Positions 1 to 64,000 of a stretch of 64,000 bases of DNA are shown here, one piece after another. Made by a program: the position numbers and the translations under genes. How positions within the stretch are numbered: the first letter of the stretch is position 1; each line of letters begins with the position of its first letter. The DNA comes from Chloroflexota bacterium (GTDB lineage: Bacteria > Chloroflexota > Anaerolineae > Anaerolineales > UBA11579), in contig JABJGH010000009.1 of the NCBI GenBank assembly GCA_018662365.1, positions 16,713-80,712 of the forward strand, read 5' to 3'. Under the pieces are notes generated by a model. It was not told the DNA's origin and searched no databases. It saw only the letters and a list, made by a program, of their open reading frames with translations.

Positions 1-780
1 GTTGGGGCGGATCATAAAACGAACGATCGGACTTTTTAGATTGTTGGCGGTCCAGCGAATGTATTCATAAGATAGGCTGGCTAACACAGGCACCATAGAA
101 ATTCGCAATGCTAGACGGATCCAAATATTGGGCATTGGGCCGAGCAAAGAAAAGAATAAGATCGAGATGAGCATGACGGTGAGCAAAAAGCCAGTGCCGC
201 ATCGGGGATGTTCGAGGGAATATTTTGCCACATTCTCTGGTGTGAGTTCTTCCCCCGCTTCGAAAGCGTTGATCGTTTTGTGTTCTGCCCCGTGGTACAT
301 AAATACACGCTTAATATCAGAAATTTTCCCGACTCCCCAGATGTATCCAATCAATATTGAAAGACGAATGCCCCCTTCTATGAGATTGGCGACCCAATTA
401 TTGTCCACACCCAACCAGGTTTCAATGAGATGAGAACCTGTTGCAGGGAGAACAAAGAATAAGCCAATAGAAAAAACTAAAGAAATACCAAGAGTGAGAT
501 AAAGCGCCCAACCTTCTAATTGTTCTTCTTCCTCCCCTTGGGTATTTGCGGAAATGGTGAGCGCACGCATACCTAATCCCATTGAATCCCAAAGTAATAT
601 TAATCCACGTAGGAAGGGAATCTTAACAATATTGGTTTTGTAAATGCCACCGAGAGGTTCGGTATGAAGCACAATATTGTCTTCAGGGTCGCGCATAGCG
701 ATTGCCACTGCTCTGGCCCCACGCATCATCACGCCTTCGATGACGGCTTGACCACCATAATTAGGTAATTTATCGGTCAT
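1..780 (-). CDS. DUF1385 (YqhQ-like) membrane protein, 3' end cut by window edge
   Basis: The reading frame opens at an ATG at 780 and runs off the left edge, giving 260 residues without a stop. The N-terminus carries the typical DUF1385 segment GGQAVIEGVMMRG, followed by a hydrophobic stretch around residues 97-115, the conserved HGAEHKTINAFE region near residue 170, and HPRCGTGFLL, then further membrane segments. Family members are about 300 residues, so roughly 40 are missing. It starts 2 bases after the stop of the M20 peptidase gene, so the two are probably translationally coupled. The biochemical role of DUF1385 proteins is not settled; some annotations call them metal-dependent enzymes. 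Family assignment is firm, function is not. Confidence 0.85.
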   Translation of the reverse strand, partial: MTDKLPNYGGQAVIEGVMMRGARAVAIAMRDPEDNIVLHTEPLGGIYKTNIVKIPFLRGLILLWDSMGLGMRALTISANTQGEEEEQLEGWALYLTLGISLVFSIGLFFVLPATGSHLIETWLGVDNNWVANLIEGGIRLSILIGYIWGVGKISDIKRVFMYHGAEHKTINAFEAGEELTPENVAKYSLEHPRCGTGFLLTVMLISILFFSLLGPMPNIWIRLALRISMVPVLASLSYEYIRWTANNLKSPIVRFMIRPN

Positions 781-782
781 AT

Positions 783-2162
783 TTAGTTTGCCACCAAATT
801 AGCGAAGAAATGGATGAGGGTATCGATACCCTTATACCAAGGCCCAAGGGTTAATTTTTCATTGGGGGCATGTAGGTTATCGTCGGGTAATCCAAATCCG
901 GTCATGACCGAATCGACTCCGAGAATTTCCATCATTTGGCCGACGACTGGAATTGAACCACCTACTCGATAATAAAGAGGGCGCACATCCCAGACTGTTT
1001 CCATTGCCTTTGCAAGGGCTTTTACGCCATCTGAGTCACGGGAGGTCAGCGAGGGTTTTGCGCCAGTATGTTCATCCAATGTCCATGTAACACCTGGTCG
1101 AATATTTTCTTCGATATATTGGATTAGTTGTTTTTTGACTTGTATAGGATCTTGGTTCGCCACCAAGCGCATGGAAATTTTTGCCATGGCTTTTGCAGGA
1201 AGTACTGTTTTACTTCCTTCTCCGGTAAAGCCAGAGAGAAGACCATTGACATCTAAGGTAGGGCGACCCCCCGTATGTTCTACCGGGGTATAGCCTTTTT
1301 CTCCCCATAATTTCGGGGAACCAGTTTGCTCGAGATAGAAGGCTTCGTCTTGGGGAAGCCGGGCTAATTCTTTACGTTCCTCGTCATCTAGCTCAACAAC
1401 ACTGTCATAAAAATTGGGCAGAGTAATTCGGCCATTTTCGTCGTGCATGCCGCCGATCAAACGTGCCAGTTCATTGGCGGGATTTAATACGGCCCCACCA
1501 AATTGACCAGAGTGTAGATCCCCGGCTGGGCCGAATAAGGTGAGTTCTAAATAGGCTAATCCGCGCAAGGAATAAGGGATGGTAGGTAAATCTTCCGCAA
1601 GAATTCCACCATCAGGATTGAGGGCAAAATCACATGCGAATAAGTCCTTATTATTTTCAATAAACTTTCCCAATGAAGGTGAGCCAATTTCCTCTTCTCC
1701 TTCAAGCAGCCATTTGATATTGATAGGCATGCCGCCCTGTTTCATCCAGGCTTCGACGGCATGAATGCTGGCCATTACTTGACCTTTCATGTCGGAAGTG
1801 CCGCGACCAAAAAGTTTGCCATCGCGAATTTCTGCTGCAAAGGGATCAGATTCCCATAACTCGATCGGGTCGGTGGGCTGCACATCATAATGTCCGTAGA
1901 TAACCACTGTGGGTTTGTCATCTCCAGCGGTAAGAAAATCTGCGTAAACTACGGGGTGCCCACCGGTGGGCATGATCGATACATTGTTCATGCCGATACC
2001 TTTTAATTTATTGGCTAAATATTCGGCAGCTTTTTGCATATCCCCTTTGTGCTCAACATCGGTTGAAACTGATGGAATGCGAACCAGTTCAATTAGTTCA
2101 TCGCGAAATCGATTTTCATTTTCGTGAGCGAAATTAATCGCTGAATTTAATTTGTTAGTCAT
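783..2162 (-). CDS. M20 family metallopeptidase / dipeptidase
   Basis: A dinuclear-metal exopeptidase of the M20 (ArgE/DapE/CPG2/carnosinase-like) family, cytoplasmic, probably cleaving dipeptides. The metal and catalytic landmarks are present: GHYDVQP (His about 91, Asp about 93), GRGTSDMKG (Asp about 124), EGEEEIGSPS (catalytic Glu and metal-binding Glu about 157-158), NPDGG, and a C-terminal dimerisation region with HTGAKPSL and GGSIPVV. At about 459 residues it has the usual length. Two ATGs lie two codons apart; I chose the second (2162) because the GAAGGA ribosome site is 5 bases upstream of it but directly abuts the first (2168). The substrate cannot be told from sequence. Confidence 0.93.
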   Translation of the reverse strand: MTNKLNSAINFAHENENRFRDELIELVRIPSVSTDVEHKGDMQKAAEYLANKLKGIGMNNVSIMPTGGHPVVYADFLTAGDDKPTVVIYGHYDVQPTDPIELWESDPFAAEIRDGKLFGRGTSDMKGQVMASIHAVEAWMKQGGMPINIKWLLEGEEEIGSPSLGKFIENNKDLFACDFALNPDGGILAEDLPTIPYSLRGLAYLELTLFGPAGDLHSGQFGGAVLNPANELARLIGGMHDENGRITLPNFYDSVVELDDEERKELARLPQDEAFYLEQTGSPKLWGEKGYTPVEHTGGRPTLDVNGLLSGFTGEGSKTVLPAKAMAKISMRLVANQDPIQVKKQLIQYIEENIRPGVTWTLDEHTGAKPSLTSRDSDGVKALAKAMETVWDVRPLYYRVGGSIPVVGQMMEILGVDSVMTGFGLPDDNLHAPNEKLTLGPWYKGIDTLIHFFANLVAN

Positions 2163-2317
2163 TGTCATCCTTCAAAAAAGTTTTTATTTATTATTTGTTA
2201 AATTTAATCTTCCTAAATTTCTAGAGGAAAATTGTAATTGATTTATTAGTTCTTGTGTGAAGAAATGAATCATTACCAATATAAATAATATTGATAATTG
2301 AAATAAAGAAGTATTTA

Positions 2318-3313
2318 TTAATCAGAGATGGCATCACTGATGGCCTGCAAGGAAACAGCATAACGATATTCAGTGTTTCGATGTCCGTCTTCAAACTCTT
2401 CATATTGGAATGGAATATCCAGCTTTTCTAATCGTTCAGCCAGAATTCGGGCTCCGTAAAGTAGGTTATATTCATCGTAAATTCCACAATCGAAAAATAG
2501 AAGGTTGAGAGATTTTAATGCCTCAGTATGGTCCTTCACAATTTCTACCGGGTCATGGTCTAACCATTTTTGCCAGATTTCTGGGTGCAGCTCACCTGTA
2601 TTTGGATTGAAGGGGAGATCAAAGCCAAAAGGAGAGTCAGGGTTGGGGGAATAACATGCCGCCATTGCGGCAACAGCCAAGGCATAAAATGAGGTGCCTT
2701 TTCTAATCGCGGCTTTAGGGTCTTCTAATAAGTCCATCAAACCCTCTGGTCCGGCTTTTTCATAATATTTACAGAATTTAGGAATATCTGGTTTATAGTT
2801 CATTTCAAAATAATTGTCCCCACTATGGCAGGCGATCATGCTAAAAATGTTCGAGAATTTCATGCCAAAATGAAGGGCTGAGAATCCCCCAGAGGAAAAG
2901 CCGGCTATAGATCGATGGTCCTTGTCTGCAAGGGTGCGATATTTTGAATCCACATAATCTACAATCTCAAGAATATAGTCTTGATAGTTTCCTTGAGCGG
3001 GAGTATTGAGATATTGTGCCCCCCCATAACGGCTGGTGCCATCCGGAAAAGCCAAGATCATCGGTTTGACTTTTCCCTCTCCGATCAACCTGTCCATACG
3101 ATCTTGCATATTTTCATCCCAGAATGAATCGTTCAATAATTTTTGACCACGTCCAGCAAAACCCACTAATATGTAAACCACTGGATATTTTTGATCGCCT
3201 TCTTCATAACCGGGGGGTACATAAATGGGCAATTTCCGGGTAGAAGGATCACCGAGGGGATTTCCTTCTAGAGATTTACTTGGGAATATATCAACAATAA
3301 TTTTAGATGACAT
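2318..3313 (-). CDS. Alpha/beta-hydrolase esterase (esterase D / enterochelin-esterase-like)
   Basis: A 331-residue serine hydrolase of the Fes/esterase D type. The nucleophile elbow GFSSGG places Ser at about 140; an acidic residue in the FFDCGIYDEYN segment and the His of EDGHRNTEYRY are the likely remaining triad members. The N-terminal part (RKLPIYVPPGYEEG, YPVVYILVGFAGRGQ) is the usual start of the fold with the oxyanion-hole region. There is no signal peptide, so it is probably cytoplasmic. It is transcribed divergently from the Nudix gene and does not look coupled to the peptidase gene 150 bases downstream. The substrate is unknown. Confidence 0.85.
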   Translation of the reverse strand: MSSKIIVDIFPSKSLEGNPLGDPSTRKLPIYVPPGYEEGDQKYPVVYILVGFAGRGQKLLNDSFWDENMQDRMDRLIGEGKVKPMILAFPDGTSRYGGAQYLNTPAQGNYQDYILEIVDYVDSKYRTLADKDHRSIAGFSSGGFSALHFGMKFSNIFSMIACHSGDNYFEMNYKPDIPKFCKYYEKAGPEGLMDLLEDPKAAIRKGTSFYALAVAAMAACYSPNPDSPFGFDLPFNPNTGELHPEIWQKWLDHDPVEIVKDHTEALKSLNLLFFDCGIYDEYNLLYGARILAERLEKLDIPFQYEEFEDGHRNTEYRYAVSLQAISDAISD

Positions 3314-3390
3314 AAACTCTCCTAAAATGAGAAATTAATCTTTAATAAATGCGAAACCTTATGGCTTTTTATCCTTGTGTATACAAGCTT

Positions 3391-3419
3391 TTTACCATTA
3401 TAACCTTTCATGCTACAAT
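3391..3419 (+). promoter_or_regulatory. Sigma-70 type promoter of the Nudix/SsnA/F420 operon
   Basis: TTTACC (3391-3396) and TACAAT (3414-3419) are separated by 17 bases. They lie 27 bases upstream of the Nudix start, which has its own TAGGAGAGG ribosome site at 3432-3440. This is the only good promoter seen ahead of the eight-gene run to 9630, apart from a TATAAT at 8910-8915 ahead of cofC. Confidence 0.5.
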
Positions 3420-3445
3420 CTTAAATCAAGTTAGGAGAGGCTTTT

Positions 3446-4075
3446 ATGGTGAAGAATCAATTGCCAAAGTGGTTAACATGGGGGCGAGAAATTCAAGCGA
3501 TCTCACAAACTGGCTTGGCTTATGTGGAAAATGAATTTGATATCCAGCGCTATCAACGTTTGCAGGAAATTTCTGCTGAGATTATCTCTGAATATACCGG
3601 TTTGGGAGTAAGCGAATTAGTGCAGGACTTTAATGCTCAGATGGGCTATGCCACGCCAAAGGTTGATCTCCGTGGTGCGGTTTTTAGGGATAGAAAACTG
3701 CTCATGGTAAATGAAAAAGCAGATGGCAGCTGGGCTATGCCGGGAGGATGGGCGGATGTAGGTGATGTACCCTCATCAGGAACAGAAAGAGAGATATTGG
3801 AAGAAACTGGCATTATTGCAAGAGCCATAAAATTGATAGGGGTTTATGATAATAATCGGGTTGGAGATTTGAGAATACATCACGCCTTTAAACTGGTTTT
3901 TTTATGTGAATATTTGGAAGGGGAACCCACACCAAGTAATGAAACGCTCGATGTGCAGTATTTTGAGCGAAATGAAATTCCGGACCAACTTTTGGGAACT
4001 CGGACAACTGTGAGGCAAATTGAGGATGCCTACGCAGCTCTGGCAGATAATAAAATAGCAGCGGTATTTGATTAG
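3446..4075 (+). CDS. Nudix hydrolase with N-terminal Nudix_N-like helical domain (ADP-ribose/nucleotide-sugar type)
   Basis: 209 residues. Residues 1-70 form the helical leader domain seen in a subgroup of Nudix hydrolases acting on ADP-ribose or similar nucleoside diphosphates. Residues 75-200 are the Nudix fold. The Nudix box starts at Gly101 and ends with REILEETGI (115-123), so the metal-binding REUxEExGU half is intact. The first Glu of the canonical box is Asp107 here, a conservative change. It is the first gene of a probable operon, and its stop overlaps the ribosome site of the aminohydrolase gene 8 bases on. A nucleotide clean-up role beside the F420 and purine genes is inferred only. 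Confidence 0.88.
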   Translation: MVKNQLPKWLTWGREIQAISQTGLAYVENEFDIQRYQRLQEISAEIISEYTGLGVSELVQDFNAQMGYATPKVDLRGAVFRDRKLLMVNEKADGSWAMPGGWADVGDVPSSGTEREILEETGIIARAIKLIGVYDNNRVGDLRIHHAFKLVFLCEYLEGEPTPSNETLDVQYFERNEIPDQLLGTRTTVRQIEDAYAALADNKIAAVFD

Positions 4076-4083
4076 GAGAGACG

Positions 4084-5430
4084 ATGCTCATTACAAACGG
4101 AAAATTGATCACCTGGGGAGAAGAAAATGAAATTTTGGATGGACAAGCTATATTGATTAAAGAGGGGTTGATCTCTGAGATTGGGTCTCAATCAGATTTA
4201 GTCGAAAAGCATCCTTCAGTAGAACAGGTGGATGCGAAAGGTCAATATGTAATGCCAGGAAATATCTGCGCACATACTCATTATTATGGGGCTTATGCGA
4301 GAGGAATGGCGATACCTGGCCCAGCGCCTAAAGATTTTCCGGAAATATTAGAAAAACTTTGGTGGCCGCTGGACAAAGCCCTGGATGAAGAAAGCGTGCG
4401 GTCATCTGCAGAGGTGCATCTGGTGGATGCGATTAAGCATGGCACGACCACGTTGATCGATCACCACGCCTCCCCGAATTTTATAGACGGATCATTAGAT
4501 GTGATCGCTGAGGCAGTGGATCGATCAGGATTAAGATCGGTATTATGCTATGAGGTTTCTGATCGAGACGGGACAGCAAAAGCAGAAGCGGGCATATCGG
4601 AAAACACCCGTTTTATTCAGCGATGCATCGAAGAGAATGTGGCAGGGGGTCGGGTTAAGGGTACTTTTGGATTGCACGCGAGTCTAACTCTTGAGGATGA
4701 CACCCTGGAAGCTTGTAAAGCTTCGGTTTCTGAGGATGTAGGTTTCCATATTCATGTTGCAGAACATCAGGTAGATCAAGATGATAGCTTGAAAAGGGGG
4801 GGGCTGCGGGTGGTGGAGCGGTTAGAAAAATTTGGCATATTAGGACCAAATACGATCGTAGCCCATGGGGTTCATTTAGAAGAATCCGAGATGGAAACCT
4901 TGGCGGGAACCAATACCTGGTTAAGCCACCAGCCTCGATCGAACATGAATAATGGGGTGGGGGTTGCGCAAATCGAATTGATGTTGGAAAAAGGGATCAA
5001 GGTTTGCTTGGGGAATGACGGATTTACGCAGGACATGTGGAGTGAATGGAAGACGGCTTATTTATTACATAAAGCCTGGCATCAGGATCCTCGGCGAATG
5101 AACGGGATGGATGTGGTTCAAATGGGTGTCACCAATAATGCGGCCCTGGCAAAGCATTTTTATCAAACTCCCTTTGGTGAAATTTCAAAAGGGGCTGCGG
5201 GAGATTTGATCTTTGTGGATTACCACCCCAATACGACAATGACTTCGGGAAATGTGCCCTGGCATATCTTGTTTGGGTTCAATGAGAGCATGGTCACCAG
5301 CACAATTGTGGCTGGAAAAATGTTGATGCAGGATCGAAAATTATTGACATTGGATGAGGAAGAAATTGCAGCTAAAGCTAGAGAACAAGCCCCGGCAGTT
5401 TGGGCGAGATATCAAGAATTTGTTGGATAG
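4084..5430 (+). CDS. ssnA: SsnA-type aminohydrolase (amidohydrolase superfamily)
   Basis: 448 residues, full length, a metal-dependent deaminase/hydrolase of the amidohydrolase superfamily. It matches the SsnA subgroup in CAHTHYYGAYARG (metal His 64 and 66), LWWPLDKALDEES, TTLIDHHASP, HIHVAEH, the conserved WLSHQPRSNMNNGVG region and the metal Asp in LGNDGFTQDMWSE. In E. coli ssnA lies in the cluster with xdhD and ygfK linked to purine catabolism and to selenium-dependent molybdenum hydroxylases. Here the molybdenum hydroxylases and yqeB/yqeC are 10-35 kb away on the same strand, which supports a purine or N-heterocycle hydrolysis role. The exact substrate of SsnA is not established. Confidence 0.88.
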   Translation: MLITNGKLITWGEENEILDGQAILIKEGLISEIGSQSDLVEKHPSVEQVDAKGQYVMPGNICAHTHYYGAYARGMAIPGPAPKDFPEILEKLWWPLDKALDEESVRSSAEVHLVDAIKHGTTTLIDHHASPNFIDGSLDVIAEAVDRSGLRSVLCYEVSDRDGTAKAEAGISENTRFIQRCIEENVAGGRVKGTFGLHASLTLEDDTLEACKASVSEDVGFHIHVAEHQVDQDDSLKRGGLRVVERLEKFGILGPNTIVAHGVHLEESEMETLAGTNTWLSHQPRSNMNNGVGVAQIELMLEKGIKVCLGNDGFTQDMWSEWKTAYLLHKAWHQDPRRMNGMDVVQMGVTNNAALAKHFYQTPFGEISKGAAGDLIFVDYHPNTTMTSGNVPWHILFGFNESMVTSTIVAGKMLMQDRKLLTLDEEEIAAKAREQAPAVWARYQEFVG

Positions 5431-5475
5431 AAGTGAAACGACAATAATTTAAATATAAAGACTTGAGGAGAAAAA

Positions 5476-6132
5476 ATGGATAAACCTACAATCGCCATAC
5501 TTGGCGGCACGGGCAAAGAAGGTCCTGGATTAGCAATGCGCTGGGCTCATGCAGGATATAAGGTATTGATCGGGTCACGACAAGCTGAGAAAGCAGAAGC
5601 TACAGCAGAGGAACTTAATGAAAAATTGGGGATCGATAGTATTGAAGGCTATGTGAATGAGGAAGCGGCAAAGCTATCAGATATTAGTGTTTTGACAGTT
5701 GTGCAGGCAGCGCATCAACCAGCTTTGCTGGGATTGAAAGAGGCATTACAAGGGAAAATATTGGTGGATGCAACTGCTAGAGTGGAATTTAGAGATCCGA
5801 AACCGCCGACTCAACCATCTGCTGGGCGAATTGGGCAAGAAATCTTGGGAGAAGGTGTCCGCGTTGTTGCCGCATTCCAGAATGTGCCTGCCTCAGCCTT
5901 GAAAAAGAATTTGGATCAACCAGTTAAGACCGACGTACTGATCTGTTCGGATGATGTGGATGCGGCTGAGCAGGTTGTTGGATTGGCAGAGGCGGGGGGG
6001 ATGACCGCATATTTTGCGGGGGGTCTTGATAATGCGGTGGTGGTGGAGGGAATTACAGCTCTTTTAATTGCAATGAATAAACATTATAGCGGGCATGGGA
6101 CTGTACAAATTACAGGAATAAGCAAGGAATGA
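5476..6132 (+). CDS. npdG: NADPH-dependent F420 reductase (F420H2:NADP+ oxidoreductase)
   Basis: 218 residues, transfers hydride between NADP(H) and coenzyme F420 in the cytoplasm. The N-terminal Rossmann fold begins IAILGGTGKEGPGLAMRWA with the NADP-binding GGTGKEG at 10-16 and GSRQ at about 34-37 for the 2'-phosphate. Later segments such as ILVDATARVEF, VRVVAAFQNVPASAL and GGLDNAVVVEGITALLI are typical of the NpdG/Fno family. A GAGGAG ribosome site precedes the start, and its stop overlaps the cofE start (ATGA), so the two are translationally coupled. This links the F420 pool to NADPH. Confidence 0.93.
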   Translation: MDKPTIAILGGTGKEGPGLAMRWAHAGYKVLIGSRQAEKAEATAEELNEKLGIDSIEGYVNEEAAKLSDISVLTVVQAAHQPALLGLKEALQGKILVDATARVEFRDPKPPTQPSAGRIGQEILGEGVRVVAAFQNVPASALKKNLDQPVKTDVLICSDDVDAAEQVVGLAEAGGMTAYFAGGLDNAVVVEGITALLIAMNKHYSGHGTVQITGISKE

Positions 6133-6884
6133 CCCTTTCTATTTCGGCAATATTGGATATTCCCATGATAAAAGAGGGAGATTCTTTACCGCATATAATT
6201 ATACAATCAATAGATAATATGCAAATACAATTGCAAAATGACGATGTGATTGTATTGGCTCAAAAAATTGTTTCTAAAGCTGAAGGAAGGATGGTTGATC
6301 TTCGAGAAGTGAAACCGAGTGCGGAAGCCATTGCTCTGGGGGGGGAAACTGAAAAAGATCCCCGCTTAGTCGAAATGATCCTACAGGAAAGTAATTCGAT
6401 TGTTCGGAAAAGACCAGGATTGATTATTGCTGAACATAATCAAGGATTTATTTGTGCGAATGCAGGTATTGATCATTCGAATGTGGCTGGATCCTCCGAT
6501 TTTATTTTGCTGCTACCGGAGGATTCCGATGAGTCAGCTGGAAGAATCCGGCAAGAATTGGAAGATGCCACTGACTTGAGATTAGCCGTTTTGATCATTG
6601 ATTCTCACGGGCGCGCATGGCGGAATGGCACGGTGGGTATTAGCATCGGGCTTTCGGGTTTGCCAGGAATTGTAGATAAACGCGGCAGTAAGGATATGTT
6701 CGGATACGAGTTAAAGGTCACAGAAATTGGTGTGGCGGATGAATTGGCTGCGGCTGCATCGTTAATGATGGGACAGGTTGCGGAGGGAACACCCGTTGTG
6801 CACGTGAGAGGATTTCCATACAAATTGAGAGATGCGAATTTAGAAGAATTGTTGCGCGAAAAAGATCGAGATATGTTTAGGTAA
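6129..6884 (+). CDS. cofE: Coenzyme F420-0:L-glutamate ligase
   Basis: 251 residues, adds L-glutamate(s) to F420-0 using GTP. The family core is visible: DVIVLAQKIVSKAEGRMVDL, the IVRKRPGLIIAEHNQGFICANAGIDHSN substrate region (cited in part), and LIIDSHGRAWRNGTVGISIG. It has the single-domain archaeal CofE length and lacks the C-terminal FMN domain of mycobacterial FbiB. The start overlaps the npdG stop by 4 bases. The chain length of glutamates it adds cannot be predicted. Confidence 0.94.
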   Translation: MTLSISAILDIPMIKEGDSLPHIIIQSIDNMQIQLQNDDVIVLAQKIVSKAEGRMVDLREVKPSAEAIALGGETEKDPRLVEMILQESNSIVRKRPGLIIAEHNQGFICANAGIDHSNVAGSSDFILLLPEDSDESAGRIRQELEDATDLRLAVLIIDSHGRAWRNGTVGISIGLSGLPGIVDKRGSKDMFGYELKVTEIGVADELAAAASLMMGQVAEGTPVVHVRGFPYKLRDANLEELLREKDRDMFR

Positions 6885-6889
6885 AGTGT

Positions 6890-7438
6890 ATGCATGGGTT
6901 GGTCTCACTTTTAGATAAAAAATATAGCCAAGAAGTTGAAGATATTTGGGACCAATTAGAAGCAGAATGCGGTCTGTCGGGCATTCGCGTGAGTCCTTAT
7001 CCACATTTTTCATGGCAAGTAACGGAAGAATATAATTGGATGGGGATTGAAGAAGCAATGAAAGAAATTGCCTTGAAGATCAAACCATTCACGGTTCAGG
7101 CTACTGGGATCGGGATATTTAGTGGGGAAAATTCTCCTTTGCCGGTCATCTATATTCCCGTGTTGAGAACTGCGTCGATCAACTCTATCCATCAGTATAT
7201 TTGGAAACGAACCGAAAATTTTATCGAGGGAGCAAATCCTTATTATTTTTCCCATTCTTGGATGCCCCATATTTCGCTTGCGTATCAGGATGTGAATTCG
7301 AAAAATATTATTTGTGCAATGAAGCAATTGGCATTTCGAAATATTAATTGGACGCTCACAATTGATAATATTTCTTTGATCAAAGAAGCAGAAGGAGATG
7401 TGGGGAATTTGGTACATCGTTTTAATTTCCAAGCCTGA
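6890..7438 (+). CDS. 2H phosphoesterase (2'-5' RNA ligase superfamily), F420 operon member
   Basis: 182 residues with the two HxS motifs of the 2H phosphoesterase fold: PHFSW near residue 39 and PHISLAY near residue 127, spaced as in cyclic phosphodiesterases. It is clearly distinct from the ThpR gene at 47.9-48.5 kb. It starts 5 bases after the cofE stop inside the F420 operon, so it is co-transcribed with cofactor genes; whether it acts on a cyclic phosphodiester intermediate or on RNA is unknown. The first in-frame Met is used; the AGGTAAAGTGT region upstream gives a weak ribosome site. Confidence 0.75.
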   Translation: MHGLVSLLDKKYSQEVEDIWDQLEAECGLSGIRVSPYPHFSWQVTEEYNWMGIEEAMKEIALKIKPFTVQATGIGIFSGENSPLPVIYIPVLRTASINSIHQYIWKRTENFIEGANPYYFSHSWMPHISLAYQDVNSKNIICAMKQLAFRNINWTLTIDNISLIKEAEGDVGNLVHRFNFQA

Positions 7439-7502
7439 TCATGTTAATTATTTTCTAATTGTTATGAATTAAAATTAAAGAGAAAATTTGTTGGAGAAAA
7501 AA

Positions 7503-7898
7503 ATGAGTTTGATTCCCGAATCCCACAAAGATCTATTAGAAGATAAAAGTAAAGCCTTGGGTTTTATTGCCACAACCATGGCAGATGGTTCTCCGCAGGT
7601 ATCTCCCGTTTGGTTTAATTGGGATGGAGAATTCGTCTACATTAATTCTACTCAGGGCAGGGTAAAAGAAAAAAATATGCGCGCCCGTCCTCAAGTGGCG
7701 ATGACGATCATGAAATTGGATTCGCCATACCGGTATTTGTTATTGCGTGGAAAAATAATAGATGTTTCTACGGAAGATGCCGAAGCACATATCCATGCGC
7801 TTTCGCAAAAACATACAGGGACCGATTGGAATATTCCTGAAGGCCAGGTAAGGATGAAGTTTAAATTTAAAGTTGAAAAGGTATTTAAGAGTGGATAA
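7503..7898 (+). CDS. PPOX-class F420-dependent oxidoreductase (FMN-binding split barrel)
   Basis: 131 residues from the ATG at 7503. I preferred this to the TTG at 7488 because GGAG (7493-7496) sits 6 bases before the ATG. The sequence follows the split-barrel pattern of F420-dependent PPOX enzymes: LGFIATTMADGSPQVSPVWFNWDGEF split across the first strands (quoted in part), INSTQGRVKEKNMRARPQVAM as the phosphate/cofactor binding stretch, and the RYLLLRGKI strand. Its position between cofE and cofD supports F420 rather than FMN as the cofactor. The substrate is unknown. Confidence 0.85.
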   Translation: MSLIPESHKDLLEDKSKALGFIATTMADGSPQVSPVWFNWDGEFVYINSTQGRVKEKNMRARPQVAMTIMKLDSPYRYLLLRGKIIDVSTEDAEAHIHALSQKHTGTDWNIPEGQVRMKFKFKVEKVFKSG

Positions 7899-7928
7899 TT
7901 TATTAGGGGTGATTAAGGATTTTTGTAG

Positions 7929-8861
7929 ATGAAGGTAGTTGCATTTGCCGGTGGGGTGGGCGGAGCGAAATTAGCAGATGGGTTGGCAAGAAGTCTTCCT
8001 CCCGAAGATCTCACCGTTGTTGTGAATACTGCGGATGATTTCGAACATTTTGGATTGAAAATCTCCCCAGATCTGGACACTGTTTGTTATACGCTTGCCG
8101 GATTGGCAAATCCTGTAACGGGTTGGGGGAGGATGGGGGAAAGTTGGCAGGTGTTAAAAAATCTTGAAAAATTATCTGCCCCGAATTGGTTCCGTCTTGG
8201 AGACCAAGACCTAGCAACTCATTTAGAACGAAGTCGTCGCATTGTCCTAGGGGAGAGCTTGTCTGAAGTTGCCGCCCATTTTTGCATGGCATGGGGAATT
8301 AAGTCTAAAGTTCTTCCGATGAGTGATCAAGTAGTTTCCACAATGGTCGCTGTGGAGGGTGGGGAGCTAAGCTTCCAAGAATATTTTGTTAAATTACAAT
8401 GTGCGCCCGCAGTTTCGGGGTTCCGGTTTGCTGGCATTGAAAATGCCAAACCAGCGCCGGGGGTGCTTGAAGCGATTCGTGGTGCTGAGATAATTCTTAT
8501 CTGTCCGTCAAATCCGTGGGTGAGTATCGCTCCGATCTTAGCTATTGACGGAATAAGGTCTGCTATGGCAGGAAAAAATATAATTGCAGTATCTCCTATT
8601 ATTGGCGGAAAAGCTGTAAAGGGACCAGCGGCTAAGATGTATTCGGAATTGAATATTGAACCGTCAGCCCTGGCAGTTGCAGCACATTATGCCAACCTAA
8701 TAACAGGATTTGTATTCGACCAGGTGGATACTTCTTTAGAACCAAAAATAAAAATTCCCTATTTGATCACAGATACGATCATGAAGAATATTGAGGATCG
8801 AAAGCGTTTAGCCGACGAGATTCTTGATTGGGCAAACGATCAAAATAACAAAAATATTTGA
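7929..8861 (+). CDS. cofD: 2-phospho-L-lactate transferase (F420-0 / dehydro-F420-0 synthase)
   Basis: 310 residues, full length. CofD/FbiA transfers the phospholactyl or phosphoenolpyruvyl-type moiety from the guanylylated intermediate made by CofC onto FO. Family landmarks: FAGGVGGAKLADGLA at the N-terminus, VVNTADDFEHFGLKISPDLDT with the metal Asp, GWGRMGESW, FRLGDQDLATHL, and CPSNPWVSIAPIL followed by SPIIGGKAVKGPAAKM. It is separated from cofC by about 100 bases. The activated 3-carbon acid used (lactate, PEP or glycerate) varies between phyla and cannot be decided here. Confidence 0.95.
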   Translation: MKVVAFAGGVGGAKLADGLARSLPPEDLTVVVNTADDFEHFGLKISPDLDTVCYTLAGLANPVTGWGRMGESWQVLKNLEKLSAPNWFRLGDQDLATHLERSRRIVLGESLSEVAAHFCMAWGIKSKVLPMSDQVVSTMVAVEGGELSFQEYFVKLQCAPAVSGFRFAGIENAKPAPGVLEAIRGAEIILICPSNPWVSIAPILAIDGIRSAMAGKNIIAVSPIIGGKAVKGPAAKMYSELNIEPSALAVAAHYANLITGFVFDQVDTSLEPKIKIPYLITDTIMKNIEDRKRLADEILDWANDQNNKNI

Positions 8862-8964
8862 GGAAATAACGATTAAATATTTGGAAATGATTTTCAAACT
8901 GAAATCGTCTATAATAGTAATGGAAATGAAAGATAAAAAATATACAAAAAGGACAACAGCATAA

Positions 8965-9630
8965 ATGAAACTTTGGGCTGTAATCCCGATAAAACCATTG
9001 CGACGGGGGAAGTCTCGCTTAGCAGATGTATTGACAGTAGATGAAAGGGCAAAACTTAATAAAAATTTATTAATACATACCTTAGAAACACTTTCGGATA
9101 TTCCTGAATTGGAAAGGATTCTTGTTGTTAGTCGAGATACGAAAGCATTAACACTCGCAAGAAAATATGGTGCAAAAACTATTCAGGAAGATGGCACTCC
9201 CCATCTAAATGTTGCTCTAAATCGAGCCGTGGCTATCGCGACCTCTGTGACAAATCCAGGAATTTTGGTGTTGCCTGCAGATCTACCCTTATTGAAAAAA
9301 GAAGATATCAGTGCAATGATTAAAAAGGCATCTGATTCACCGGTGATGGTTATTTCACCGGATCATCAAAAGCGGGGTACAAATGCTTTGCTATTAAATC
9401 CAGTAGGTGATTTTATCTATGATTTTGGCAGCAACTCATATGAACGTCATATTGAGCAAGCGGAGGGACTAGGATATAAGGTCGAGATTTGCGAGATCAC
9501 ATCCGTAGCAATGGATCTTGACCTGCCAGAAGATTTGGAATTCCTCAACGGAGAAGTAAAAAATTGGCTGGTCAATGTAGATGAAGACTCACCAACCGTA
9601 TCTTCTGATTATTATGAAAGAATGACTTAG
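8965..9630 (+). CDS. cofC: 2-phospho-L-lactate guanylyltransferase
   Basis: 221 residues, activates the phospho-acid with GTP to supply CofD. The N-terminus LWAVIPIKPLRRGKSRLADVL is the nucleotidyltransferase loop, LVLPADLPLLKKEDI is the metal-binding strand, and SPDHQKRGTNALLL and the GSNSYERHI segment are typical of CofC. The C-terminal 20 residues are an acidic tail. A separate TATAAT at 8910-8915 suggests an internal promoter, and a strong terminator follows at 9655, closing the operon. Confidence 0.93.
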   Translation: MKLWAVIPIKPLRRGKSRLADVLTVDERAKLNKNLLIHTLETLSDIPELERILVVSRDTKALTLARKYGAKTIQEDGTPHLNVALNRAVAIATSVTNPGILVLPADLPLLKKEDISAMIKKASDSPVMVISPDHQKRGTNALLLNPVGDFIYDFGSNSYERHIEQAEGLGYKVEICEITSVAMDLDLPEDLEFLNGEVKNWLVNVDEDSPTVSSDYYERMT

Positions 9631-9654
9631 GAAATAAAAGCAATATTCAAGGTA

Positions 9655-9687
9655 TAGCCAAACCGATCGGTTTGGCTATTTTTTTTG
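9655..9687 (+). terminator. Rho-independent terminator of the F420 operon
   Basis: A perfect 24-base inverted repeat (arm TAGCCAAACCGA, 9655-9678) is followed by a run of T to 9686. The T run is only on the plus-strand side, so it terminates cofC transcription rather than the convergent feo operon. Confidence 0.9.
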
Positions 9688-9694
9688 GGAGTGG

Positions 9695-9943
9695 TTAAGT
9701 CAATTGGTATCTTTTTTCTTGGAAAATGTCTGTTAAACTACAATTGTTCAGGATAGGGCATTCCTCACAACTCGTACAATTCTCGGTTCCCTCTATTTTA
9801 ATTTCGATCAATTTACCGCTTCGTTCCAATGTGTTCAGCATTTGTTCTACCAAAGAGATTTCGATATTGAACTCTTTGCTTAAGTCAGTTAAGGATATGG
9901 TTCCAGAATTATTGCGAATCGATTTTAATATATTAATTAGCAT
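9695..9943 (-). CDS. feoC: FeoC-like winged-helix protein with Cys cluster
   Basis: 82 residues. Residues 1-55 look like a small winged helix (ISLTDLSKEFNIEISLVEQM). The tail carries CTSCEECPILNNC, four cysteines that could bind an iron-sulfur cluster, as in FeoC proteins. It is the last gene of the DtxR-feoA-feoB operon, 3 bases after feoB. In FeoC the Cys wing is thought to sense iron or oxygen and affect FeoB; that role is inferred from family and position. Confidence 0.82.
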   Translation of the reverse strand: MLINILKSIRNNSGTISLTDLSKEFNIEISLVEQMLNTLERSGKLIEIKIEGTENCTSCEECPILNNCSLTDIFQEKRYQLT

Positions 9944-9946
9944 GTT

Positions 9947-12100
9947 TTATCCTAATCCGAGCAAAGTGCCGCCTTGGAAGACCAAGACGGATAAAATCCA
10001 GGGCACGATCAACGTGATAGCGATTGAAACTGTCATCCATTTCCAACCAAATTCTTGTTTTTGAGCCCCCATAGTCGCAGCACAGGGCACATACAATAGA
10101 ACGAAAACAAGGAATGCATATGCGGAAAGGGGAGTAAAGGAGGAGCGAAGGGCTTTGCTCAGTCCGATATCTTCTCTTAATTCTTCATCTGGGAAGAGAG
10201 TAATCCCCGGAGTAAACACCTCTAAGGTCTCTTTCCCAGCCAATATTGTGGCTTCTCCAAATCCAACTGCTATTTCTTTAAATTCCAACCCGAGTCCCAA
10301 ATCAGATTCTGCGATCTCTTCTTGCGGAATATGATAGATCTGGGCGAAGGTGGATACGACAATTTCTTTGGCAACCAAACCGGTTACTAATGATCCACTT
10401 GCTTCCCATGTGCCAAAGCCAGCAGGAGCCAAGATCGGGGCAATGGAATTGCTTACCTGGCCGAAATAACTGTCTCTGGCGTTTTGAACCCCCCAGGGCA
10501 AATTTAGCAATAACCATAAGATGGTTGAAAAAACGACAATGATTGTTCCTGCATTTTTTACGAATTTGCTAGATTGATTTTTTGCATATTTGAGGATGCT
10601 GCTGAGCGTGGGCAATCGATAGGGGGGTAACTCCATCACCATAATACTGAGCGTTTCTCCGCGAAAAAGCGTGCGAGAGAGAATAATTCCAATGGATGCT
10701 GCTACAAGGATGCCTAATAGATAAAGACTAAATATTACGATATTTGATTTGTCTGGGAAAAAGGCCATACCAAAAATCAAGTAGACAGGAAGCCGGGCGG
10801 AACAAGACATGAATGGAATTAATAGACTCGTAAGAATCCTTGCTTCTGGTTTTTTAATCGTGCGGGTTGCATAGATCGCCGGGACGTTGCAACCAAATCC
10901 TAAGATCATAGGAATAAAGGATTTTCCATGTAATCGGGCCTTATTCATAAATCGATCCATTACAAAGGCCGCACGAGCCATGTACCCACTCTGTTCTAGG
11001 ATGGCTAGTAAAAGGTACATCATAAATAAGCCCGGCAAGAAAACCAAAATGCCACCGACACCTGCAAGGACACCATCCACAATTAAGGATGAAACCCAAT
11101 CGGGAGCATTTACCCAAATTAAAAATGTGGTTGCCCAATGGGTTAGGGGGCCAGTGAAAACGCCATCTATCCAGTCTAAATAGGGAGCTGAAACGTTTTG
11201 AACTAGCTGAAAAACGATATACATTGTCACAAAAAATATTGGTATGCCAAAAAATTTGTTTGTAACAAAATTATCGACTCGATCAGAAAAAGAAACATCT
11301 CCCTTTTTTCTAGAGATTACTTTTTCAGTGATCCCTTGAATAATCTTATATCGATGATCGGCAATTGCAATCGAAATATCTTCTTCAAAGTTTTCTTGAG
11401 ATTTACCCAGAATTTTGGAAAATGTATTTTTGGCTTCCAGCGAAATGTCATCGATCAGGTGACGATCACCTTCTAAAAGTTGAACCGCCAAGTGAGTGGG
11501 GTCATAGATCTTTAATCCAGCCTCTTGTCTAATCACTGGGACCAATTGATCAATGATCTCTGTGATAGGCTTGGGATATTCTAGGTGTAAATCATTTTGA
11601 GTTCCAGCAGTTGCAATAATTTTTCTTTTTAGTTCATCCCCGCTAAAATTTTTATTTGCCGTCATTTGGATTATCTCGACGCCACCAAGTTTTTCACTTA
11701 ATAATTTGGTATTTAACGTCAATCCTCGCCTTTCTGCGACATCGTTCATATTTAGGAGAATCAGTGTGGGCACATGCGTTTCTAATACTTGTAGGGTGAG
11801 ATATAAATTGCGTTCGAGATTTGAGGCGTCGACCACATTGATCACCAAATCGGGCTTTTCTTGAATTAAGAAGTTTCTTGCAATTTCTTCTTCGGGGGAA
11901 AATGAAGATAAGCTATATGTGCCGGGAAGATCGGTGATTTCAACCTTTAGATCGTCGATCTGGAAGTAACCGGTTTTCACTTCAACAGTTTTTCCGGGCC
12001 AATTCCCCACATGTTGATCGTCCCCCGTAAGTGCATTGAAGATCGTAGATTTTCCAGCATTCGGATTTCCCGCTAACGCAATTCGTAAGGATTTTTTCAT
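9947..12100 (-). CDS. feoB: Ferrous iron transport protein B
   Basis: 717 residues, inner-membrane Fe(II) permease with an N-terminal GTPase. The G1 motif GNPNAGKST is at 11-19, the G3 DLPGTYS near residue 58, and the G4 NMND near residue 118. The helical GDI-like spacer follows, then about 11 membrane segments including the two Gate motifs (GFGCNVPAIYATR, and the CAATMGAQ region near the C-terminus). It starts 2 bases after the feoA stop. Iron control by the upstream DtxR-type repressor is likely. Confidence 0.97.
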   Translation of the reverse strand: MKKSLRIALAGNPNAGKSTIFNALTGDDQHVGNWPGKTVEVKTGYFQIDDLKVEITDLPGTYSLSSFSPEEEIARNFLIQEKPDLVINVVDASNLERNLYLTLQVLETHVPTLILLNMNDVAERRGLTLNTKLLSEKLGGVEIIQMTANKNFSGDELKRKIIATAGTQNDLHLEYPKPITEIIDQLVPVIRQEAGLKIYDPTHLAVQLLEGDRHLIDDISLEAKNTFSKILGKSQENFEEDISIAIADHRYKIIQGITEKVISRKKGDVSFSDRVDNFVTNKFFGIPIFFVTMYIVFQLVQNVSAPYLDWIDGVFTGPLTHWATTFLIWVNAPDWVSSLIVDGVLAGVGGILVFLPGLFMMYLLLAILEQSGYMARAAFVMDRFMNKARLHGKSFIPMILGFGCNVPAIYATRTIKKPEARILTSLLIPFMSCSARLPVYLIFGMAFFPDKSNIVIFSLYLLGILVAASIGIILSRTLFRGETLSIMVMELPPYRLPTLSSILKYAKNQSSKFVKNAGTIIVVFSTILWLLLNLPWGVQNARDSYFGQVSNSIAPILAPAGFGTWEASGSLVTGLVAKEIVVSTFAQIYHIPQEEIAESDLGLGLEFKEIAVGFGEATILAGKETLEVFTPGITLFPDEELREDIGLSKALRSSFTPLSAYAFLVFVLLYVPCAATMGAQKQEFGWKWMTVSIAITLIVPWILSVLVFQGGTLLGLG

Positions 12101-12102
12101 CC

Positions 12103-12345
12103 TTAATTACCCACTATCTGGACCAAAACCCTGAAGGCCATACTTCTTCCTAAAGCAATTCGGGAGTCACGGATCGCCAAAAGGAGGGGACCCCCAGCAT
12201 CTTGAATTATTTTGAATTCGACACCAGGATTGAAACCCATTTCAACTAAACGATGGGTAATTTCTCGGCCCCCTTTGATTTCAACAAGGCGAACCAATTT
12301 GCCAACGGGTACATGAGTTAGTGGTAGTGTGTGGTTAGAATGCAT
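12103..12345 (-). CDS. feoA: Ferrous iron transport protein A (SH3-like)
   Basis: 80 residues forming a single FeoA SH3-like domain (RLVEIKGGREITHRLVEMG, then FKIIQDAGGPLLLAIRDSRIALGR). Cytoplasmic partner of FeoB. It lies between the DtxR-type gene (7 bases upstream) and feoB (2 bases downstream). Twelve residues precede the domain core, which is usual. Confidence 0.94.
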   Translation of the reverse strand: MHSNHTLPLTHVPVGKLVRLVEIKGGREITHRLVEMGFNPGVEFKIIQDAGGPLLLAIRDSRIALGRSMAFRVLVQIVGN

Positions 12346-12352
12346 GATTTTA

Positions 12353-13009
12353 TTAATTGGATTGAACCAATATTTTTTCGGCGACCTCAGTCGTAAGATT
12401 TAGGGAAGATTCCCCATTTTTAATCAGCAAATTCCCAATGTTGCTTTGGGCGATGACTTCGATTTCAATTCCTGGTGAAAAACCTTGGCTTACTAGGTAT
12501 TTTGAGGTGATCGCGTCAGAATTGAATTTGATGATCTCCCCCTTTTCGCCGGCTTGCAAATTGGATAATGGAATATGGTTAGGTTTTGAATGTTTGCCAT
12601 TTGCCAGAGGTATTGTTTTTCCAGAGGGTGAGACAATTGGGTCGTCTAAATAATTTGATAATCGTTCAGAAACTTTATTTGTGGAAATATGCTCCATTCG
12701 GCAGGCAAGCTCATCGGCCTCACTGGGAGAAAAGTTCAGGCTATTTACAAAGAAAACTTCCCATAATCGGCGATATCTGAGAATCTTTTGGGTTTTTTCA
12801 ATCCCCTCTTTTGTGAGTTCAACACCTTTGTAGGGGAGGTATTTCACCAGTTTCGCCTCATCTAGCTTGCGAACCATTTGATTAACAGAAACAGTCTGAA
12901 CATTTAGTTCTTCAGCGAGACGCGATAACTGGATAGGGTGGTTTGCCTCTTCCTCAGATAATAAGGCGATGTTTACCAAATACATTTCAATATTTTCACT
13001 AATCTCCAT
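12353..13009 (-). CDS. DtxR/MntR-family metal-dependent regulator with C-terminal FeoA domain
   Basis: 218 residues. Residues 1-75 are the winged-helix DNA-binding domain (HPIQLSRLAEELNVQTVSVNQMVRKL is the recognition helix region, quoted in part). Residues 76-140 form the metal-binding dimerisation domain with SEADELACRMEHISTNKVSERL, giving the Cys/Met-Glu-His site, and residues 145-218 are an SH3/FeoA domain. It leads the feo operon, so it most likely represses iron uptake when Fe(II) is bound. There is no clear ribosome site before the ATG at 13009; Met9 is an alternative start. Confidence 0.9.
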   Translation of the reverse strand: MEISENIEMYLVNIALLSEEEANHPIQLSRLAEELNVQTVSVNQMVRKLDEAKLVKYLPYKGVELTKEGIEKTQKILRYRRLWEVFFVNSLNFSPSEADELACRMEHISTNKVSERLSNYLDDPIVSPSGKTIPLANGKHSKPNHIPLSNLQAGEKGEIIKFNSDAITSKYLVSQGFSPGIEIEVIAQSNIGNLLIKNGESSLNLTTEVAEKILVQSN

Positions 13010-13242
13010 ATGTTATTGCGCTCCATAATATTTTGCGATTAAATGTTATGGTGAACCTAAAGATACTCTGAGAATGCTTAATTTGGAATGTTCATTTGTC
13101 CTGAGGATAAAGGGTAATTTGTCCCTAAAAAAATTCTTCCAATAATTTGATCTTTTTGTTAATTTTTATTCCTCGTCTAGACAATTTTGTAAGAAAGTTG
13201 GATTTTCGGGTATGATTGAGTTGATAATCTAAGGAGGTCCAA
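13010..13242. promoter_or_regulatory. Divergent promoter region between feo operon and F420 oxidoreductase
   Basis: For the plus-strand gene, TTGTAA (13187-13192) and TATGAT (13211-13216) are 18 bases apart, followed by AAGGAGGT at 13231. On the feo side, 13039-13060 on the minus strand starts TTAGGTT and ends TTTAA, which matches the left half of the DtxR/IdeR consensus but only loosely the right half. The region otherwise shows nothing recognisable. Confidence 0.45.
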
Positions 13243-14241
13243 ATGTTAGATAAAGTAGCATTATATTTACAAGATTCACATGATCTGAGAGACGGGTTGG
13301 ATTATGTCAAATATGCGGAAGAAAAAGGTTTTTTTGCTGTTTGGCAGGCTGAGTCTCGGTTAGTAAGGGATGCAATTGTCCCGATGGCTGCATATGCCGC
13401 AGTGACAGATAAAATGGTTATCGGATCGGGTGTAATTAATAATTGGACTAGAAATATTGGTTTATTGGCAGCTACCTTTTTGACCTTGGATGATCTTGCT
13501 CCTGGAAGAATTGTATGTGGCCTGGGTGCCTGGTGGGATCCCCTAGCTGCAAATGTGGGTATCTCTAGAAATAAACCGTTAAAGGCAATGCGGGAAACTG
13601 TAGAAGTACTACGCCGCCTCTTAAATATGGAAAGAGTGACTTTCGATGGAGAATTTCATCAGGTTAAAGATATTGAATTGGATGTTGTACATGGCAATAC
13701 TTCTCCACGTGATGTGAAAATCATGATTGGGGCTACAGGTCCTAAAATGATGCAAATGACAGGTGAAATTTCTGATGGAGCCGTGCTCAATTATTGTGTG
13801 CCTCCGGAATATAACCATATGGCAATGGAGCAATTAGCGATTGGTGCGAAGAAAGCGGGTAGGACTGTAGATGATATTGATCGCCCCCAATTAGTGGTAT
13901 GTTCAGTTGATCATGACCATGATAAGGCAATCGATACAACTCGCGGTTTACTCTGCCAATATCTTGCCCAGCAACCCCATATTGCGAAAGCTTCTGGCGT
14001 TTCCAGTGATGTGATCGCGGAAATACAATCGATTTTGGGCTGGCCGGCGACACATGAACAAATTGAAGCCGCAAAACACCTTGTTCCAACTGACCTAATC
14101 TATCGAATAACCGCATCTGGTACCCCGGATGAAGCTAAAGCAAAGGTTCAAGAATATATCAACAATGGTGCTACATATCCGATCCTCTACCCAGTAGGTG
14201 GAGATTTCAAACTGCTTATTGATACCTTTGGAAAGGATTAA
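13243..14241 (+). CDS. LLM-class F420-dependent oxidoreductase (luciferase-like)
   Basis: 332 residues, a (beta/alpha)8 luciferase-like monooxygenase-family protein of the F420-using subgroup (similar to methylene-H4MPT reductase and glucose-6-phosphate dehydrogenases). Landmarks are [47 protein letters not shown], and [31 protein letters not shown] (in part), the cofactor phosphate loop. It has a very strong ribosome site (AAGGAGGT) and its own promoter. F420 use is supported by the F420 operon 4 kb upstream; the substrate is unknown. Confidence 0.88.
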
Positions 14242-14323
14242 TTCTTCTTGGACCCAGGTGAGATTGAAAAAAAATCGTTATCGTATCTTATCGCATAGAA
14301 CGAACATTATTAGTTAATAATTT

Positions 14324-14788
14324 ATGAGCAAACAATCAAATTCGGCACATTGTTTTGCATGTGGGCTTGAAAGTGAATATGGCTTGAAATTGAGTTTTTA
14401 TTCTGAGGGGGATCAAAGCGTTACATGTGATTATGTAGTGCCAGAAAGATTCCAAGGATTTCCTGGAACGGTGCATGGGGGGATAGTTGCCTCAATCCTT
14501 GATGAGATTTTGGTACGAGCATTTATGGCCTCGGATCCCGATCGATTTATGTATACTGGGAAACTAACAATTCGTTATCGTCACCCCGTTCCGATCGGGG
14601 AAAAGTTGCGAGGTGTAGGGTCCGTGGTTAAAGATCGGGGCAGAATTGGGGAAGCAGAAGCCAAATTATATAATTCTGAAAATCTTTTGCTTGCAGAAGC
14701 AGAAGCATTAGTCGTCGAGTTTCCAAAAGATGAAATGAATGAAGATATTAAAGAATTAGGGTGGCAAGTTTACCCAGATAAGGAGTAA
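14324..14788 (+). CDS. PaaI-family hotdog thioesterase
   Basis: 154 residues with a single hotdog fold. The active-site helix contains GTVHGGIVASILDEIL (His and Asp positions as in PaaI-type acyl-CoA thioesterases), preceded by HCFACGLESEYGL, a small Cys-containing N-terminal motif common in this subgroup. The C-terminal 20 residues are acidic. It sits 5 bases before the molybdenum-hydroxylase FAD subunit and is probably co-transcribed with it. The acyl substrate is unknown. Confidence 0.82.
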   Translation: MSKQSNSAHCFACGLESEYGLKLSFYSEGDQSVTCDYVVPERFQGFPGTVHGGIVASILDEILVRAFMASDPDRFMYTGKLTIRYRHPVPIGEKLRGVGSVVKDRGRIGEAEAKLYNSENLLLAEAEALVVEFPKDEMNEDIKELGWQVYPDKE

Positions 14789-14793
14789 AACGG

Positions 14794-15546
14794 ATGATCA
14801 AAGAGTATTATCGTCCTGAGACAATTGAGGAAGCCTTAGAATTATTAGCTCGAGAAACCCCACTCACTAGACCAATGGCAGGTGGAACTGAATTAAATTC
14901 ACCCTCAAATGATCAATTTGATGTGGTGGATTTACAATCTCTTGGTTTAGATAAGATCGAATTGAAAGGTAGCAACATCAAAATTGGTGCGATGGCTACA
15001 TTGCAAGACCTTTTAAGTGTTTCAGACTTGCCATCGGCGTTATCCGAGGCCATTCATCATGAGGCCACATATAACCTTCGCCAATCTGCGACTGCGGCGG
15101 GCACTTTGGTTTCTGCTACTGGCCGCTCGGCATTTGCAACAGCTCTGTTGGCTTTAGATGCCCAACTTGTGATGATGCCGAATGAAGAAAAATTAGCCTT
15201 AGGAGAATTACTTCCCTTGCGATCAGAATTGTTAAAGGGAAAACTTATCACAGAAATATTGATTCCCGGAAATGTGAAATTAGCTTATCAATATGTTTCA
15301 CGAAGTCCAGCCGACTTACCGATCGTTTGTGTGGCAGTTGCTGCGTGGTCTTCAGGCCGAACCCGAATTGTTTTGGGTGGGTACGGCACGGCACCAATAA
15401 TGGTTGTAGATGGCAAAGATGAAAACGATGTTTTATCAGCAGTCGGTCACGCATATATGCAGGCAGAAGATGAATGGGCGTCGGCAGAATATCGAGTTGA
15501 AATTGCGAAAACCTTAACCAAACGATGTTTGTACCTTGTGAAATAG
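14794..15546 (+). CDS. Molybdenum hydroxylase FAD-binding subunit (divergent)
   Basis: 250 residues of the FAD_binding_5/CO_deh_flav_C type. The N-terminal FAD motif is RPMAGGTELNSP (standard is AGGTDL). The second FAD segment reads RQSATAAGTLVSATG, where most relatives have a GGN core, so it is divergent. The C-terminal CO-dehydrogenase flavoprotein domain is short. It should pass electrons from the 2Fe-2S/Mo fusion protein at 18.5-21.5 kb to an acceptor, but an M16 peptidase gene lies between them. A GGAG ribosome site precedes the start. Confidence 0.8.
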   Translation: MIKEYYRPETIEEALELLARETPLTRPMAGGTELNSPSNDQFDVVDLQSLGLDKIELKGSNIKIGAMATLQDLLSVSDLPSALSEAIHHEATYNLRQSATAAGTLVSATGRSAFATALLALDAQLVMMPNEEKLALGELLPLRSELLKGKLITEILIPGNVKLAYQYVSRSPADLPIVCVAVAAWSSGRTRIVLGGYGTAPIMVVDGKDENDVLSAVGHAYMQAEDEWASAEYRVEIAKTLTKRCLYLVK

Positions 15547-15630
15547 ACGATTTTAAAAACCCAAGGCTAAATATATTATCGGTAAATTTCAAGAATGATG
15601 AAGTTGTAAAACAATACAAACGAGAAATCA

Positions 15631-18543
15631 ATGATCAATACGTATGATTTTGAATTAATCAAAGTCCAGGAAATTCCTGAAATCAATAGCAAAATTAGCC
15701 TTTATCGGCATAAGGTTACGGGGACAGAATTGCTTTCGGTGGAAAATGAAGATGAGAACAAGGTTTTTGGGATAAGTTTTAAAACTACCCCGAGTGACTC
15801 GACGGGCGTTGCCCATATTCTTGAACATGCTGTATTGAATGGATCTGAAAAATATCCGATTAAAGAACCCTTTGTTGAACTGCTAAAAGGTTCTCTGCAA
15901 ACTTTTGTGAATGCCTTTACATTTCCAGATAAGACTTGTTATCCCTGTGCCAGCCAAAATACACAAGATTTTTATAACCTTATTGATGTGTATATGGATG
16001 CTGTATTACATCCTCTCATTCCCACGCATATTTTAGATCAAGAGGGTTGGCATTACGAATTGGATGAGGAAGAGGGCGAAATGGTCTACAAAGGGGTCGT
16101 CTTCAATGAAATGAAAGGCGCGATGTCTGACCCGGAAGGATATTTGGGTCGGATTAGCCAGAGTTCACTATTCCCAGATAATACCTATGGCGTCAATTCA
16201 GGGGGAGACCCTGAAGAGATTCCGAATTTAACCTATGCTCAATTTAAGGGATTTCACGAAAAATATTATCATCCATCTAATGCAAAAATCTTTATGTATG
16301 GGGACGATGATCCCGAAATACGATTGAAATTAATGTCTGAATATCTGAAGGGATACGCTGCTTTAGATATAAATTCAAATGTTGCAATTCAAAAGTCGTT
16401 TATTGAACCAAAATATCAAACCGATTCTTATGCCGTAGGGGAGGGGGAAGATCCGAAAAGTTTCTTGGCTATGAATTGGGTGTTGACAGAAAATGACAAC
16501 CCACAGACCGCATTAGGCCTAGGCATTCTTTCTCATATATTGGTTGGAACGTCTGCATCTCCCCTGAGAAAAGCCTTGATCGACAGTGGATTGGGTGAAG
16601 ATATATTGGGGGGAGGGTTAGAGACCAACCTTCGGCAAATCACCTTTTCGACGGGATTAAAAGGAATAAAAAGTGAAGATGCGAAAAAGGTTGAAAAGCT
16701 TATCGAAGACACTCTTCAGAAATTAACCGATTCGGGAATCGACTCAGAAACGATTGCTGCCTCGTTGAATACGATTGAGTTTAGTCTTCGAGAAAATAAC
16801 ACCGGGAGTTTCCCGCGCGGAATATTTACTATGATCAAGGTGCTCACTACCTGGCTTCATGATGGTGATCTTTTTGCAACCCTTGCATTTGAGGAACCTT
16901 TGCAAGCGATTAAAAAACAAATAAGTGGTGGGACTCCATATTTTGAAAATCTGATCAAGAAATTCTTTTTGGGGAACCCGCATCGCAGCATCATATTATT
17001 AGAACCTGATAAAGAACTTAATCAGCGGAAGATCGAAGAAGAAACTGTTCGGCTCAAGATGGCTCGATTGCAAATGAGCAAAGATGAGATTGATGCGATC
17101 CAAGAAAATACTGAGCAATTGAAAATAATCCAAGAAACGCCAGATGTGCCAGAGGCTCTCGCCTCTTTACCAATTTTAAAAATGGAAGATCTGGATCGAA
17201 AGAATAAAAGTATCCCAATCGAAGAGTTGGAAATTGGCGATACAAAAGTTCTCCACCATGACATATTTACTAATGGTATTTTGTATTTTGATTTAGGGAT
17301 AAGCCTTGAGGGACTTGCTGAAGAATATCTGCCATATCTCGACCTTTTTACGGATGGATTGGTCAAATTGGGTACGGACCGGCAAGATTTTGTAAAACTT
17401 TCCCAACGCATTGGACAAAAAACTGGTGGCATTCGCCCCAGCTTATACTTCTCGGAAGTTAGAAATTCAGAAGAATCGCTCAGCTATTTATTTGTCCGCG
17501 GTAAGTCAACGATGGATAATGTTGGCGAAATGCTAGAGATCATTCAGGAAATTCTTACGCAAACAAAGTATGACAATCCTGAACGACTGAAACAGATCAT
17601 CTTGGAGAATAAAGCCAATTTTGAAAGTTCGCTCATCCCAATGGGACATCGTGTGGTCAACCAACGGCTCAGCAGTAAGCAAAATAGATCTGCCTGGGTA
17701 AGTGAACAAAGCCAAGGGATCAGTCAATTGTTCTTCCTCAGAAATCTGCTTGAGATGGTGGAGAATGATTGGGATAAAGTTTTAAAGATATTTGAAAATA
17801 TTCGAAAAACATTAATCAATAAGAATGGGATGCTACTTAATATAACTCTGGATCAAAAGAATTGGGATCTTGTCAAACCCGCAATGAAAAATTTCTTGGA
17901 GATCTTCCCTAGTTTTGATATTGAAAAACAATCCTGGAAGACAGAATTTGAAACAGAACCCGAGGGATTAAGTATTCCGGCCCAAGTCAATTATGTAGGG
18001 AAGGGACTTAATTTATTTACTCACGGATACGAGCTCAAGGGTTCCAACGCCGTCATCCGAAAATATTTGGGCACGACTTATATGTGGGAAAAGGTGAGGG
18101 TGCAGGGCGGGGCCTATGGAGGGATGGTTTCCTTTGATGCAAATTCTGGCAGTTTTAATTATCTTTCCTACAGAGATCCAAATTTAAATGGTACTTTGGA
18201 TAATTATGACGGAGTACCAAACTTTTTGCGAGAATTACAAATTAGCGAGAATGAACTGACGAAATCGATCATTGGTACGATCGGTGACCTGGATGGACAT
18301 TTACTTCCCGATGCTAAAGGTTATGTGTCGATGCTGAGATATCTCACCAATAATAGTGAAGATGACCGGCAAAAATACCGGGAAGAAATTTTAAATACCA
18401 AAGCTGAAGATTTTAATGAATTTGCAGAATATTTAGAAAAGGTTAAAGAAAAGGGGATCGTGACCGTATTAGGATCCGCAGAAGCGATTGAAGAGGCCAA
18501 TCAGGAACGTGATAATTTCTTAAATGTAAAGCAAGTGTTGTGA
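15631..18543 (+). CDS. M16C-family zinc metallopeptidase (presequence-protease-like)
   Basis: 970 residues, the usual length of the one-chain M16C clan (insulinase superfamily, PreP/CYM1-like). The inverted zinc motif HILEH is at residues 62-66, and the distal metal Glu is expected in GVVFNEMKGAMSD near residue 158. Two homologous halves are joined by a helical hinge around 470-520. The C-terminal half keeps VRVQGGAYGG, the Arg/Tyr substrate-clamp region. No signal peptide is seen, so it probably degrades peptides in the cytoplasm. Its position between two molybdenum-hydroxylase genes is odd; it ends 10 bases before the fusion hydroxylase. Confidence 0.92.
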   Translation: MINTYDFELIKVQEIPEINSKISLYRHKVTGTELLSVENEDENKVFGISFKTTPSDSTGVAHILEHAVLNGSEKYPIKEPFVELLKGSLQTFVNAFTFPDKTCYPCASQNTQDFYNLIDVYMDAVLHPLIPTHILDQEGWHYELDEEEGEMVYKGVVFNEMKGAMSDPEGYLGRISQSSLFPDNTYGVNSGGDPEEIPNLTYAQFKGFHEKYYHPSNAKIFMYGDDDPEIRLKLMSEYLKGYAALDINSNVAIQKSFIEPKYQTDSYAVGEGEDPKSFLAMNWVLTENDNPQTALGLGILSHILVGTSASPLRKALIDSGLGEDILGGGLETNLRQITFSTGLKGIKSEDAKKVEKLIEDTLQKLTDSGIDSETIAASLNTIEFSLRENNTGSFPRGIFTMIKVLTTWLHDGDLFATLAFEEPLQAIKKQISGGTPYFENLIKKFFLGNPHRSIILLEPDKELNQRKIEEETVRLKMARLQMSKDEIDAIQENTEQLKIIQETPDVPEALASLPILKMEDLDRKNKSIPIEELEIGDTKVLHHDIFTNGILYFDLGISLEGLAEEYLPYLDLFTDGLVKLGTDRQDFVKLSQRIGQKTGGIRPSLYFSEVRNSEESLSYLFVRGKSTMDNVGEMLEIIQEILTQTKYDNPERLKQIILENKANFESSLIPMGHRVVNQRLSSKQNRSAWVSEQSQGISQLFFLRNLLEMVENDWDKVLKIFENIRKTLINKNGMLLNITLDQKNWDLVKPAMKNFLEIFPSFDIEKQSWKTEFETEPEGLSIPAQVNYVGKGLNLFTHGYELKGSNAVIRKYLGTTYMWEKVRVQGGAYGGMVSFDANSGSFNYLSYRDPNLNGTLDNYDGVPNFLRELQISENELTKSIIGTIGDLDGHLLPDAKGYVSMLRYLTNNSEDDRQKYREEILNTKAEDFNEFAEYLEKVKEKGIVTVLGSAEAIEEANQERDNFLNVKQVL

Positions 18544-18553
18544 GGAATCTATA

Positions 18554-21547
18554 ATGAAAATAAATTTATCGATCAATGGAATAAATAAAGAATTCAAAAC
18601 CTCTCCGGGAGATAGCCTGTTAAAGACTCTCCGATCGGAAGGATATTTTGGCGTTAAACATGGATGCGAGACAGGGGAGTGCGGTGCTTGTACGATCCTT
18701 TTGGACGGCAAATTAGTCAACGGCTGTTTGACGAGTGCGGCCCAAGCCAATGGGAAAAGTATTGAAACGATTGAAGCCGTTGGGGAACATCCAGAACAGG
18801 GTTGGAAATCCACTGATGGATTGCATCCAATTCAACAATCCTTTGTGGAAAGTGGGGCGATCCAATGTGGTTTTTGTACGCCGGGGATGGTGTTGGTAGC
18901 AAAAGAATTATTAGCCCGAAATCCTGACCCGACGGAAGAAGAAGTTCGCGATGTGCTTTCGGGGGTTTTATGCCGATGTACTGGATATGTAAAACCGGTG
19001 CAGGCAATTTTGCATGCTGCCGCAGTTCTTAGAGGGGAAGCTCAGCCGGGTGAAATGATCTCAGGGGAAATTTGGAGCCAATTATTTACTGCGCCTGAAA
19101 CAGATATCCCTTCCGATGGGGATGCTCCTACGGCTGTACGAGTCTTACCCAAGGTAGTCATTGTCCCTGAAACTGAAAAATGGAAAACGGTGGGCAAATC
19201 GGAACCAAAACTTGACGCAGTCAAACTGGTTCAAGGAAAGCCCGCTTTCACCGCAGATATTGAAAAACGAGATATGTTGTATGCCAAGGTGCTTTATAGC
19301 CCAGTGGCTCATGCAAATATTACAGAGATCGATGCCAGTAAAGCTCGCGCCTTGGAAGGTGTTGCGGCAGTACTTACTCATAAAGATATTCCTCGAGTAG
19401 TTTATTCGACTGCCGGACAATCCGACCCGATCCCTGGGCCACTGGATATGTTTTCGCTAGATAATAAAGTGCGCTATGTGGGAGACAGAGTGGCGTTTGT
19501 GGCAGCAGAAACTGCTGAAATTGCTGAACAAGCATTAAAACTGATCGAGGTTGAATACGAAGAACTTCCTGCAATCATTGATCTAGGGGATGCCTTAGAT
19601 AATGAAATAAAGATCCATGACGAACCGGAATTCGTGGATTTTGCAGATTCTGATGCCAGTCGAAATTTGGCGGCAGAAATCCGAATTGATATTGGGGATG
19701 TAGAAGCAGGTTTCGCCGAGGCTGACCATATATTTGAAGGGGAGTATGAGGTGCCGAAGGTGCAGCAAGCGCATATTGAACCACATGTGGTGGTGACCTA
19801 TTGGGATGAAGATGACCGCATGGTCATACGTACAAGTACGCAAGTGCCTTTCCATGCCCGAAGAATCTTGGCTCCGGTATTGGGTTTGCCGATCAAACGC
19901 ATCCGTGTAGTCAAACCTCGGATCGGTGGTGGGTTCGGCAATAAACAGGAAGTACTGATTGAAGATGTGGCAGGTCACTTAACGATCGCTACCGGTCGGC
20001 CGGTACTATTTGAATATACGCGAGAGGAAGAATTTACTGCCTCGCGCGCTCGTCATCCGATGAGGATCAAATTGAAGACCGGCGTGAAGAACGATGGCAC
20101 GATCACCGCAAATGCGATGTATGCCCTTAGTAACACGGGTGCCTACGGCTGCCATGCGTTAACTGTCACCGGAAATACAGGGCATAAGGCAATGGCGATG
20201 TATGTGGGTGATGGTAAATATCGTGAGAAACCAAATATTCAATTCAATGCAGATATTGTCTATACCAACACCATGCCCGCCGGTGCTTACCGGGGTTATG
20301 GCGTGCCTCAAGGATATTGGCCCGTAGAACGCCAAATGGAAAGAATCGCTCATAAACTTGGTCTGGACCCGATTGAATTTCGGTTGAAGAATGCATTACG
20401 AGAAGGGGAGTTACAGCCCTTTAGTACTGCCTGGAGCGAGGGCCGCGAACCCAGCCCCGAAACGATTGAGACCAATGGTTTAGAAGAATGTGTCCGTCAA
20501 GGAAAAGCGGCGATTGGTTGGGACCAAAAATATTCTGATGAAAATTGGCAAATTGTGCCTGATAAACCCTGGCTTAGAAAAGGCGTAGGGGTGGCGATGG
20601 TGATGCAGGGCACTGCGATTCCCTACCTTGATATGGGAGGTGCCAGCATTAAGATGAATGATGATGGTTCCTTTAATGTATTGGTGGGGGCCACCGATCT
20701 TGGAACCGGATCAGATACCGTCCTAGGGCAGATGGCTGCGGAGGTGCTTGGGGTGCCTTTGGAAGATATGTTGGTTTATTCCTCGGATACGGATTTTACG
20801 CCTTTTGATGTGGGTGCCTATGCCTCCAGTACGACCTATATTTCTGGAGCTGCAGTGGTTAAGGCAGCCCAACAAGTTGCTGAAAGAATTATGGTTCGAG
20901 CGGCAATGATCCTAAATGATAAAGGGGAAGGTCTTGAGGTAGAACCAGGGGAAATCTTATTAGCCGACCGTAAGGCAACATCCTTGGATGGACGATCTGT
21001 AAGTTTTAATGAGATCGGGCATCATTCGCTGCATCATAGCAATCAGGAACAGATCATGGGGATTGGATCTTATGTTTCACCAGTGGCGCCACCACCTTTC
21101 GGGGCTCAGTTTGCCGAGGTGACGGTGGATATTGAAACTGGTGCCATAACGGTAGATAAATTGGTAATGGCTGTGGATTCTGGCATTATTGTGAACCCAG
21201 TAACTGCCTCGGGTCAGATCGAAGGGGGGATGGTTCAGGCCCTTGGGTATGCGGTCTCTGAAGAAATGGTCTACAACGAAAAAGGGGAATTACGCGAGAA
21301 AGACTTGCGCGATTATCATATTTTTCATTCGCATGAAATGCCAGAAATGGAAACGATCTTTGTGGAGACCTTTGAGCCTTCACATCCATTTGGGGTGAAA
21401 GCGGTCGCAGAAATTCCGATGGATGGCGTTGCGCCAGCAGTGGCAAATGCGATCATGCATGCCAGTGGAGCAGACTTGAGTGAAATTCCAGCTACCCCGG
21501 AAAGGGTATGGCGGGCGCTGAATATCATTTCGTTAGGGAATGAATGA
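18554..21547 (+). CDS. Xanthine-dehydrogenase-family hydroxylase, 2Fe-2S and Mo-cofactor domains fused
   Basis: 997 residues. Residues 1-75 are a plant-type 2Fe-2S domain (Cys 38, 43, 46, 58 in GCETGECGACTILLDGKLVNGC, quoted by position), and 80-150 hold the second 2Fe-2S domain (QCGFCTPG and LCRCTGY). After a linker of about 50 residues, the Mo-binding part runs from residue 215 to the end with PRIGGGFGNKQE, GAYRGYGVPQ, and the catalytic Glu in VKAVAEIP. The FAD subunit is at 14.8 kb. GAYRGYG and QAHIEPH resemble hydroxylases of aromatic or N-heterocyclic compounds more than classical xanthine dehydrogenase, so the substrate is open. Confidence 0.92.
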   Translation: MKINLSINGINKEFKTSPGDSLLKTLRSEGYFGVKHGCETGECGACTILLDGKLVNGCLTSAAQANGKSIETIEAVGEHPEQGWKSTDGLHPIQQSFVESGAIQCGFCTPGMVLVAKELLARNPDPTEEEVRDVLSGVLCRCTGYVKPVQAILHAAAVLRGEAQPGEMISGEIWSQLFTAPETDIPSDGDAPTAVRVLPKVVIVPETEKWKTVGKSEPKLDAVKLVQGKPAFTADIEKRDMLYAKVLYSPVAHANITEIDASKARALEGVAAVLTHKDIPRVVYSTAGQSDPIPGPLDMFSLDNKVRYVGDRVAFVAAETAEIAEQALKLIEVEYEELPAIIDLGDALDNEIKIHDEPEFVDFADSDASRNLAAEIRIDIGDVEAGFAEADHIFEGEYEVPKVQQAHIEPHVVVTYWDEDDRMVIRTSTQVPFHARRILAPVLGLPIKRIRVVKPRIGGGFGNKQEVLIEDVAGHLTIATGRPVLFEYTREEEFTASRARHPMRIKLKTGVKNDGTITANAMYALSNTGAYGCHALTVTGNTGHKAMAMYVGDGKYREKPNIQFNADIVYTNTMPAGAYRGYGVPQGYWPVERQMERIAHKLGLDPIEFRLKNALREGELQPFSTAWSEGREPSPETIETNGLEECVRQGKAAIGWDQKYSDENWQIVPDKPWLRKGVGVAMVMQGTAIPYLDMGGASIKMNDDGSFNVLVGATDLGTGSDTVLGQMAAEVLGVPLEDMLVYSSDTDFTPFDVGAYASSTTYISGAAVVKAAQQVAERIMVRAAMILNDKGEGLEVEPGEILLADRKATSLDGRSVSFNEIGHHSLHHSNQEQIMGIGSYVSPVAPPPFGAQFAEVTVDIETGAITVDKLVMAVDSGIIVNPVTASGQIEGGMVQALGYAVSEEMVYNEKGELREKDLRDYHIFHSHEMPEMETIFVETFEPSHPFGVKAVAEIPMDGVAPAVANAIMHASGADLSEIPATPERVWRALNIISLGNE

Positions 21548-21611
21548 AAAATTGCACCTTTCTAAAGCCTAGCGAATTGCAAAGCATAAAAAGTAATCCA
21601 GAGAATTTTTG

Positions 21612-22565
21612 ATGGATCCCAAAAGGAAAGTTATCTATTTAGATCAAAATAAATGGATAGATTTGGCTCGAGCGTTTCACAAGAGACCAGATGGTGAAAA
21701 GTTCTTAGAGATTTTTGATAAATTAAGGAATGGGGTAGAAAAGAAAGAAATAATTCTGCCATTAGATTTTTCTAGATTTACTGAAACAAGAAAAATCTCA
21801 AACAATGGAAGACGGCGACGACTTGCAACAGTAATGGGAAATTTATCAAAAGCATGGACGTTAGCACCGCAAGAAAAAATTATTAATTTAGAGATAAGAA
21901 GTGCTTTAACACAAATTTATGGAGAATTACCCTCAATTGATTTTTAGGTTTTGGGAAAGGGAGTTGGTTACGCTTTTGGTAAGGAAGAAGAATTTTATAT
22001 GAATTCGGACTCCCCTGAGATTATTCAAAAAATGTTTGAAATATTTGATCAATCAGCTTCCGGAATTACTGCATTTCTAACCGGGGTTGAAGGTATGGGT
22101 GAAGAAATTTCAATGAAACAAAATGAAATAGCGAAGATTGACGTAGAAAAAATGGAAATTTTTCGTAATACAGCAAAAAATCAAAGCAAAGAAATTCGAA
22201 AAAACGCGTATTATGGAGAAATTACGTATTTACTACAGAGTGAAATTGAAATTTACCTTGCTGATTTTGGAAAAACATTTGATCAATTCCTGGAATTGGG
22301 AAAAAAATCATTAATCTCCTTCTGGAAAAATGTCCCGATAATTAATACAGAGGTTGAATTAGCTACTGAACGGTCTGAAAATTTAGATCGGGAAATATCT
22401 ACCCATGATATTTTTGATATTACCTCTTTAAGTGTAGCAATTCCATATTGTGATGTAGTTGTAACCGAAAAATATTTTACTGATTTAGCAATTAGAAAAA
22501 ATCTTGATAAAAAATATGGGACGATAATTCTTACAAATATAAATGGTTTAATTGATTTGGTATAA
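21612..22565 (+). pseudogene. PIN-domain-like protein interrupted by an in-frame TAG
   Basis: From the ATG at 21612 the frame runs to 22565 with a single TAG at 21945-21947; both sides are in the same frame. The first part (112 codons) begins VIYLDQNKWIDLARAF, a PIN-like first acidic motif. The second part (about 205 codons) ends with DIFDITSLSVAIPYCDVVVT and ILTNINGLIDLV, matching the later acidic residues of a PIN fold. Neither half alone would be a whole domain. The gene is richer in A and T than its neighbours, which suggests acquisition. A CAG or GAG codon mutated to TAG is the simplest reading; suppression or a sequence error is possible. Confidence 0.7.
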
Positions 22566-22588
22566 AAAATAATTCCTGAAAAGGAATT
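22564..22588 (-). terminator. Terminator of the HAD hydrolase gene
   Basis: The inverted repeat AATTCCT-GAAA-AGGAATT (22571-22588) is followed on the minus strand by ATTTTTTATA. It lies 7 bases past the HAD stop and also serves as the boundary to the convergent PIN-like gene. Confidence 0.6.
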
Positions 22589-22594
22589 GCCCTA

Positions 22595-23281
22595 TTAATT
22601 AAGAATATTTTTCAATTGATGAAGGTTAGAAATTTCATATGTGGGTTCGAAATCTTTGATATTTATTGACTTATTTGGATTGAACCAGCAAGTATCAATT
22701 CCATACCCCAAACCCCCAGCTATATCTGAACTTAGACTATCTCCGACCATCAATACCCTTGCCTTTTGGGGGTTGCCAACAGCGGCAAATGCTAGATCGA
22801 AGATCTCTGATCCGGGTTTAGCTACGCCTACTTCTCCTGAGACAATGATTTCTTCAAAGAAGTCGATTATTGTGGATCCAGAAAATCGGCGGCGCTGAAC
22901 TTCTTTCAGCCCATTGGTCAACAGAAGTAGTCGATAATCTTTGGATAAAAATTTAATTAGTTCTTCCGCATCTTTGAGCAAATAATGACCTTCAGCGAGA
23001 TGCTCGATAAAATGGTGGCTAAATTCATCGGGGGCAATTTTTAAATCTAAGGAATCAAAAAACAAATTAAATCGATTGTTCTTAAGGTCTTCTAACGAGA
23101 TTTTCCCTGCTTCAAAATCCGCCCATAATTGGTTGTTGATCTGATGATATTTTTTCAAAAAATCTGGATGGTAGGGGTGCCCAATAAGATTAAAGGTTTT
23201 TTGGAAAGCGATGAGTTCTGTCTTTTCAAAGTCATATAATGTGCCGTCCGCATCGAAAAACAACCAGGAGTATTTTTTCAT
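22595..23281 (-). CDS. yjjG: HAD-superfamily 5'-nucleotidase, YjjG type
   Basis: 228 residues. HAD motif I is FFDADGTLYDFE (Asp10, Asp12), motif II LLLTNG, motif III Lys in VAKPGSEIF, and motif IV VGDSLSSDIAGG. The alpha-helical C1 cap lies at about 18-90. The combination with GEVGVAKP and SLSSDI fits the YjjG noncanonical pyrimidine nucleotidase group, which removes phosphate from modified nucleoside monophosphates. It is monocistronic and ends at its own terminator. Confidence 0.88.
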   Translation of the reverse strand: MKKYSWLFFDADGTLYDFEKTELIAFQKTFNLIGHPYHPDFLKKYHQINNQLWADFEAGKISLEDLKNNRFNLFFDSLDLKIAPDEFSHHFIEHLAEGHYLLKDAEELIKFLSKDYRLLLLTNGLKEVQRRRFSGSTIIDFFEEIIVSGEVGVAKPGSEIFDLAFAAVGNPQKARVLMVGDSLSSDIAGGLGYGIDTCWFNPNKSINIKDFEPTYEISNLHQLKNILN

Positions 23282-23542
23282 GAGGGTATTTTAATCGATT
23301 ATTTCGGATCGCATTTTATTAAAAAACAATAAAGGGTACGATCTTTATCCTACTAATTTGGTCACAAAATTTTGATACCTTCTGAAATTAATTGCGATTG
23401 CTAATAAAATCTTATTACAATCTCCGTTCTATTTCACGGGTCTTCAGTGTATAATAAAAAATATTACTAAGACTGTCTGATTAGTATGTTTTATAGCTTA
23501 TTTTAATGCCCCACAATAATTATTATTCATTTGGAGACCTAA

Positions 23543-24706
23543 ATGTCAGATTCCAATAAAGGCTTTTTATTTATCGCAGATATTACTGGTTATACAGCCT
23601 TTCTAAACCATTCTGAACTTGAACATGCGCGTGATAGTTTGGGCAGTTTGCTAGATCTGTTAATTGAAAATACAAAATTACCCTTGGTTGTCTCCCGATT
23701 AGAAGGGGATGCGGTGATCTCCTATTCTCTGGAAGGCACGATCAAACAAGGTCAGACCGTGGTGGAGATGATCGAAACCACCTATGTATCTTTCAGAAAA
23801 GCGATTGAATTGATGGTATTGAATACCAATTGCACGTGTAATGCCTGCCAAAATATTCAAAATCTTGATCTAAAGTTTTTTGTTCACTATGGAATCTTTA
23901 TGCTTCAACCTTTAGCATCATACACTGAATTGATTGGGGCAGATGTGAACCTCATTCATAAGCTGGCAAAAAACACGATTACCGAAAACTTTGGGTCTAA
24001 TGCCTATGTGGTCTATACCAAAGCAGCTGTTGAAGCCTTGAAGATAGAAGAACTTGCTGAAGAAATGACCGCTCATACCGAAAAATATGAACAGTTTGGC
24101 GAGGTTGATATCGTTTTCATGGATATGCATGCCGTTTGGGAATCAGAAAAGGCAAAAATACGCGTATTTGTAAAACCTGAAGATGCGTTGTTATATGTTG
24201 AACGAGAATATCCGATTCCCCTTGGAATCGTTTGGGACGCGATTACTCGCCCTGAATATAAAGAGATCCTTGCTGGGGATGCTGAAATTGTTGTAAAAGA
24301 AAAAACAAATGGCAGAGTTTCAAATGACAGTGTATTCCAATGCGTGCATGGGGGTGGGGTGTTGCGGCTGACGATCGTAGATTGGCAGCCGCTGAACCAA
24401 TATACTGAAGAGTATTTTAGGTATAAAAATGCCAAAGGATTATTAACCTATCGAGTTGAACAGATCGAAGGCGGCACAAAACTTTCTTTGACTTTTAATA
24501 AAGCGGTGGGAAAACCACAATTTGTGGTTAATTCAAAAGATAAAGTGTTTGCAAAAACAGCTGTGGCAGCTTTTGAAAAAAATCTCGAAAACCTTGAAAT
24601 ACAACTAGAAAAAGAAATTTCTGGTAATCAATTTATTACAATGAAACCGATTGAAATTTCAAAAGAACTTATTTCAGAGGCAATCGAAGATAGTTTAGCA
24701 AACTGA
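23543..24706 (+). CDS. DUF2652 protein with C-terminal SRPBCC (START-like) domain
   Basis: 387 residues. Residues 5-190 match DUF2652, whose opening FIADITGYTAFL resembles the start of class III nucleotide cyclase domains. Within it lies CTCNACQNI, a small Cys cluster. Residues about 215-350 form an SRPBCC/polyketide-cyclase-like domain (YPIPLGIVWDAITRPEYKE, quoted in part, at its start). The cyclase-like part keeps few of the metal Asp residues of true cyclases, so catalysis is doubtful. GGAG precedes the ATG, a TATAAT lies at 23450-23455, and a terminator follows. Function is unknown; a ligand-sensing role is a guess. Confidence 0.78.
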   Translation: MSDSNKGFLFIADITGYTAFLNHSELEHARDSLGSLLDLLIENTKLPLVVSRLEGDAVISYSLEGTIKQGQTVVEMIETTYVSFRKAIELMVLNTNCTCNACQNIQNLDLKFFVHYGIFMLQPLASYTELIGADVNLIHKLAKNTITENFGSNAYVVYTKAAVEALKIEELAEEMTAHTEKYEQFGEVDIVFMDMHAVWESEKAKIRVFVKPEDALLYVEREYPIPLGIVWDAITRPEYKEILAGDAEIVVKEKTNGRVSNDSVFQCVHGGGVLRLTIVDWQPLNQYTEEYFRYKNAKGLLTYRVEQIEGGTKLSLTFNKAVGKPQFVVNSKDKVFAKTAVAAFEKNLENLEIQLEKEISGNQFITMKPIEISKELISEAIEDSLAN

Positions 24707-24725
24707 TAAGTAGAAATCAAAGACA

Positions 24726-24779
24726 AGTGCAACCTGGTGGACGATAATTTTTGACCAACTGGGTTGCGCTTTTTTATTT
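24726..24779 (+). terminator. Terminator after the DUF2652 gene
   Basis: An imperfect stem of about 13 pairs (AGTGCAACC... paired with ...GGGTTGCGCT, 24726-24770) is followed by TTTTTTATTT. Confidence 0.75.
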
Positions 24780-24923
24780 GATGGGTAACAGGGGAAAGAA
24801 GATAGGGTCTTATTGTTTTGTGAAAAAATCAACAAATTTTGTCTCTCATTTTTTTCATGCTATATTGTTAGTAAGGAAAAAATTATTTTTACTCACAGTT
24901 TAAATAACAATAGGAGAGACAAA

Positions 24924-25292
24924 ATGGACGAGAAATTTGTTGCTGTTTTGCGTTGGGCCGCGAGGTTATTGAGTCTAATCCCCATAGGAATTTTAATAGG
25001 GGATCTTTTTCTACCGCATATGACTGAATTTTCCATCATGTCACCTGATCAATGGCTTAATCTGATCCTGGTTATTCTATCTGTGGTGGGTTTGGCGATA
25101 GCCTGGCGTTGGGAGGGCTTGGGTGGCATTATTTCTTTAGTCTCACTCAGCTTACTTTTATTTACTAATTTGGCTTTAAATGGCGGGAACATTAATCCAA
25201 TCGGCTTTCTTGCGATACTCATCGTAATTTTCCCAGGGGTATTATTTGTAGTTTGTTGGTATTCATCAAAATCAAATATGGAAATGACCTAA
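24924..25292 (+). CDS. Small four-helix membrane protein, unknown function
   Basis: 122 residues starting at the ATG at 24924, which has the ribosome site GGAGAG 5 bases upstream; the frame is open for 37 more codons upstream but without a ribosome site. Four hydrophobic segments are visible, roughly residues 15-30, 45-60, 66-82 and 90-112. There is no catalytic motif. The GIISLVSLSLLLF segment and the overall layout resemble uncharacterised DUF7670-like small membrane proteins; I do not recognise a function. Confidence 0.75.
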   Translation: MDEKFVAVLRWAARLLSLIPIGILIGDLFLPHMTEFSIMSPDQWLNLILVILSVVGLAIAWRWEGLGGIISLVSLSLLLFTNLALNGGNINPIGFLAILIVIFPGVLFVVCWYSSKSNMEMT

Positions 25293-25322
25293 TACGAGAA
25301 AAACTCAATAATCGAATAGGAC

Positions 25323-25353
25323 AAATGCCCCTTGCAGTCAGCAAGGGGCATTT
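25323..25353. terminator. Strong hairpin between membrane protein and SDR genes
   Basis: A perfect 13-bp stem (arm AAATGCCCCTTGC, 25323-25335 with 25341-25353) has a 5-base loop. The stem ends in TTT but is followed by ACATAA, so the T-tract is poor. It could terminate in either direction. Confidence 0.6.
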
Positions 25354-25393
25354 ACATAATAGAGGGGAGCTGTAACTATATATTGAGGAAAAA

Positions 25394-26197
25394 ATGAAAA
25401 TAATCGTAATAACGGGAAGTACCAGGGGGATTGGATATGGAATGACGGAATGTTTTTTAGCTCAGGGTTGGAACGTCGTTATTAGTGGACGAAAACAAGA
25501 AAACGTAGACAAAAAAGTGAAGCAGTTGAAGGTGAATTATGCTCATGCGCAAGCCTTTGGATTGGCATGCGATGTGAAGGAATTCGATCAGGTAAAAGCG
25601 CTTTGGCATGACTCACTCAAACAGTTTGGGAAAATTGATATTTGGATAAACAATGCTGGGATTGCTGTGCCAATGATGTTCTTTTGGGACAATGACCCGG
25701 ATGGTATTCGGCAAGTGGTTGAAACCAATATGGTGGGGACTATGTATGGTTCTAAGATTGCGATTGAGGGCATGTTAACTCAAGGTTTTGGTAGCATATT
25801 TAATATGGAAGGGGCGGGGAGCACTGGGCGAATGCATACTCAGATGATCCTATATGCGAGTACCAAACGCGGATTAAACTATCTGAATTTGGGATTGATC
25901 AAAGAGTTAGAAGGAACTCCGATTCGATTGGGTATCCTTCGACCAGGGATGGTGCTCACAGATTTCCTCTTAAAGGATCAGGATCGAAACCCTGAAGAAT
26001 GGGAGCGAACTAAAAAAATATTCAATATTTTGGCAGATAAACCTGAAAATGTTTGCCCAGTGATGGTTGAGGGAATTTTGAACGCAAAAAAACATGGAGA
26101 AATAATCGAATATATCTCGAGTATCAAAATGATGATGAGATTTATTACAGCACCCATCAGCAAACGGAACTTGTTTGAAAATGAGAAATCAAATTGA
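25394..26197 (+). CDS. Short-chain dehydrogenase/reductase (SDR)
   Basis: 267 residues of the classical SDR fold. TGSTRGIG (7-14) binds NAD(P), CDV at about 59-61, NNAG at 86-89, and the catalytic residues are Ser about 143 and YASTK (Tyr154, Lys158). SGRK after the second strand suggests NADP preference. The sequence has the flavour of chlorophyll b reductase (NYC1/NOL-like) SDRs in the LGILRPGMVLTDFLL segment, but a pigment substrate is only a guess. A GAGG ribosome site precedes the start; it is monocistronic between two terminators. Confidence 0.88.
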   Translation: MKIIVITGSTRGIGYGMTECFLAQGWNVVISGRKQENVDKKVKQLKVNYAHAQAFGLACDVKEFDQVKALWHDSLKQFGKIDIWINNAGIAVPMMFFWDNDPDGIRQVVETNMVGTMYGSKIAIEGMLTQGFGSIFNMEGAGSTGRMHTQMILYASTKRGLNYLNLGLIKELEGTPIRLGILRPGMVLTDFLLKDQDRNPEEWERTKKIFNILADKPENVCPVMVEGILNAKKHGEIIEYISSIKMMMRFITAPISKRNLFENEKSN

Positions 26198-26231
26198 TAT
26201 GGTTTGAATGAAATTGATGAAATATAGAAAA

Positions 26232-26263
26232 AGAAATCTACAGTCTAAGATTTCTTTTTTTTT
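26232..26263 (+). terminator. Terminator after SDR gene
   Basis: AGAAATCT (26232-26239) pairs with AGATTTCT (26248-26255), followed by nine T. Confidence 0.85.
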
Positions 26264-26305
26264 GCCCACTCATAAAAGGTATAATGAAAAAAAAGGAGAA
26301 ATAAT

Positions 26306-26758
26306 ATGGCCACCAGAAGACCCGTTAGAAAAACCACAGCAAAAAAAGATATCGAGGTCAAATTTTCAGATAAATTAACCGATTCTCTCCAGGATATCAC
26401 TGGAATGATCGATGAACATAAGGATATGATCGATACGATTCAGGATATATCTTTAGAATTAACTTCCGCTATTGGCACATTACACACATTAACCATTAAG
26501 TATGCCGCAAAGGCAAATAAGATCTTGGATGTGCTGATACCCATAGTCAAAGGATTACCCATCATTCCTAAAAATATTAAAGACCTCTTAATCGATCTCG
26601 AAAAATATACTCAAAAGATCATTGATAATGAAAAAGAAACCACAAAAGCAATTTCTGATGTGCATTTAGGCCTTAAAACAGGAGATGTGTCGAAGATCAA
26701 AGGGCATTCAAAAGATATGAAAAAAGTCACCAAAACACTTACGTCAATTTTGAATTAA
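26306..26758 (+). CDS. Helical protein of unknown function
   Basis: 150 residues, basic N-terminus (MATRRPVRKTTAKKD) followed by an almost wholly alpha-helical, coiled-coil-like body with many Asp/Ile/Lys heptads (ITGMIDEHKDMIDTIQDISLE, quoted in part). There is a short hydrophobic stretch at about 75-90 (ILDVLIPIVKGLPIIP). I do not recognise a family. TATAAT at 26280-26285 and AAGGAG before the start give it a promoter of its own, and a terminator follows at 26786, so it is monocistronic and probably expressed. Confidence 0.7.
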   Translation: MATRRPVRKTTAKKDIEVKFSDKLTDSLQDITGMIDEHKDMIDTIQDISLELTSAIGTLHTLTIKYAAKANKILDVLIPIVKGLPIIPKNIKDLLIDLEKYTQKIIDNEKETTKAISDVHLGLKTGDVSKIKGHSKDMKKVTKTLTSILN

Positions 26759-26785
26759 AAATATATAAATTAGATAATAATCAAG

Positions 26786-26817
26786 GAGCTGCCAGTCTTA
26801 CGAGCAGCTCTTTTTTT
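26786..26817 (+). terminator. Terminator after helical protein gene
   Basis: GAGCTGC (26786-26792) pairs with GCAGCTC (26804-26810), followed by seven T. Confidence 0.85.
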
Positions 26818-26908
26818 AATATTTTTAGTCATAAATAATCGTTTTTTTTTGATAATAATGGGGTTAATATTGAAAGTTTATAAAAATTATCATATTTGTA
26901 ATAGATTC

Positions 26909-26937
26909 TTTAAAAATAAGTTAGTTTATGCTATACT
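26909..26937 (+). promoter_or_regulatory. Extended -10 promoter of the DUF4332-LysM-DhaL operon
   Basis: TGCTATACT (26929-26937) is an extended -10 element, with TTTAAA (26909-26914) 17 bases upstream as a weak -35. The DUF4332 start is 57 bases downstream of the -10. Confidence 0.55.
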
Positions 26938-26993
26938 AAATAAATAATCCAAAATTGGAATGTTTTGAATATCAAGATTAAATGGAGGTATTG

Positions 26994-27395
26994 ATGAAAA
27001 TTTTGAAAATTGAAGGAATTGGTTCCAAATTTGCTAAATCATTACAAAATGTAGGCATTCGCACCACCGAGAAATTACTCAAAGAAGGTGCTTCGAAAAA
27101 AGGCCGCGTTACATTAGCAGATAAGACTGGTATTTCTGAAAAACTGATCCTAGAATGGGTGAATTTATCTGATCTAGCACGGATCAAGGGGATTGGGGAA
27201 GAATATAGCGATCTTCTCGAAGAAGCAGGTGTAGATACTGTCAAAGAATTACGAAATAGACGAGCAGACAACTTGCATAAATCAATTCTTGCTACAAATG
27301 ATAAAAAGAAACTGGTCCGCCGTCCACCATCCCTTAGCATGGTAGAGAATTGGATTGGTCAAGCTAAAAAACTAAAACCCGTAGTAACACATTAA
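26994..27395 (+). CDS. DUF4332 helix-hairpin-helix protein
   Basis: 133 residues from the ATG at 26994. I preferred this to the ATG at 26982 because GGAGG (26984-26988) lies between the two at the right distance. The sequence has two helix-hairpin-helix units, IEGIGSKFAKSLQNVGIRT near the start and ARIKGIGEEYSDLLEEAGVDT near residue 60, the pattern of DUF4332. HhH units usually bind nucleic acid non-specifically. It is the first gene of a run with the LysM protein (10 bases on) and the DhaL-like protein. The biological role is unknown. Confidence 0.82.
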   Translation: MKILKIEGIGSKFAKSLQNVGIRTTEKLLKEGASKKGRVTLADKTGISEKLILEWVNLSDLARIKGIGEEYSDLLEEAGVDTVKELRNRRADNLHKSILATNDKKKLVRRPPSLSMVENWIGQAKKLKPVVTH

Positions 27396-27405
27396 GGATA
27401 ATAAA

Positions 27406-28098
27406 ATGGTAGACAAAAAAGAAGAAAGAGATAATATCTTAAAAAGATATGGAACTTCAAGTTCCAAAGATACAAAAGCTGAAGATAGTAATCCAGAAAT
27501 AAAGAAATCATTGAAGAAAACACTTCCAGAAAAAAAATCGTTGAAGCGAACACCTCCAGCCAAGAAAACTCCATCGAGTGGTCTTGTAAAAAATCGAACC
27601 GGTGCTGCAAAACTTACAACTGATCAAAAGAAAGCTTCTTGGAAAGATCAAATTGCTGCAATTAGAAAAAGCGTGGGACCAAAAACAATTGCTACCCACA
27701 CTATAGCCTTTGATGAAACCTTAAGTCATGTGGCTTTAAAGTATTACAAAAATGCTGGCAAAGCTTATTATGAGTGGATTTGGAAAAATAATTCAGAAGT
27801 ATTAGGCGACAGCCCCAATAATACAAAGCAAGGAATGGAACTTAATATCCCGGAATTATCTAAAGAATTAGATGGTACTTACGAACCAGTTGTGCCAGAA
27901 GGGTTTGTTGCTGTGCATACAGTGGTTCACGATGATATGTTGAGCATGATCGCTCAAAAGTATTATGGAAATGGGAATAAACCCTATTATATGTGGATTT
28001 ATGAAGCCAATAAGGACCTTCTTGGTGATAGCCCAAATAATACTCGCATTGGTCAACAACTATTGATTCCAGAATTATCAGAAGAGCTAAAAGGTTAA
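27406..28098 (+). CDS. Two-LysM-domain protein without signal peptide
   Basis: 230 residues. Residues 1-85 are a Lys/Ser/Pro-rich basic region (SLKRTPPAKKTPSSG). Two LysM-like repeats follow at about 98-150 and 165-225, each with a threonine or valine-rich first strand, the ALKYY or AQKYYGN helix, WIWKNN or WIYEANKDLLGDSPNNT, and a final strand ending in IPEL. There is no signal peptide or membrane anchor, so peptidoglycan binding outside the cell is not supported; the basic arm suggests nucleic acid or polyphosphate contact. It lies between the HhH and DhaL-like genes with 10-base gaps. Confidence 0.8.
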   Translation: MVDKKEERDNILKRYGTSSSKDTKAEDSNPEIKKSLKKTLPEKKSLKRTPPAKKTPSSGLVKNRTGAAKLTTDQKKASWKDQIAAIRKSVGPKTIATHTIAFDETLSHVALKYYKNAGKAYYEWIWKNNSEVLGDSPNNTKQGMELNIPELSKELDGTYEPVVPEGFVAVHTVVHDDMLSMIAQKYYGNGNKPYYMWIYEANKDLLGDSPNNTRIGQQLLIPELSEELKG

Positions 28099-28108
28099 TT
28101 TAAAACGA

Positions 28109-28810
28109 ATGTCTAATATTGATCTTTTATCCCTTTTTAATAACGTTTCTGGTGTTTTACAGAAAAATAAAACCTCACTAAATAAAGCCGATGATCATAA
28201 TGGTGATCACGGTGATAACATGGTTCAAACATTTGAAATGATCACCCAGGCAATGAAGGAAAAGTCTGGGGCTGATCCTGCCGACCAATTGGCATATGCT
28301 AGCCAACTTTTGCGAAAAAGCAAAAGTGGGTCAGCAAAGTTATATGCAGAAGGACTCGGTAAAGCATCGAATGAGTTTGAAGGCCAAAAAATTACCCAAC
28401 AAAATGCCATGCAATTGATCCAAACCCTGATGGGAGGCGGAGAACCTGCGGCAAGCCCTGATAACGATAATCCGCTAAATAGTTTATTGGGTGGTCTCTT
28501 AGGAGGCGCCCAATCAGGACCAGCTTCACAAAGTGATTCGGGATTAGACGTAGGTGACTTGTTAGGCGGACTTTTGGGTGGCTCTCAAGCAAGTAACGAT
28601 AGCCAAGATTCTCCCGGATTGGATGCGGGTGATCTTTTGAATGCAGGCTTAGCATTTATGTCCGCTAAGCAAAGCGGAGATAGCACAGTTGAAGCATTGG
28701 TCGATGCAGTTGTTTCTGCAACGCCCTTTGCCCAATCAGCTCACCGCCAACAGTCTAGCCAATTAGTGGTCAATACATTATTGTCCGCTTTGGGAAATAT
28801 GCAAAAATAG
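28109..28810 (+). CDS. DhaL/DAK2-like protein with Gly-rich insert
   Basis: 233 residues. The N-terminal segment DDHNGDHGDNM (28-38) matches the DHGxNM nucleotide-binding signature of DhaL (DAK2) domains, which hold Mg-ADP through Asp residues. Residues about 110-170 are a Gly/Ser/Asp-rich repeat with LLGGLLGG twice and SGLDVGDLL / PGLDAGDLL. The C-terminus (LVDAVVSATPFAQSAHRQQ) resembles the end of a DAK2 domain. So it looks like a DhaL fold split by a low-complexity insert. No DhaK kinase partner is in the window. Last gene of the DUF4332-LysM run. Confidence 0.68.
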   Translation: MSNIDLLSLFNNVSGVLQKNKTSLNKADDHNGDHGDNMVQTFEMITQAMKEKSGADPADQLAYASQLLRKSKSGSAKLYAEGLGKASNEFEGQKITQQNAMQLIQTLMGGGEPAASPDNDNPLNSLLGGLLGGAQSGPASQSDSGLDVGDLLGGLLGGSQASNDSQDSPGLDAGDLLNAGLAFMSAKQSGDSTVEALVDAVVSATPFAQSAHRQQSSQLVVNTLLSALGNMQK

Positions 28811-28816
28811 TATTTT

Positions 28817-28825
28817 TGTTATAAT
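28817..28825 (+). promoter_or_regulatory. Extended -10 promoter of small membrane protein gene
   Basis: TGTTATAAT is an extended -10. It sits inside an inverted repeat AGTATT/AATACT (28809-28814 and 28823-28828) that could be an operator. Confidence 0.5.
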
Positions 28826-28861
28826 ACTATTCTTATCAACTTTAGTTTGAAGAGAACAAAA

Positions 28862-29026
28862 ATGAGACTCAGTGCACCGAAAAAAGCAACCTTTTGGGTT
28901 GCAGTTGTATTATTTGTACTTAGCGTACTTGGCTTTTGGGTAGCCTTTCTTGGCGACTATCAGCTTTGGCTCGCATATGCAGCTTTCTTAATTTTAGCTG
29001 CAGGTAATTACTTAAAAGGATTCTAA
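28862..29026 (+). CDS. 54-residue two-helix membrane protein
   Basis: An ATG at 28862 opens a 54-codon frame ending TAA at 29024-29026. It encodes MRLSAPKKATFWVA followed by two hydrophobic helices (about 11-30 and 35-50) separated by LGDYQ, with a KGF tail. It has its own extended -10 promoter 37 bases upstream, a purine-rich AGAG ribosome site, and a strong terminator 19 bases after the stop, so it is a genuine transcription unit. I do not recognise a function; the layout is that of conserved small membrane proteins. Confidence 0.7.
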   Translation: MRLSAPKKATFWVAVVLFVLSVLGFWVAFLGDYQLWLAYAAFLILAAGNYLKGF

Positions 29027-29045
29027 GCAATTATTAGTAAAACAA

Positions 29046-29075
29046 AAAGCCCTGGAGAAATTCAGGGCTTTTTTT
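29046..29075 (+). terminator. Terminator after small membrane protein gene
   Basis: AAAGCCCTG (29046-29054) pairs with CAGGGCTTT (29063-29071), followed by a T run to 29075. Confidence 0.9.
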
Positions 29076-29212
29076 GATTAACAATTTCTCAAAAATGAAT
29101 TTGATACCGAACAATTCGAAATCTAAATAATTGTCCATACATTCCTAATTTGCGGGCAACTATCCGGTTATAATTTATAGAAGAAAAGCTATATATAATC
29201 TGATGGAGGATT

Positions 29213-30559
29213 ATGCCTGCCTTATACGTGATTGGTCATGTAAACCCTGATATGGATTCGATTGCCTCGGCCATCGGATATGCCTGGTTAATTAAGCAAC
29301 GTGATGAAACGGATACAATCGCTGCTCGAGCAGGTGCATTAAACCCCCAAACCAGTTGGGTATTAAATCATCTTGGTATTGATGCACCGACCCTCCTCTC
29401 TGATGCCTCTCCCAGATTTGAATCAGTTACGCGTCGGTTTGACACACTCACCCCAGACCAACCATTGCGGGAAGCGTGGATCGTTGCCAGTCGAACTGGC
29501 GGTGTAGCCCCTGTCGTAAATGAAGATGGAAGTCCGTATGGTCTGGTAACCGGTTGGAGTCTATTCAACTATTTAAGTGAGGGGGTAGGACCGAATTTAA
29601 AAAGAGACGAATCCCAGATCACAGAATTATTGGATGCACCGTGCAAGAATGCTTGTCAAACTGGGGTGCCAGTATTTCGAGCCAATGCGCGAATTCGAGA
29701 TTCTCTGAATCGGATCTTACGAGAAGAATCCACCGATTTTTGGGTCGTCGATGAGTTTCAAAAATATGTCGGTATCTGTCGACAAAGGGATATGCTCAAT
29801 CCTCCCCGGCTTCGAATTATCATGGTTGATCATAACGAAGCCCGTCAAGCGATTGGGTCGATAGAAGAGGCAGAATTGGTAGAGATCTTGGATCACCATC
29901 GATTAGATAATCCGACTACAAAAACGCCGATACGGGTGACAGTGGATGTTGTGGGAAGTACCTGTACCTTAGTTTCTGAAAGAATTGAGGAATCTGGCCT
30001 TTCCGCTCCTGCTGAGATTGCCGGGCTATTATTAGCAGGGCTATTAAGCGATACACTCATTCTTACATCACCCACAACCACTCCTAGAGATCATAAAGCA
30101 GCTGCAAGACTAGCGCGATGGGCTTTCCGATCTGGCACTGTTTTGAAAAATGAAACGATCGAAAGTTATGGGGACAAGATTTTAGCTGCAGGGGCAGGGT
30201 TGAAAACCCGCAAACCTGAAGAGATCATTCAGAATGATATGAAAGAGTACCATTCAGGGGATTGGAAATTTTCTGTATCACAAGCAGAAGTAACAAAATA
30301 TTTGGAGTTAGAAGAAATAGCTGGGGATTTACGAAAAATATTGGATGAGCATGCCCATCGGAATGGCTATGATTTTGCAGTGTTAATGGTGACCAATGTT
30401 GTGGGGGGCTCAAGCCGTTTATTATTGACCAGTAAATTTCCAGAAATATTGAATGAATTACCTTACCCTCCCATGCCAGATAATACTCGAAAAGCTGAGG
30501 GGGTTGTTTCTCGTAAAAAACAACTTTTGCCTGTTGTCCTAGGGTTATTAGAGGTCTAA
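29213..30559 (+). CDS. ppaC: CBS-domain family II (Mn-dependent) inorganic pyrophosphatase
   Basis: 448 residues. The DHH motifs of family II pyrophosphatase are HVNPDMDSIASA (His9, Asp13, Asp15), MVDHNE, LDHHR, and the SDT of LLSDTLILTSPT. The C-terminal DHHA2 domain ends with SRKKQLLP, the substrate-binding Arg/Lys motif. Between the first DHH motif and DHN, residues about 70-205 hold a pair of CBS domains that in such enzymes bind AMP/ADP/ATP and regulate activity; no DRTGG domain is present. It hydrolyses cytoplasmic pyrophosphate. Its stop overlaps the xdhC start (TAATG), so the two are coupled. Confidence 0.93.
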   Translation: MPALYVIGHVNPDMDSIASAIGYAWLIKQRDETDTIAARAGALNPQTSWVLNHLGIDAPTLLSDASPRFESVTRRFDTLTPDQPLREAWIVASRTGGVAPVVNEDGSPYGLVTGWSLFNYLSEGVGPNLKRDESQITELLDAPCKNACQTGVPVFRANARIRDSLNRILREESTDFWVVDEFQKYVGICRQRDMLNPPRLRIIMVDHNEARQAIGSIEEAELVEILDHHRLDNPTTKTPIRVTVDVVGSTCTLVSERIEESGLSAPAEIAGLLLAGLLSDTLILTSPTTTPRDHKAAARLARWAFRSGTVLKNETIESYGDKILAAGAGLKTRKPEEIIQNDMKEYHSGDWKFSVSQAEVTKYLELEEIAGDLRKILDEHAHRNGYDFAVLMVTNVVGGSSRLLLTSKFPEILNELPYPPMPDNTRKAEGVVSRKKQLLPVVLGLLEV

Positions 30560-31359
30560 TGGTGGATTTTTCTCGCGTTGCCGAACTACAAGCTTTAGGG
30601 AAGGAGATCGCCCTTTGCGTAATTGTGAAAACCACCGGGTCTACACCGCGTCGGGCTGGTGCAAAGATGATCGTATTTCCAGATGGTCAATTTGAGGGAA
30701 CAGTTGGCGGGGGGGAAATGGAAAGCTTGGTGATCAAGGAAGCAATAAAGGCAATTGAATCCGGACAGTCTACAACCGTGGAATATCAAATGACAGATCC
30801 CCATAGGGGTGATCCAGGTGTATGTGGTGGACAATTGGAGGTCTATGTGGAACCTATAGTGGCAAAGCAAACCCTTGTGGTAGTCGGGGCTGGGCATGTT
30901 GGTAAAGCAGTTGTAGAACTGGCCCATTGGTTAGATTTCCAAGTCATAGTTTTGGATGATCGGGATGGGTTTGCTAATGCAGAATCGGTTCCAGATGCAG
31001 ACGAATATTTTTCTATTCCCTTATCCCAATTGCCAAATAAAGTAAATATTCACCGCAATACATTTATTGTCTTATCCACTCGGGGAGTGGATGTGGATGT
31101 AGAAGGCTTGCCAGCTATTTTGGAATCAGAAGCAGGGTATATTGGGGTAATAGGCTCAAAGCGACGATGGAAAACCACTGAAGAAAAGTTGCTTGAAAAA
31201 GGAATAAGTAAGGAACTTCTAAACCGAGTTGTGTCCCCGATGGGTTTAGAGATCGATGCAGAAACCCCAGAAGAGATCGCCCTCAGCATTCTTGCTGAGA
31301 TTGTGATGCTCCGACGAGGTGGCGATGGAAAAAGAATGACACGGGTCGAAAAAGAGTAA
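30559..31359 (+). CDS. xdhC: XdhC/CoxI-family Mo-hydroxylase maturation protein
   Basis: 266 residues. Residues 1-90 are the XdhC_CoxI domain (VIVKTTGSTPRRAGAKM, GTVGGGEMES, and the CGG of PGVCGGQLEVYVEP). Residues about 105-250 are the Rossmann XdhC_C domain with VVVGAGHVGKAVVELA and YIGVIGSKRRWK. XdhC binds molybdenum cofactor, keeps it sulfurated, and inserts it into xanthine-dehydrogenase-type enzymes. It lies directly upstream of the FAD/2Fe-2S fusion gene. Confidence 0.94.
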   Translation: MVDFSRVAELQALGKEIALCVIVKTTGSTPRRAGAKMIVFPDGQFEGTVGGGEMESLVIKEAIKAIESGQSTTVEYQMTDPHRGDPGVCGGQLEVYVEPIVAKQTLVVVGAGHVGKAVVELAHWLDFQVIVLDDRDGFANAESVPDADEYFSIPLSQLPNKVNIHRNTFIVLSTRGVDVDVEGLPAILESEAGYIGVIGSKRRWKTTEEKLLEKGISKELLNRVVSPMGLEIDAETPEEIALSILAEIVMLRRGGDGKRMTRVEKE

Positions 31360-31462
31360 TAATATTCGACCTATTCTTTTTAAGATAATCAATTTTGAAA
31401 ATTAGTGATTTCAGACTAAAATGCATTAGTAGTGAAATATTTGTAAATATTGTGGAGAAATT

Positions 31463-32878
31463 ATGTGGCAAGAATATTATCAACCCGCACAGGTTGAAGA
31501 AGTTTTAGATTTATTAGATCAATATCAAGCGCGGGCTCGAATAATTGCTGGCGGAACGGACTTAATATTAGAGCTCGAAGCGGGATTAAGATCTGGTATA
31601 GAGGTGCTGATCGATGTAAGCCGGATAGCTGGATTAGATCAGATCGTCCTTGATGAAGATAATAATATTCACCTAGGACCTTTGGTCACCCATAATCACT
31701 GTGTCGCATCCAAATTAATTAGGGAATGTGCTTTGCCTTTGGCACAAGCCTGTTGGCAGGTTGGTGCCCCCCAAATACGTAATCGCGGGACGATCGCCGG
31801 AAACCTAATTACCGCTTCTCCCGCAAATGACACGATCACGCCGCTCATGGCTATGGAGGCTAAGGTGGTAGTTCGATCAAAAGAAGAGGAAAGAACTATA
31901 TCCTTAGAGGAATTTTTTAAGGGTGTCCGAAAAACGCTTTTAAAAGAAAATGAAATGTTAGTGGATATCGTCTTTCCAGCATTGCAGTCAGAAAAACAAA
32001 AGGGGAATTTTTATAAGCTAGGCTTGCGGCGTGCACAGGCGATTTCTGTAATTAATGTGGCAGCAGTTCTTGATTTTGAGGAAGAGAAAGTTTTGAAAGC
32101 AAGAATTACTTTGGGATCGGTAGCGCCGACAATCGTGCACGCAACTGAAGCTGAGGAATATCTTGTAGGAAAAGAATTGAATGTTGAAACGATTTCTAAA
32201 GCAAGTGAGCTAACCGAAAAAGCTGCCAAACCAATTGATGACCTGCGCGGGTCTGCAGAATATAGAAAATATATGATTGGAGTAAGTGCAGGAAGGGCAT
32301 TAGAGGCGATCGCAAATAATACTCAGGGGGAGGACATTCCCTCCGATCCTGTATTGCTATGGGGTACAAAAACATTTCCCGAATTCAATCTTGCTGAGTC
32401 TTCAAATTTTACTTCTAATCAACCAATTCAAACAACGATCAATGGCAAAAAAGTAGAGTTTAAAACCGGTCATCAAAAAACTTTGCTCCGGTTAATTCGA
32501 GAAGAAGCAGGTCTGACTGGCACTAAGGAAGGTTGTTCTGAGGGTGAATGTGGTGCTTGCACGGTGTATTTGGATGGGGTTGCGGTGATGAGCTGTTTAG
32601 TTCCTGCTCCCCGGGCACATCAGGCAGAGATCGAAACTGTGGAGGGCTTAAGCCAAGATGAACGGCTTCACCCAGTACAGCAAGCTTTTATAGATGAAGC
32701 TGCTGTTCAATGTGGATACTGCACCCCAGGGTTTTTAATGTCAGCAGCAAAATTATTAGACGAAAAACCAGAGCCAAGCAAAGAGGATATTCAATACGCG
32801 ATCACAGGAAATTTATGTCGATGTACCGGGTATTACAAGATCATCCGGGCAGTTGAAACTGCTGGAAAGGCTAGGTGA
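31463..32878 (+). CDS. Molybdenum hydroxylase electron-transfer subunit: FAD domain fused to 2Fe-2S domains
   Basis: 471 residues. Residues 1-285 are the FAD-binding and CO-dehydrogenase-flavoprotein-C domains (ARIIAGGTDLILEL, IRNRGTIAGNLITASPAND). Residues about 315-470 are the two 2Fe-2S domains, with CSEGECGACTVYLDG and a following MSC, then QCGYCTPGF and LCRCTGYYK. The order FAD then 2Fe-2S is the reverse of eukaryotic xanthine dehydrogenase. The matching Mo subunit is at 35.0-37.2 kb. GGAG precedes the ATG. The product should carry electrons from the Mo centre to NAD+ or another acceptor. Confidence 0.93.
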   Translation: MWQEYYQPAQVEEVLDLLDQYQARARIIAGGTDLILELEAGLRSGIEVLIDVSRIAGLDQIVLDEDNNIHLGPLVTHNHCVASKLIRECALPLAQACWQVGAPQIRNRGTIAGNLITASPANDTITPLMAMEAKVVVRSKEEERTISLEEFFKGVRKTLLKENEMLVDIVFPALQSEKQKGNFYKLGLRRAQAISVINVAAVLDFEEEKVLKARITLGSVAPTIVHATEAEEYLVGKELNVETISKASELTEKAAKPIDDLRGSAEYRKYMIGVSAGRALEAIANNTQGEDIPSDPVLLWGTKTFPEFNLAESSNFTSNQPIQTTINGKKVEFKTGHQKTLLRLIREEAGLTGTKEGCSEGECGACTVYLDGVAVMSCLVPAPRAHQAEIETVEGLSQDERLHPVQQAFIDEAAVQCGYCTPGFLMSAAKLLDEKPEPSKEDIQYAITGNLCRCTGYYKIIRAVETAGKAR

Positions 32879-32881
32879 GCC

Positions 32882-33274
32882 ATGAGATATGATTACACTA
32901 AACCCAAGCCCAAGCCCAAGAAAAAAAAGGGGCAACACCCTGTTTGGCGGGGAATTGGTTTTGTAATAATGGTCATTATTCCGATAATATCCTTTGGATT
33001 TTCCGAGATATTTCTAAATTATTTGGAAGAAAATGTACGTGGTTTTTCAATTCCCTCACAACTTCGCAGTGGTCCTTTTCAAATCACGGAAGATTGGGTA
33101 ATAATGGATATCTTGGCAGTAATCGCAGTTGGTATCGTTGTGATGTTCTTTTTATTGTCCATATTTGCAATTATCAATACATTGATCTATGGTTTTACAA
33201 GAGATAAAAAGAGTGACGTTTTCGAGGCGAATAAGAAAGAATTTAAAAAGAAGAAAAGGAATATTAAACGGTAG
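32882..33274 (+). CDS. Two-helix membrane protein with Lys-rich ends
   Basis: 130 residues. The N-terminus is basic with a KPKPKPKKKK tract; membrane segments lie at about 23-45 and 75-105, and the C-terminus is again Lys-rich (EFKKKKRN). Both ends are predicted cytoplasmic. It starts 3 bases after the FAD/2Fe-2S gene and ends 9 bases before the next, so it is part of the hydroxylase operon. I do not recognise a family. Confidence 0.72.
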   Translation: MRYDYTKPKPKPKKKKGQHPVWRGIGFVIMVIIPIISFGFSEIFLNYLEENVRGFSIPSQLRSGPFQITEDWVIMDILAVIAVGIVVMFFLLSIFAIINTLIYGFTRDKKSDVFEANKKEFKKKKRNIKR

Positions 33275-33283
33275 GGAATCCTT

Positions 33284-34987
33284 ATGGAAAGAGCTGTCCC
33301 GAAAGTGGTTTCTGAAGAAATTGAGCTTTATCTCCGCACCTATTATTCCCTTTTAAGAACTTCTACCGAAGTAAAGTTGAGGAGTTTGGTGGAGGCTCAT
33401 GCGGGAATGAATTCTCTTTTGCATCCCGAGGCTAGAAGTGCCAACCCCGACATGTCAGCCTTTATTTATTCTGTTTTGCGTATGCCCCCAGAAATGCAAT
33501 CTATTCGACTGGTCGTCATGGGCCAAAGTCGGGAAATGTTCCAAAAATCTGGAATAGGTGATTTGAAGAAATGGGAATCCGTAGAAGCAGCCGCCCGCCG
33601 GAGACGTACTTTTTTCGATGGTAAAAGCCGGTTAGCCATTTTGATCGCTAGTCGGTCAGACATTGATGATATTGTCCCTATGCTAACCGCTTATCAAATT
33701 GAATGGAATAAGCTCCATAATTTATTGCAAAAATTCCCGGATTCCTTTTCATTTTCAAATGCCCTAAACGAGGAATCTGAAAAAGAAAAATTTGCTTCCT
33801 CTCTTTTGATCACAGTGGATGATCTGGAAAGACTCTCAACGATTTGGGGGGAAAAGTTTGGTTCAAATTTGAAAATGATTCGAAAGGAACGACTTAGCTT
33901 AAAGGTTCAATTGCTCAGTGGTTCTTTGATGGAATATCGCCGAGCAATAAATGAATGGTGGACCAGGATTGAAGAAGCTTTACCCTCCTTTAGACATCGA
34001 CCGATCTATTTTGTTTCAAGTAATTCTCACAGTCTAATCAATATTGTCACTGGTTTCGCGTTGAAGCATGAAAAAGCATTAGTTAAATTCTTAGAAGATA
34101 CTGATGACGAGTTATTGCAAAAAGAATGGGCAGATATTCAGGCAAATGTCGTGCCCTCATCACGGGAAAATTTCTTTTATTACATCATGAAGAAATATCT
34201 TGGGACACCTTCTGGCGCAAAGTTAAATGAAATCTTGAGTGAGGAAGAAGCCAGTTGTGAAATTCAAAGAGTTACCAGCGCACAGAATTTTGATATCGAA
34301 GCGCAAGTAATTCCCATGTCAAAAATGAGTCAGGCAGCGTTAGATCCAAGATTGCAAGCCGAAGACAATCATTTACTAGAAAAATCCGATGCGATTATTT
34401 TGAATATTGACTACCCCCTAGGCTTAGCAGCTTATCAGGTATTGGCAGAGGTTTCTGACCATGTGGGACAAGTTTTAGGGGTTTATATCATGGGTAAATC
34501 CGCAACCTTAAATGGCGCGGTGGGGGATGTAATGATCCCCAATGTGGTATATGATGGGCATTCTCGAAATTCTTATATCTTTAATAACAGTTTTGAAGCT
34601 GAAGACGTCACCCCATACCTGGAATATGGCACTGTGCTAGATGGACAAAAAGCTGTCACTCTTTGGGGTACGTTTTTGCAAAACCATGATTATATGGATG
34701 TTTTCTATCGTGAGGGATACACAGATATTGAAATGGAGGCAGGTCCTTATCTTTCGGCGATCTATGAAATGGTACGCCCAAAACGCCATCCCATGGATGA
34801 GATCGTCAATTTATACGGATTGCCTTTTGATCTTGGTATCCTTCATTATGCATCGGATAAACCGATTAGCAAGGGAAAAAATCTTGGCTCGGCAAGTTTA
34901 TCCTATTTTGGAATGGATCCAACCTATGCCGCTTCCTTAGCTATCCTGAAACGAATCATTGAAATTGAAAAAGAAAGAATTAAGTAA
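33284..34987 (+). CDS. Large protein with nucleoside-phosphorylase/AMP-nucleosidase-like C-terminus
   Basis: 567 residues. Residues 1-290 are helical with no motif I can name (it may correspond to DUF6909). Residues about 350-560 look like a nucleoside phosphorylase fold: the strand AIILNIDYPLGLAAYQVL, the GKSATLNGAVGDVMIPNVV segment, and DIEMEAGPYL, which resembles the substrate-binding acidic MExA motif of phosphorylases and nucleosidases. It is in the middle of the second molybdenum-hydroxylase operon, 18 bases before the Mo subunit gene. A role in releasing a purine base from a nucleoside or nucleotide for the hydroxylase is inferred from fold and place. Confidence 0.6.
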   Translation: MERAVPKVVSEEIELYLRTYYSLLRTSTEVKLRSLVEAHAGMNSLLHPEARSANPDMSAFIYSVLRMPPEMQSIRLVVMGQSREMFQKSGIGDLKKWESVEAAARRRRTFFDGKSRLAILIASRSDIDDIVPMLTAYQIEWNKLHNLLQKFPDSFSFSNALNEESEKEKFASSLLITVDDLERLSTIWGEKFGSNLKMIRKERLSLKVQLLSGSLMEYRRAINEWWTRIEEALPSFRHRPIYFVSSNSHSLINIVTGFALKHEKALVKFLEDTDDELLQKEWADIQANVVPSSRENFFYYIMKKYLGTPSGAKLNEILSEEEASCEIQRVTSAQNFDIEAQVIPMSKMSQAALDPRLQAEDNHLLEKSDAIILNIDYPLGLAAYQVLAEVSDHVGQVLGVYIMGKSATLNGAVGDVMIPNVVYDGHSRNSYIFNNSFEAEDVTPYLEYGTVLDGQKAVTLWGTFLQNHDYMDVFYREGYTDIEMEAGPYLSAIYEMVRPKRHPMDEIVNLYGLPFDLGILHYASDKPISKGKNLGSASLSYFGMDPTYAASLAILKRIIEIEKERIK

Positions 34988-35005
34988 ATAATTAGAGGAA
35001 TTTTT

Positions 35006-37189
35006 ATGTCGATACTTGGTAAGTCTTATAAACGAGTAGATGCATTAGGAAAGGTAACGGGTGAGACACTTTATCCAGGGGATTTGGAGATGGAGGGTCA
35101 AACCTATATGAAGATCTTGTTTGCCCACCGACCTCATGCGATTGTTAAAAAAATTGATACCAGTAAAGCAGAGGCATTGGATGGTGTGCTATTAGTTCTC
35201 ACTGCTAAAGATGTACCCGTTAACGAATATGGGTTAATCTTTCCAGACCAACCTGTTTTATGTGGTCCTGGTTCTTCCAAGGTGGATGGAGACCATGTGC
35301 GTTTTGAAGGCGACCAGGTCGCTGCGATTATTGCTGAAACTGAAGAAATCGCCGATAAGGCGCGATCACTAATTGAAGTGGAATATGAAGATCTTCCCAT
35401 CACGAGTAATCCTGAAAAATCGATGAAGGACGATGCAGATTTGTTGCACCCTGACACTGAGTCGAATGTAATTACCCACTATAAAATTCGCAAAGGCGAT
35501 ATTGAATCCGCGTTTGAGAAGTCAGATGTGATCATTGAAGGGGAGTATCGAACTCCCTTCCAAGAACATGCTTTCTTAGCCCCTGAGGCAGGGATTGCAT
35601 ATGTGGATGAAGAAGATCGCATCACTGTGGCTGTGGCTGGTCAGTGGATACATGAGGAAGCGGAAGGGATCGCCCACGCCTTAGATTTGCCTCTAGAACA
35701 GATACGGGTCATTCAACCCGCTATTGGTGGGGCATTTGGTGGTCGGGAAGATATGTCGGTGCAAATTGTACTGGCACTGACTGTTATGAAATTTAGAGAA
35801 ATGGGAATCAACCGCCCAGTGAAGATCGTATGGACACGTGAAGAGTCGATGATCGGGCATCATAAGCGTCATCCATATTTAATCAGGGCTAAATGGGGGG
35901 CAAGTAAAGAAGGCAAAATTCTTGCCGCAGAGTCTGAAGTGATCGAAGATGCGGGTGCGTATAATTACACCTCCAATAAGGTTTTGGGAAACGCCACCCT
36001 AATGGTTTCTGGACCTTACGTGATCGACAATTTAAAAGTTGATTCTTATGCGGTATACACCAATAACATTCCCGGGGGGGCATTTAGAGGTTTTGGTGGA
36101 CCTCAAGCGGCCTTTGCCGCAGAACAGCAAATGAATAAAATAGCCCAAGCATTGGGGATGGATGAAGTTGAGCTACGTTTAAAAAATATTGTCAAAGATG
36201 GGTCGATCATGCATACCCAAACACCATTCCCCAGCCCTGTGACAATGGATAGAGTGATCGAAGAATGTGCAGAGGCTGCAAAATGGCCTAGAGTTATGGA
36301 AAGTACGGATTCTTCCATCAAACGAGGAATTGGATTTGCTTGTGGATTTAAAAATGTGGGATTTTCTTTTGGTGCGCCAGAACGGTCTTATGCAACGATC
36401 GAAATTCACGGCGGCTCTGAGATCGAGCGGGTCGTATTGCACCAGGCCGGTTCAGATGTCGGTCAGGGGGCACACACGGTGTTCCAACAAATGGCGGCGG
36501 AAGCTGTGGGGGTTCCATTTGAGATGGTTGAGTTGCAGGTCGCCGATTCAGCAGTAACTGGCGATTCGGGGAGTTCTTCCGCATCGAGAATGACCTTTAT
36601 GGCTGGGAATGCTATTAAGGGGGCAGCAAAATTGGCCTTAGAAATGTGGGAGGATGAAGATCGGCCAGTCATTGCGGAATATAAGTATGTACCCCCAGCT
36701 ACCACCCCCTATGATAAACAAACCGGGGAGGCGATGCCAAACTTTGCTTATGGCTACGTGGCTGAAACGGTCGAAGTCGAAGTAGATATGGATACTGGCG
36801 AAATTAAAATCGTGAATGTACTCTGTGCAAATGATGTGGGGAAGGCTTTAAATCCCATACAGATCGTAGGTCAAATTGAGGGGGCAGTAGTTCAGGCCGC
36901 GGGGTATACGATGATGGAAAATTTCATTTCCGAAGAAAGTCGGGTTAAAACCGATAAGTTTTCAACTTATCTGATCCCCACCGTCCTGGATATTCCCGAA
37001 ACGATTGACTCATTAGTTTTGGAGTTCAATGATGAAGAGGGACCTTGGGGCGCACGCGGCATGGGAGAAATGCCCTTCATCCCATTTGCACCAGCGGTAA
37101 CTGCCGCGGTTCACCAGGCCACAGGAATTTGGTTTGATAGCTTCCCACTTACCCCTGAGAAAGTTTTGCGGGGACTAGGGAAAATATAA
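35006..37189 (+). CDS. Molybdenum hydroxylase Mo-cofactor subunit (xanthine-dehydrogenase family)
   Basis: 727 residues, the length of a free-standing Mo subunit. The Mo-pterin and active-site motifs are IQPAIGGAFGGREDM, GGAFRGFGGPQAAFAAEQQM (substrate Arg in FRGFGGPQ), GSDVGQGAHTVFQQMAAEA, and the catalytic Glu in GARGMGEMPF near the C-terminus. FLAPEAGIA near residue 190 and FRGFGGPQ are closer to purine hydroxylases than the fusion enzyme at 18.5 kb. It pairs with the FAD/2Fe-2S fusion at 31.5 kb. YqeB and YqeC downstream point to a labile selenium ligand at Mo. Confidence 0.93.
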   Translation: MSILGKSYKRVDALGKVTGETLYPGDLEMEGQTYMKILFAHRPHAIVKKIDTSKAEALDGVLLVLTAKDVPVNEYGLIFPDQPVLCGPGSSKVDGDHVRFEGDQVAAIIAETEEIADKARSLIEVEYEDLPITSNPEKSMKDDADLLHPDTESNVITHYKIRKGDIESAFEKSDVIIEGEYRTPFQEHAFLAPEAGIAYVDEEDRITVAVAGQWIHEEAEGIAHALDLPLEQIRVIQPAIGGAFGGREDMSVQIVLALTVMKFREMGINRPVKIVWTREESMIGHHKRHPYLIRAKWGASKEGKILAAESEVIEDAGAYNYTSNKVLGNATLMVSGPYVIDNLKVDSYAVYTNNIPGGAFRGFGGPQAAFAAEQQMNKIAQALGMDEVELRLKNIVKDGSIMHTQTPFPSPVTMDRVIEECAEAAKWPRVMESTDSSIKRGIGFACGFKNVGFSFGAPERSYATIEIHGGSEIERVVLHQAGSDVGQGAHTVFQQMAAEAVGVPFEMVELQVADSAVTGDSGSSSASRMTFMAGNAIKGAAKLALEMWEDEDRPVIAEYKYVPPATTPYDKQTGEAMPNFAYGYVAETVEVEVDMDTGEIKIVNVLCANDVGKALNPIQIVGQIEGAVVQAAGYTMMENFISEESRVKTDKFSTYLIPTVLDIPETIDSLVLEFNDEEGPWGARGMGEMPFIPFAPAVTAAVHQATGIWFDSFPLTPEKVLRGLGKI

Positions 37190-37240
37190 ATTATTAAATA
37201 GGTTGGGGATAGCTCACCCTATTTTATGAGGCCTAATTTC

Positions 37241-37975
37241 ATGGCTACCTGGATCGCCCATCTAAGAATTGCTGAAGAACTGCTTGCGAAAATACCCCAG
37301 CTTGATGCCCATCAATTTGCAATTGGCAATATAGCCCCAGATTCGGGTATTCCCGACGAACACTCTGAAAACTTTGAGCCACCGAGTAGGATTACACATT
37401 TATTGGTTGAAAACGAGGATGAAGAATTTCAATATCGAGATTTTGATTTTTATAAGGAATTTTTGTCATCAATCAATCCATTTGGGAGGGAGACCAATAA
37501 ATTTTCCTTCTTATTAGGCTATTTCTTTCATATAATCACCGATAATTTATGGTTTATAAAGATTGGACGTCCTTCGAGAATAAAATATTTATCCAAATTT
37601 GAAAATAAACGGGTTTTTTCTAAAGAGATCAAAAAGGATTGGTATGGCCTTGATTTTGCCTATGTACGCAATAATCCAGATAGCATTTATTGGAAAATAT
37701 TTCTAAATAGCGAATATAAAGAAAATTTTTTAGATTTTTATCCAAATGACACAATTGCCAGGCAGGTGGAATTTTTAAAGAATTTTTACAAACGGGCGGA
37801 TAAAGAGATCGATGAAAATTATCGAATTCAGGACAATATATATCTGAGTAAAGACGAAGTAGATATTTTTGTGAAAGAAACAGTAAACACGCTATTGAAG
37901 ATTTATAAAATTCTTTGGATAGAACAAACTGAGGTAGAGGTTAATCATTCTGTTCTGGAAATAACTGGCGTTTAA
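37241..37975 (+). CDS. Zinc-dependent phospholipase C-like hydrolase
   Basis: 244 residues from the ATG at 37241, chosen because the family begins MATWIAHLRIAEEL; an upstream ATG at 37226 has no better ribosome site. Zinc ligands typical of the family are visible: His of WIAHLRIAE, His of HQFAIGNIAPDSGIP with its Asp, His of ITHLL, and the HxxxD of FLLGYFFHIITDNLW. There is no signal peptide, unlike secreted phospholipases C. It overlaps nothing but ends 2 bases before the alpha/beta hydrolase start, so the two are coupled. Substrate unknown. Confidence 0.75.
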   Translation: MATWIAHLRIAEELLAKIPQLDAHQFAIGNIAPDSGIPDEHSENFEPPSRITHLLVENEDEEFQYRDFDFYKEFLSSINPFGRETNKFSFLLGYFFHIITDNLWFIKIGRPSRIKYLSKFENKRVFSKEIKKDWYGLDFAYVRNNPDSIYWKIFLNSEYKENFLDFYPNDTIARQVEFLKNFYKRADKEIDENYRIQDNIYLSKDEVDIFVKETVNTLLKIYKILWIEQTEVEVNHSVLEITGV

Positions 37976-37977
37976 GC

Positions 37978-38868
37978 ATGTTTGGAAAATTTGAAATTCC
38001 CTTTCCCGGTGAAATATTAAAGATAAATGAGGTATCTCGTTCAAATCTCCCCGGAGATTTTATTGAATTAAGTAATGGGTTCACCCATTATCAATTGCAA
38101 GGATCTATAGAAGCCCCATTGGTTGTTTTGGTACATGGCTTTTCCACCCCAAATTTTATTTGGGACCCTACCTTCGATGCATTGCTTGCTGCGGGATATC
38201 GAGTGCTTCGCTATGATCTGTTTGGAAGAGGGTATTCAGATCGACCTTTTCATGTATATAATCGAGAGCTTTTTTCCAGACAACTCTCTGAATTGTTGAA
38301 AGGGTTAGATATTATCGGCAAATTTTCCTTGTTCGGGTTATCCATGGGGGGCATTATCGCCGGTGATTATGCTGTGAATAACCCCGACCGTATCTCTCAT
38401 TTGGGGTTATTTGATCCGGCAGGGGCCGATGCAGGTCCCATGCCCCTTATGATGAAAATTGGATTAATCCCCGGCCTGGGGGAGATTCTTCTGAGTTTAC
38501 TTGGAAACAAAAGAATCGAGAAATTTTTGGTCAATGATTTTTTCAATATTAAGGATATCTCCTCGGTAATTGAACAAATTCGTCCGCAATTAAAATATAA
38601 AGGCTATAAACGAGCCCTCTTATCTACCTTAAGAGCAGGGGTATTAAACGAAGCGAAAGATATCTATCAAAATATTGGTGAGGGAGATTTGCCAGTTTTG
38701 CTCATCTGGGGGGAAGAGGACAAGGCAGTGCCTTTTGAGCAGAGTGAAAGTATGATTAAATTAATCCCCCAAACTGAATTTCACCCGATTACTGGGAGTG
38801 GTCATATTCCGCATTATGACAAGCCCGAAATTGTTAACCCAATTCTGTTAGAATTTCTAGAACGATAA
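37978..38868 (+). CDS. Alpha/beta-fold hydrolase
   Basis: 296 residues. The oxyanion region VLVHGFSTPNFIWDP, the nucleophile elbow GLSMGG near residue 121, an acidic residue in WGEEDKAVPF, and the His of SGHIPHYDKP form a complete triad. It resembles MhpC/BioH-type hydrolases with a lid at about 145-215. Co-transcribed with the upstream phospholipase-like gene. Substrate unknown. Confidence 0.88.
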   Translation: MFGKFEIPFPGEILKINEVSRSNLPGDFIELSNGFTHYQLQGSIEAPLVVLVHGFSTPNFIWDPTFDALLAAGYRVLRYDLFGRGYSDRPFHVYNRELFSRQLSELLKGLDIIGKFSLFGLSMGGIIAGDYAVNNPDRISHLGLFDPAGADAGPMPLMMKIGLIPGLGEILLSLLGNKRIEKFLVNDFFNIKDISSVIEQIRPQLKYKGYKRALLSTLRAGVLNEAKDIYQNIGEGDLPVLLIWGEEDKAVPFEQSESMIKLIPQTEFHPITGSGHIPHYDKPEIVNPILLEFLER

Positions 38869-38911
38869 CCATCCTTGGGAATTATTATTCCTAAATTTAT
38901 TTAGAGGTTAG

Positions 38912-39718
38912 ATGAATACAAATATTCTTATTCGGGGGGGAGGGGATTTAGCCAGTGGGGTAGCCGCTCGGCTCCATCGTGTTGGATTTAAAATTCTCAT
39001 TACCGAATTGGCCCAACCATTGGTCGTTCGCCGCACGGTGTCTTTTGCTGAAGCAGTGTTTTCTGGCCAAACTCAGGTCGAAGAAATTATTGCTGAGAAG
39101 GCAAACAACTTTTTAGAAATTGAAGCAATTCATCGAGCCAATAAAATCGCGGTTGTGGTTGACCCTAAAATGGCGATGCTGTCCGAGTATAAACCATCGA
39201 TATTGGTGGATGCGAGGATGATGAAACAACCACCAAATGTTGGTCTGGAAGTCGCAGAATTTGTAGTGGGACTCGGTCCTGGTTTTTTGGCGGGAGACAA
39301 TTGCCATGCAGTGGTGGAGACCATGCGTGGACATACCCTGGGTCGAGTGATCTGGCAGGGAAAGGCAATAGAAGATACTGGAATCCCAGATGCAGTAGAA
39401 GGGATTCGGGCAGAACGGGTTTTGCGAGCTGGAACGCGGGGGTTGTTGAAGACCTTTGTAGAAATTGGCCAACATTTGGAAAAAGGAGATTTAATTGCAG
39501 AGGTTAATTCTCAAAAAATCACGTCTCCTTTCAAGGGTGTATTACGCGGATTGATGAAAGATGGCATTGAGGTCAAGAAGGGCATGAAGATTGGAGACGT
39601 GGACCCCCGGAATGAGGATCAATATATTCATTCCATATCAGATAAAGCCCTATCTATTGGTGGGGGGGCTTTAGAAGCGATTCTGAGTCAGCCTCAATAT
39701 TCAATAGTCAAGAGATAG
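38912..39718 (+). CDS. yqeB: YqeB: selenium-dependent molybdenum hydroxylase system protein
   Basis: 268 residues. The family is recognised by ILIRGGGDLASGVAARLHRVG at the start (quoted in part), LAQPLVVRRTVSFAEAV, ILVDARMMK, VGLGPGFLAGDNC, ETMRGHTLGRVIWQG, and the C-terminal GGGALEAIL. yqeB genes occur with selD and yqeC in genomes that make molybdenum hydroxylases with a labile selenium ligand. It follows the second hydroxylase module and precedes the yqeC-mocA fusion. No selD is in this window. Confidence 0.9.
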   Translation: MNTNILIRGGGDLASGVAARLHRVGFKILITELAQPLVVRRTVSFAEAVFSGQTQVEEIIAEKANNFLEIEAIHRANKIAVVVDPKMAMLSEYKPSILVDARMMKQPPNVGLEVAEFVVGLGPGFLAGDNCHAVVETMRGHTLGRVIWQGKAIEDTGIPDAVEGIRAERVLRAGTRGLLKTFVEIGQHLEKGDLIAEVNSQKITSPFKGVLRGLMKDGIEVKKGMKIGDVDPRNEDQYIHSISDKALSIGGGALEAILSQPQYSIVKR

Positions 39719-39752
39719 TATTTTTTTATAATCTTTTACAGCGGAAAGTATT

Positions 39753-41087
39753 ATGCAGTTGATCGATGGCATTCGAATAGATAAAAACTCTCGGGTTGCT
39801 TTTGTGGGTGCAGGGGGGAAAAGCACTTCCATGTTTAGACTTGCCCAACAATATCAGGGGAAATGTATCCTCAGCACCAGTACCCATTTGGCGTTAGCAC
39901 AAGTAAAATTAGCCGACCAGCATATTATTGTTGGGAATATTGCTGATCTAGACCAACTGCATAACGATCTTCCTGATGGAATTACTTTAATTAGTGGCCC
40001 AAAATGGAGGAATGATCGTGTAGGTGCTTTATCCGATGAGATTTTTCAAGAGTTAGATCAACTGGCAGCGAAACACCAGGTCCCAATATTAATTGAAGCA
40101 GATGGTTCGCGACGATTACCCCTGAAATCTCCTGGAAATCACGAACCTGCTATTCCTCCGATCGTCAATACGGTGGTCGTGTTAGTTGGATTTAGCGGTC
40201 TAGGAATGCCTCTAAACGAAAAGAATGTGCATCGTCCAGAATTATTTTCAAAAAGGACAGGTCTTGAAATGGGGGAACTTATCGAGAAGAAACATTTATT
40301 AGATTTAGTGCTTCACCCTGAGGGGGGATTAAAAAATATTAAGGAAGGAATGAAAAAAGTGCTTTTCTTAAATCAAGCGGATACAAATTCTTTGGTAACT
40401 ATTGCCAGCTCTATGTCCCCCGCCATTTTAAAGAAATATGATCAGGTAGTAGTAGGTAGTTTGAATAAGATGAACGATGAAATACATATTAGACATCATC
40501 GGGTTGCCGGGATTGTATTAGCAGCGGGGGGATCAGAAAGATTGGGGGAACCCAAACAATTACTAGATTGGAAGGGAACCCCATTTATCCGAGCGGTTGT
40601 AATGAAGGCAATTGCCGCGGGATTGGATCAAGTTGTTGTTGTAACTGGAGCATTTTCAGAAAAAACTTCAAAAGCTGTGCAGGGTTTACCAGTCAAAATT
40701 ATTCATAATGAAAATTGGTCTGAAGGACAAAGTACATCTGTGAAAAAAGGGATAGAATCGCTAGATCAAAATATTGGCGCAGCCGTTTTCTTACTCGTTG
40801 ACCAACCTCAGGTCTCCTCTACATTAATTAAAAAACTTATTGAAACATATTCGATTTCAAAAGAACCAATTATTGGTACATTAGTAGATGGCCAAAGAGG
40901 GAACCCGGTTCTTTTTGATAGGTCCACTTTTGCAGATCTGGGAAATATTCAGGGAGATAAAGGGGGGAGACAGATATTTTCAAAATACCCCGTTCGCTGG
41001 ATGCCTTGGCTAGATCAGATTATGGCACTAGATGTTGATAATCCCGGAGATTATGAAAAACTTCTCAATTTTAAAGAACAAAAGTAA
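39753..41087 (+). CDS. YqeC-MocA fusion: selenium cofactor protein joined to molybdopterin nucleotidyltransferase
   Basis: 444 residues. Residues 1-245 are YqeC (FVGAGGKSTSMFRLA nucleotide-binding loop at about 18-32, ILSTSTHLAL, LIEADGSRRLPLKSPG, FLNQAD). Residues about 250-444 are a MobA/MocA-type nucleotidyltransferase: VLAAGGSERLGEPKQLLDW, LVDQPQV with the metal Asp, and the GNPVLFDRS loop. YqeC and MocA are usually separate; the join ties selenium handling to cytidylylation of molybdopterin for xanthine-dehydrogenase-type enzymes. About 150 bases separate it from the pyrophosphatase gene. Confidence 0.9.
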   Translation: MQLIDGIRIDKNSRVAFVGAGGKSTSMFRLAQQYQGKCILSTSTHLALAQVKLADQHIIVGNIADLDQLHNDLPDGITLISGPKWRNDRVGALSDEIFQELDQLAAKHQVPILIEADGSRRLPLKSPGNHEPAIPPIVNTVVVLVGFSGLGMPLNEKNVHRPELFSKRTGLEMGELIEKKHLLDLVLHPEGGLKNIKEGMKKVLFLNQADTNSLVTIASSMSPAILKKYDQVVVGSLNKMNDEIHIRHHRVAGIVLAAGGSERLGEPKQLLDWKGTPFIRAVVMKAIAAGLDQVVVVTGAFSEKTSKAVQGLPVKIIHNENWSEGQSTSVKKGIESLDQNIGAAVFLLVDQPQVSSTLIKKLIETYSISKEPIIGTLVDGQRGNPVLFDRSTFADLGNIQGDKGGRQIFSKYPVRWMPWLDQIMALDVDNPGDYEKLLNFKEQK

Positions 41088-41149
41088 CGGCTAATAGTGC
41101 GATTTTAGAATATGCAACCGGTTTCGTAGTCCATTTGGCATAATAGTGC

Positions 41150-41178
41150 TTGACACATCCGTTTGCGCCCTGTAAAAT
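41150..41178 (+). promoter_or_regulatory. Consensus sigma-70 promoter of hppA
   Basis: TTGACA (41150-41155) and TAAAAT (41173-41178) are exactly 17 bases apart. The hppA start is about 68 bases downstream. Confidence 0.8.
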
Positions 41179-41245
41179 CTTAGCCTGTTGGTATTTTCAC
41201 AATAAAAGTTGAATAAACTTAAATCCCTAAGTCGAGGAGTAATTG

Positions 41246-43588
41246 ATGTACGAACTCTCAAACATTACTCAGTTCGAAATAAATGCGATCTGGTTTGTAT
41301 TTGGAATCGCCATTATCGGACTGTTGTACGCTCTTATTTTGCGTAATCAAATTATGCGCGAAGATAAAGGTACAGAAAAGATGCAAGAAGTATGGGGGGC
41401 CATTCGCGAGGGCGCAGATTCCTATCTGCGTCGTCAACTTCGCTCCATTCTTCCCTTAATCGCTATATTAACAGTTGCGATGTATTTCTCAGTTTCTATC
41501 GTTCCTCCATCCCCTGAAGCAATTGAGCGCTTCCATGGAATGGATGTAGCCGCCGTTAGTAATATTATCGGATGGGGTCGAGCCATTGGTTTTGTGATGG
41601 GTTCGCTCTTTTCTTTGATCGTTGGTCAGATCGGTATGCGCATGGCTGTCCAAGGTAATGTACGTGTGGCTTCTGCTGCTCGAACCTCCTTTGGTGATGC
41701 CCTCCGCATTGCTTACCGTTCCGGCACAATTACTGGGATGCTCACAGATGGTTTAGGCCTTCTGGGTGGTACCTTGATCTTTATTTACTTCGGTTTAGCT
41801 GCACCAGATGCGCTTCTAGGCTTTGGTTTTGGTGGTACCTTGCTTGCCCTCTTCATGCGGGTGGGTGGTGGTATCTTCACTAAAGCAGCAGATGTGGGTG
41901 CAGACTTGGTAGGTAAAGTTGAAGCTGGCATTCCTGAAGATGACCCCCGCAACCCAGCTGTAATTGCCGACCTTGTTGGTGATAACGTAGGTGATTGTGC
42001 AGGTATGGCTGCCGATATTTTCGAATCTTATGAAGTCACCATTGTTTCTGGTTTGATCCTAGGTGTGGCCTTATTCAATATCACAGGCCGAATTGAATGG
42101 ATCATTTATCCTTTGATTGTTCGCGGTATTGGTGTGCTCTCTTCGATCGTTGGCACATATGCAGTTAAAGGTGCCGACGAAGGGTCTGGTGAAGACGCGA
42201 TGAAAGCGATCTTCGGTGGGTTCTTGTCCTCTGCAGCAATTTCCGCAGTACTCTTCTTCCTTGCTGGTTACTATTACCTCCACGTTTTATCCGGAGATAA
42301 CCCCATGCCAGGTGGATGGTGGCGAACGCCTACTGCCGTTGCAATTGGTGTGCTATTAGCGATTTTAATCGACCGGGTGACAGAATACTTTACCGGCACA
42401 CATAAAGCACCTGTCCAAGAAATTAAAAAATCCGCCGATACCGGATCTGCAACATTGATCCTTCAGGGTGTCGCTGTTGGATTTGAATCTTCTGTCTGGT
42501 CAGTGATCATCATTGCTGCTACGATCTTTTCCTCAATTGTGATTTTTGGCGGGCAAGGCTCAACCGATACTGAACGTGTCACCTATATTCTTTATGGTGT
42601 GGCAATGACCGGTATTGGTATGCTCACCCTCACAGGTAACAATGTTGCAATGGACTCATTTGGTCCGATCGCAGATAATGCTGCTGGAATTGGTGAAATG
42701 TCCTGGCATGATAGCGATGATCCTAATTTAGCAAAAGCCCAACAAATCATGGCCGACCTCGATTCTGTTGGTAATACAACAAAAGCGATTACCAAAGGTG
42801 TCGCCATCGGATCCGCAGTAATTGCGGCTGTGGCTCTCTTCGGGTCCTTCTTAGTAGATGTAAGTCGTGCACAAGAGGCTCTTGGGATTCCATTGGCTGA
42901 ACAAATTCAATCTATTGGTATCCGCATTGATACCCCGGTCGTATTTGTGGGTATGTTAATTGGTGGAGCCCTTCCTTGGTTATTCTCCTCCTTTGCCATT
43001 CAAGCCGTAAGTCGAGCAAGTGCTTTGATCGTAAAAGAAGCTCGCCGACAATTTGGCCTGGGTGTATTGGAAGGAACCATTGAGCCAGATTACCGACAAG
43101 CGATTGATATTTCAACTACGGCAGCCCAAAAAGAATTGATCCCATTGGCACTTTTGGGTGTTCTTACACCTGTGTTAGTAGGAATAACTTTTGGTGTTTC
43201 CGCCTTAGGTGGCTTCCTCGCTGGAATTATCCTTTCAGGTCAATTGCTCGCAGTGTTCCTCAACAATTCTGGTGGTGCTTGGGATAACGCCAAGAAACTG
43301 ATTGAAGATGAAGTATCTGACGTAGAGGCCAACACTGGTAAAGGTTCTGAACGACATAAAGCCAGTGTAGTAGGCGATACAGTGGGTGATCCAATGAAAG
43401 ACACCGCTGGTCCTGCACTCAACCCGATGATTAAAGTTGTAAATTTAGTATCTGTGATTGTAGCTCCAGTAGTTGTCAAGTATGCAGATAAAACTTGGGG
43501 TGTCTGGTTGGCTATTGTCATATTATTGGCCGGATTGACCTGGTCAATTATGACCAGTAAACGTCCAGCGGATCCAATTAAAGAATAA
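41246..43588 (+). CDS. hppA: Membrane-bound proton-translocating pyrophosphatase, K+-independent type
   Basis: 780 residues from the ATG at 41246 (GAGGAG at 41234-41239; the TTG at 41243 is less likely), about 16 membrane helices. It couples pyrophosphate hydrolysis to H+ export. The catalytic loops are DVGADLVGKVE, DDPRNPA, DNVGDCAGMAAD, and the C-terminal DTVGDPMKDTAGPALN. The determinant GNTTKAITKG carries Lys and Thr where K+-dependent enzymes carry Ala and Gly/Ala, so this is the K+-independent H+-pumping class. With the soluble CBS-PPase at 29 kb it gives two routes for pyrophosphate. Confidence 0.96.
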   Translation: MYELSNITQFEINAIWFVFGIAIIGLLYALILRNQIMREDKGTEKMQEVWGAIREGADSYLRRQLRSILPLIAILTVAMYFSVSIVPPSPEAIERFHGMDVAAVSNIIGWGRAIGFVMGSLFSLIVGQIGMRMAVQGNVRVASAARTSFGDALRIAYRSGTITGMLTDGLGLLGGTLIFIYFGLAAPDALLGFGFGGTLLALFMRVGGGIFTKAADVGADLVGKVEAGIPEDDPRNPAVIADLVGDNVGDCAGMAADIFESYEVTIVSGLILGVALFNITGRIEWIIYPLIVRGIGVLSSIVGTYAVKGADEGSGEDAMKAIFGGFLSSAAISAVLFFLAGYYYLHVLSGDNPMPGGWWRTPTAVAIGVLLAILIDRVTEYFTGTHKAPVQEIKKSADTGSATLILQGVAVGFESSVWSVIIIAATIFSSIVIFGGQGSTDTERVTYILYGVAMTGIGMLTLTGNNVAMDSFGPIADNAAGIGEMSWHDSDDPNLAKAQQIMADLDSVGNTTKAITKGVAIGSAVIAAVALFGSFLVDVSRAQEALGIPLAEQIQSIGIRIDTPVVFVGMLIGGALPWLFSSFAIQAVSRASALIVKEARRQFGLGVLEGTIEPDYRQAIDISTTAAQKELIPLALLGVLTPVLVGITFGVSALGGFLAGIILSGQLLAVFLNNSGGAWDNAKKLIEDEVSDVEANTGKGSERHKASVVGDTVGDPMKDTAGPALNPMIKVVNLVSVIVAPVVVKYADKTWGVWLAIVILLAGLTWSIMTSKRPADPIKE

Positions 43589-43630
43589 TTAATTGTGATT
43601 TTGATGGATTGATTTTCAAGAGAAATATGA

Positions 43631-43664
43631 AAAGAGGTACAAAATAACTTTGTACCTCTTTTTT
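43631..43664 (+). terminator. Terminator after hppA
   Basis: A perfect 13-bp stem (AAAGAGGTACAAA, 43631-43643 with 43649-43661), 5-base loop, T run to 43664. Confidence 0.9.
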
Positions 43665-43782
43665 ATATCCCTTAATTGTTTATAGTTTACGATTATTTAC
43701 TGAAAATTTTTTGTCTAAACAAAACACTTGCAACTTCAAGAGGATTAAGGCATACTATTTTTAATAAGGAGAACCTCCATTT

Positions 43783-46700
43783 ATGGCGAAGATTGCTTTG
43801 CGCGTCTACAACAACGAAATTAGTGACCTGGTAGATCATGGTCAATTAGATGAGGCTATCGCTCATTGTCGACATATCCTGGAGCAATTCCCCAGGTACA
43901 TTGAAACCTATCGGCTATTTGGTAAGTCCTACCTTGAAGGGAATCAATATGGCGATGCTGCTGACATTTTACAACGAGTAATCTCCTCTGTCCCAGATGA
44001 TTTTGTCTCTCAAATAGGTATGAGCATCATTCGTGAGGATGAGGGCGACCTAGATGCAGCAATTTATCATATGGAAAGAACCTTTGAAGCACAGCCTTCC
44101 AACCAAGCTATTCAAGAAGAATTGCGACGACTTTATGGAAGAAGAGATGGTGTTGAGCCCGCAAAAATACGCTTAACCCGTGGTGCCTTAGCACGAATGT
44201 ATGCCCACGGTAATTTATTTGAGCAGGCAGTGGCAGAACTATCTGCAGCATTAAGTGATGATCCATCTCGTTTAGACCTTAGTGTCCTCCTTGCAGAAAT
44301 GTATTTCAAAATGGATAAGCATGTTGAAGCCGCTGATTTGTGCATTAATATTCTAGAAAAATTACCGAACAACTTATCTGCAAATCGAATTTTATTTTTT
44401 ATTCTCAGCCAATCTAATCGATTAGAAGAATCTGATATCTATAAACAAATTTGGATATCTTTGGACCCCTATGTAGAATTTCTCGAGGATGGAAGTTCTG
44501 ACCTAAGTCAGGTAGCAGATAACGCTGTAACTATTGAGAAGCTACCATGGGATCCGGAACTATATGCAGAACAACAAAAAGATCAACCCGATTGGGTATC
44601 GTCTTTGGGTGTTTCTGTAGAAAAAGATGAGGATTCTGCAGATAAAAATTGGATCTTTTCTCCTGAACAGGCTGAAAAAAGTATTGAAGATACCGCGCCA
44701 GTAAAAGTAAATGATCTAGGAGACGACCCCCTCTTCACGGAATCAGATGAGACCGATGATGAGGTTTTGGCTTGGATAGGTTCCGATTCTGAGGATTCAA
44801 TAGAAGATCAGTCAACTGATGATGCCGACGGTGAAATTCCAGATTGGATCTTAGAAGGGGTTGTGGAATCTGAAGAGGGTGAGGGTGATTCAGTAGGGGA
44901 TGATTTCCCCGATATGATGAAAGACTTTGCATTAGCCCAGGAACTTGAAGAAGTTACTCCTGAAGAAATTGCCGATGAGCCATTTTTGGTTGAATCTGTA
45001 GATTCCGAGGATCCCGAAATTTCTGAGGAAGCAAATAAAATATTTTCAGCTCCGGACTTGGGCTCAGATTTTGATTCCTTAGATGATTTGGATATCCCCG
45101 AGAACATTACAGATGACTGGATTAAAGAGTTAGAGGGGTCTGATCAAATCTCTGAAGATGAGTTAGATGAAAATAGCGGGGAGTTTAAAGAAGCCGATAC
45201 AATACGATTTAATCCTGACGTTCCCAAAGATACACCAGATTGGTTGAAGGAACTTTCTGAAACAGGCCAGCATATAAGTGAAGAGAAAGAAGAAATACCA
45301 GATTGGTTGAAAGATACCGGTGAGCTAACAGATACTGAAAAAGGTGAAACTGATGATATCCCCAGTTGGTTAAACGATCTTGCGGATATCGAATCTATTG
45401 CAGAACAGGAAGCAAAAGAGCAACCTTCTATGGTGGATCAAGAAGATCAAGATTCAGATGCCACACAAGAGGGTGATGAAGCAGATTGGCTCAAAACGTT
45501 AAGTGCTTTAGAATCTGTGGACGAAGATTTACCAACGCCACCACATTCTGCTCTTGAGAATAAAAAAGATGATTCTGATGAAGACAATGCACTTGCCTGG
45601 TTAGAATCTCTGGGGGCAGAGGATGAAAATTCGGCAGAATCACCTTTAGAAAAAGAGTTGGAATTAGATCAAACCGATTCCGATGATGTTGAGGAAATTG
45701 AAACAATTAACCAGGATGATGCAGTCGAATGGTTAGAAAATTTAGGTGCAAATAAAGGGCTGGATGTGGGGGATTCAATTGCTGAATTGCCAAATCAAGA
45801 ACCCATTCCAGATATTGGTGCTGAGTCGGGCGATCCAAACGAGATGGATGACTGGTTGAATTCCTTATTAGATGATGTGCCCGCAAATCAGATCAATACT
45901 GAAGATGATGACGAATGGATGGAAACTATTGCAGATTTAACGCCCGAGGCAGACCCTCAAAAGCCTCCGGGAGATACGGATTGGTTAAAAGAGTTAGATG
46001 AGGCGGCAGTCCCAAAAAATTCAGAAGATGAATCGGATAAAGAGACCACGAATGAGGAAGATTCCCAAGATTCCACCTTGGAAGAAGAGTTGGTTGTTTC
46101 TCAATCGGAAAATGAAACTAACTTTGAAGGCGAGGGTGATGGGGTAGAAGAGAAATTATCTGATGATTTTCTAGATATTGAAGAAAAAGATCTTCCAACC
46201 GAAATGACCGGCGCTTTCACCTCAGCCCCACAAGAATTTTCAATTGAAGATGCACCTACCGAACCGCTTGATCTTGCCAATGTGCCAGATTGGATGAATG
46301 AGATTGTTGAAGAAGAAAAATCTATAAATGAACCAGTCGGTGAAACCAAAAGTGAATCTGATGCCGACACCTCGATTGACTGGTTGACCAATGAAGAAAC
46401 AGTAGAGGAAGAATCCTCGATGTCAGTTCCAGACAAACCAGAGGAGCCTGAAGAAGATTTAGCAGGAGATTGGATTCCTGAAAGTGAATCTGGAATATCA
46501 GATCCAACACCGGAACCGGCCCTTGAAAAACCTACTCCTAAACCGAAAGTAGCAAAACTGGCTTCTACAGAACTGCTAACTGAAATTAAGTCAGCCCTTT
46601 CTCAGGGAGATGTTCAAGATGCAGTCGGTGGATATAAAAAATTGATCAAGAAGGGAGCGGGGATCGAAGAAGTGGTAGAAAACATTAACAATGCACTTAG

Positions 46701-46815
46701 AAAATTCCCTCTTGATGTAAATCTTTGGCAGATATTAGGTGACGCCTTTATGAAACAAGATCGATTACAAGAGGCATTAGATGCCTACACCAAAGCCGAA
46801 GATTTGCTTCGTTAA
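43783..46815 (+). CDS. TPR protein with long acidic repeat region carrying W-L motifs
   Basis: 1010 residues, predicted cytoplasmic. Residues 1-230 are TPR units (QLDEAIAHCRHILEQFPRY, DLDAAIYHMERTFEAQPSN and others). Residues about 240-910 are acidic and low in complexity, with about 16 copies of a short motif in which one or two acidic residues precede Trp and then Leu/Ile/Met (PDWLKELSE, IPDWLKDTGE, IPSWLNDLAD, EADWLKTLSA, ALAWLESLGA, VEWLENLGA, MDDWLNSLLD). Residues about 925-1010 are again TPR-like (LQEALDAYTKAEDLLR). It is monocistronic, with AAGGAG before the start. Function unknown; the layout suggests a multivalent scaffold. Such repeats in TPR proteins are common in Anaerolineae, by my recollection. 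Confidence 0.8.
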   Translation: MAKIALRVYNNEISDLVDHGQLDEAIAHCRHILEQFPRYIETYRLFGKSYLEGNQYGDAADILQRVISSVPDDFVSQIGMSIIREDEGDLDAAIYHMERTFEAQPSNQAIQEELRRLYGRRDGVEPAKIRLTRGALARMYAHGNLFEQAVAELSAALSDDPSRLDLSVLLAEMYFKMDKHVEAADLCINILEKLPNNLSANRILFFILSQSNRLEESDIYKQIWISLDPYVEFLEDGSSDLSQVADNAVTIEKLPWDPELYAEQQKDQPDWVSSLGVSVEKDEDSADKNWIFSPEQAEKSIEDTAPVKVNDLGDDPLFTESDETDDEVLAWIGSDSEDSIEDQSTDDADGEIPDWILEGVVESEEGEGDSVGDDFPDMMKDFALAQELEEVTPEEIADEPFLVESVDSEDPEISEEANKIFSAPDLGSDFDSLDDLDIPENITDDWIKELEGSDQISEDELDENSGEFKEADTIRFNPDVPKDTPDWLKELSETGQHISEEKEEIPDWLKDTGELTDTEKGETDDIPSWLNDLADIESIAEQEAKEQPSMVDQEDQDSDATQEGDEADWLKTLSALESVDEDLPTPPHSALENKKDDSDEDNALAWLESLGAEDENSAESPLEKELELDQTDSDDVEEIETINQDDAVEWLENLGANKGLDVGDSIAELPNQEPIPDIGAESGDPNEMDDWLNSLLDDVPANQINTEDDDEWMETIADLTPEADPQKPPGDTDWLKELDEAAVPKNSEDESDKETTNEEDSQDSTLEEELVVSQSENETNFEGEGDGVEEKLSDDFLDIEEKDLPTEMTGAFTSAPQEFSIEDAPTEPLDLANVPDWMNEIVEEEKSINEPVGETKSESDADTSIDWLTNEETVEEESSMSVPDKPEEPEEDLAGDWIPESESGISDPTPEPALEKPTPKPKVAKLASTELLTEIKSALSQGDVQDAVGGYKKLIKKGAGIEEVVENINNALRKFPLDVNLWQILGDAFMKQDRLQEALDAYTKAEDLLR

Positions 46816-46854
46816 GAAACGCATGAATTAAATTGCTCGGATATTTTGGAAGTT

Positions 46855-46883
46855 TTGAGTTGTTTGTTCTAGTCAGGTATAAT
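46855..46883 (+). promoter_or_regulatory. Promoter of ndk
   Basis: TTGAGT (46855-46860) and TATAAT (46878-46883) are 17 bases apart; the transcript would start near 46890. Confidence 0.75.
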
Positions 46884-46903
46884 ATATCGCTGTGAAAATC
46901 CCT

Positions 46904-46929
46904 ATTCGGGGTCTTTCAGGACCCCGAAT
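46904..46929 (+). promoter_or_regulatory. 5'-leader hairpin of ndk
   Basis: A perfect 10-bp stem (ATTCGGGGTC with GACCCCGAAT) and 6-base loop lies just after the predicted transcription start and 19 bases before the GGAGG ribosome site of ndk. There is no T run, so it is not a terminator. It may stabilise the 5' end of the mRNA or be a regulatory site. Confidence 0.6.
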
Positions 46930-46958
46930 TCTTATTTAAAAATGATTTGGAGGAAAGT

Positions 46959-47408
46959 GTGGAAAAAACTTTTGTTTTTGTAAAACCCGATGGAGTGCAA
47001 CGTGGATTGGTTGGAGAAATAATGGCTCGGTTAGAACGAAGAGGACTTCGTTTGGTAGCCAGCAAATTTATGGCAGTAAGTCAAGAATTGGCAGGTCAAC
47101 ATTATGCTATTCATCAGGGAAAGCCTTTTTATGAGGGCTTATTAGAATATGTCACATCTGCCCCCGTTATGGCAATGGTTTGGGAAGGCCCCAACGCGGT
47201 CGCAGCTGTTAGACAAACGATGGGTGCAACAAAACCCACCGAAGCCGCACCTGGATCAGTCCGTCATGACTTTGGATTAGAAATTGGCCGTAATATTACC
47301 CATGCATCAGATTCTGTCGAAAATGCCCAAAAAGAAATTGAAATGTGGTTTACAGCAGAGGAAATAATTGATTGGAATCGAGATATTGATACTTGGGTTT
47401 TTGAATAA
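46959..47408 (+). CDS. ndk: Nucleoside diphosphate kinase (GTG start)
   Basis: 149 residues from GTG at 46959. GGAGG (46949-46953) is 5 bases upstream, which rules out the in-frame TTG at 46947 that overlaps the ribosome site. FVFVKPDGVQRGLVGEI begins the protein and NITHASDS holds the phosphorylated His115; KPTEAAPGSVRHDFG is the nucleotide-binding Kpn-side loop. It transfers gamma-phosphate between nucleoside triphosphates and diphosphates. Monocistronic, bounded by its own promoter and a strong terminator. Confidence 0.97.
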   Translation: MEKTFVFVKPDGVQRGLVGEIMARLERRGLRLVASKFMAVSQELAGQHYAIHQGKPFYEGLLEYVTSAPVMAMVWEGPNAVAAVRQTMGATKPTEAAPGSVRHDFGLEIGRNITHASDSVENAQKEIEMWFTAEEIIDWNRDIDTWVFE

Positions 47409-47422
47409 ATTTCTAACTTAAT

Positions 47423-47458
47423 AAAAAAAATCCCACAATGCTGTGGGATTTTTTTTAT
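47423..47458. terminator. Bidirectional terminator between ndk and rsfS
   Basis: A TCCCACA stem (47431-47437 with 47442-47448) is flanked by a run of A on the left and T on the right, so it works for both converging genes. Confidence 0.92.
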
Positions 47459-47476
47459 TTAATTAAATTTAGGCTG

Positions 47477-47821
47477 TTACTGCACATGCAATAATATTTT
47501 TCCCTCTGCCCACAGGTCCTCAAGCGCATAATTTATTCTTTGGTCTTCCGAAAAAACATGTAAGATCACATCCCCATAATCTGCCAAAAGCCATCCATCA
47601 ATTGGTTGTCCTTCGATCTTTGTTTTAATTTTATGTTCTACCCTAACCTTATCTAGTACAGCTTTCATCAAAGCTTTCAGCATGCGACCACTGGTGCCCG
47701 AACAGATTACAAAATAATCTGTAAATGGCGTGACTCCGTTTAAGTCCATTAAAGTAATGTTTTCCCCTTTCGTTTCTTCTAAAGCCTCAATTATTGTATG
47801 AGCTACATTTATCGCGTCCAG
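47477..47821 (-). CDS. rsfS: Ribosomal silencing factor RsfS with apparent CTG start
   Basis: 114 residues if translation starts at the CTG at 47821. The first ATG (47749) would give 90 residues and cut off a conserved part, since the codons before it encode INVAHTIIEALEETKGENITL, which aligns with the normal RsfS N-terminus. Upstream of the CTG there is only one more codon before a TGA. GAGG lies 6 bases before the CTG. DYFVICSGTSGRM, GWLLADYGDVILHVF and the YALEDLWA tail are the family landmarks. RsfS binds uL14 and blocks subunit joining in starvation. Confidence 0.85.
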   Translation of the reverse strand: MDAINVAHTIIEALEETKGENITLMDLNGVTPFTDYFVICSGTSGRMLKALMKAVLDKVRVEHKIKTKIEGQPIDGWLLADYGDVILHVFSEDQRINYALEDLWAEGKILLHVQ

Positions 47822-47885
47822 ATCTCACCTCTTAAATTTCAATGTTTAAACATTCGTCTTTGCTTTTTTTTAGGGGCTAAGTTTA

Positions 47886-48467
47886 TCATGAACCCAAGTT
47901 TGCTGTGAAAAGCTTTTTGTAAATGGCACCTTTTGGGCTGAGCTTACTTTGGTACAAGGAAATAGAATTTATTTTTGCCGCCCCTATAAATCCAAATTTT
48001 TGCTTTCGAAATATATTGCTTGCCGTGCGAATTTCTTGTATTGTGGCATTCCGCGAAACCCTTCCCATAGTGAGGTGAGGATTAAATTTCCGTTGGTCTG
48101 GAGAATACCCCATCTTAGAAGTCTCAATCTCAGTCCGCGCCTGTAACTTAAATAATTCTTCAGGTGCTTTGATTCCTACCCAAATCACCCTCGGTCTGGT
48201 CACGTTAGGAAATATACCAAACCCCCCAGCGGTAATATCCAAAGGCTTAGAATTCGATGCGGCTTTTTGGATGATCTCATTGATCATCGGGATATTATTT
48301 TCAGAAACATCTCCTAAAAATTTTAAAGTGATATGAATATTAGGAATTGGCACCCATCGAATTGGAAGCCCTTTTAATTCTTCAAATAAATGATCATGTA
48401 CGGTTTGTAAACTTTTTTGAAGTTCGGCCGGTAATTCAATTGCAATGAATGATCTAATAGCTGCCAT
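47886..48467 (-). CDS. thpR: RNA 2',3'-cyclic phosphodiesterase
   Basis: 193 residues starting at the ATG at 48467 (MAAIRSFIAIELPAEL); a TTG two codons upstream is less likely. Two HxTx motifs, HITLKFLGD and HLTMGR, are those of the LigT/ThpR family of the 2H superfamily. It hydrolyses 2',3'-cyclic phosphate ends of RNA and can join tRNA halves in vitro. Transcribed toward rsfS with a gap of about 65 bases, so the two may share a transcript. Confidence 0.93.
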   Translation of the reverse strand: MAAIRSFIAIELPAELQKSLQTVHDHLFEELKGLPIRWVPIPNIHITLKFLGDVSENNIPMINEIIQKAASNSKPLDITAGGFGIFPNVTRPRVIWVGIKAPEELFKLQARTEIETSKMGYSPDQRKFNPHLTMGRVSRNATIQEIRTASNIFRKQKFGFIGAAKINSISLYQSKLSPKGAIYKKLFTANLGS

Positions 48468-48473
48468 TAGCAA

Positions 48474-49220
48474 ATCCCCAATTTGTACTGATTATTAGTG
48501 CTTTTACGAACTGAACTAAAAAACATATTTTTTCTCATAGTTTTTGATTTCAAAAATTTAATTATTTGCGGATTATTTCTGTTACTAAACTAGAGTAAAT
48601 AAAACTACTATAGCAAGTGATTATTATGAGTTATTCCCTTTAATTCGAAAAGTTTTTTATATCAAAAACCCTTAACTCAAAATAACATAAATTAAACTCA
48701 AATGCAAGCATAATGCTTTCAAGTAAGCAAACTATTATTAATTTCCACATGTTATTTTTGTTTATTGAATGAAGAAAATATTATTTATCAATTTCTAATA
48801 TTGGTTCTTGACTTTTGTCTTGAATTTTTGTATAGTCAAACAGTGTTAAAAATTATCAGCATCAAGGTGAAATTACGAGATGCTGTATTTTTATGGACTT
48901 TACAATAGATAAAAATCTCAAGAATATTATTCGATTAGCAATTTGAGATTCGAGAATCATATTCTCATAAAACGAAAGCTTTTTTACAGATTTTTAAGAT
49001 AATTTTTTGGGTGTTGCTTTAATGCTCAAAAAAGAGTACTCTGTAAAAAGAACTTCAAATGAAATGGTTTATAAACTGCCAACCCTAGCTGATAAATCCT
49101 CTAATTCAGAGGAGACTACAGCACAAATGGCAAATAGACCTTTTTGGGTAAGTTTACTTTCAATTATTACATCTATGTAAGACATAAAAATCAAATTATA
49201 TATAAACGAGGTATGTTTAA
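48474..49220 (+). promoter_or_regulatory. Long leader region of rpoD
   Basis: 747 bases without a convincing gene. TTGACT (48808-48813) and TATAGT (48831-48836) are 17 bases apart, so the transcript would start near 48843 and have a leader of about 380 bases. In the leader are hairpins at 48857-48885 (CAGCATC with GATGCTG), 48914-48950 (AATCTCAA with TTGAGATT) and 48952-48966 (GAGAAT-CAT-ATTCTC). A 52-codon frame at 49022-49180 lacks a good ribosome site, so I do not call it a gene. The part before 48800 is AT-rich and shows nothing I recognise. Confidence 0.55.
48808..48836 (+). promoter_or_regulatory. Sigma-70 type promoter of rpoD
   Basis: TTGACT and TATAGT with a 17-base spacer. Confidence 0.7.
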
Positions 49221-50471
49221 TTGGCTAAAGTAAAAGTAATTAATGACAAATTATTAGATAAGATGGAAAAAATGGGAGACAAGGATTATTCCCCTATCGC
49301 CCGATTGATCGAATTAGGAAAAAAGAAAACCTATGTAACGATCGATGATATTCTAAATTTCTTCCCAGAAGCTGAAAGAGATGTGGATCAACTAGAGGAA
49401 GCATTTGCTGCACTCCTGAGTGCTGCTATCCCATATGTGGATGATGACACAACAATCGAACCCACTGACGAAAACTTGGTGACTGAAAAAGAAGAAGCTG
49501 AGGAAGAAGAACCAAAAACTAATGCGGCACTCGATGAAAATTATTTAGCAAATATTGATACTGATGACATGATTGGCCTTTACTTGAAAGAGGTGGGGCG
49601 AGTTCCTTTGTTGATCGCGGAGCAAGAAGTGCGTTTGGCAAAAAGAATTGAAAAAGGAAGAATTTCTCGGGAAACAATGGCCAAAGATGGCAGAAGTATT
49701 CCGACAGATGCACGATCAGATCATAGAAATAATATTGAAGATGGCTGGGCCGCTCGAGAACATCTCATTACTGCAAATTCTCGTTTGGTGATCAGTGTCG
49801 CTAAAAAGTATATGGGTCGTGGGGTGCCTTTCCAAGATCTAATCCAGGAAGGAAACATAGGACTGATTCGAGCAGCAAAAAAGTTTGATTACCGGCGAGG
49901 GCATAAGTTTAGTACATATGCCACCTGGTGGATCCGACAGGCTGTCACTCGCGCAATTGCCGATCAAGGTCGAACGATTCGTGTGCCAGTTCATATGGGA
50001 GACCAGATCAATAAATTATTGCGCGTCCAACATCAACTTACACAGACATTAGGACGGGACCCATCTGTTGAAGAATTGGCCAGTGCGTTAGATGTACCGC
50101 CAAAGAAAGTTGAGAATATGATACAAGTTGCCCGACGTCCATTATCTTTGGAAACTCCGACAGATGACGAGGAAGATTCAGTTTTGGGTGATTTTATTCA
50201 AGACCGCGAAGCTCCAGCTCCCGATGATTCAGCGACTTATAATTTGTTGCGCGAACATCTAGAAGAAGTTCTAGGGTCCTTGCCTCCGCGAGAGGTGCGA
50301 ATTCTACAACTCCGTTATGGTTTGTTGGATGGCCAAGCATATACCCTCGAAGAAGTTGGGCGAAAAATGGGTGTAACTCGGGAAAGAGTTCGCCAAATCG
50401 AAGCCCAAGCTTTAAGCAGGTTACGACATCCTGTAATCCGTCGTAAACTTAGAGAGTATCTCGGCGAATAA
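49221..50471 (+). CDS. rpoD: Primary RNA polymerase sigma factor (RpoD/SigA), TTG start
   Basis: 416 residues. The codon just before TTG at 49221 is TAA, and the next Met codon is at 49263, so TTG is the best start, with GAGG at 49208-49211. Residues 1-110 are region 1.1-like and acidic; DMIGLYLKEVGRVPLL is region 1.2; region 2 has HLITANSRLVISVAKKYMGRG, FQDLIQEGNIGLIRA, and FSTYATWWIRQAVTRAI (region 2.3-2.4). Region 3 and region 4 (LPPREVRILQLRYGL, TLEEVGRKMGVTRERVRQIE) follow. Housekeeping sigma-70 group 1 is likely; a second group 2 sigma elsewhere cannot be excluded. Confidence 0.95.
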   Translation: MAKVKVINDKLLDKMEKMGDKDYSPIARLIELGKKKTYVTIDDILNFFPEAERDVDQLEEAFAALLSAAIPYVDDDTTIEPTDENLVTEKEEAEEEEPKTNAALDENYLANIDTDDMIGLYLKEVGRVPLLIAEQEVRLAKRIEKGRISRETMAKDGRSIPTDARSDHRNNIEDGWAAREHLITANSRLVISVAKKYMGRGVPFQDLIQEGNIGLIRAAKKFDYRRGHKFSTYATWWIRQAVTRAIADQGRTIRVPVHMGDQINKLLRVQHQLTQTLGRDPSVEELASALDVPPKKVENMIQVARRPLSLETPTDDEEDSVLGDFIQDREAPAPDDSATYNLLREHLEEVLGSLPPREVRILQLRYGLLDGQAYTLEEVGRKMGVTRERVRQIEAQALSRLRHPVIRRKLREYLGE

Positions 50472-50487
50472 TTTTTTAAAATTTACT

Positions 50488-50524
50488 AAACAGTTGAGGA
50501 AAGGCTCCCTTTCCTCAACTGTTT
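50488..50524 (+). terminator. Terminator after rpoD
   Basis: A perfect 16-bp stem (50488-50503 with 50509-50524) and 5-base loop; it ends in GTTTGTTT. Confidence 0.88.
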
Positions 50525-50532
50525 GTTTAAAC

Positions 50533-50562
50533 AAAAAATGCCTGAAAACTCAGGCATTTTTT
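50533..50562. terminator. Bidirectional terminator between rpoD and MFS gene
   Basis: An AATGCCTGA stem (with TCAGGCATT, loop AAAC) flanked by A on one side and T on the other, so it also ends the minus-strand MFS transcript. Confidence 0.88.
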
Positions 50563-50576
50563 CATTAAAGTAATTT

Positions 50577-51767
50577 CTAAACGGGGACAGATTTTGTGAC
50601 CTGATTTTTTCCCAAATATACTAAACATAAAAAATATACTCCCAGCATCACTCCACCGCCGATAATATAAGGCAAATTGATCTGGACGTCAAAAAGTATC
50701 CCTGCGAGCATTGGACCAAATATTCTTCCTAAGCTCATAAATGAATTATTCATCCCCATTGCGATTCCCTGCCCAACCTCTGCGTTTTTTGATGTTAAGG
50801 AGGTTACAGCGGGTCTGATCAATGAATTGCTGAATACAAAGAGTCCGGTGTAAATGGCAATTGTTAGAAAATCGGTCGCAAATAACATGAGGATGAAACC
50901 AATTGCGCTTCCAAAAACAGTCACTTTAATAATCTTTTCTTCACCCCATTTTTTACTCAATGGCCCAGTTAAAGCTCCTTGAGCTAATGCAGAAACTACG
51001 CCCACTACGGTCAATAATGATCCCACCTCTCTTGGCCCAAAATCAAATCTATGGGCAGCGTATAGGCCAAACACCCCCTCAAAATTAGTTAATCCAAAAC
51101 TTACGAAGAACGCAAGAATTAGCAAGAAACTCAAAGGGCCAAATAGTGATTGCCACATTAACTTGAACTCAGAGGCCATATTTATTTTGGAGGATTCACT
51201 TCGATTTTCTTTGCTCAATGATTCTGGTAGTAATAAATATACAAATATTAATGCTAACAGGGATAATCCAGCCGCGATGAAAAATGGCAGGGATAATGAA
51301 TCCTCCGCCAACCAACCGCCGATACCAGGGCCGATCACCATCCCTACACCCATGGCTGCACCCATCATACCCATGCCACCGCCGCGATTCTCCTCATCGG
51401 TACTATCCCCAATGAAGGCCATTGCTGTAGGCATTGTTGCCGATGAAAGGATACCTGCCAACGCTCGGGCGAAAAATAGCATCCATAATTTTGTGGCTAA
51501 TCCAAATAAAAGCATCGAGATTGCATAGCCAAATACACCAATGAGAATGATCGGTTTTCTGCCGAATCGATCCGAAAGGACTCCCCAAATTGGAGAAAAG
51601 ATGAATTGCATTAATGCAAAAATTGCCATCAAAAACCCTAATGCGCTACCACTTGCCCCAAATTCTTCAATATAAAATGGGAAAATTGGAATTACCAATC
51701 CAAAACCCATCATGACGATTACTAGGGTGAAAAATAAAATACCAATGTTCTTTTTATTGTTTTTCAT
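50577..51767 (-). CDS. MFS transporter, multidrug/tetracycline-efflux type
   Basis: 396 residues, 12 membrane helices. The loop between helices 2 and 3 carries GVLSDRFGRKPIILIG, the MFS motif A, and helix 5 has the antiporter motif C-like GAAMGVGMVIGPGIGGWLAE (in part). It resembles TetA/BMR drug:H+ antiporters. The gene follows the MarR regulator by 28 bases on the same strand, a common arrangement in which the regulator controls the exporter. The substrate is unknown. Confidence 0.92.
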   Translation of the reverse strand: MKNNKKNIGILFFTLVIVMMGFGLVIPIFPFYIEEFGASGSALGFLMAIFALMQFIFSPIWGVLSDRFGRKPIILIGVFGYAISMLLFGLATKLWMLFFARALAGILSSATMPTAMAFIGDSTDEENRGGGMGMMGAAMGVGMVIGPGIGGWLAEDSLSLPFFIAAGLSLLALIFVYLLLPESLSKENRSESSKINMASEFKLMWQSLFGPLSFLLILAFFVSFGLTNFEGVFGLYAAHRFDFGPREVGSLLTVVGVVSALAQGALTGPLSKKWGEEKIIKVTVFGSAIGFILMLFATDFLTIAIYTGLFVFSNSLIRPAVTSLTSKNAEVGQGIAMGMNNSFMSLGRIFGPMLAGILFDVQINLPYIIGGGVMLGVYFLCLVYLGKNQVTKSVPV

Positions 51768-51795
51768 ACTTGTGAGACTCCAATTTGTAGAATAT

Positions 51796-52263
51796 TTATT
51801 CGTTTAGTTCTTCGGCGATTACAGAAAGATAATTTTGCAATGCATTCAGGAAAATTATCTGATCTTCCATTGGGAGACTTTTTGTGAATTTTGATAAGCT
51901 GTTTTTTTTGTGAATTTCAATCTTGTTTAAGGTAGAGACACCAATTTTTGTCAATGCCACCTTCAAACTTCGTTTATCCTCAGGGTCAGTTTGGCGTTCA
52001 ACCAGCCCTCTCTCTTCAAGCCGGTCAATAATTCCAGTGATTGTGGCTGAAACCTGCAATGTTGCTTCGGCGAGCTCGGACATGCTTATTGGGGTTTTCT
52101 TTTGATAAAGTGCTTGCAAAACGACCAGTTGTGGCAGGGTAAGGTTATATTCCTTTAACCTTTTGCTAAGGCGTTTATGCATCACCCAACCAAGCTGAAC
52201 AGTGATCTTTTCAATTTCTTTGGCGGTATGGCTGGCTGTTATTTTCTCGATCTCTTTTTCCAT
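51796..52263 (-). CDS. MarR-family transcriptional regulator
   Basis: 155 residues from the ATG at 52263, which has GGAG 5 bases upstream; the frame is open further but lacks a ribosome site. It shows the MarR winged helix: LTLPQLVVLQALYQKKTPISMSELA (in part), LQVSATITGIIDRLEERGLVERQTDPEDKR (in part; recognition helix and wing, with the DPEDKRS wing tip), and a C-terminal dimerisation helix. It probably represses itself and the MFS exporter by binding the inverted repeat at 52279-52301. Confidence 0.93.
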   Translation of the reverse strand: MEKEIEKITASHTAKEIEKITVQLGWVMHKRLSKRLKEYNLTLPQLVVLQALYQKKTPISMSELAEATLQVSATITGIIDRLEERGLVERQTDPEDKRSLKVALTKIGVSTLNKIEIHKKNSLSKFTKSLPMEDQIIFLNALQNYLSVIAEELNE

Positions 52264-52276
52264 TTTTCTCCAAATA

Positions 52277-52305
52277 AAAATACTTAGTGCCACTAAGTAT
52301 TACAA
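52277..52305 (-). promoter_or_regulatory. MarR-type operator overlapping the regulator promoter
   Basis: A perfect inverted repeat with 11-bp arms and a single central base (AATACTTAGTG-C-CACTAAGTATT, 52279-52301) fills the spacer between a minus-strand -35 TTGTAA (52305-52300) and -10 TATTTT (52282-52277), exactly 17 bases apart. Occupancy by the repressor would block RNA polymerase. Confidence 0.85.
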
Positions 52306-52426
52306 GGGGTAATTATAATTTTTTATTTTAATTTTACAAGTAAATGGGGAGGGAGATTAAATGAATGGCAAATTATTTACGAAATTGATTAAGAATTGAT
52401 GTTATACAAAGGCTTGTCCAAATCAC

Positions 52427-52560
52427 TATGATCAGTATCAAGGTTTCATATTCTTGGTTTTGAAATAGATACCTTGTCTCATCCGGGTGAAAAGGAACAG
52501 ACGGCACCCCCAGTGTTAGGCACCAAACACTACAAAATTGATCCAATACCAATGATCATA
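52427..52560. repeat. Candidate small inverted-repeat element
   Basis: A 134-base stretch bounded by TATGATCA and its inverse TGATCATA. Inside are two more inverted repeats, CAAGGT/ACCTTG (52439-52476) and AGTGTT/AACACT (52512-52531), and a GC-rich patch GGAACAGACGGCACCCCC unlike the AT-rich flanks. Copies elsewhere in the genome would show whether it is a MITE or REP-like element. Confidence 0.35.
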
Positions 52561-52571
52561 TATTTTGGTTT

Positions 52572-54125
52572 TCACCGAATTTTGTTCCTTTTAAAGATTA
52601 ATAACCCTTCACTCCCATAAATATCTGTTTCAATTTTATTGATTAGACTGTAAGCGTTCAAAAAAGATTTATTGTTCAATAGCCCACTTCGAATATATAC
52701 CTCAAGTGCAACAAAATAATCTGGCTGATTTTTTAGGATCAACTCGGGGGAAATTGCATATGAAAAGTCTGAATATAACTCCTCGGCCAATGGGTAATAA
52801 TTTAATGCTTGCGGGGATATCAAACCCACGGTATCCAGTATATCCGCATTGCTAAAATAACCTAATGCGCCCACATCACCTGCCGCTAAAACGGCGTCTG
52901 GATTCATTTCAATTTCCAAAGCGAGTTCTTTTCCCACTTTGGTGTATAACAGCTCCAATTTGTTCCAAGCCATTTCAGGAGCTGGATTTCTAAGTCCATG
53001 ATCTGGTTTCAGAGTCCAATTATTCAATAGCAATAAAAAGGGAAGAAAGATGATCAGTAATGGGGCGAAATATTTGATAAAATGTTTTTTCTTGAAGACG
53101 CCAAATATATCTGTGATTAAAGATTCCAAACCAAAAAGAACAAAGATGAAAAAGAATGGCAAAGGAGGAGAAAGATACCAGCGAAAAATGAGGGGATTAG
53201 CAAAAGAAAAAGCTACTGCGTAACCAATGGGAAAGAGTACTGCAGGCCAATAAGCCCAATTCTTTTTTAGGATTCGATAACTGCCTATCAAGAATAAGGT
53301 CGGATAAAAAACAAAACCAAAATAGATTGCGGAGATACCAAATGTTCCCTGCTCCATGAATGGTGTGGAATAATGTTGAAGAAATCGGACAAGGGCTGAG
53401 TTGGGCGCTATCAGGTAGGCATCTGTTTTGGCAGCGATGGATTGAGGGAGAAAACTCCCGAAATAAAAATAAGAAAAGCTGAACCAAAGCAATAATGGAA
53501 TAATAAAATATAGAAATTCTTTGATCGTAATTTTATTCTCTCGTCTTTTCACATCAAAAAATAGTCGATCAACCATTAGGGGGAGAACCAAAGCAAGAGC
53601 TTCTGGTCGCGTAAGGATCGCAAATGCAGCGGCCAAAGAAGTTAGAGAATAATATTGATAAATATAAGCGGTCCAGGCTCCTAGAAGGAGAAAAATATAG
53701 AGGCTGGTTTCCATTCCCCCAATTGCAAAACTAACACTCCATGGAGCAATGGACCAAGCTATGGCTGCTCCGATCCCAGCCCAATGAGCACCAATTTTTT
53801 TGCCGATAAGAAGGAGGAACACTGTAGAAAAACCATCTAATAGCGCATTGATTACCATTGCTATTTGTGGGAAATTTGCATTGATACCACCACTGATAAA
53901 CCCCAGCCCACTCATTGCCAAAGTATATAAAGGGGTTGTCGTTCCTAAAACTTGCTCACCAGGGTTATACACAAATCCTTCCCCAGCCAAGATATTCCTG
54001 GCATAACGAAATGTGATAAAGGAATCATCGATACTGCGGGGGCCAGGAACCAATCTTGCGACCACCGCGAAGGAAAATATCAAAATGTATGGAAGAAAAG
54101 GTTTTATCTTTTTAAGTTTTTCCAT
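52572..54125 (-). CDS. GT-C superfamily membrane glycosyltransferase
   Basis: 517 residues with about 11-12 membrane helices. The first external loop has SIDDSFITFRYARNILAGEGF, whose acidic pair is the GT-C catalytic site (quoted in part by residues 31-50). The C-terminal soluble part GDVGALGYFSNADILDTVGLISPQ matches the same segment of the protein at 60.7-62.2 kb. It transfers a sugar from a polyprenyl-phosphate donor to an envelope glycan or protein; donor and acceptor are unknown. Divergent from the next GT-C gene. Confidence 0.82.
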   Translation of the reverse strand: MEKLKKIKPFLPYILIFSFAVVARLVPGPRSIDDSFITFRYARNILAGEGFVYNPGEQVLGTTTPLYTLAMSGLGFISGGINANFPQIAMVINALLDGFSTVFLLLIGKKIGAHWAGIGAAIAWSIAPWSVSFAIGGMETSLYIFLLLGAWTAYIYQYYSLTSLAAAFAILTRPEALALVLPLMVDRLFFDVKRRENKITIKEFLYFIIPLLLWFSFSYFYFGSFLPQSIAAKTDAYLIAPNSALVRFLQHYSTPFMEQGTFGISAIYFGFVFYPTLFLIGSYRILKKNWAYWPAVLFPIGYAVAFSFANPLIFRWYLSPPLPFFFIFVLFGLESLITDIFGVFKKKHFIKYFAPLLIIFLPFLLLLNNWTLKPDHGLRNPAPEMAWNKLELLYTKVGKELALEIEMNPDAVLAAGDVGALGYFSNADILDTVGLISPQALNYYPLAEELYSDFSYAISPELILKNQPDYFVALEVYIRSGLLNNKSFLNAYSLINKIETDIYGSEGLLIFKRNKIR

Positions 54126-54291
54126 ATGGAAATTATATACTGTTCTGCTTAGCCAGATTTAAATAGCCCCTGGGATAAAATACAATTTATATTGTTGCTT
54201 ATTGGTAGTGTGCCGTTAAAAACTCTTCTTTTTAATTCGCAAAATGAATTAAAGGCTACATTTTGCCCCTTATGATACTATTGAATATAAG

Positions 54292-55854
54292 ATGAATTTT
54301 CTCGAAAAAAGACGCCCCCTTATCCTTTCTTTAATCATCGCTGCAGTCTTCAAAATTTGGTTGGTGTTCTCAAATTCAACCACTTTCAATGGAGATGAAG
54401 CAGTCATAGCTACCATGGCGAGACACATTCTTCAGGGTGCCAAGCCAGTTTTCTTTTATGGCCAAGAATATATGGGTAGCCTGGATGCTTATCTTGTAGC
54501 TGGGGGGTTTGCGATATTTGGGGAACATGTGTGGGTAATCCGATTGGTTCAATCGGTTTTATATTTACTTTATATCGTCACCCTTTGGTGGTTGGCTAAA
54601 TTATGGTTTAAGGATTCACTCAAACCCGCAATAGTTGTTATTCTTGCAGCAATTCCACCCATCGTCGTCACAACCTACACCACGATGTCCCTCGGAGGGT
54701 ATGGGGAATCTTTGCTTCTTGGAAATTTGATCCTCAGTTTAGGATATTTGGTCATATATGGGGATAAACAATTTAACTCAAAAACCTGGATTATTTTGGG
54801 TCTGGTTGGGGGATTGGCTTTTTGGACGCTAGGCATGGCAGGCATATATTTGTTGCCGATAGGCCTACTTGGTTTATGGAAATTTGATCGGAAGAAAATT
54901 AAATACTATTTGTTTGCTGCTGGATCTTTTTTAATTGGAAGCTTACCTTGGTGGTTTTATAATTTGGAAAATGAATGGGGGGCTTTCAGCACCCTCACTG
55001 GAGTTCACATTTATTCTTCATCTATTTTTGAGCGTATCCAAAGTGCAATACTTTTTGGTATCCCCGCACTTCTCGGGATGCGTTTTCCTTGGGGATCGGA
55101 ATATCTTCCATGGCCTTTGATATTTGTGATACTTATTCTAAATATGGGGGTGATTCTCTTTATAGCAAATAGATGTAGAAAACGGGGAGTGAAGGATTTA
55201 TCTAACGGAGTAACCATACTTTTAATATATACCCTCAGTTGCTTCATGATTTTGTTTTTATCAACATATGGCATCGATTTTACTGGTCGCTATCTGCTCC
55301 CCTTATACTTACCTCTCCTATTTGCCATGGCCAGTTTAATCAGCTATCTATTTCAAAAAAAGTTTATTTTTGGCTGGATGGTTATTATCCTAATTTTGGG
55401 AACTAACCTGATTGGATCGATTTTAGCTGCCAACTCTGTTGATAAATTCACTACTCAGTTTGATCCGATCAGTAGTTTTGATAATTCAAGTGATCAAGCT
55501 TTGATCAAATTTTTGACCGAAAAAGGTGAACTTCGCGGTTACTCTAATTACTGGGTAACATTTAGATTTGCCTTTCTCACAAATGAGGAGATCATTTTTG
55601 CCGCTGATCTTCCTTATAAACAAGATCTAAGTTTCAACCCATTGGGCAATCGATATCCACGCTATTCAGAAATTGTAGATGCCAGTGAAAAAGTTGCTTT
55701 TATTACAACCGATCAGCCTAATCTGAATGAATTGATTCGCAATAAATTTGAATCTTTGAAGATAAGTTTTTTGGAAACAGATATTGGCGAATTCCATATT
55801 TTTTATGATTTATCTGAGGCTGTGCGCCCCGAAGATATTGGTTTTAGTCAATAA
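54292..55854 (+). CDS. GT-C (GT39/ArnT-like) membrane glycosyltransferase
   Basis: 520 residues, about 11 membrane helices. The first loop has TFNGDEAVIATMARHIL with the GDEA acidic motif of ArnT/PMT-like GT-C enzymes, followed by FYGQEYMGSLDAYLVAGGF. The C-terminal 130 residues are a soluble domain. There is no ribosome site; TATGAT at 54271 lies close enough that the mRNA may be nearly leaderless. First gene of a five-gene plus-strand run of GT-C proteins. Confidence 0.8.
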   Translation: MNFLEKRRPLILSLIIAAVFKIWLVFSNSTTFNGDEAVIATMARHILQGAKPVFFYGQEYMGSLDAYLVAGGFAIFGEHVWVIRLVQSVLYLLYIVTLWWLAKLWFKDSLKPAIVVILAAIPPIVVTTYTTMSLGGYGESLLLGNLILSLGYLVIYGDKQFNSKTWIILGLVGGLAFWTLGMAGIYLLPIGLLGLWKFDRKKIKYYLFAAGSFLIGSLPWWFYNLENEWGAFSTLTGVHIYSSSIFERIQSAILFGIPALLGMRFPWGSEYLPWPLIFVILILNMGVILFIANRCRKRGVKDLSNGVTILLIYTLSCFMILFLSTYGIDFTGRYLLPLYLPLLFAMASLISYLFQKKFIFGWMVIILILGTNLIGSILAANSVDKFTTQFDPISSFDNSSDQALIKFLTEKGELRGYSNYWVTFRFAFLTNEEIIFAADLPYKQDLSFNPLGNRYPRYSEIVDASEKVAFITTDQPNLNELIRNKFESLKISFLETDIGEFHIFYDLSEAVRPEDIGFSQ

Positions 55855-55896
55855 GAAGAATATAATTAAGAAATGCAATTATTAATTGGTATCTAA

Positions 55897-57150
55897 ATGA
55901 AAAAAATTCGACCCGATCTATTATTTTTAGGCTTAACAGTTTTCATGATTTTGATGATTCTTGGCATAACCTGGGGGAATTATCAATTCACCAAAGAGAA
56001 CCCTGGCGGGAACGACTTTATTTCAAGGTGGTTAGGCACACGCCTATTCGTCACCGAAGGAATAAATCCATATAGCGATGAGGCTACTCTTAGGATCCAA
56101 GAATTTTTTTATGGCAGGGAAGCTTTGCCTAATGAAGACCAACAATTATTTGTATACCCTTATTATTCAATGCTGTTCTTTGCTCCCTTTTCTTTGATCG
56201 AAGATTTTGCATTAGCGCGAGCGGTTTGGATGACGGTTTTGGAAATTGGATTACTTGTGATCTCATTTTCAAGCATGGCGGCTGTAGGCTGGAAACCTGG
56301 AAGATCAACTTTGATCATTTTCTTGATTTTTACATTAACTTGGTACCATGCTGTTCGTCCTTTAATAAACGGAAACCCCGCAATTTTAGCGGCAGTTTTT
56401 ATTAGTCTCGCATTTCTAATGATTACTCGAAATAGATATACTGCAGCGGGAGTATTAATTGCATTTTCAACAATAAAACCTCAAATGGTGATCTTATTAG
56501 TGCCTTTCGTACTCTGGTGGGCGATTTCCCGACGAAAAACAGCATTGATTATAAGTTTTTCGATCACCATGTTCTTCTTTGTTGCTATCTCACAGATTAG
56601 CCAACCCGATTGGTTGTTAGGGAACCTTCGTCAAATAGTTGCCTACCCTTCTTATACTGAACCCGGTACACCCGGAGGTATTTTTTCAAGTTGGTGGTCG
56701 GAGACCGGTAGCTCAATAGGGATAGGATTAAGCATCTTTTTAGCTCTTGTATTATTGATCGAATGGATCGCAGCTACAAAAAAAGATCAATATTGGTTTC
56801 TCTGGACCGCAAGTCTGACCTTGGTAATTACTAATTTAATCGGCATTCGCACCAGCACAGCAAATTACATCGCCCTTATGCCAGGATTAATATTGATCTT
56901 CTCAATAATTCAGGAACGATGGAAAAAAGAAAGTTCAAAAATAGTCCTTTTTTATCTAATTACACTTATGGTTGGCGTATGGTGGCTCTTTATTGCAACT
57001 CTAATCAATAGCGATCAACCCTGGCAAAATCCCATCCTTTTCTTCCCCCTTCCAACCCTGTTATTTCTAAATTTATATTGGGTGCGATACTGGGCATTAA
57101 ATTCAAGAAAAATGGAGATCGAAGAATTAGCTCCTTTAAAGAATTTATAA
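55897..57150 (+). CDS. GT87 family (DUF2029) membrane glycosyltransferase
   Basis: 417 residues, about 10 membrane helices. GGNDFISRWLGTRLFVTEGINPYSDEA (in part) is the DUF2029 catalytic loop with its Asp, followed by the LFVYPYYSMLFFAPFSLI helix. In mycobacteria the family includes mannosyltransferases such as PimE that use polyprenyl-phosphate-mannose. Second gene of the GT-C run. Confidence 0.85.
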   Translation: MKKIRPDLLFLGLTVFMILMILGITWGNYQFTKENPGGNDFISRWLGTRLFVTEGINPYSDEATLRIQEFFYGREALPNEDQQLFVYPYYSMLFFAPFSLIEDFALARAVWMTVLEIGLLVISFSSMAAVGWKPGRSTLIIFLIFTLTWYHAVRPLINGNPAILAAVFISLAFLMITRNRYTAAGVLIAFSTIKPQMVILLVPFVLWWAISRRKTALIISFSITMFFFVAISQISQPDWLLGNLRQIVAYPSYTEPGTPGGIFSSWWSETGSSIGIGLSIFLALVLLIEWIAATKKDQYWFLWTASLTLVITNLIGIRTSTANYIALMPGLILIFSIIQERWKKESSKIVLFYLITLMVGVWWLFIATLINSDQPWQNPILFFPLPTLLFLNLYWVRYWALNSRKMEIEELAPLKNL

Positions 57151-57204
57151 TAAAGCATAGATAATCAGTACTTTTTTCAAGACTTTAATAAAAAGGGTAT
57201 TAAG

Positions 57205-59166
57205 ATGAAAACAAAAGGAATGGTGGTAATCATATGGTTGACCTCGATCGTCAGCCTCTACTATGTGTCTCATTTTCCTTTTGATGTGGTCCTTGTCTCG
57301 AATCTATTATTAGCATTTTGGCAGAGTGTCTTGGCAATTGCTATATTAATATTCTGTGCGGCTTTGGGGGCGAAAATTTCTCCAAAAATTAACACCCATT
57401 ATTTTGCACAATTAGCTGTATTTTTAGCATTTGGTATTGGAATAACATCTCCAATATATTATTTCATCGGAAACGTGTTTGGTTTAAATGCCTATTTGGC
57501 ATGGTTTCTGTTGTTTTTAGGATTATTCTTGTTAAGGTCCCAAGTTACAGAATGTGCAAATCTTTTTTCTCAGGGTTGGAAAGATTTGGGTGGGGGAGGA
57601 AAGTTAGGACAATTAATTTCTTGGATCGTTGGTGGATATTTATTATTTGAATTTTTTATCGTGTTAGCTCCCCCCTTGCAATTTGATAGCCTTGTATATC
57701 ACCTCACAATTCCTCAACAATACTTACTCAACAATCAAATTCAATATTTACAGGAAAATATTTTCTGGGGTTACCCCCAAGCCATCCACATGCTTTATTT
57801 ATGGTTTATGGCCCTGGGAGGCGAAGTTGTAGCCCTAGCCACATATTTTGTGGGCATCCTTACACTATTGGGCCTTTGGGGGATGGTATCAAAATATTTT
57901 GGCCGTCGATATGCCTGGGTGGCAGTGGCAAGTTTGCTCGGAGGAATTTCATTAGTATCGGCATTAAGCACGGCCTATATGGGGTGGGGGAGTATACTAC
58001 TCGGTCTCTCATTCCTTATTCTCCTTTTCCAATATAAAGAGGATTCAAATCAATCAAATGCAATATTTCTTGGAATGATCACCGGGATAGCCTTTGGAAT
58101 AAAATATACTAATGGATTAATTTTTCTAATTGCCTTCATAATGATAATGAGGAATAACCCAAAACATCTATTGCGATTTGCAATTGGGGCAGGAATATTT
58201 GCAGTCCCTTGGCTGATCAAGAATTTCTTAGCTACTGGAAACATTGCCTATCCACTAATATTTCCATCTGGGGCGATGAATGCCATCCGTCTATCAATTT
58301 ACCAAGGGCATGCAGTCGATGGAAATTGGTTCGATTTACTTTTTCTACCCATTCGGGCAACGCTTAGGGGTTTGGAGGGTGCCGAATTAGGAGATGCACC
58401 CGGGTATTTATCCTCAATCGGTCCATTACTCTTAGGTTTTGGGGTATTCGCATGGTTTGGATGGAAAAAGCAAAAAGGGGAGAAATACCAAATCCTTTCC
58501 ATATCAACCTGGGTAGCACTTATTGGATTAATTATTTGGGGTGTTGGTGGGCGGCTTTCCTGGATCCTCAGTCAGACCCGCTTATATTACATTCTATTCC
58601 CCGCCTTTTCGATCTTGGCGGCAGTTGGGTATTCTGAAATCGAAAAGATCAATATCGGAAAAATAAGGGTGGGGCGCATTGCTTCACTATTTTTAATCGC
58701 TGTTTCGGTATTTAATCTTTCCCAAATTGGTGTTGACGTATTTAGAAAAAAAGCACCCCAAGTATTGTTTGGGTTGGAATCCACTCGGAATTATCTTCAA
58801 AACAACTTGGGGATGTATGCACTGGTAAATGAGGTTATATCCGAATTGCCCGAAGAAAATCGTGTGCTCATGCTTTGGGAAACCCGAGAATATTATTGTG
58901 CCCCTATTTGTGAAGCGGATGAGACGATCGATCGATGGCTTTCAGACTATAGATCTTTGGGCACACCAGAAAAAATCATTGAAAATTGGCGAGCTGAAAA
59001 TTATTCTCATGTTCTTCTATATAAGGAAGGTCAAAAATTTATTCAACAAACGGATGATCGATATTTAGAATCTGAATGGACGGCATTAGAGGACCTCTTA
59101 GATAATTTACCGGTTAGCGAAGAATTTAATGGAATTTATACTTTGTATCAAATAGCCGATGAGTAA
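57205..59166 (+). CDS. Large GT-C membrane glycosyltransferase
   Basis: 653 residues, about 13 membrane helices. The catalytic loop is PLQFDSLVYHLTIPQQYL (Asp in FDSLVYH), and the next loop has FWGYPQAIHMLYLW. The C-terminal 110 residues are soluble and contain ENRVLMLWETREYYCAPICEAD with two Cys. Its stop overlaps the next gene start by 8 bases, so the two are coupled. Donor and acceptor unknown. Confidence 0.8.
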   Translation: MKTKGMVVIIWLTSIVSLYYVSHFPFDVVLVSNLLLAFWQSVLAIAILIFCAALGAKISPKINTHYFAQLAVFLAFGIGITSPIYYFIGNVFGLNAYLAWFLLFLGLFLLRSQVTECANLFSQGWKDLGGGGKLGQLISWIVGGYLLFEFFIVLAPPLQFDSLVYHLTIPQQYLLNNQIQYLQENIFWGYPQAIHMLYLWFMALGGEVVALATYFVGILTLLGLWGMVSKYFGRRYAWVAVASLLGGISLVSALSTAYMGWGSILLGLSFLILLFQYKEDSNQSNAIFLGMITGIAFGIKYTNGLIFLIAFIMIMRNNPKHLLRFAIGAGIFAVPWLIKNFLATGNIAYPLIFPSGAMNAIRLSIYQGHAVDGNWFDLLFLPIRATLRGLEGAELGDAPGYLSSIGPLLLGFGVFAWFGWKKQKGEKYQILSISTWVALIGLIIWGVGGRLSWILSQTRLYYILFPAFSILAAVGYSEIEKINIGKIRVGRIASLFLIAVSVFNLSQIGVDVFRKKAPQVLFGLESTRNYLQNNLGMYALVNEVISELPEENRVLMLWETREYYCAPICEADETIDRWLSDYRSLGTPEKIIENWRAENYSHVLLYKEGQKFIQQTDDRYLESEWTALEDLLDNLPVSEEFNGIYTLYQIADE

Positions 59167-60720
59167 AAAACAAAAATTCACCCTATTTTTCATTGCATTA
59201 GGGGTCGCCATTATTGTGGCATCATTACAACCTGCTCCAGGGTACATGGATGCAGATTATTATTTTGCGGGTGGGTTACGCCTTTCTGAGGGTTTTGGGT
59301 TTACTGAAGAAATTCTTTGGAATTACTTGGATGACCCTCAGGGTTTACCGCATCAATCACATACGTATTGGATGCCTCTCACTTCGGTTTTTGCCTCCCT
59401 AGGGATATCCCTTTTTTCATTTTTGCCGAAATTTAAGGCAGCCCAAATTGGATTCGTACTAATCGCATCAATAATTCCATTGCTAACAGCTGAATTAGCA
59501 ATGCGAATTTTTAATGACACAAATAAAGCATTCTTGGCTGGTTTATTAGCAATATTTTCTGGTTTTTATTTACCATACATCACCAACACCGATTCCTTTG
59601 CACTTTACATGCTTTTAGGAGGCTTTTTCCTCCTCCAGATAATTTCATTAAAAAGGGATTGGCATTTTTTATTCTTAGGTCTGCTGGGTGGCTTGATGCA
59701 TATGACCCGTGCCGATGGATTGATATGGATGGTAGTGGCATTTTATGTGGCTTGGCTAAAAAGGGAAGACCTGAAGTTTATTCGATCAACTGGATATCTG
59801 TTGACCGGTTACTTATTAATTGCATTTCCTTGGTTTTGGCGTAATTTGCAATCATTTGGTTACATAATGTCTCCCGGTGGAAGCCGATCCCTATTTTTAT
59901 TGAATTACGACGAGTTGTTTTCTTTTCCTGCAAACGCGCTTGCCCTTGAACATTTTTTCTCTTCAGGGCTTGGAAACATTTTACTTTCTAGGTGGGAGGC
60001 AATTCTTCAAAACTTACAAACCGGCATGGTCATCCAGGGTTTAGTTTTCTTGGGTCCTTTAGCTTTGGTCGCTGCTTGGAAAGAACGAAAAATTTTAACC
60101 CTTCGGGTTGCTTGGTTTGTATGGCTTTTCACATTTATATTAATGAGCATCATGTTCCCCTATTCGGGTGCTAGAGGTGGCTTCTTCCATTCAGGAGCTG
60201 CATTCATGCCCCTCATTTGGGTTCTCTCAGTGGAGGGATTAGACATCGCCGTTTCCTGGCTAGGGAAAAAACGTAATTGGAAAATTGAAGAAGCAATAAA
60301 GGTTTTTCAAATTGGGATAATAACTTTAGCCATTTGGATTAGTGGCTATCTGGTCATTCAAAAGAGCAGTACTTGGAAGACTGTCTCAGAAACTTATATC
60401 GCAATTGAAACTGAACTTGAAAGTATTGGGGCGGAGGAGGCGATGTCGTGTTGGTCAATAATCCCCCTTCCTATTTCGCAACGACAGGGCGTTCAGCAAT
60501 CGTAATTCCAAATGGAGATCTGGGCGTATTGTCAGATCTAAATGACATATATCACCCTCAATTTTTAATCTTAGAATTCAACCATCCAAAAGCGCTCGAC
60601 GACCTTTATCAAAATCCTTATTCTTTTGGCAAGTATGAATATATCAGGACCTATCCAGATCAAGATGCCCTTGATACCCAAGAACACAAGGGAACCCATA
60701 TTTTTAGGATAATTCCATAA
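59159..60720 (+). pseudogene. GT-C membrane glycosyltransferase with a frameshift near residue 425
   Basis: The first frame (59159 onward) gives 11 membrane helices and an acidic loop with YMDADYYFAGGLRLSEGFGF, then stops at 60505 after a low-complexity tail that does not fit. From about 60437 a different frame continues as GDVVLVNNPPSYFATTGRSA and runs on to a stop at 60718-60720, giving the expected soluble C-terminal domain of such proteins. One missing base in the G-rich stretch near 60430-60440 would restore one chain of about 520 residues. This may be a real mutation or a sequence error. The end overlaps the next start (TAATG). Confidence 0.75.
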
Positions 60721-62207
60721 TGTTACCCCGAAAATCAATACTTTACTTAGGGTTAATTTCAGCGATATCTGTATCTATATATTTGCTATTTGCGAATCAA
60801 ATCGCCGGAATCGGTTTTCCATTAGATGATGCCTGGATTCACCAGACCTATGCAAAAAATTTAGCCTCCGGATATGGGTGGTCCTTCGTTTCCGGTGAAC
60901 CATCTGCAGGGCTCACCGCACCGTTATGGGGTTTATTATTAGCCGTTGGCCACTATATTAGGATTGGCCCTTATCTACTAACCTTTCTCCTGGGTTGGAT
61001 AACGCTTTGGGCCTTGGCGGTTACGGGTAGTTATGGGTTCCTCATCCTTGTACCAGGAAGGGAAAAATGGGCATTCTTTGCAGGGGCTTTGTTAGCGCTC
61101 GAATGGCATCTGGTTTGGGCAGCTGTCTCAGGGATGGAAACTCTTCAATATGCGCTATTGGTAATAATTGTTTTGGTTCTACTGCTAAAAAATGACAAAG
61201 AGAATAAAAACGATCAAAGCCTTTTGATCGGTATACTCATTGGGGTCAGTATTTGGGTGCGCCCAGAGGGTCTAACCTTGTTGGGTCCCTTATTATTTGT
61301 AAATCTTCTAAATACATATGCTTGGAAGAAAACAATAAAACGTCTTAGTTTTTCTCTTTTGGGGTTCAGCTCTGTATTTATTCCATACCTTTGGTTTAAC
61401 CAATGGCTTGCAGGAGATTGGTGGCCAAACACCTTCTTCGCAAAACAGGCAGAATACGCCGTTCTGAAACAACTTCCTCTTTGGACAAGGCTGTTTCAAC
61501 AATTTTCACTCCCGATGGTGGGGGTTGGCATACTGCTTTTACCTGGGTTTATTTATTTGCTTTTCCAAATAATTAAGAAAAAGAAATGGTCAGTTTTGGC
61601 TATGTTCCTTTGGTTTATCGGGCATTTATCAATATATGCAATCAGATTGCCTGTCACATATCAACATGGCAGATATGCCATCCCTTCCATGTCGGTATAT
61701 TATTTGCTAGCTTTTAGCGGGTTTGCCCTAATCTTCGATGCCAAAGCCAAAACAATGGTTACCAGAATAATTAATAAATCATGGTTCCTATCTATCGTTT
61801 TAATAACGAATGCATTTCTTTTTATTGGTGGAAATTCATATGCTCAAGATGTTCAGGTTATTAATTCGCAAATGGTTCATGTTGCAAATTGGGTTTCAGA
61901 AAACATTCCTGAAGATAACCGTGTTGCCGCTCACGACATTGGCGCCTTAGGATATTTTGCCAATCGCCCAATTCTTGATCTTGCTGGTTTGATCTCCCCC
62001 GATGTGATTCCAATAATCCGGGATGAAGAGGAATTAGCCAAGTATCTAAATGAAAATGATGCAAATTATATAATTTCTTTTCCATCTTGGTATCCCCAAC
62101 TAATAGCAGAAAAATTTATTGTATTCCAAGCGGAAATTCCGCAAAATCCTGATATTGCAGAAGAGAGAATGACCGTTTATTGCTGGAAATGCTCAATTAA
62201 TCCATAA
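60720..62207 (+). CDS. GT-C superfamily membrane glycosyltransferase
   Basis: 495 residues, about 11 membrane helices. The first loop has GFPLDDAWIHQTYAKNLASGYGW with an acidic DD pair (residues 31-53, quoted in part), followed by PSAGLTAPLWGLLL. The soluble C-terminus, AAHDIGALGYFANRPILDLA, closely matches that of the minus-strand protein at 52.6-54.1 kb, so these two are paralogues. Start overlaps the previous stop. Last gene of the GT-C run. Confidence 0.82.
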   Translation: MLPRKSILYLGLISAISVSIYLLFANQIAGIGFPLDDAWIHQTYAKNLASGYGWSFVSGEPSAGLTAPLWGLLLAVGHYIRIGPYLLTFLLGWITLWALAVTGSYGFLILVPGREKWAFFAGALLALEWHLVWAAVSGMETLQYALLVIIVLVLLLKNDKENKNDQSLLIGILIGVSIWVRPEGLTLLGPLLFVNLLNTYAWKKTIKRLSFSLLGFSSVFIPYLWFNQWLAGDWWPNTFFAKQAEYAVLKQLPLWTRLFQQFSLPMVGVGILLLPGFIYLLFQIIKKKKWSVLAMFLWFIGHLSIYAIRLPVTYQHGRYAIPSMSVYYLLAFSGFALIFDAKAKTMVTRIINKSWFLSIVLITNAFLFIGGNSYAQDVQVINSQMVHVANWVSENIPEDNRVAAHDIGALGYFANRPILDLAGLISPDVIPIIRDEEELAKYLNENDANYIISFPSWYPQLIAEKFIVFQAEIPQNPDIAEERMTVYCWKCSINP

Positions 62208-62249
62208 AGATTAATTCTAAACCTTAAAAAGCCTTGGGTTCTCTCCAAG

Positions 62250-62278
62250 TTGCTGGCGATTTCTACCTATGCTATACT
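62250..62278 (+). promoter_or_regulatory. Promoter of the histidine kinase gene
   Basis: TTGCTG (62250-62255) and TATACT (62273-62278) with a 17-base spacer, and an extended -10 TGC just before the -10. Confidence 0.6.
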
Positions 62279-62389
62279 GTCTTAATCTTATCGATTTAAT
62301 TTTGGAATTAGCTTTTCTTTATCAAAAATGATGTGAAGAAATTCCCCTTTGTTCCGAAGAAGAATTTTGTATCAACGAGGAGTAAATGA

Positions 62390-63433
62390 ATGGCATTACC
62401 AACAGAGGGTCAAAATAAAAATATAGCATGGGATTCATTTGCCGCGGAAATCGATATTGAAATTGAACAAACAGAAAAAGAATTGAATGAAATTTCAATT
62501 TTATTAGAGCAAAGTGAAGGTGAGGTGGAAAAATTAGCAGAGCGCAATGCGACGATTAATTTACATCTTCAAAAAATCCTTACCCAAATAGATGATCTTC
62601 CCAGTGCAGAAACCAAGATAGCTTATAATGCCGCTCTAGATTCGCAACAACGTCTGGTCGTGATGAGAAGCCAGTTGGAAAAGCTAAAATCTGAGCAGAA
62701 ACACCTAAATCGTTATTTTAAAATTGTGCTAAAAGTAAAGCAGGCGATTGATGAAGGGGCAATGGATGGCTCGGATAATTCTTCCAGTCAAGGAAAGTTT
62801 GCTGCAGCTGAAATGATGATACAGGCGCAGGAAGCAGAACGGCAAAGATTGTCTCAAAAGATCCATGATGGACCTGCTCAAACTCTATCTAATTTTATCC
62901 TTCAGACAGAAATTGCTCTTAGGCTTTTTGAGATAGATCAATCCAAAGCCAAGGAGGAATTAGGTGAGCTGAAAGCCTCAGCCAGTAATACTTTCCAACA
63001 AGTTCGAGATTTTATATTTGATCTTCGTCCGATGATGTTAGATGATCTAGGTCTGGTTCCCACGGTAAAAAGATACGTAGAAGCCTATCGAGAGAAATCA
63101 GCTATTGCAATAAATCTTTCCGTCACTGGACAAGATCGCCGGATAGAATCATATTTAGAAGTGATGATATTTAGAGCTATGCAAGAATTAATTAATTATT
63201 GTTCAAATCAGGGTCAAGCAGACCAATTGAATATCCAATTTGATATGGGATTGGATAATGCACGCTTGAATATGGAAGATAATGGAAAAGGGTATGAGGA
63301 AAATGCCCATCCTGAAGAGTCTACTATTGGAATTAAAATGATCAAAGAACGAGCGGATATGATCGGTGGATCATTCGAAATTGAAAGCTTTGAAGAGGGA
63401 GGAACTCAATTTACATTGAATGTCCCCATTTAA
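62390..63433 (+). CDS. Soluble histidine kinase of the DegS/NarX (HisKA_3) type
   Basis: 347 residues without membrane segments. Residues 20-120 are a long coiled coil (sensor-like, as in DegS). EAERQRLSQKIHDGPAQTLSN is the HisKA_3 dimerisation helix with the phospho-His at about 159. The ATPase part has DNGKGYEE (G1), GIKMIKERADMIGG (G2) and GTQFTLNVP. The N-box reads ELINY, where the conserved Asn of most relatives is Tyr270, so kinase activity could be weak. No response regulator is next to it in the window. GAGGAG is 7 bases before the ATG. Confidence 0.88.
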   Translation: MALPTEGQNKNIAWDSFAAEIDIEIEQTEKELNEISILLEQSEGEVEKLAERNATINLHLQKILTQIDDLPSAETKIAYNAALDSQQRLVVMRSQLEKLKSEQKHLNRYFKIVLKVKQAIDEGAMDGSDNSSSQGKFAAAEMMIQAQEAERQRLSQKIHDGPAQTLSNFILQTEIALRLFEIDQSKAKEELGELKASASNTFQQVRDFIFDLRPMMLDDLGLVPTVKRYVEAYREKSAIAINLSVTGQDRRIESYLEVMIFRAMQELINYCSNQGQADQLNIQFDMGLDNARLNMEDNGKGYEENAHPEESTIGIKMIKERADMIGGSFEIESFEEGGTQFTLNVPI

Positions 63434-63494
63434 CATCGTTGCAATTTTATAAAAATCCGCATATATTTAATATGCTTACAGAACTGAAAGTTGA

Positions 63495-63523
63495 TTGAAT
63501 ATTGCACAAAAAGCGTATATAAT
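63495..63523 (+). promoter_or_regulatory. Promoter of the Flp-type pilin gene
   Basis: TTGAAT (63495-63500) and TATAAT (63518-63523) with a 17-base spacer, 48 bases upstream of the pilin start. Confidence 0.7.
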
Positions 63524-63570
63524 AAATTTATTCAACTTTGATTATAGTCAAAGAAATTTCAAGGAAAAAG

Positions 63571-63729
63571 ATGGTGAACGCTATGTTATTTGCTCCTAAA
63601 GAGAAAGGACAGGGCCTCGTAGAATATGCATTGATTTTAGTATTGGTAGCTATTGTTGTAATCGTAATTTTGGCTCTGCTCGGACCAGCAATTGGTAATG
63701 TTTTCTCAAACATTATGAATTCAATTTAA
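63571..63729 (+). CDS. flp: Flp-type class IVb pilin
   Basis: 52 residues from the ATG at 63571 (AAGGA 5 bases upstream). The leader MVNAMLFAPKEKG is short and basic; cleavage after Gly13 would expose QGLVEYALIL, with the conserved Glu at +5, then a hydrophobic helix to about residue 42 and a short polar tail. This is the pattern of Flp/Fap tight-adherence pilins, processed by a TadV-like peptidase. No tad genes are in the window; it is a single-gene unit with its own promoter and terminator. Confidence 0.9.
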   Translation: MVNAMLFAPKEKGQGLVEYALILVLVAIVVIVILALLGPAIGNVFSNIMNSI

Positions 63730-63754
63730 TTTGGTTCATAAGTCTAAAAAAAAT

Positions 63755-63790
63755 GAGGGTTCGGCAAAGTATGCTGAACCCTCTTTTTTT
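63755..63790 (+). terminator. Terminator after the pilin gene
   Basis: A 12-bp stem with one G-U pair (GAGGGTTCGGCA, 63755-63766 with 63772-63783), 5-base loop, then a T run. Confidence 0.9.
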
Positions 63791-63866
63791 AGATAAAGAT
63801 TAATCCTGTAGCGGGTTTGAGAATTATAATGTAGACTATATAAGTAAAATATGAGAATTGTGGGCT

Positions 63867-64000
63867 TTACCCAGTTAAGTGGAGAGCATAAATGTCTGAA
63901 TTTTGCTTAGCAAACTGTGCAGGACTGAGGTAGCCCAGCGAGGAATGCAAGCGCTTACGATTGTACCAAACTTCAATATATTCAAAGAGTGTTCGTCTAG
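63867..64000 (-). mobile_element. IS3-family transposase, C-terminal end (cut by window edge)
   Basis: On the minus strand the frame reads RTLFEYIEVWYNRKRLHSSL, then GYLSPAQFAKQNSD, and stops at 63867. This is the typical end of the IS3-family (IS150/IS2-type) OrfB integrase core, with the YNRKRLHSSLGYLSP signature. About 43 residues are in the window; the rest lies beyond the right edge. I cannot place the terminal inverted repeat with confidence. Confidence 0.9.

Follow-up and report, generated by a model that had tools for sequence, protein, structure and literature searches.

Genes for a putative reductive urate pathway with predicted selenium and F420 requirements in a bacterium of the Anaerolineae

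The window analysed here is a stretch of 64,000 nt (GCA_018662365.1, contig JABJGH010000009.1, 16,713 to 80,712 of the forward strand) from a genome designated G000. An earlier note had read, on a single strand, genes for XdhC, an FAD/2Fe-2S fusion, a Mo subunit, YqeB and a YqeC-MocA fusion, all of which are present between 30,559 and 41,087 (Table 1), and had placed an SsnA homologue at 4.1 kb, which indeed exceeds the cut-off of its curated model. Four F420 genes (cofE, cofD, cofC and npdG), all above their cut-offs, support the connection with F420 made in the same place. The operon between 29,213 and 41,087 also includes a Zn_dep_PLPC protein and an alpha/beta hydrolase; these two, the CBS-DHH pyrophosphatase-like gene and the DUF6909 gene had been left unnamed. 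Relatives of the pyrophosphatase-like gene are found downstream of the luciferase-family gene (LLM) in 10/45 loci. Presumptive names, assigned to sequences by eye, are FeoB, DtxR, glycosyltransferase and hydrogenase-maturation gene.

Table 1. Genes of the two regions of the window, with curated-model scores and cut-offs in bits.
Feature	Position	Strand	Model or domain
SsnA, predicted ring-opening hydrolase	4084..5430	+	TIGR03314 494.1 (cut-off 455.5)
NpdG, NADPH:F420 reductase	5476..6132	+	TIGR01915 176.8 (cut-off 149.8)
CofE, F420 gamma-glutamyl ligase	6129..6884	+	TIGR01916 268.6 (cut-off 180.65)
CofD	7929..8861	+	TIGR01819 308.1 (cut-off 257.45)
CofC	8965..9630	+	TIGR03552 157.1 (cut-off 105)
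LLM, luciferase-family F420-dependent-type oxidoreductase, predicted yanthine reductase	13243..14241	+	
FAD2, YgfM-like FAD subunit	14794..15546	+	TIGR03312 best, 103 (below cut-off 241.5)
Mo2, XdhD-like 2Fe-2S and Mo fusion, predicted urate reductase	18554..21547	+	
CBS-DHH-DHHA2 inorganic pyrophosphatase-like protein, first gene of operon	29213..30559	+	
XdhC-type maturation protein	30559..31359	+	under NCBIfam cut-off, over Pfam cut-off
FAD-binding and 2Fe-2S subunit fusion of Mo hydroxylase	31463..32878	+	PF00941, PF03450, PF01799
DUF6909 protein	33284..34987	+	residues 220-565: predicted NP-I fold
MoA, Mo-binding subunit, xanthine dehydrogenase type	35006..37189	+	under NCBIfam cut-off, over Pfam cut-off
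YqeB, predicted selenium-cofactor maturation	38912..39718	+	TIGR03309 325.7 (cut-off 220)
YqeC-MocA fusion	39753..41087	+	TIGR03172 161 (cut-off 73.05); PF19842 and PF12804

By BLAST, E. coli YqeB is matched by two proteins of the window, its N-terminal half by the XdhC-type protein (31.8% identity) and its C-terminal half by YqeB (45%). The MocA part of the YqeC-MocA fusion reaches 152.8 bits with TIGR03310, below the cut-off of 186.45. MoA likewise scores 472.7 against 830.45 for the Se_dep_XDH model TIGR03311, which describes a longer protein (848 positions) and matches, with its N-terminal part, the 2Fe-2S domain fused here to the FAD subunit. Taken together, MoA, Mo2 and FAD2 all fall below the cut-offs of the models for selenium-dependent hydroxylases.

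Mo2 and its own FAD subunit constitute a second Mo hydroxylase of the window (14794-21547). FAD2 is 32% identical to E. coli YgfM, and Mo2 matches E. coli XdhD with 36.7% identity over 1023 columns (600 bits), its scores with TIGR03313 (695.8) and with the XdhA model (695.4) being nearly equal and both below cut-off. The column of XdhD residue E606 holds Glu in Mo2 and in 18/18 aligned relatives, while the R880 place is occupied by Arg, as in E. coli XdhA, with Gln in E. coli XdhD. E. coli XdhA itself is closer to Mo2 (35%) than to MoA (28%) in BLAST. Outside these genes, an M20 peptidase at 783-2168 was considered as a YgeY candidate and rejected, since it reaches 506.9 bits with a dipeptidase model (cut-off 441) and just 53.5 with that of YgeY.

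The reductase of the block requires closer attention. LLM finds its best matches, in NCBIfam as well as in the PDB, among F420-dependent Mer enzymes, which are also its nearest solved relatives, and it might accordingly be a Mer-like methylene-tetrahydrofolate reductase or some other reductase of general metabolism, whose location in the SsnA block is unrelated to yanthine reduction. We consider this improbable. The score of LLM (162.7) is below the Mer cut-off of 348.7, SsnA shares locus and strand with LLM in 41/48 Chloroflexota loci having enough flank, a relative of SsnA is found in 5/8 Actinomycetota LLM loci, and the E. coli reductase gene ygfK also adjoins ssnA.

The two regions of the window are united in relatives, where the MoA-YqeB operon and the SsnA-F420 block form one cluster. 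Runs in which SsnA is followed by the F420 genes, LLM and finally MoA and YqeB are found in genome G127 (loci L071 and L114) and at loci L142, L150, L154 and L196, and in G127 the run also contains an adenine deaminase.

Regarding the substrate, MoA keeps the equivalents of E802, R880 and E1261 (presumably bovine XDH numbering). Further genes of purine breakdown are clustered on another contig of the source genome, C42, with 8-oxoguanine deaminase (691.7 bits, cut-off 532), YgeY (444, cut-off 321.5), carbamate kinase (388.2, cut-off 358.25) and HyuA (537.2, cut-off 393.25), together with a YgeW-like carbamoyltransferase that is 35% identical to E. coli YgeW and reaches 188.7 of the 500 bits of the YgeW cut-off. 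Two PLP-type enzymes are distant YgeX counterparts, at 27% over part of the sequence. The idea that two adjoining carbamoyltransferases replace YgeY was dropped because YgeY is encoded just upstream on C42. The Mo subunits lie below the curated cut-offs, so the models leave the substrate unsettled, and the module could act on another N-heterocycle, for instance nicotinate or a pterin. This seems very unlikely, given that the purine-binding E802 place is occupied by Glu in MoA and by Leu in nicotinate dehydrogenase (3hrd), and given the C42 cluster and the adenine deaminase of the G127 run. Of the earlier proposal that the enzyme carries selenium and acts on purines or another N-heterocycle, the purine part is thus strengthened, and purines are the better-supported substrate class of the module. 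The selenium part stands where it did: close MoA relatives from genomes devoid of selD, selB and yqeB have the same key active-site residues, which therefore fail to separate selenium from sulfur enzymes, so that selenium is still something we infer.

The selenium genes of the genome were the other issue raised by the earlier note, which had made its proposal depend on selD and had called for a search for selenocysteine genes. The source genome has selD (364.3 bits, cut-off 125), with one TGA at the Sec place of the active-site motif, as well as selB (361.5 bits) and tRNA-Sec. SelD, YqeB and YqeC, components of the selenium-cofactor trait, are all above curated cut-offs. The presence of selD is weak evidence for the Mo hydroxylase because the Sec system (selB, tRNA-Sec) also needs it, and the distribution of yqeB across the class is more telling. 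With a quality cut (at most 300 contigs, at least 90% complete, at most 5% contaminated) that was set after the exceptions were seen, 78 genomes of the class are retained. All 54 of those with yqeB have selD or selB, as opposed to 18/24 without it (p=0.0005); conversely, yqeB occurs in 0/6 genomes lacking both selD and selB, 5 of which keep the Mo subunit. Before the cut, 10/92 yqeB genomes lack selD and 6/92 lack both genes (86/92 have either).

These data also bear on the possibility that the pathway runs on ordinary sulfur hydroxylases, with YqeB and YqeC serving a cofactor trafficking that puts no selenium into this enzyme. In its favour, MoA relatives of at least 55% identity, with no difference in the key active-site residues, are found in well-assembled genomes that lack yqeB. 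Of these 12 genomes, 5 lack selD and selB as well, and 7 have at least one of the two. Moreover, YqeC occurs without an over-cut-off yqeB in 12/150 genomes, two of which (G030 and G104) have a broken or partial yqeB. MoA as a selenium marker is unsupported, its association with yqeB in the well-assembled genomes being non-significant (p=0.13). On the other hand, besides the absence of yqeB from the six genomes without selD and selB, the gene is missing from operons that are otherwise kept. In genus g55, G055 carries FADFeS-DUF6909-MoA-YqeB-YqeC-MocA together with selD and selB, and G083 carries FADFeS-DUF6909-MoA-MocA with no match for yqeB, yqeC, selD or selB; in G146, where MoA is followed by YqeC-MocA, YqeB, selD and selB are all missing. 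In addition, PMC11448449 describes a common urate/xanthine growth phenotype for C. difficile yqeB and selD mutants, and no obvious phenotype for a yqeC deletion, the latter counting against the selenium reading. On balance, we regard sulfur-only hydroxylases as an unlikely but serious alternative to selenium enzymes. A further arrangement, which speaks for the selenium reading, is that of genome G107, with a Cys-type selD, no selB and FADFeS-MoA-YqeB-YqeC-MocA; no SelU over cut-off was found there. In well-assembled relatives yqeB, the gene suspected of loading selenium, is absent wherever the selenium genes are, which makes its putative role directly checkable: some related genomes carry this enzyme operon together with YqeB and selD and others carry it without them, and comparing two close proteins could show whether YqeB confers selenium.

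Within the operon, the DUF6909 protein deserves separate mention. Structure prediction suggests a nucleoside phosphorylase (NP-I) fold for its residues 220-565; the roughly 220 residues in front of them are an N-terminal addition. The titles of the structures matched are all taken by us to denote the NP-I superfamily, and the stretches IEMEAGPYL and YASD are presumably NP-I-like. The likeness to NP-I nucleoside phosphorylases and AMP nucleosidase lies in the predicted fold. No sequence-level link to AMP nucleosidase or MTAN was found: hhalign gave probabilities of 0.8% and 0.5% with a shallow profile and two members compared, and a search of PDB sequences gave no match at E<=10. The family has 7,767 relatives found, a literature search for DUF6909 gave no paper, and a first structural guess for it is offered here. 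The gene follows selD in G094, and in several genomes its neighbour is MoA or YqeC; membership in selenium metabolism was nevertheless rejected, its presence in 150 genomes being unassociated with either yqeB or selD (p=0.46 and p=1.0, respectively).

Taken globally, these observations lead us to propose, with a probability of roughly 60%, that the 29.2-41.1 kb operon and the 4.1-21.5 kb block encode the upper half of reductive urate degradation, with hydroxylases predicted to carry labile selenium and a dearomatising reductase predicted to use F420H2. Mechanistically, 8-oxoguanine deaminase from the other contig and the XDH-type MoA would produce urate, while DUF6909, as a guess from fold and place, may free purine bases from nucleosides or nucleotides. 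Judging by homology and the E606 column, the XdhD/YgfM-like enzyme would then reduce urate to yanthine. This product would be reduced in turn by LLM with F420H2, as the F420 part of the proposal of Li et al. 2025 has it; NpdG would regenerate F420H2, and SsnA would open the ring. The ureido groups would be removed, with formation of ATP, by the C42-encoded HyuA, YgeW-like transferase, carbamate kinase and YgeY, and the final lyase may be one of the two PLP enzymes. Selenophosphate would come from SelD, and XdhC and YqeB would swap the Mo-sulfur for selenium on a cytosine dinucleotide cofactor made by MocA. The gene set, on two genome pieces, would permit uric acid breakdown without oxygen in a Chloroflexota bacterium. 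In its fullest form, to which we give slightly less than even odds, the proposal is an Anaerolineae urate pathway built on selenium and F420, in which two selenium Mo hydroxylases would make and reduce urate, an F420H2 reductase would break aromaticity, the supply genes would travel as one unit, and YqeB would insert selenium and drop out when a lineage gives up selenium.

The closest known arrangement is the E. coli K-12 cluster xdhABC-ygeWXY-hyuA-yqeABC-mocA-ygfK-ssnA-ygfM-xdhD. Among 19 G000 proteins compared, BLAST finds counterparts of ygeW, ygeY, hyuA, yqeA, yqeB (both halves), yqeC, mocA, ssnA, ygfM, xdhD, xdhB and xdhC, a distant match only for ygeX and none for ygfK. Unlike in E. coli, the genes lie on two contigs, XdhC and YqeB are separate while YqeC and MocA are fused, and an F420-type reductase and F420 genes are found inside the SsnA block. 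The selenium-dependent Mo hydroxylases of Enterococcus faecalis, Clostridioides difficile and clostridia similarly combine Mo hydroxylase genes with YqeB, YqeC, MocA, SsnA and selD (Haft and Self 2008; Johnstone and Self 2024); the present system differs in its phylum, in F420 and in that labile selenium is predicted only. Literature searches on selenium with Anaerolineae and molybdenum hydroxylase, and on Chloroflexota with selenocysteine and Anaerolineae, found no paper, and one on F420 and SsnA found nothing beyond Li et al. 2025 (PMC12507026). That paper already proposes an F420-dependent yanthine reductase for Chloroflexota and describes loci where, as here, SsnA has Mo hydroxylase genes and a luciferase-family reductase in its vicinity; yqeB is absent from its main text. 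In the unit described here cof genes, npdG and DUF6909 are present, and for one genome the genes of the lower pathway are shown as well. What is added here is the connection with selenium, the presence of F420 supply genes within the unit, the pairs of operons that differ in having YqeB or lacking it, and the predicted DUF6909 fold; if the proposal is true, F420 joins the redox cofactors of anaerobic urate breakdown.

The earlier note had proposed a selenium-dependent molybdenum hydroxylase module, and every gene it named is indeed present, in one operon with intergenic gaps of -1 to 103 bases; YqeB, YqeC and, apart from the operon at 4.1 kb, SsnA each score above the curated family cut-off. 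The Mo-binding subunit (MoA) scores best with the pucD (565 bits), XdhA (473) and Se_dep_XDH (473) models, all below cut-off. The operon also includes a CBS-DHH pyrophosphatase-like protein (PPase), DUF6909, a Zn_dep_PLPC protein and an alpha/beta hydrolase. Pyrophosphate is released in the MocA and CofC reactions. The upper gene set in the window is broken up at two places (table).

Coordinates of the features discussed (window positions unless a locus or contig is given)
Feature	Position	Remark
Operon	29213-41087	+ strand
PPase gene	29213-30559	flanks operon
Membrane H+-pyrophosphatase-like gene	41243-43588	flanks operon; resemblance by eye
FeoB-/DtxR-like genes	9947-13009	interrupt upper set; labels presumed, by eye
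7.7 kb stretch	21548-29212	interrupts upper set
M16-type peptidase	15631-18543	between YgfM-like FAD subunit and XdhD-like subunit; weak NCBIfam matches; relative in 8/80 loci
Dipeptidase-type M20 protein	783-2168 (-)	divergent from SsnA block; M20-like ORF cluster (u12) in 8 relative loci
PPOX-class F420 protein	7488-7898	within F420 gene run; TIGR03618 86.2 over 79.05
Protein after CysK-like enzyme	L212 7161-7739 (G000); L114 5404-6165 (G127)	no NCBIfam match; relatives precede SsnA in L196, L199
Glycosyltransferase-like gene	L212 4610-5551; L114 7816-8889	breaks lower-pathway cluster at same place in two distant genomes; label presumed, by eye
yqeB matches	G030:C1:3237786-3238548	several short pieces, different frames
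DUF6909	G094:C12:502257-504976	immediately behind selD
selD match	G049:C515:18799-19725	403 bits, no TGA, inside 770-residue open frame, perhaps a fusion; G049 has second selD with TGA, no selB match

Selenium genes are present in the window's own genome, G000 (2.79 Mb, 66 contigs, 94% complete): selD (364 bits, a single in-frame TGA in KCAG-U-AS), selB (361.5 bits) and a tRNA-Sec with anticodon tca. SelU had no match in G000, and a second selD-model match, below cut-off, is presumably a hydrogenase-maturation gene, judging by eye. The presence of selD alone is no argument for selenium in MoA, because selenoproteins would need SelD anyway.

Across 150 genomes from the class Anaerolineae, yqeB (92), selD (126), selB (124), yqeC (97) and DUF6909 (41) were found over cut-off. 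Genomes with yqeB carried selD in 82/92 cases, versus 44/58 without it (p=0.04; all p values are from Fisher's test and ignore the kinship of genomes), and selD or selB in 86/92 versus 46/58 (p=0.018). In a quality subset of 78 genomes (<=300 contigs, >=90% completeness, <=5% contamination), a cut set after the exceptions were seen, selD accompanied yqeB in 53/54 genomes and selD or selB in 54/54, versus 18/24 genomes without yqeB (p=0.0005); the sole yqeB genome of this subset lacking selD, G084, has selB. All six genomes of this well-assembled subset that have neither selD nor selB (G003, G016, G073, G083, G140 and G146, from four families) are without yqeB, and five of them keep MoA at >=55% identity. 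YqeC accompanies yqeB, being found in 85/92 genomes with yqeB versus 12/58 without.

Close relatives provide a natural experiment. Within genus g55, G055 has the FAD/2Fe-2S fusion (FADFeS), DUF6909, MoA, YqeB, YqeC and MocA in order, together with selD and selB, whereas G083 has FADFeS-DUF6909-MoA-MocA, with a 61-base gap between the MoA match and the MocA match, and a search of its genome gave no match to yqeB, yqeC, selD or selB. G146, of the same family, has MoA followed by YqeC-MocA and neither selD nor selB. On the opposing side, MoA occurs without yqeB in seven well-assembled genomes having selenium genes, including G019 of the G055 family, and its equivalents of E802, R880 and E1261 (bovine XDH numbering) are identical across 26/26 aligned relatives from all groups. 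Thus YqeB appears to follow selenium, and the Mo subunit does not.

Around the luciferase-family F420-dependent-type oxidoreductase (LLM), a scan of named genomes gave 165 relatives and 80 retained loci, by title 72 from Chloroflexota and 8 from Actinomycetota. In the 48 Chloroflexota loci with >5.5 kb upstream, genes on the LLM strand included CofC (45), CofD (44), CofE (42), NpdG (40) and SsnA (41). Downstream, the 45 Chloroflexota loci with >8 kb contained the YgfM-like FAD2 (23), the XdhD-like fusion Mo2 (15), FADFeS (18), MoA (16), PPase (10) and YqeB in at least 4, with flanks often stopping short of the YqeB position. A single run from SsnA to YqeB is found in loci L142, L150, L154 and L196. 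In G127, one strand of about 27 kb unites lower and upper pathway-type genes: amidohydrolase, HyuA, adenine deaminase, two carbamoyltransferases, carbamate kinase and two PLP-type enzymes, continuing with SsnA, NpdG, CofE, CofC, LLM, XdhC, FADFeS, DUF6909, MoA, YqeB, YqeC and MocA.

In G000 the candidate lower-pathway genes lie on another contig, C42, with 8-oxoguanine deaminase (691.7 over a cut-off of 532), YgeY (444 over 321.5), carbamate kinase (388.2 over 358.25), HyuA (537.2 over 393.25), an ATCase-like protein, a YgeW-like transferase and ThrC-like and CysK-like enzymes; selB lies some 5 kb beyond. HyuA by itself is weak evidence, being common in the class (over cut-off in 104/150 genomes).

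Li et al. 2025 (PMC12507026) report urate conversion to yanthine by XdhD and suggest that E606, in XdhD but not XdhA, is one reason for it; for Chloroflexota they predict a yanthine reductase that depends on F420. The closest solved relatives of LLM are F420-dependent Mer enzymes. The E606 column, which adjoins gaps, holds Glu in Mo2 and 18/18 aligned relatives, Ser in MoA and a gap in XdhA, favouring an XdhD-like Mo2. Against this role, Mo2 scores nearly equally with the XdhD-type (695.8) and XdhA (695.4) models, E. coli XdhA is closer to Mo2 (35%) than to MoA (28%), and the R880 position is Gln in XdhD but Arg in Mo2, MoA and XdhA. MoA retains Glu and Arg where bovine XDH has E802 and R880; the corresponding residues of nicotinate dehydrogenase are Leu and Arg. 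The separate roles proposed for MoA and Mo2 are accordingly less sure than the pathway itself.

Among known systems, G107 (97% complete, 60 contigs), with a Cys-type selD, FADFeS-MoA-YqeB-YqeC-MocA and no match to selB or SelU, comes close, on these genes, to the orphan-selD case described by Haft and Self (PMC2276186). The selenium-cofactor trait is described in PMC5322559 as mainly of Firmicutes and Enterobacteriales. Li et al. 2025 (PMC12507026) have already published the idea of F420 use in connection with Chloroflexota and SsnA; in a literature search that omits most subscription journals, we found no other paper on F420 and SsnA, and none joining selenium, Anaerolineae and molybdenum hydroxylase. 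By BLAST of the E. coli K-12 cluster against 19 G000 proteins, ygfK had no match and ygeX just a 27% counterpart, over part. Counterparts were found for ygeW (35% identity), ygeY (38%), hyuA (39%), yqeA (50%), yqeC (33%), mocA (23%), ssnA (35%), ygfM (32%) and xdhD (37%); the C-terminal half of yqeB has a 45% counterpart, and its N-terminal half matches the window's XdhC (32%). We class the cluster as a new form of reductive urate degradation to which a selenium-cofactor system is predicted to belong.
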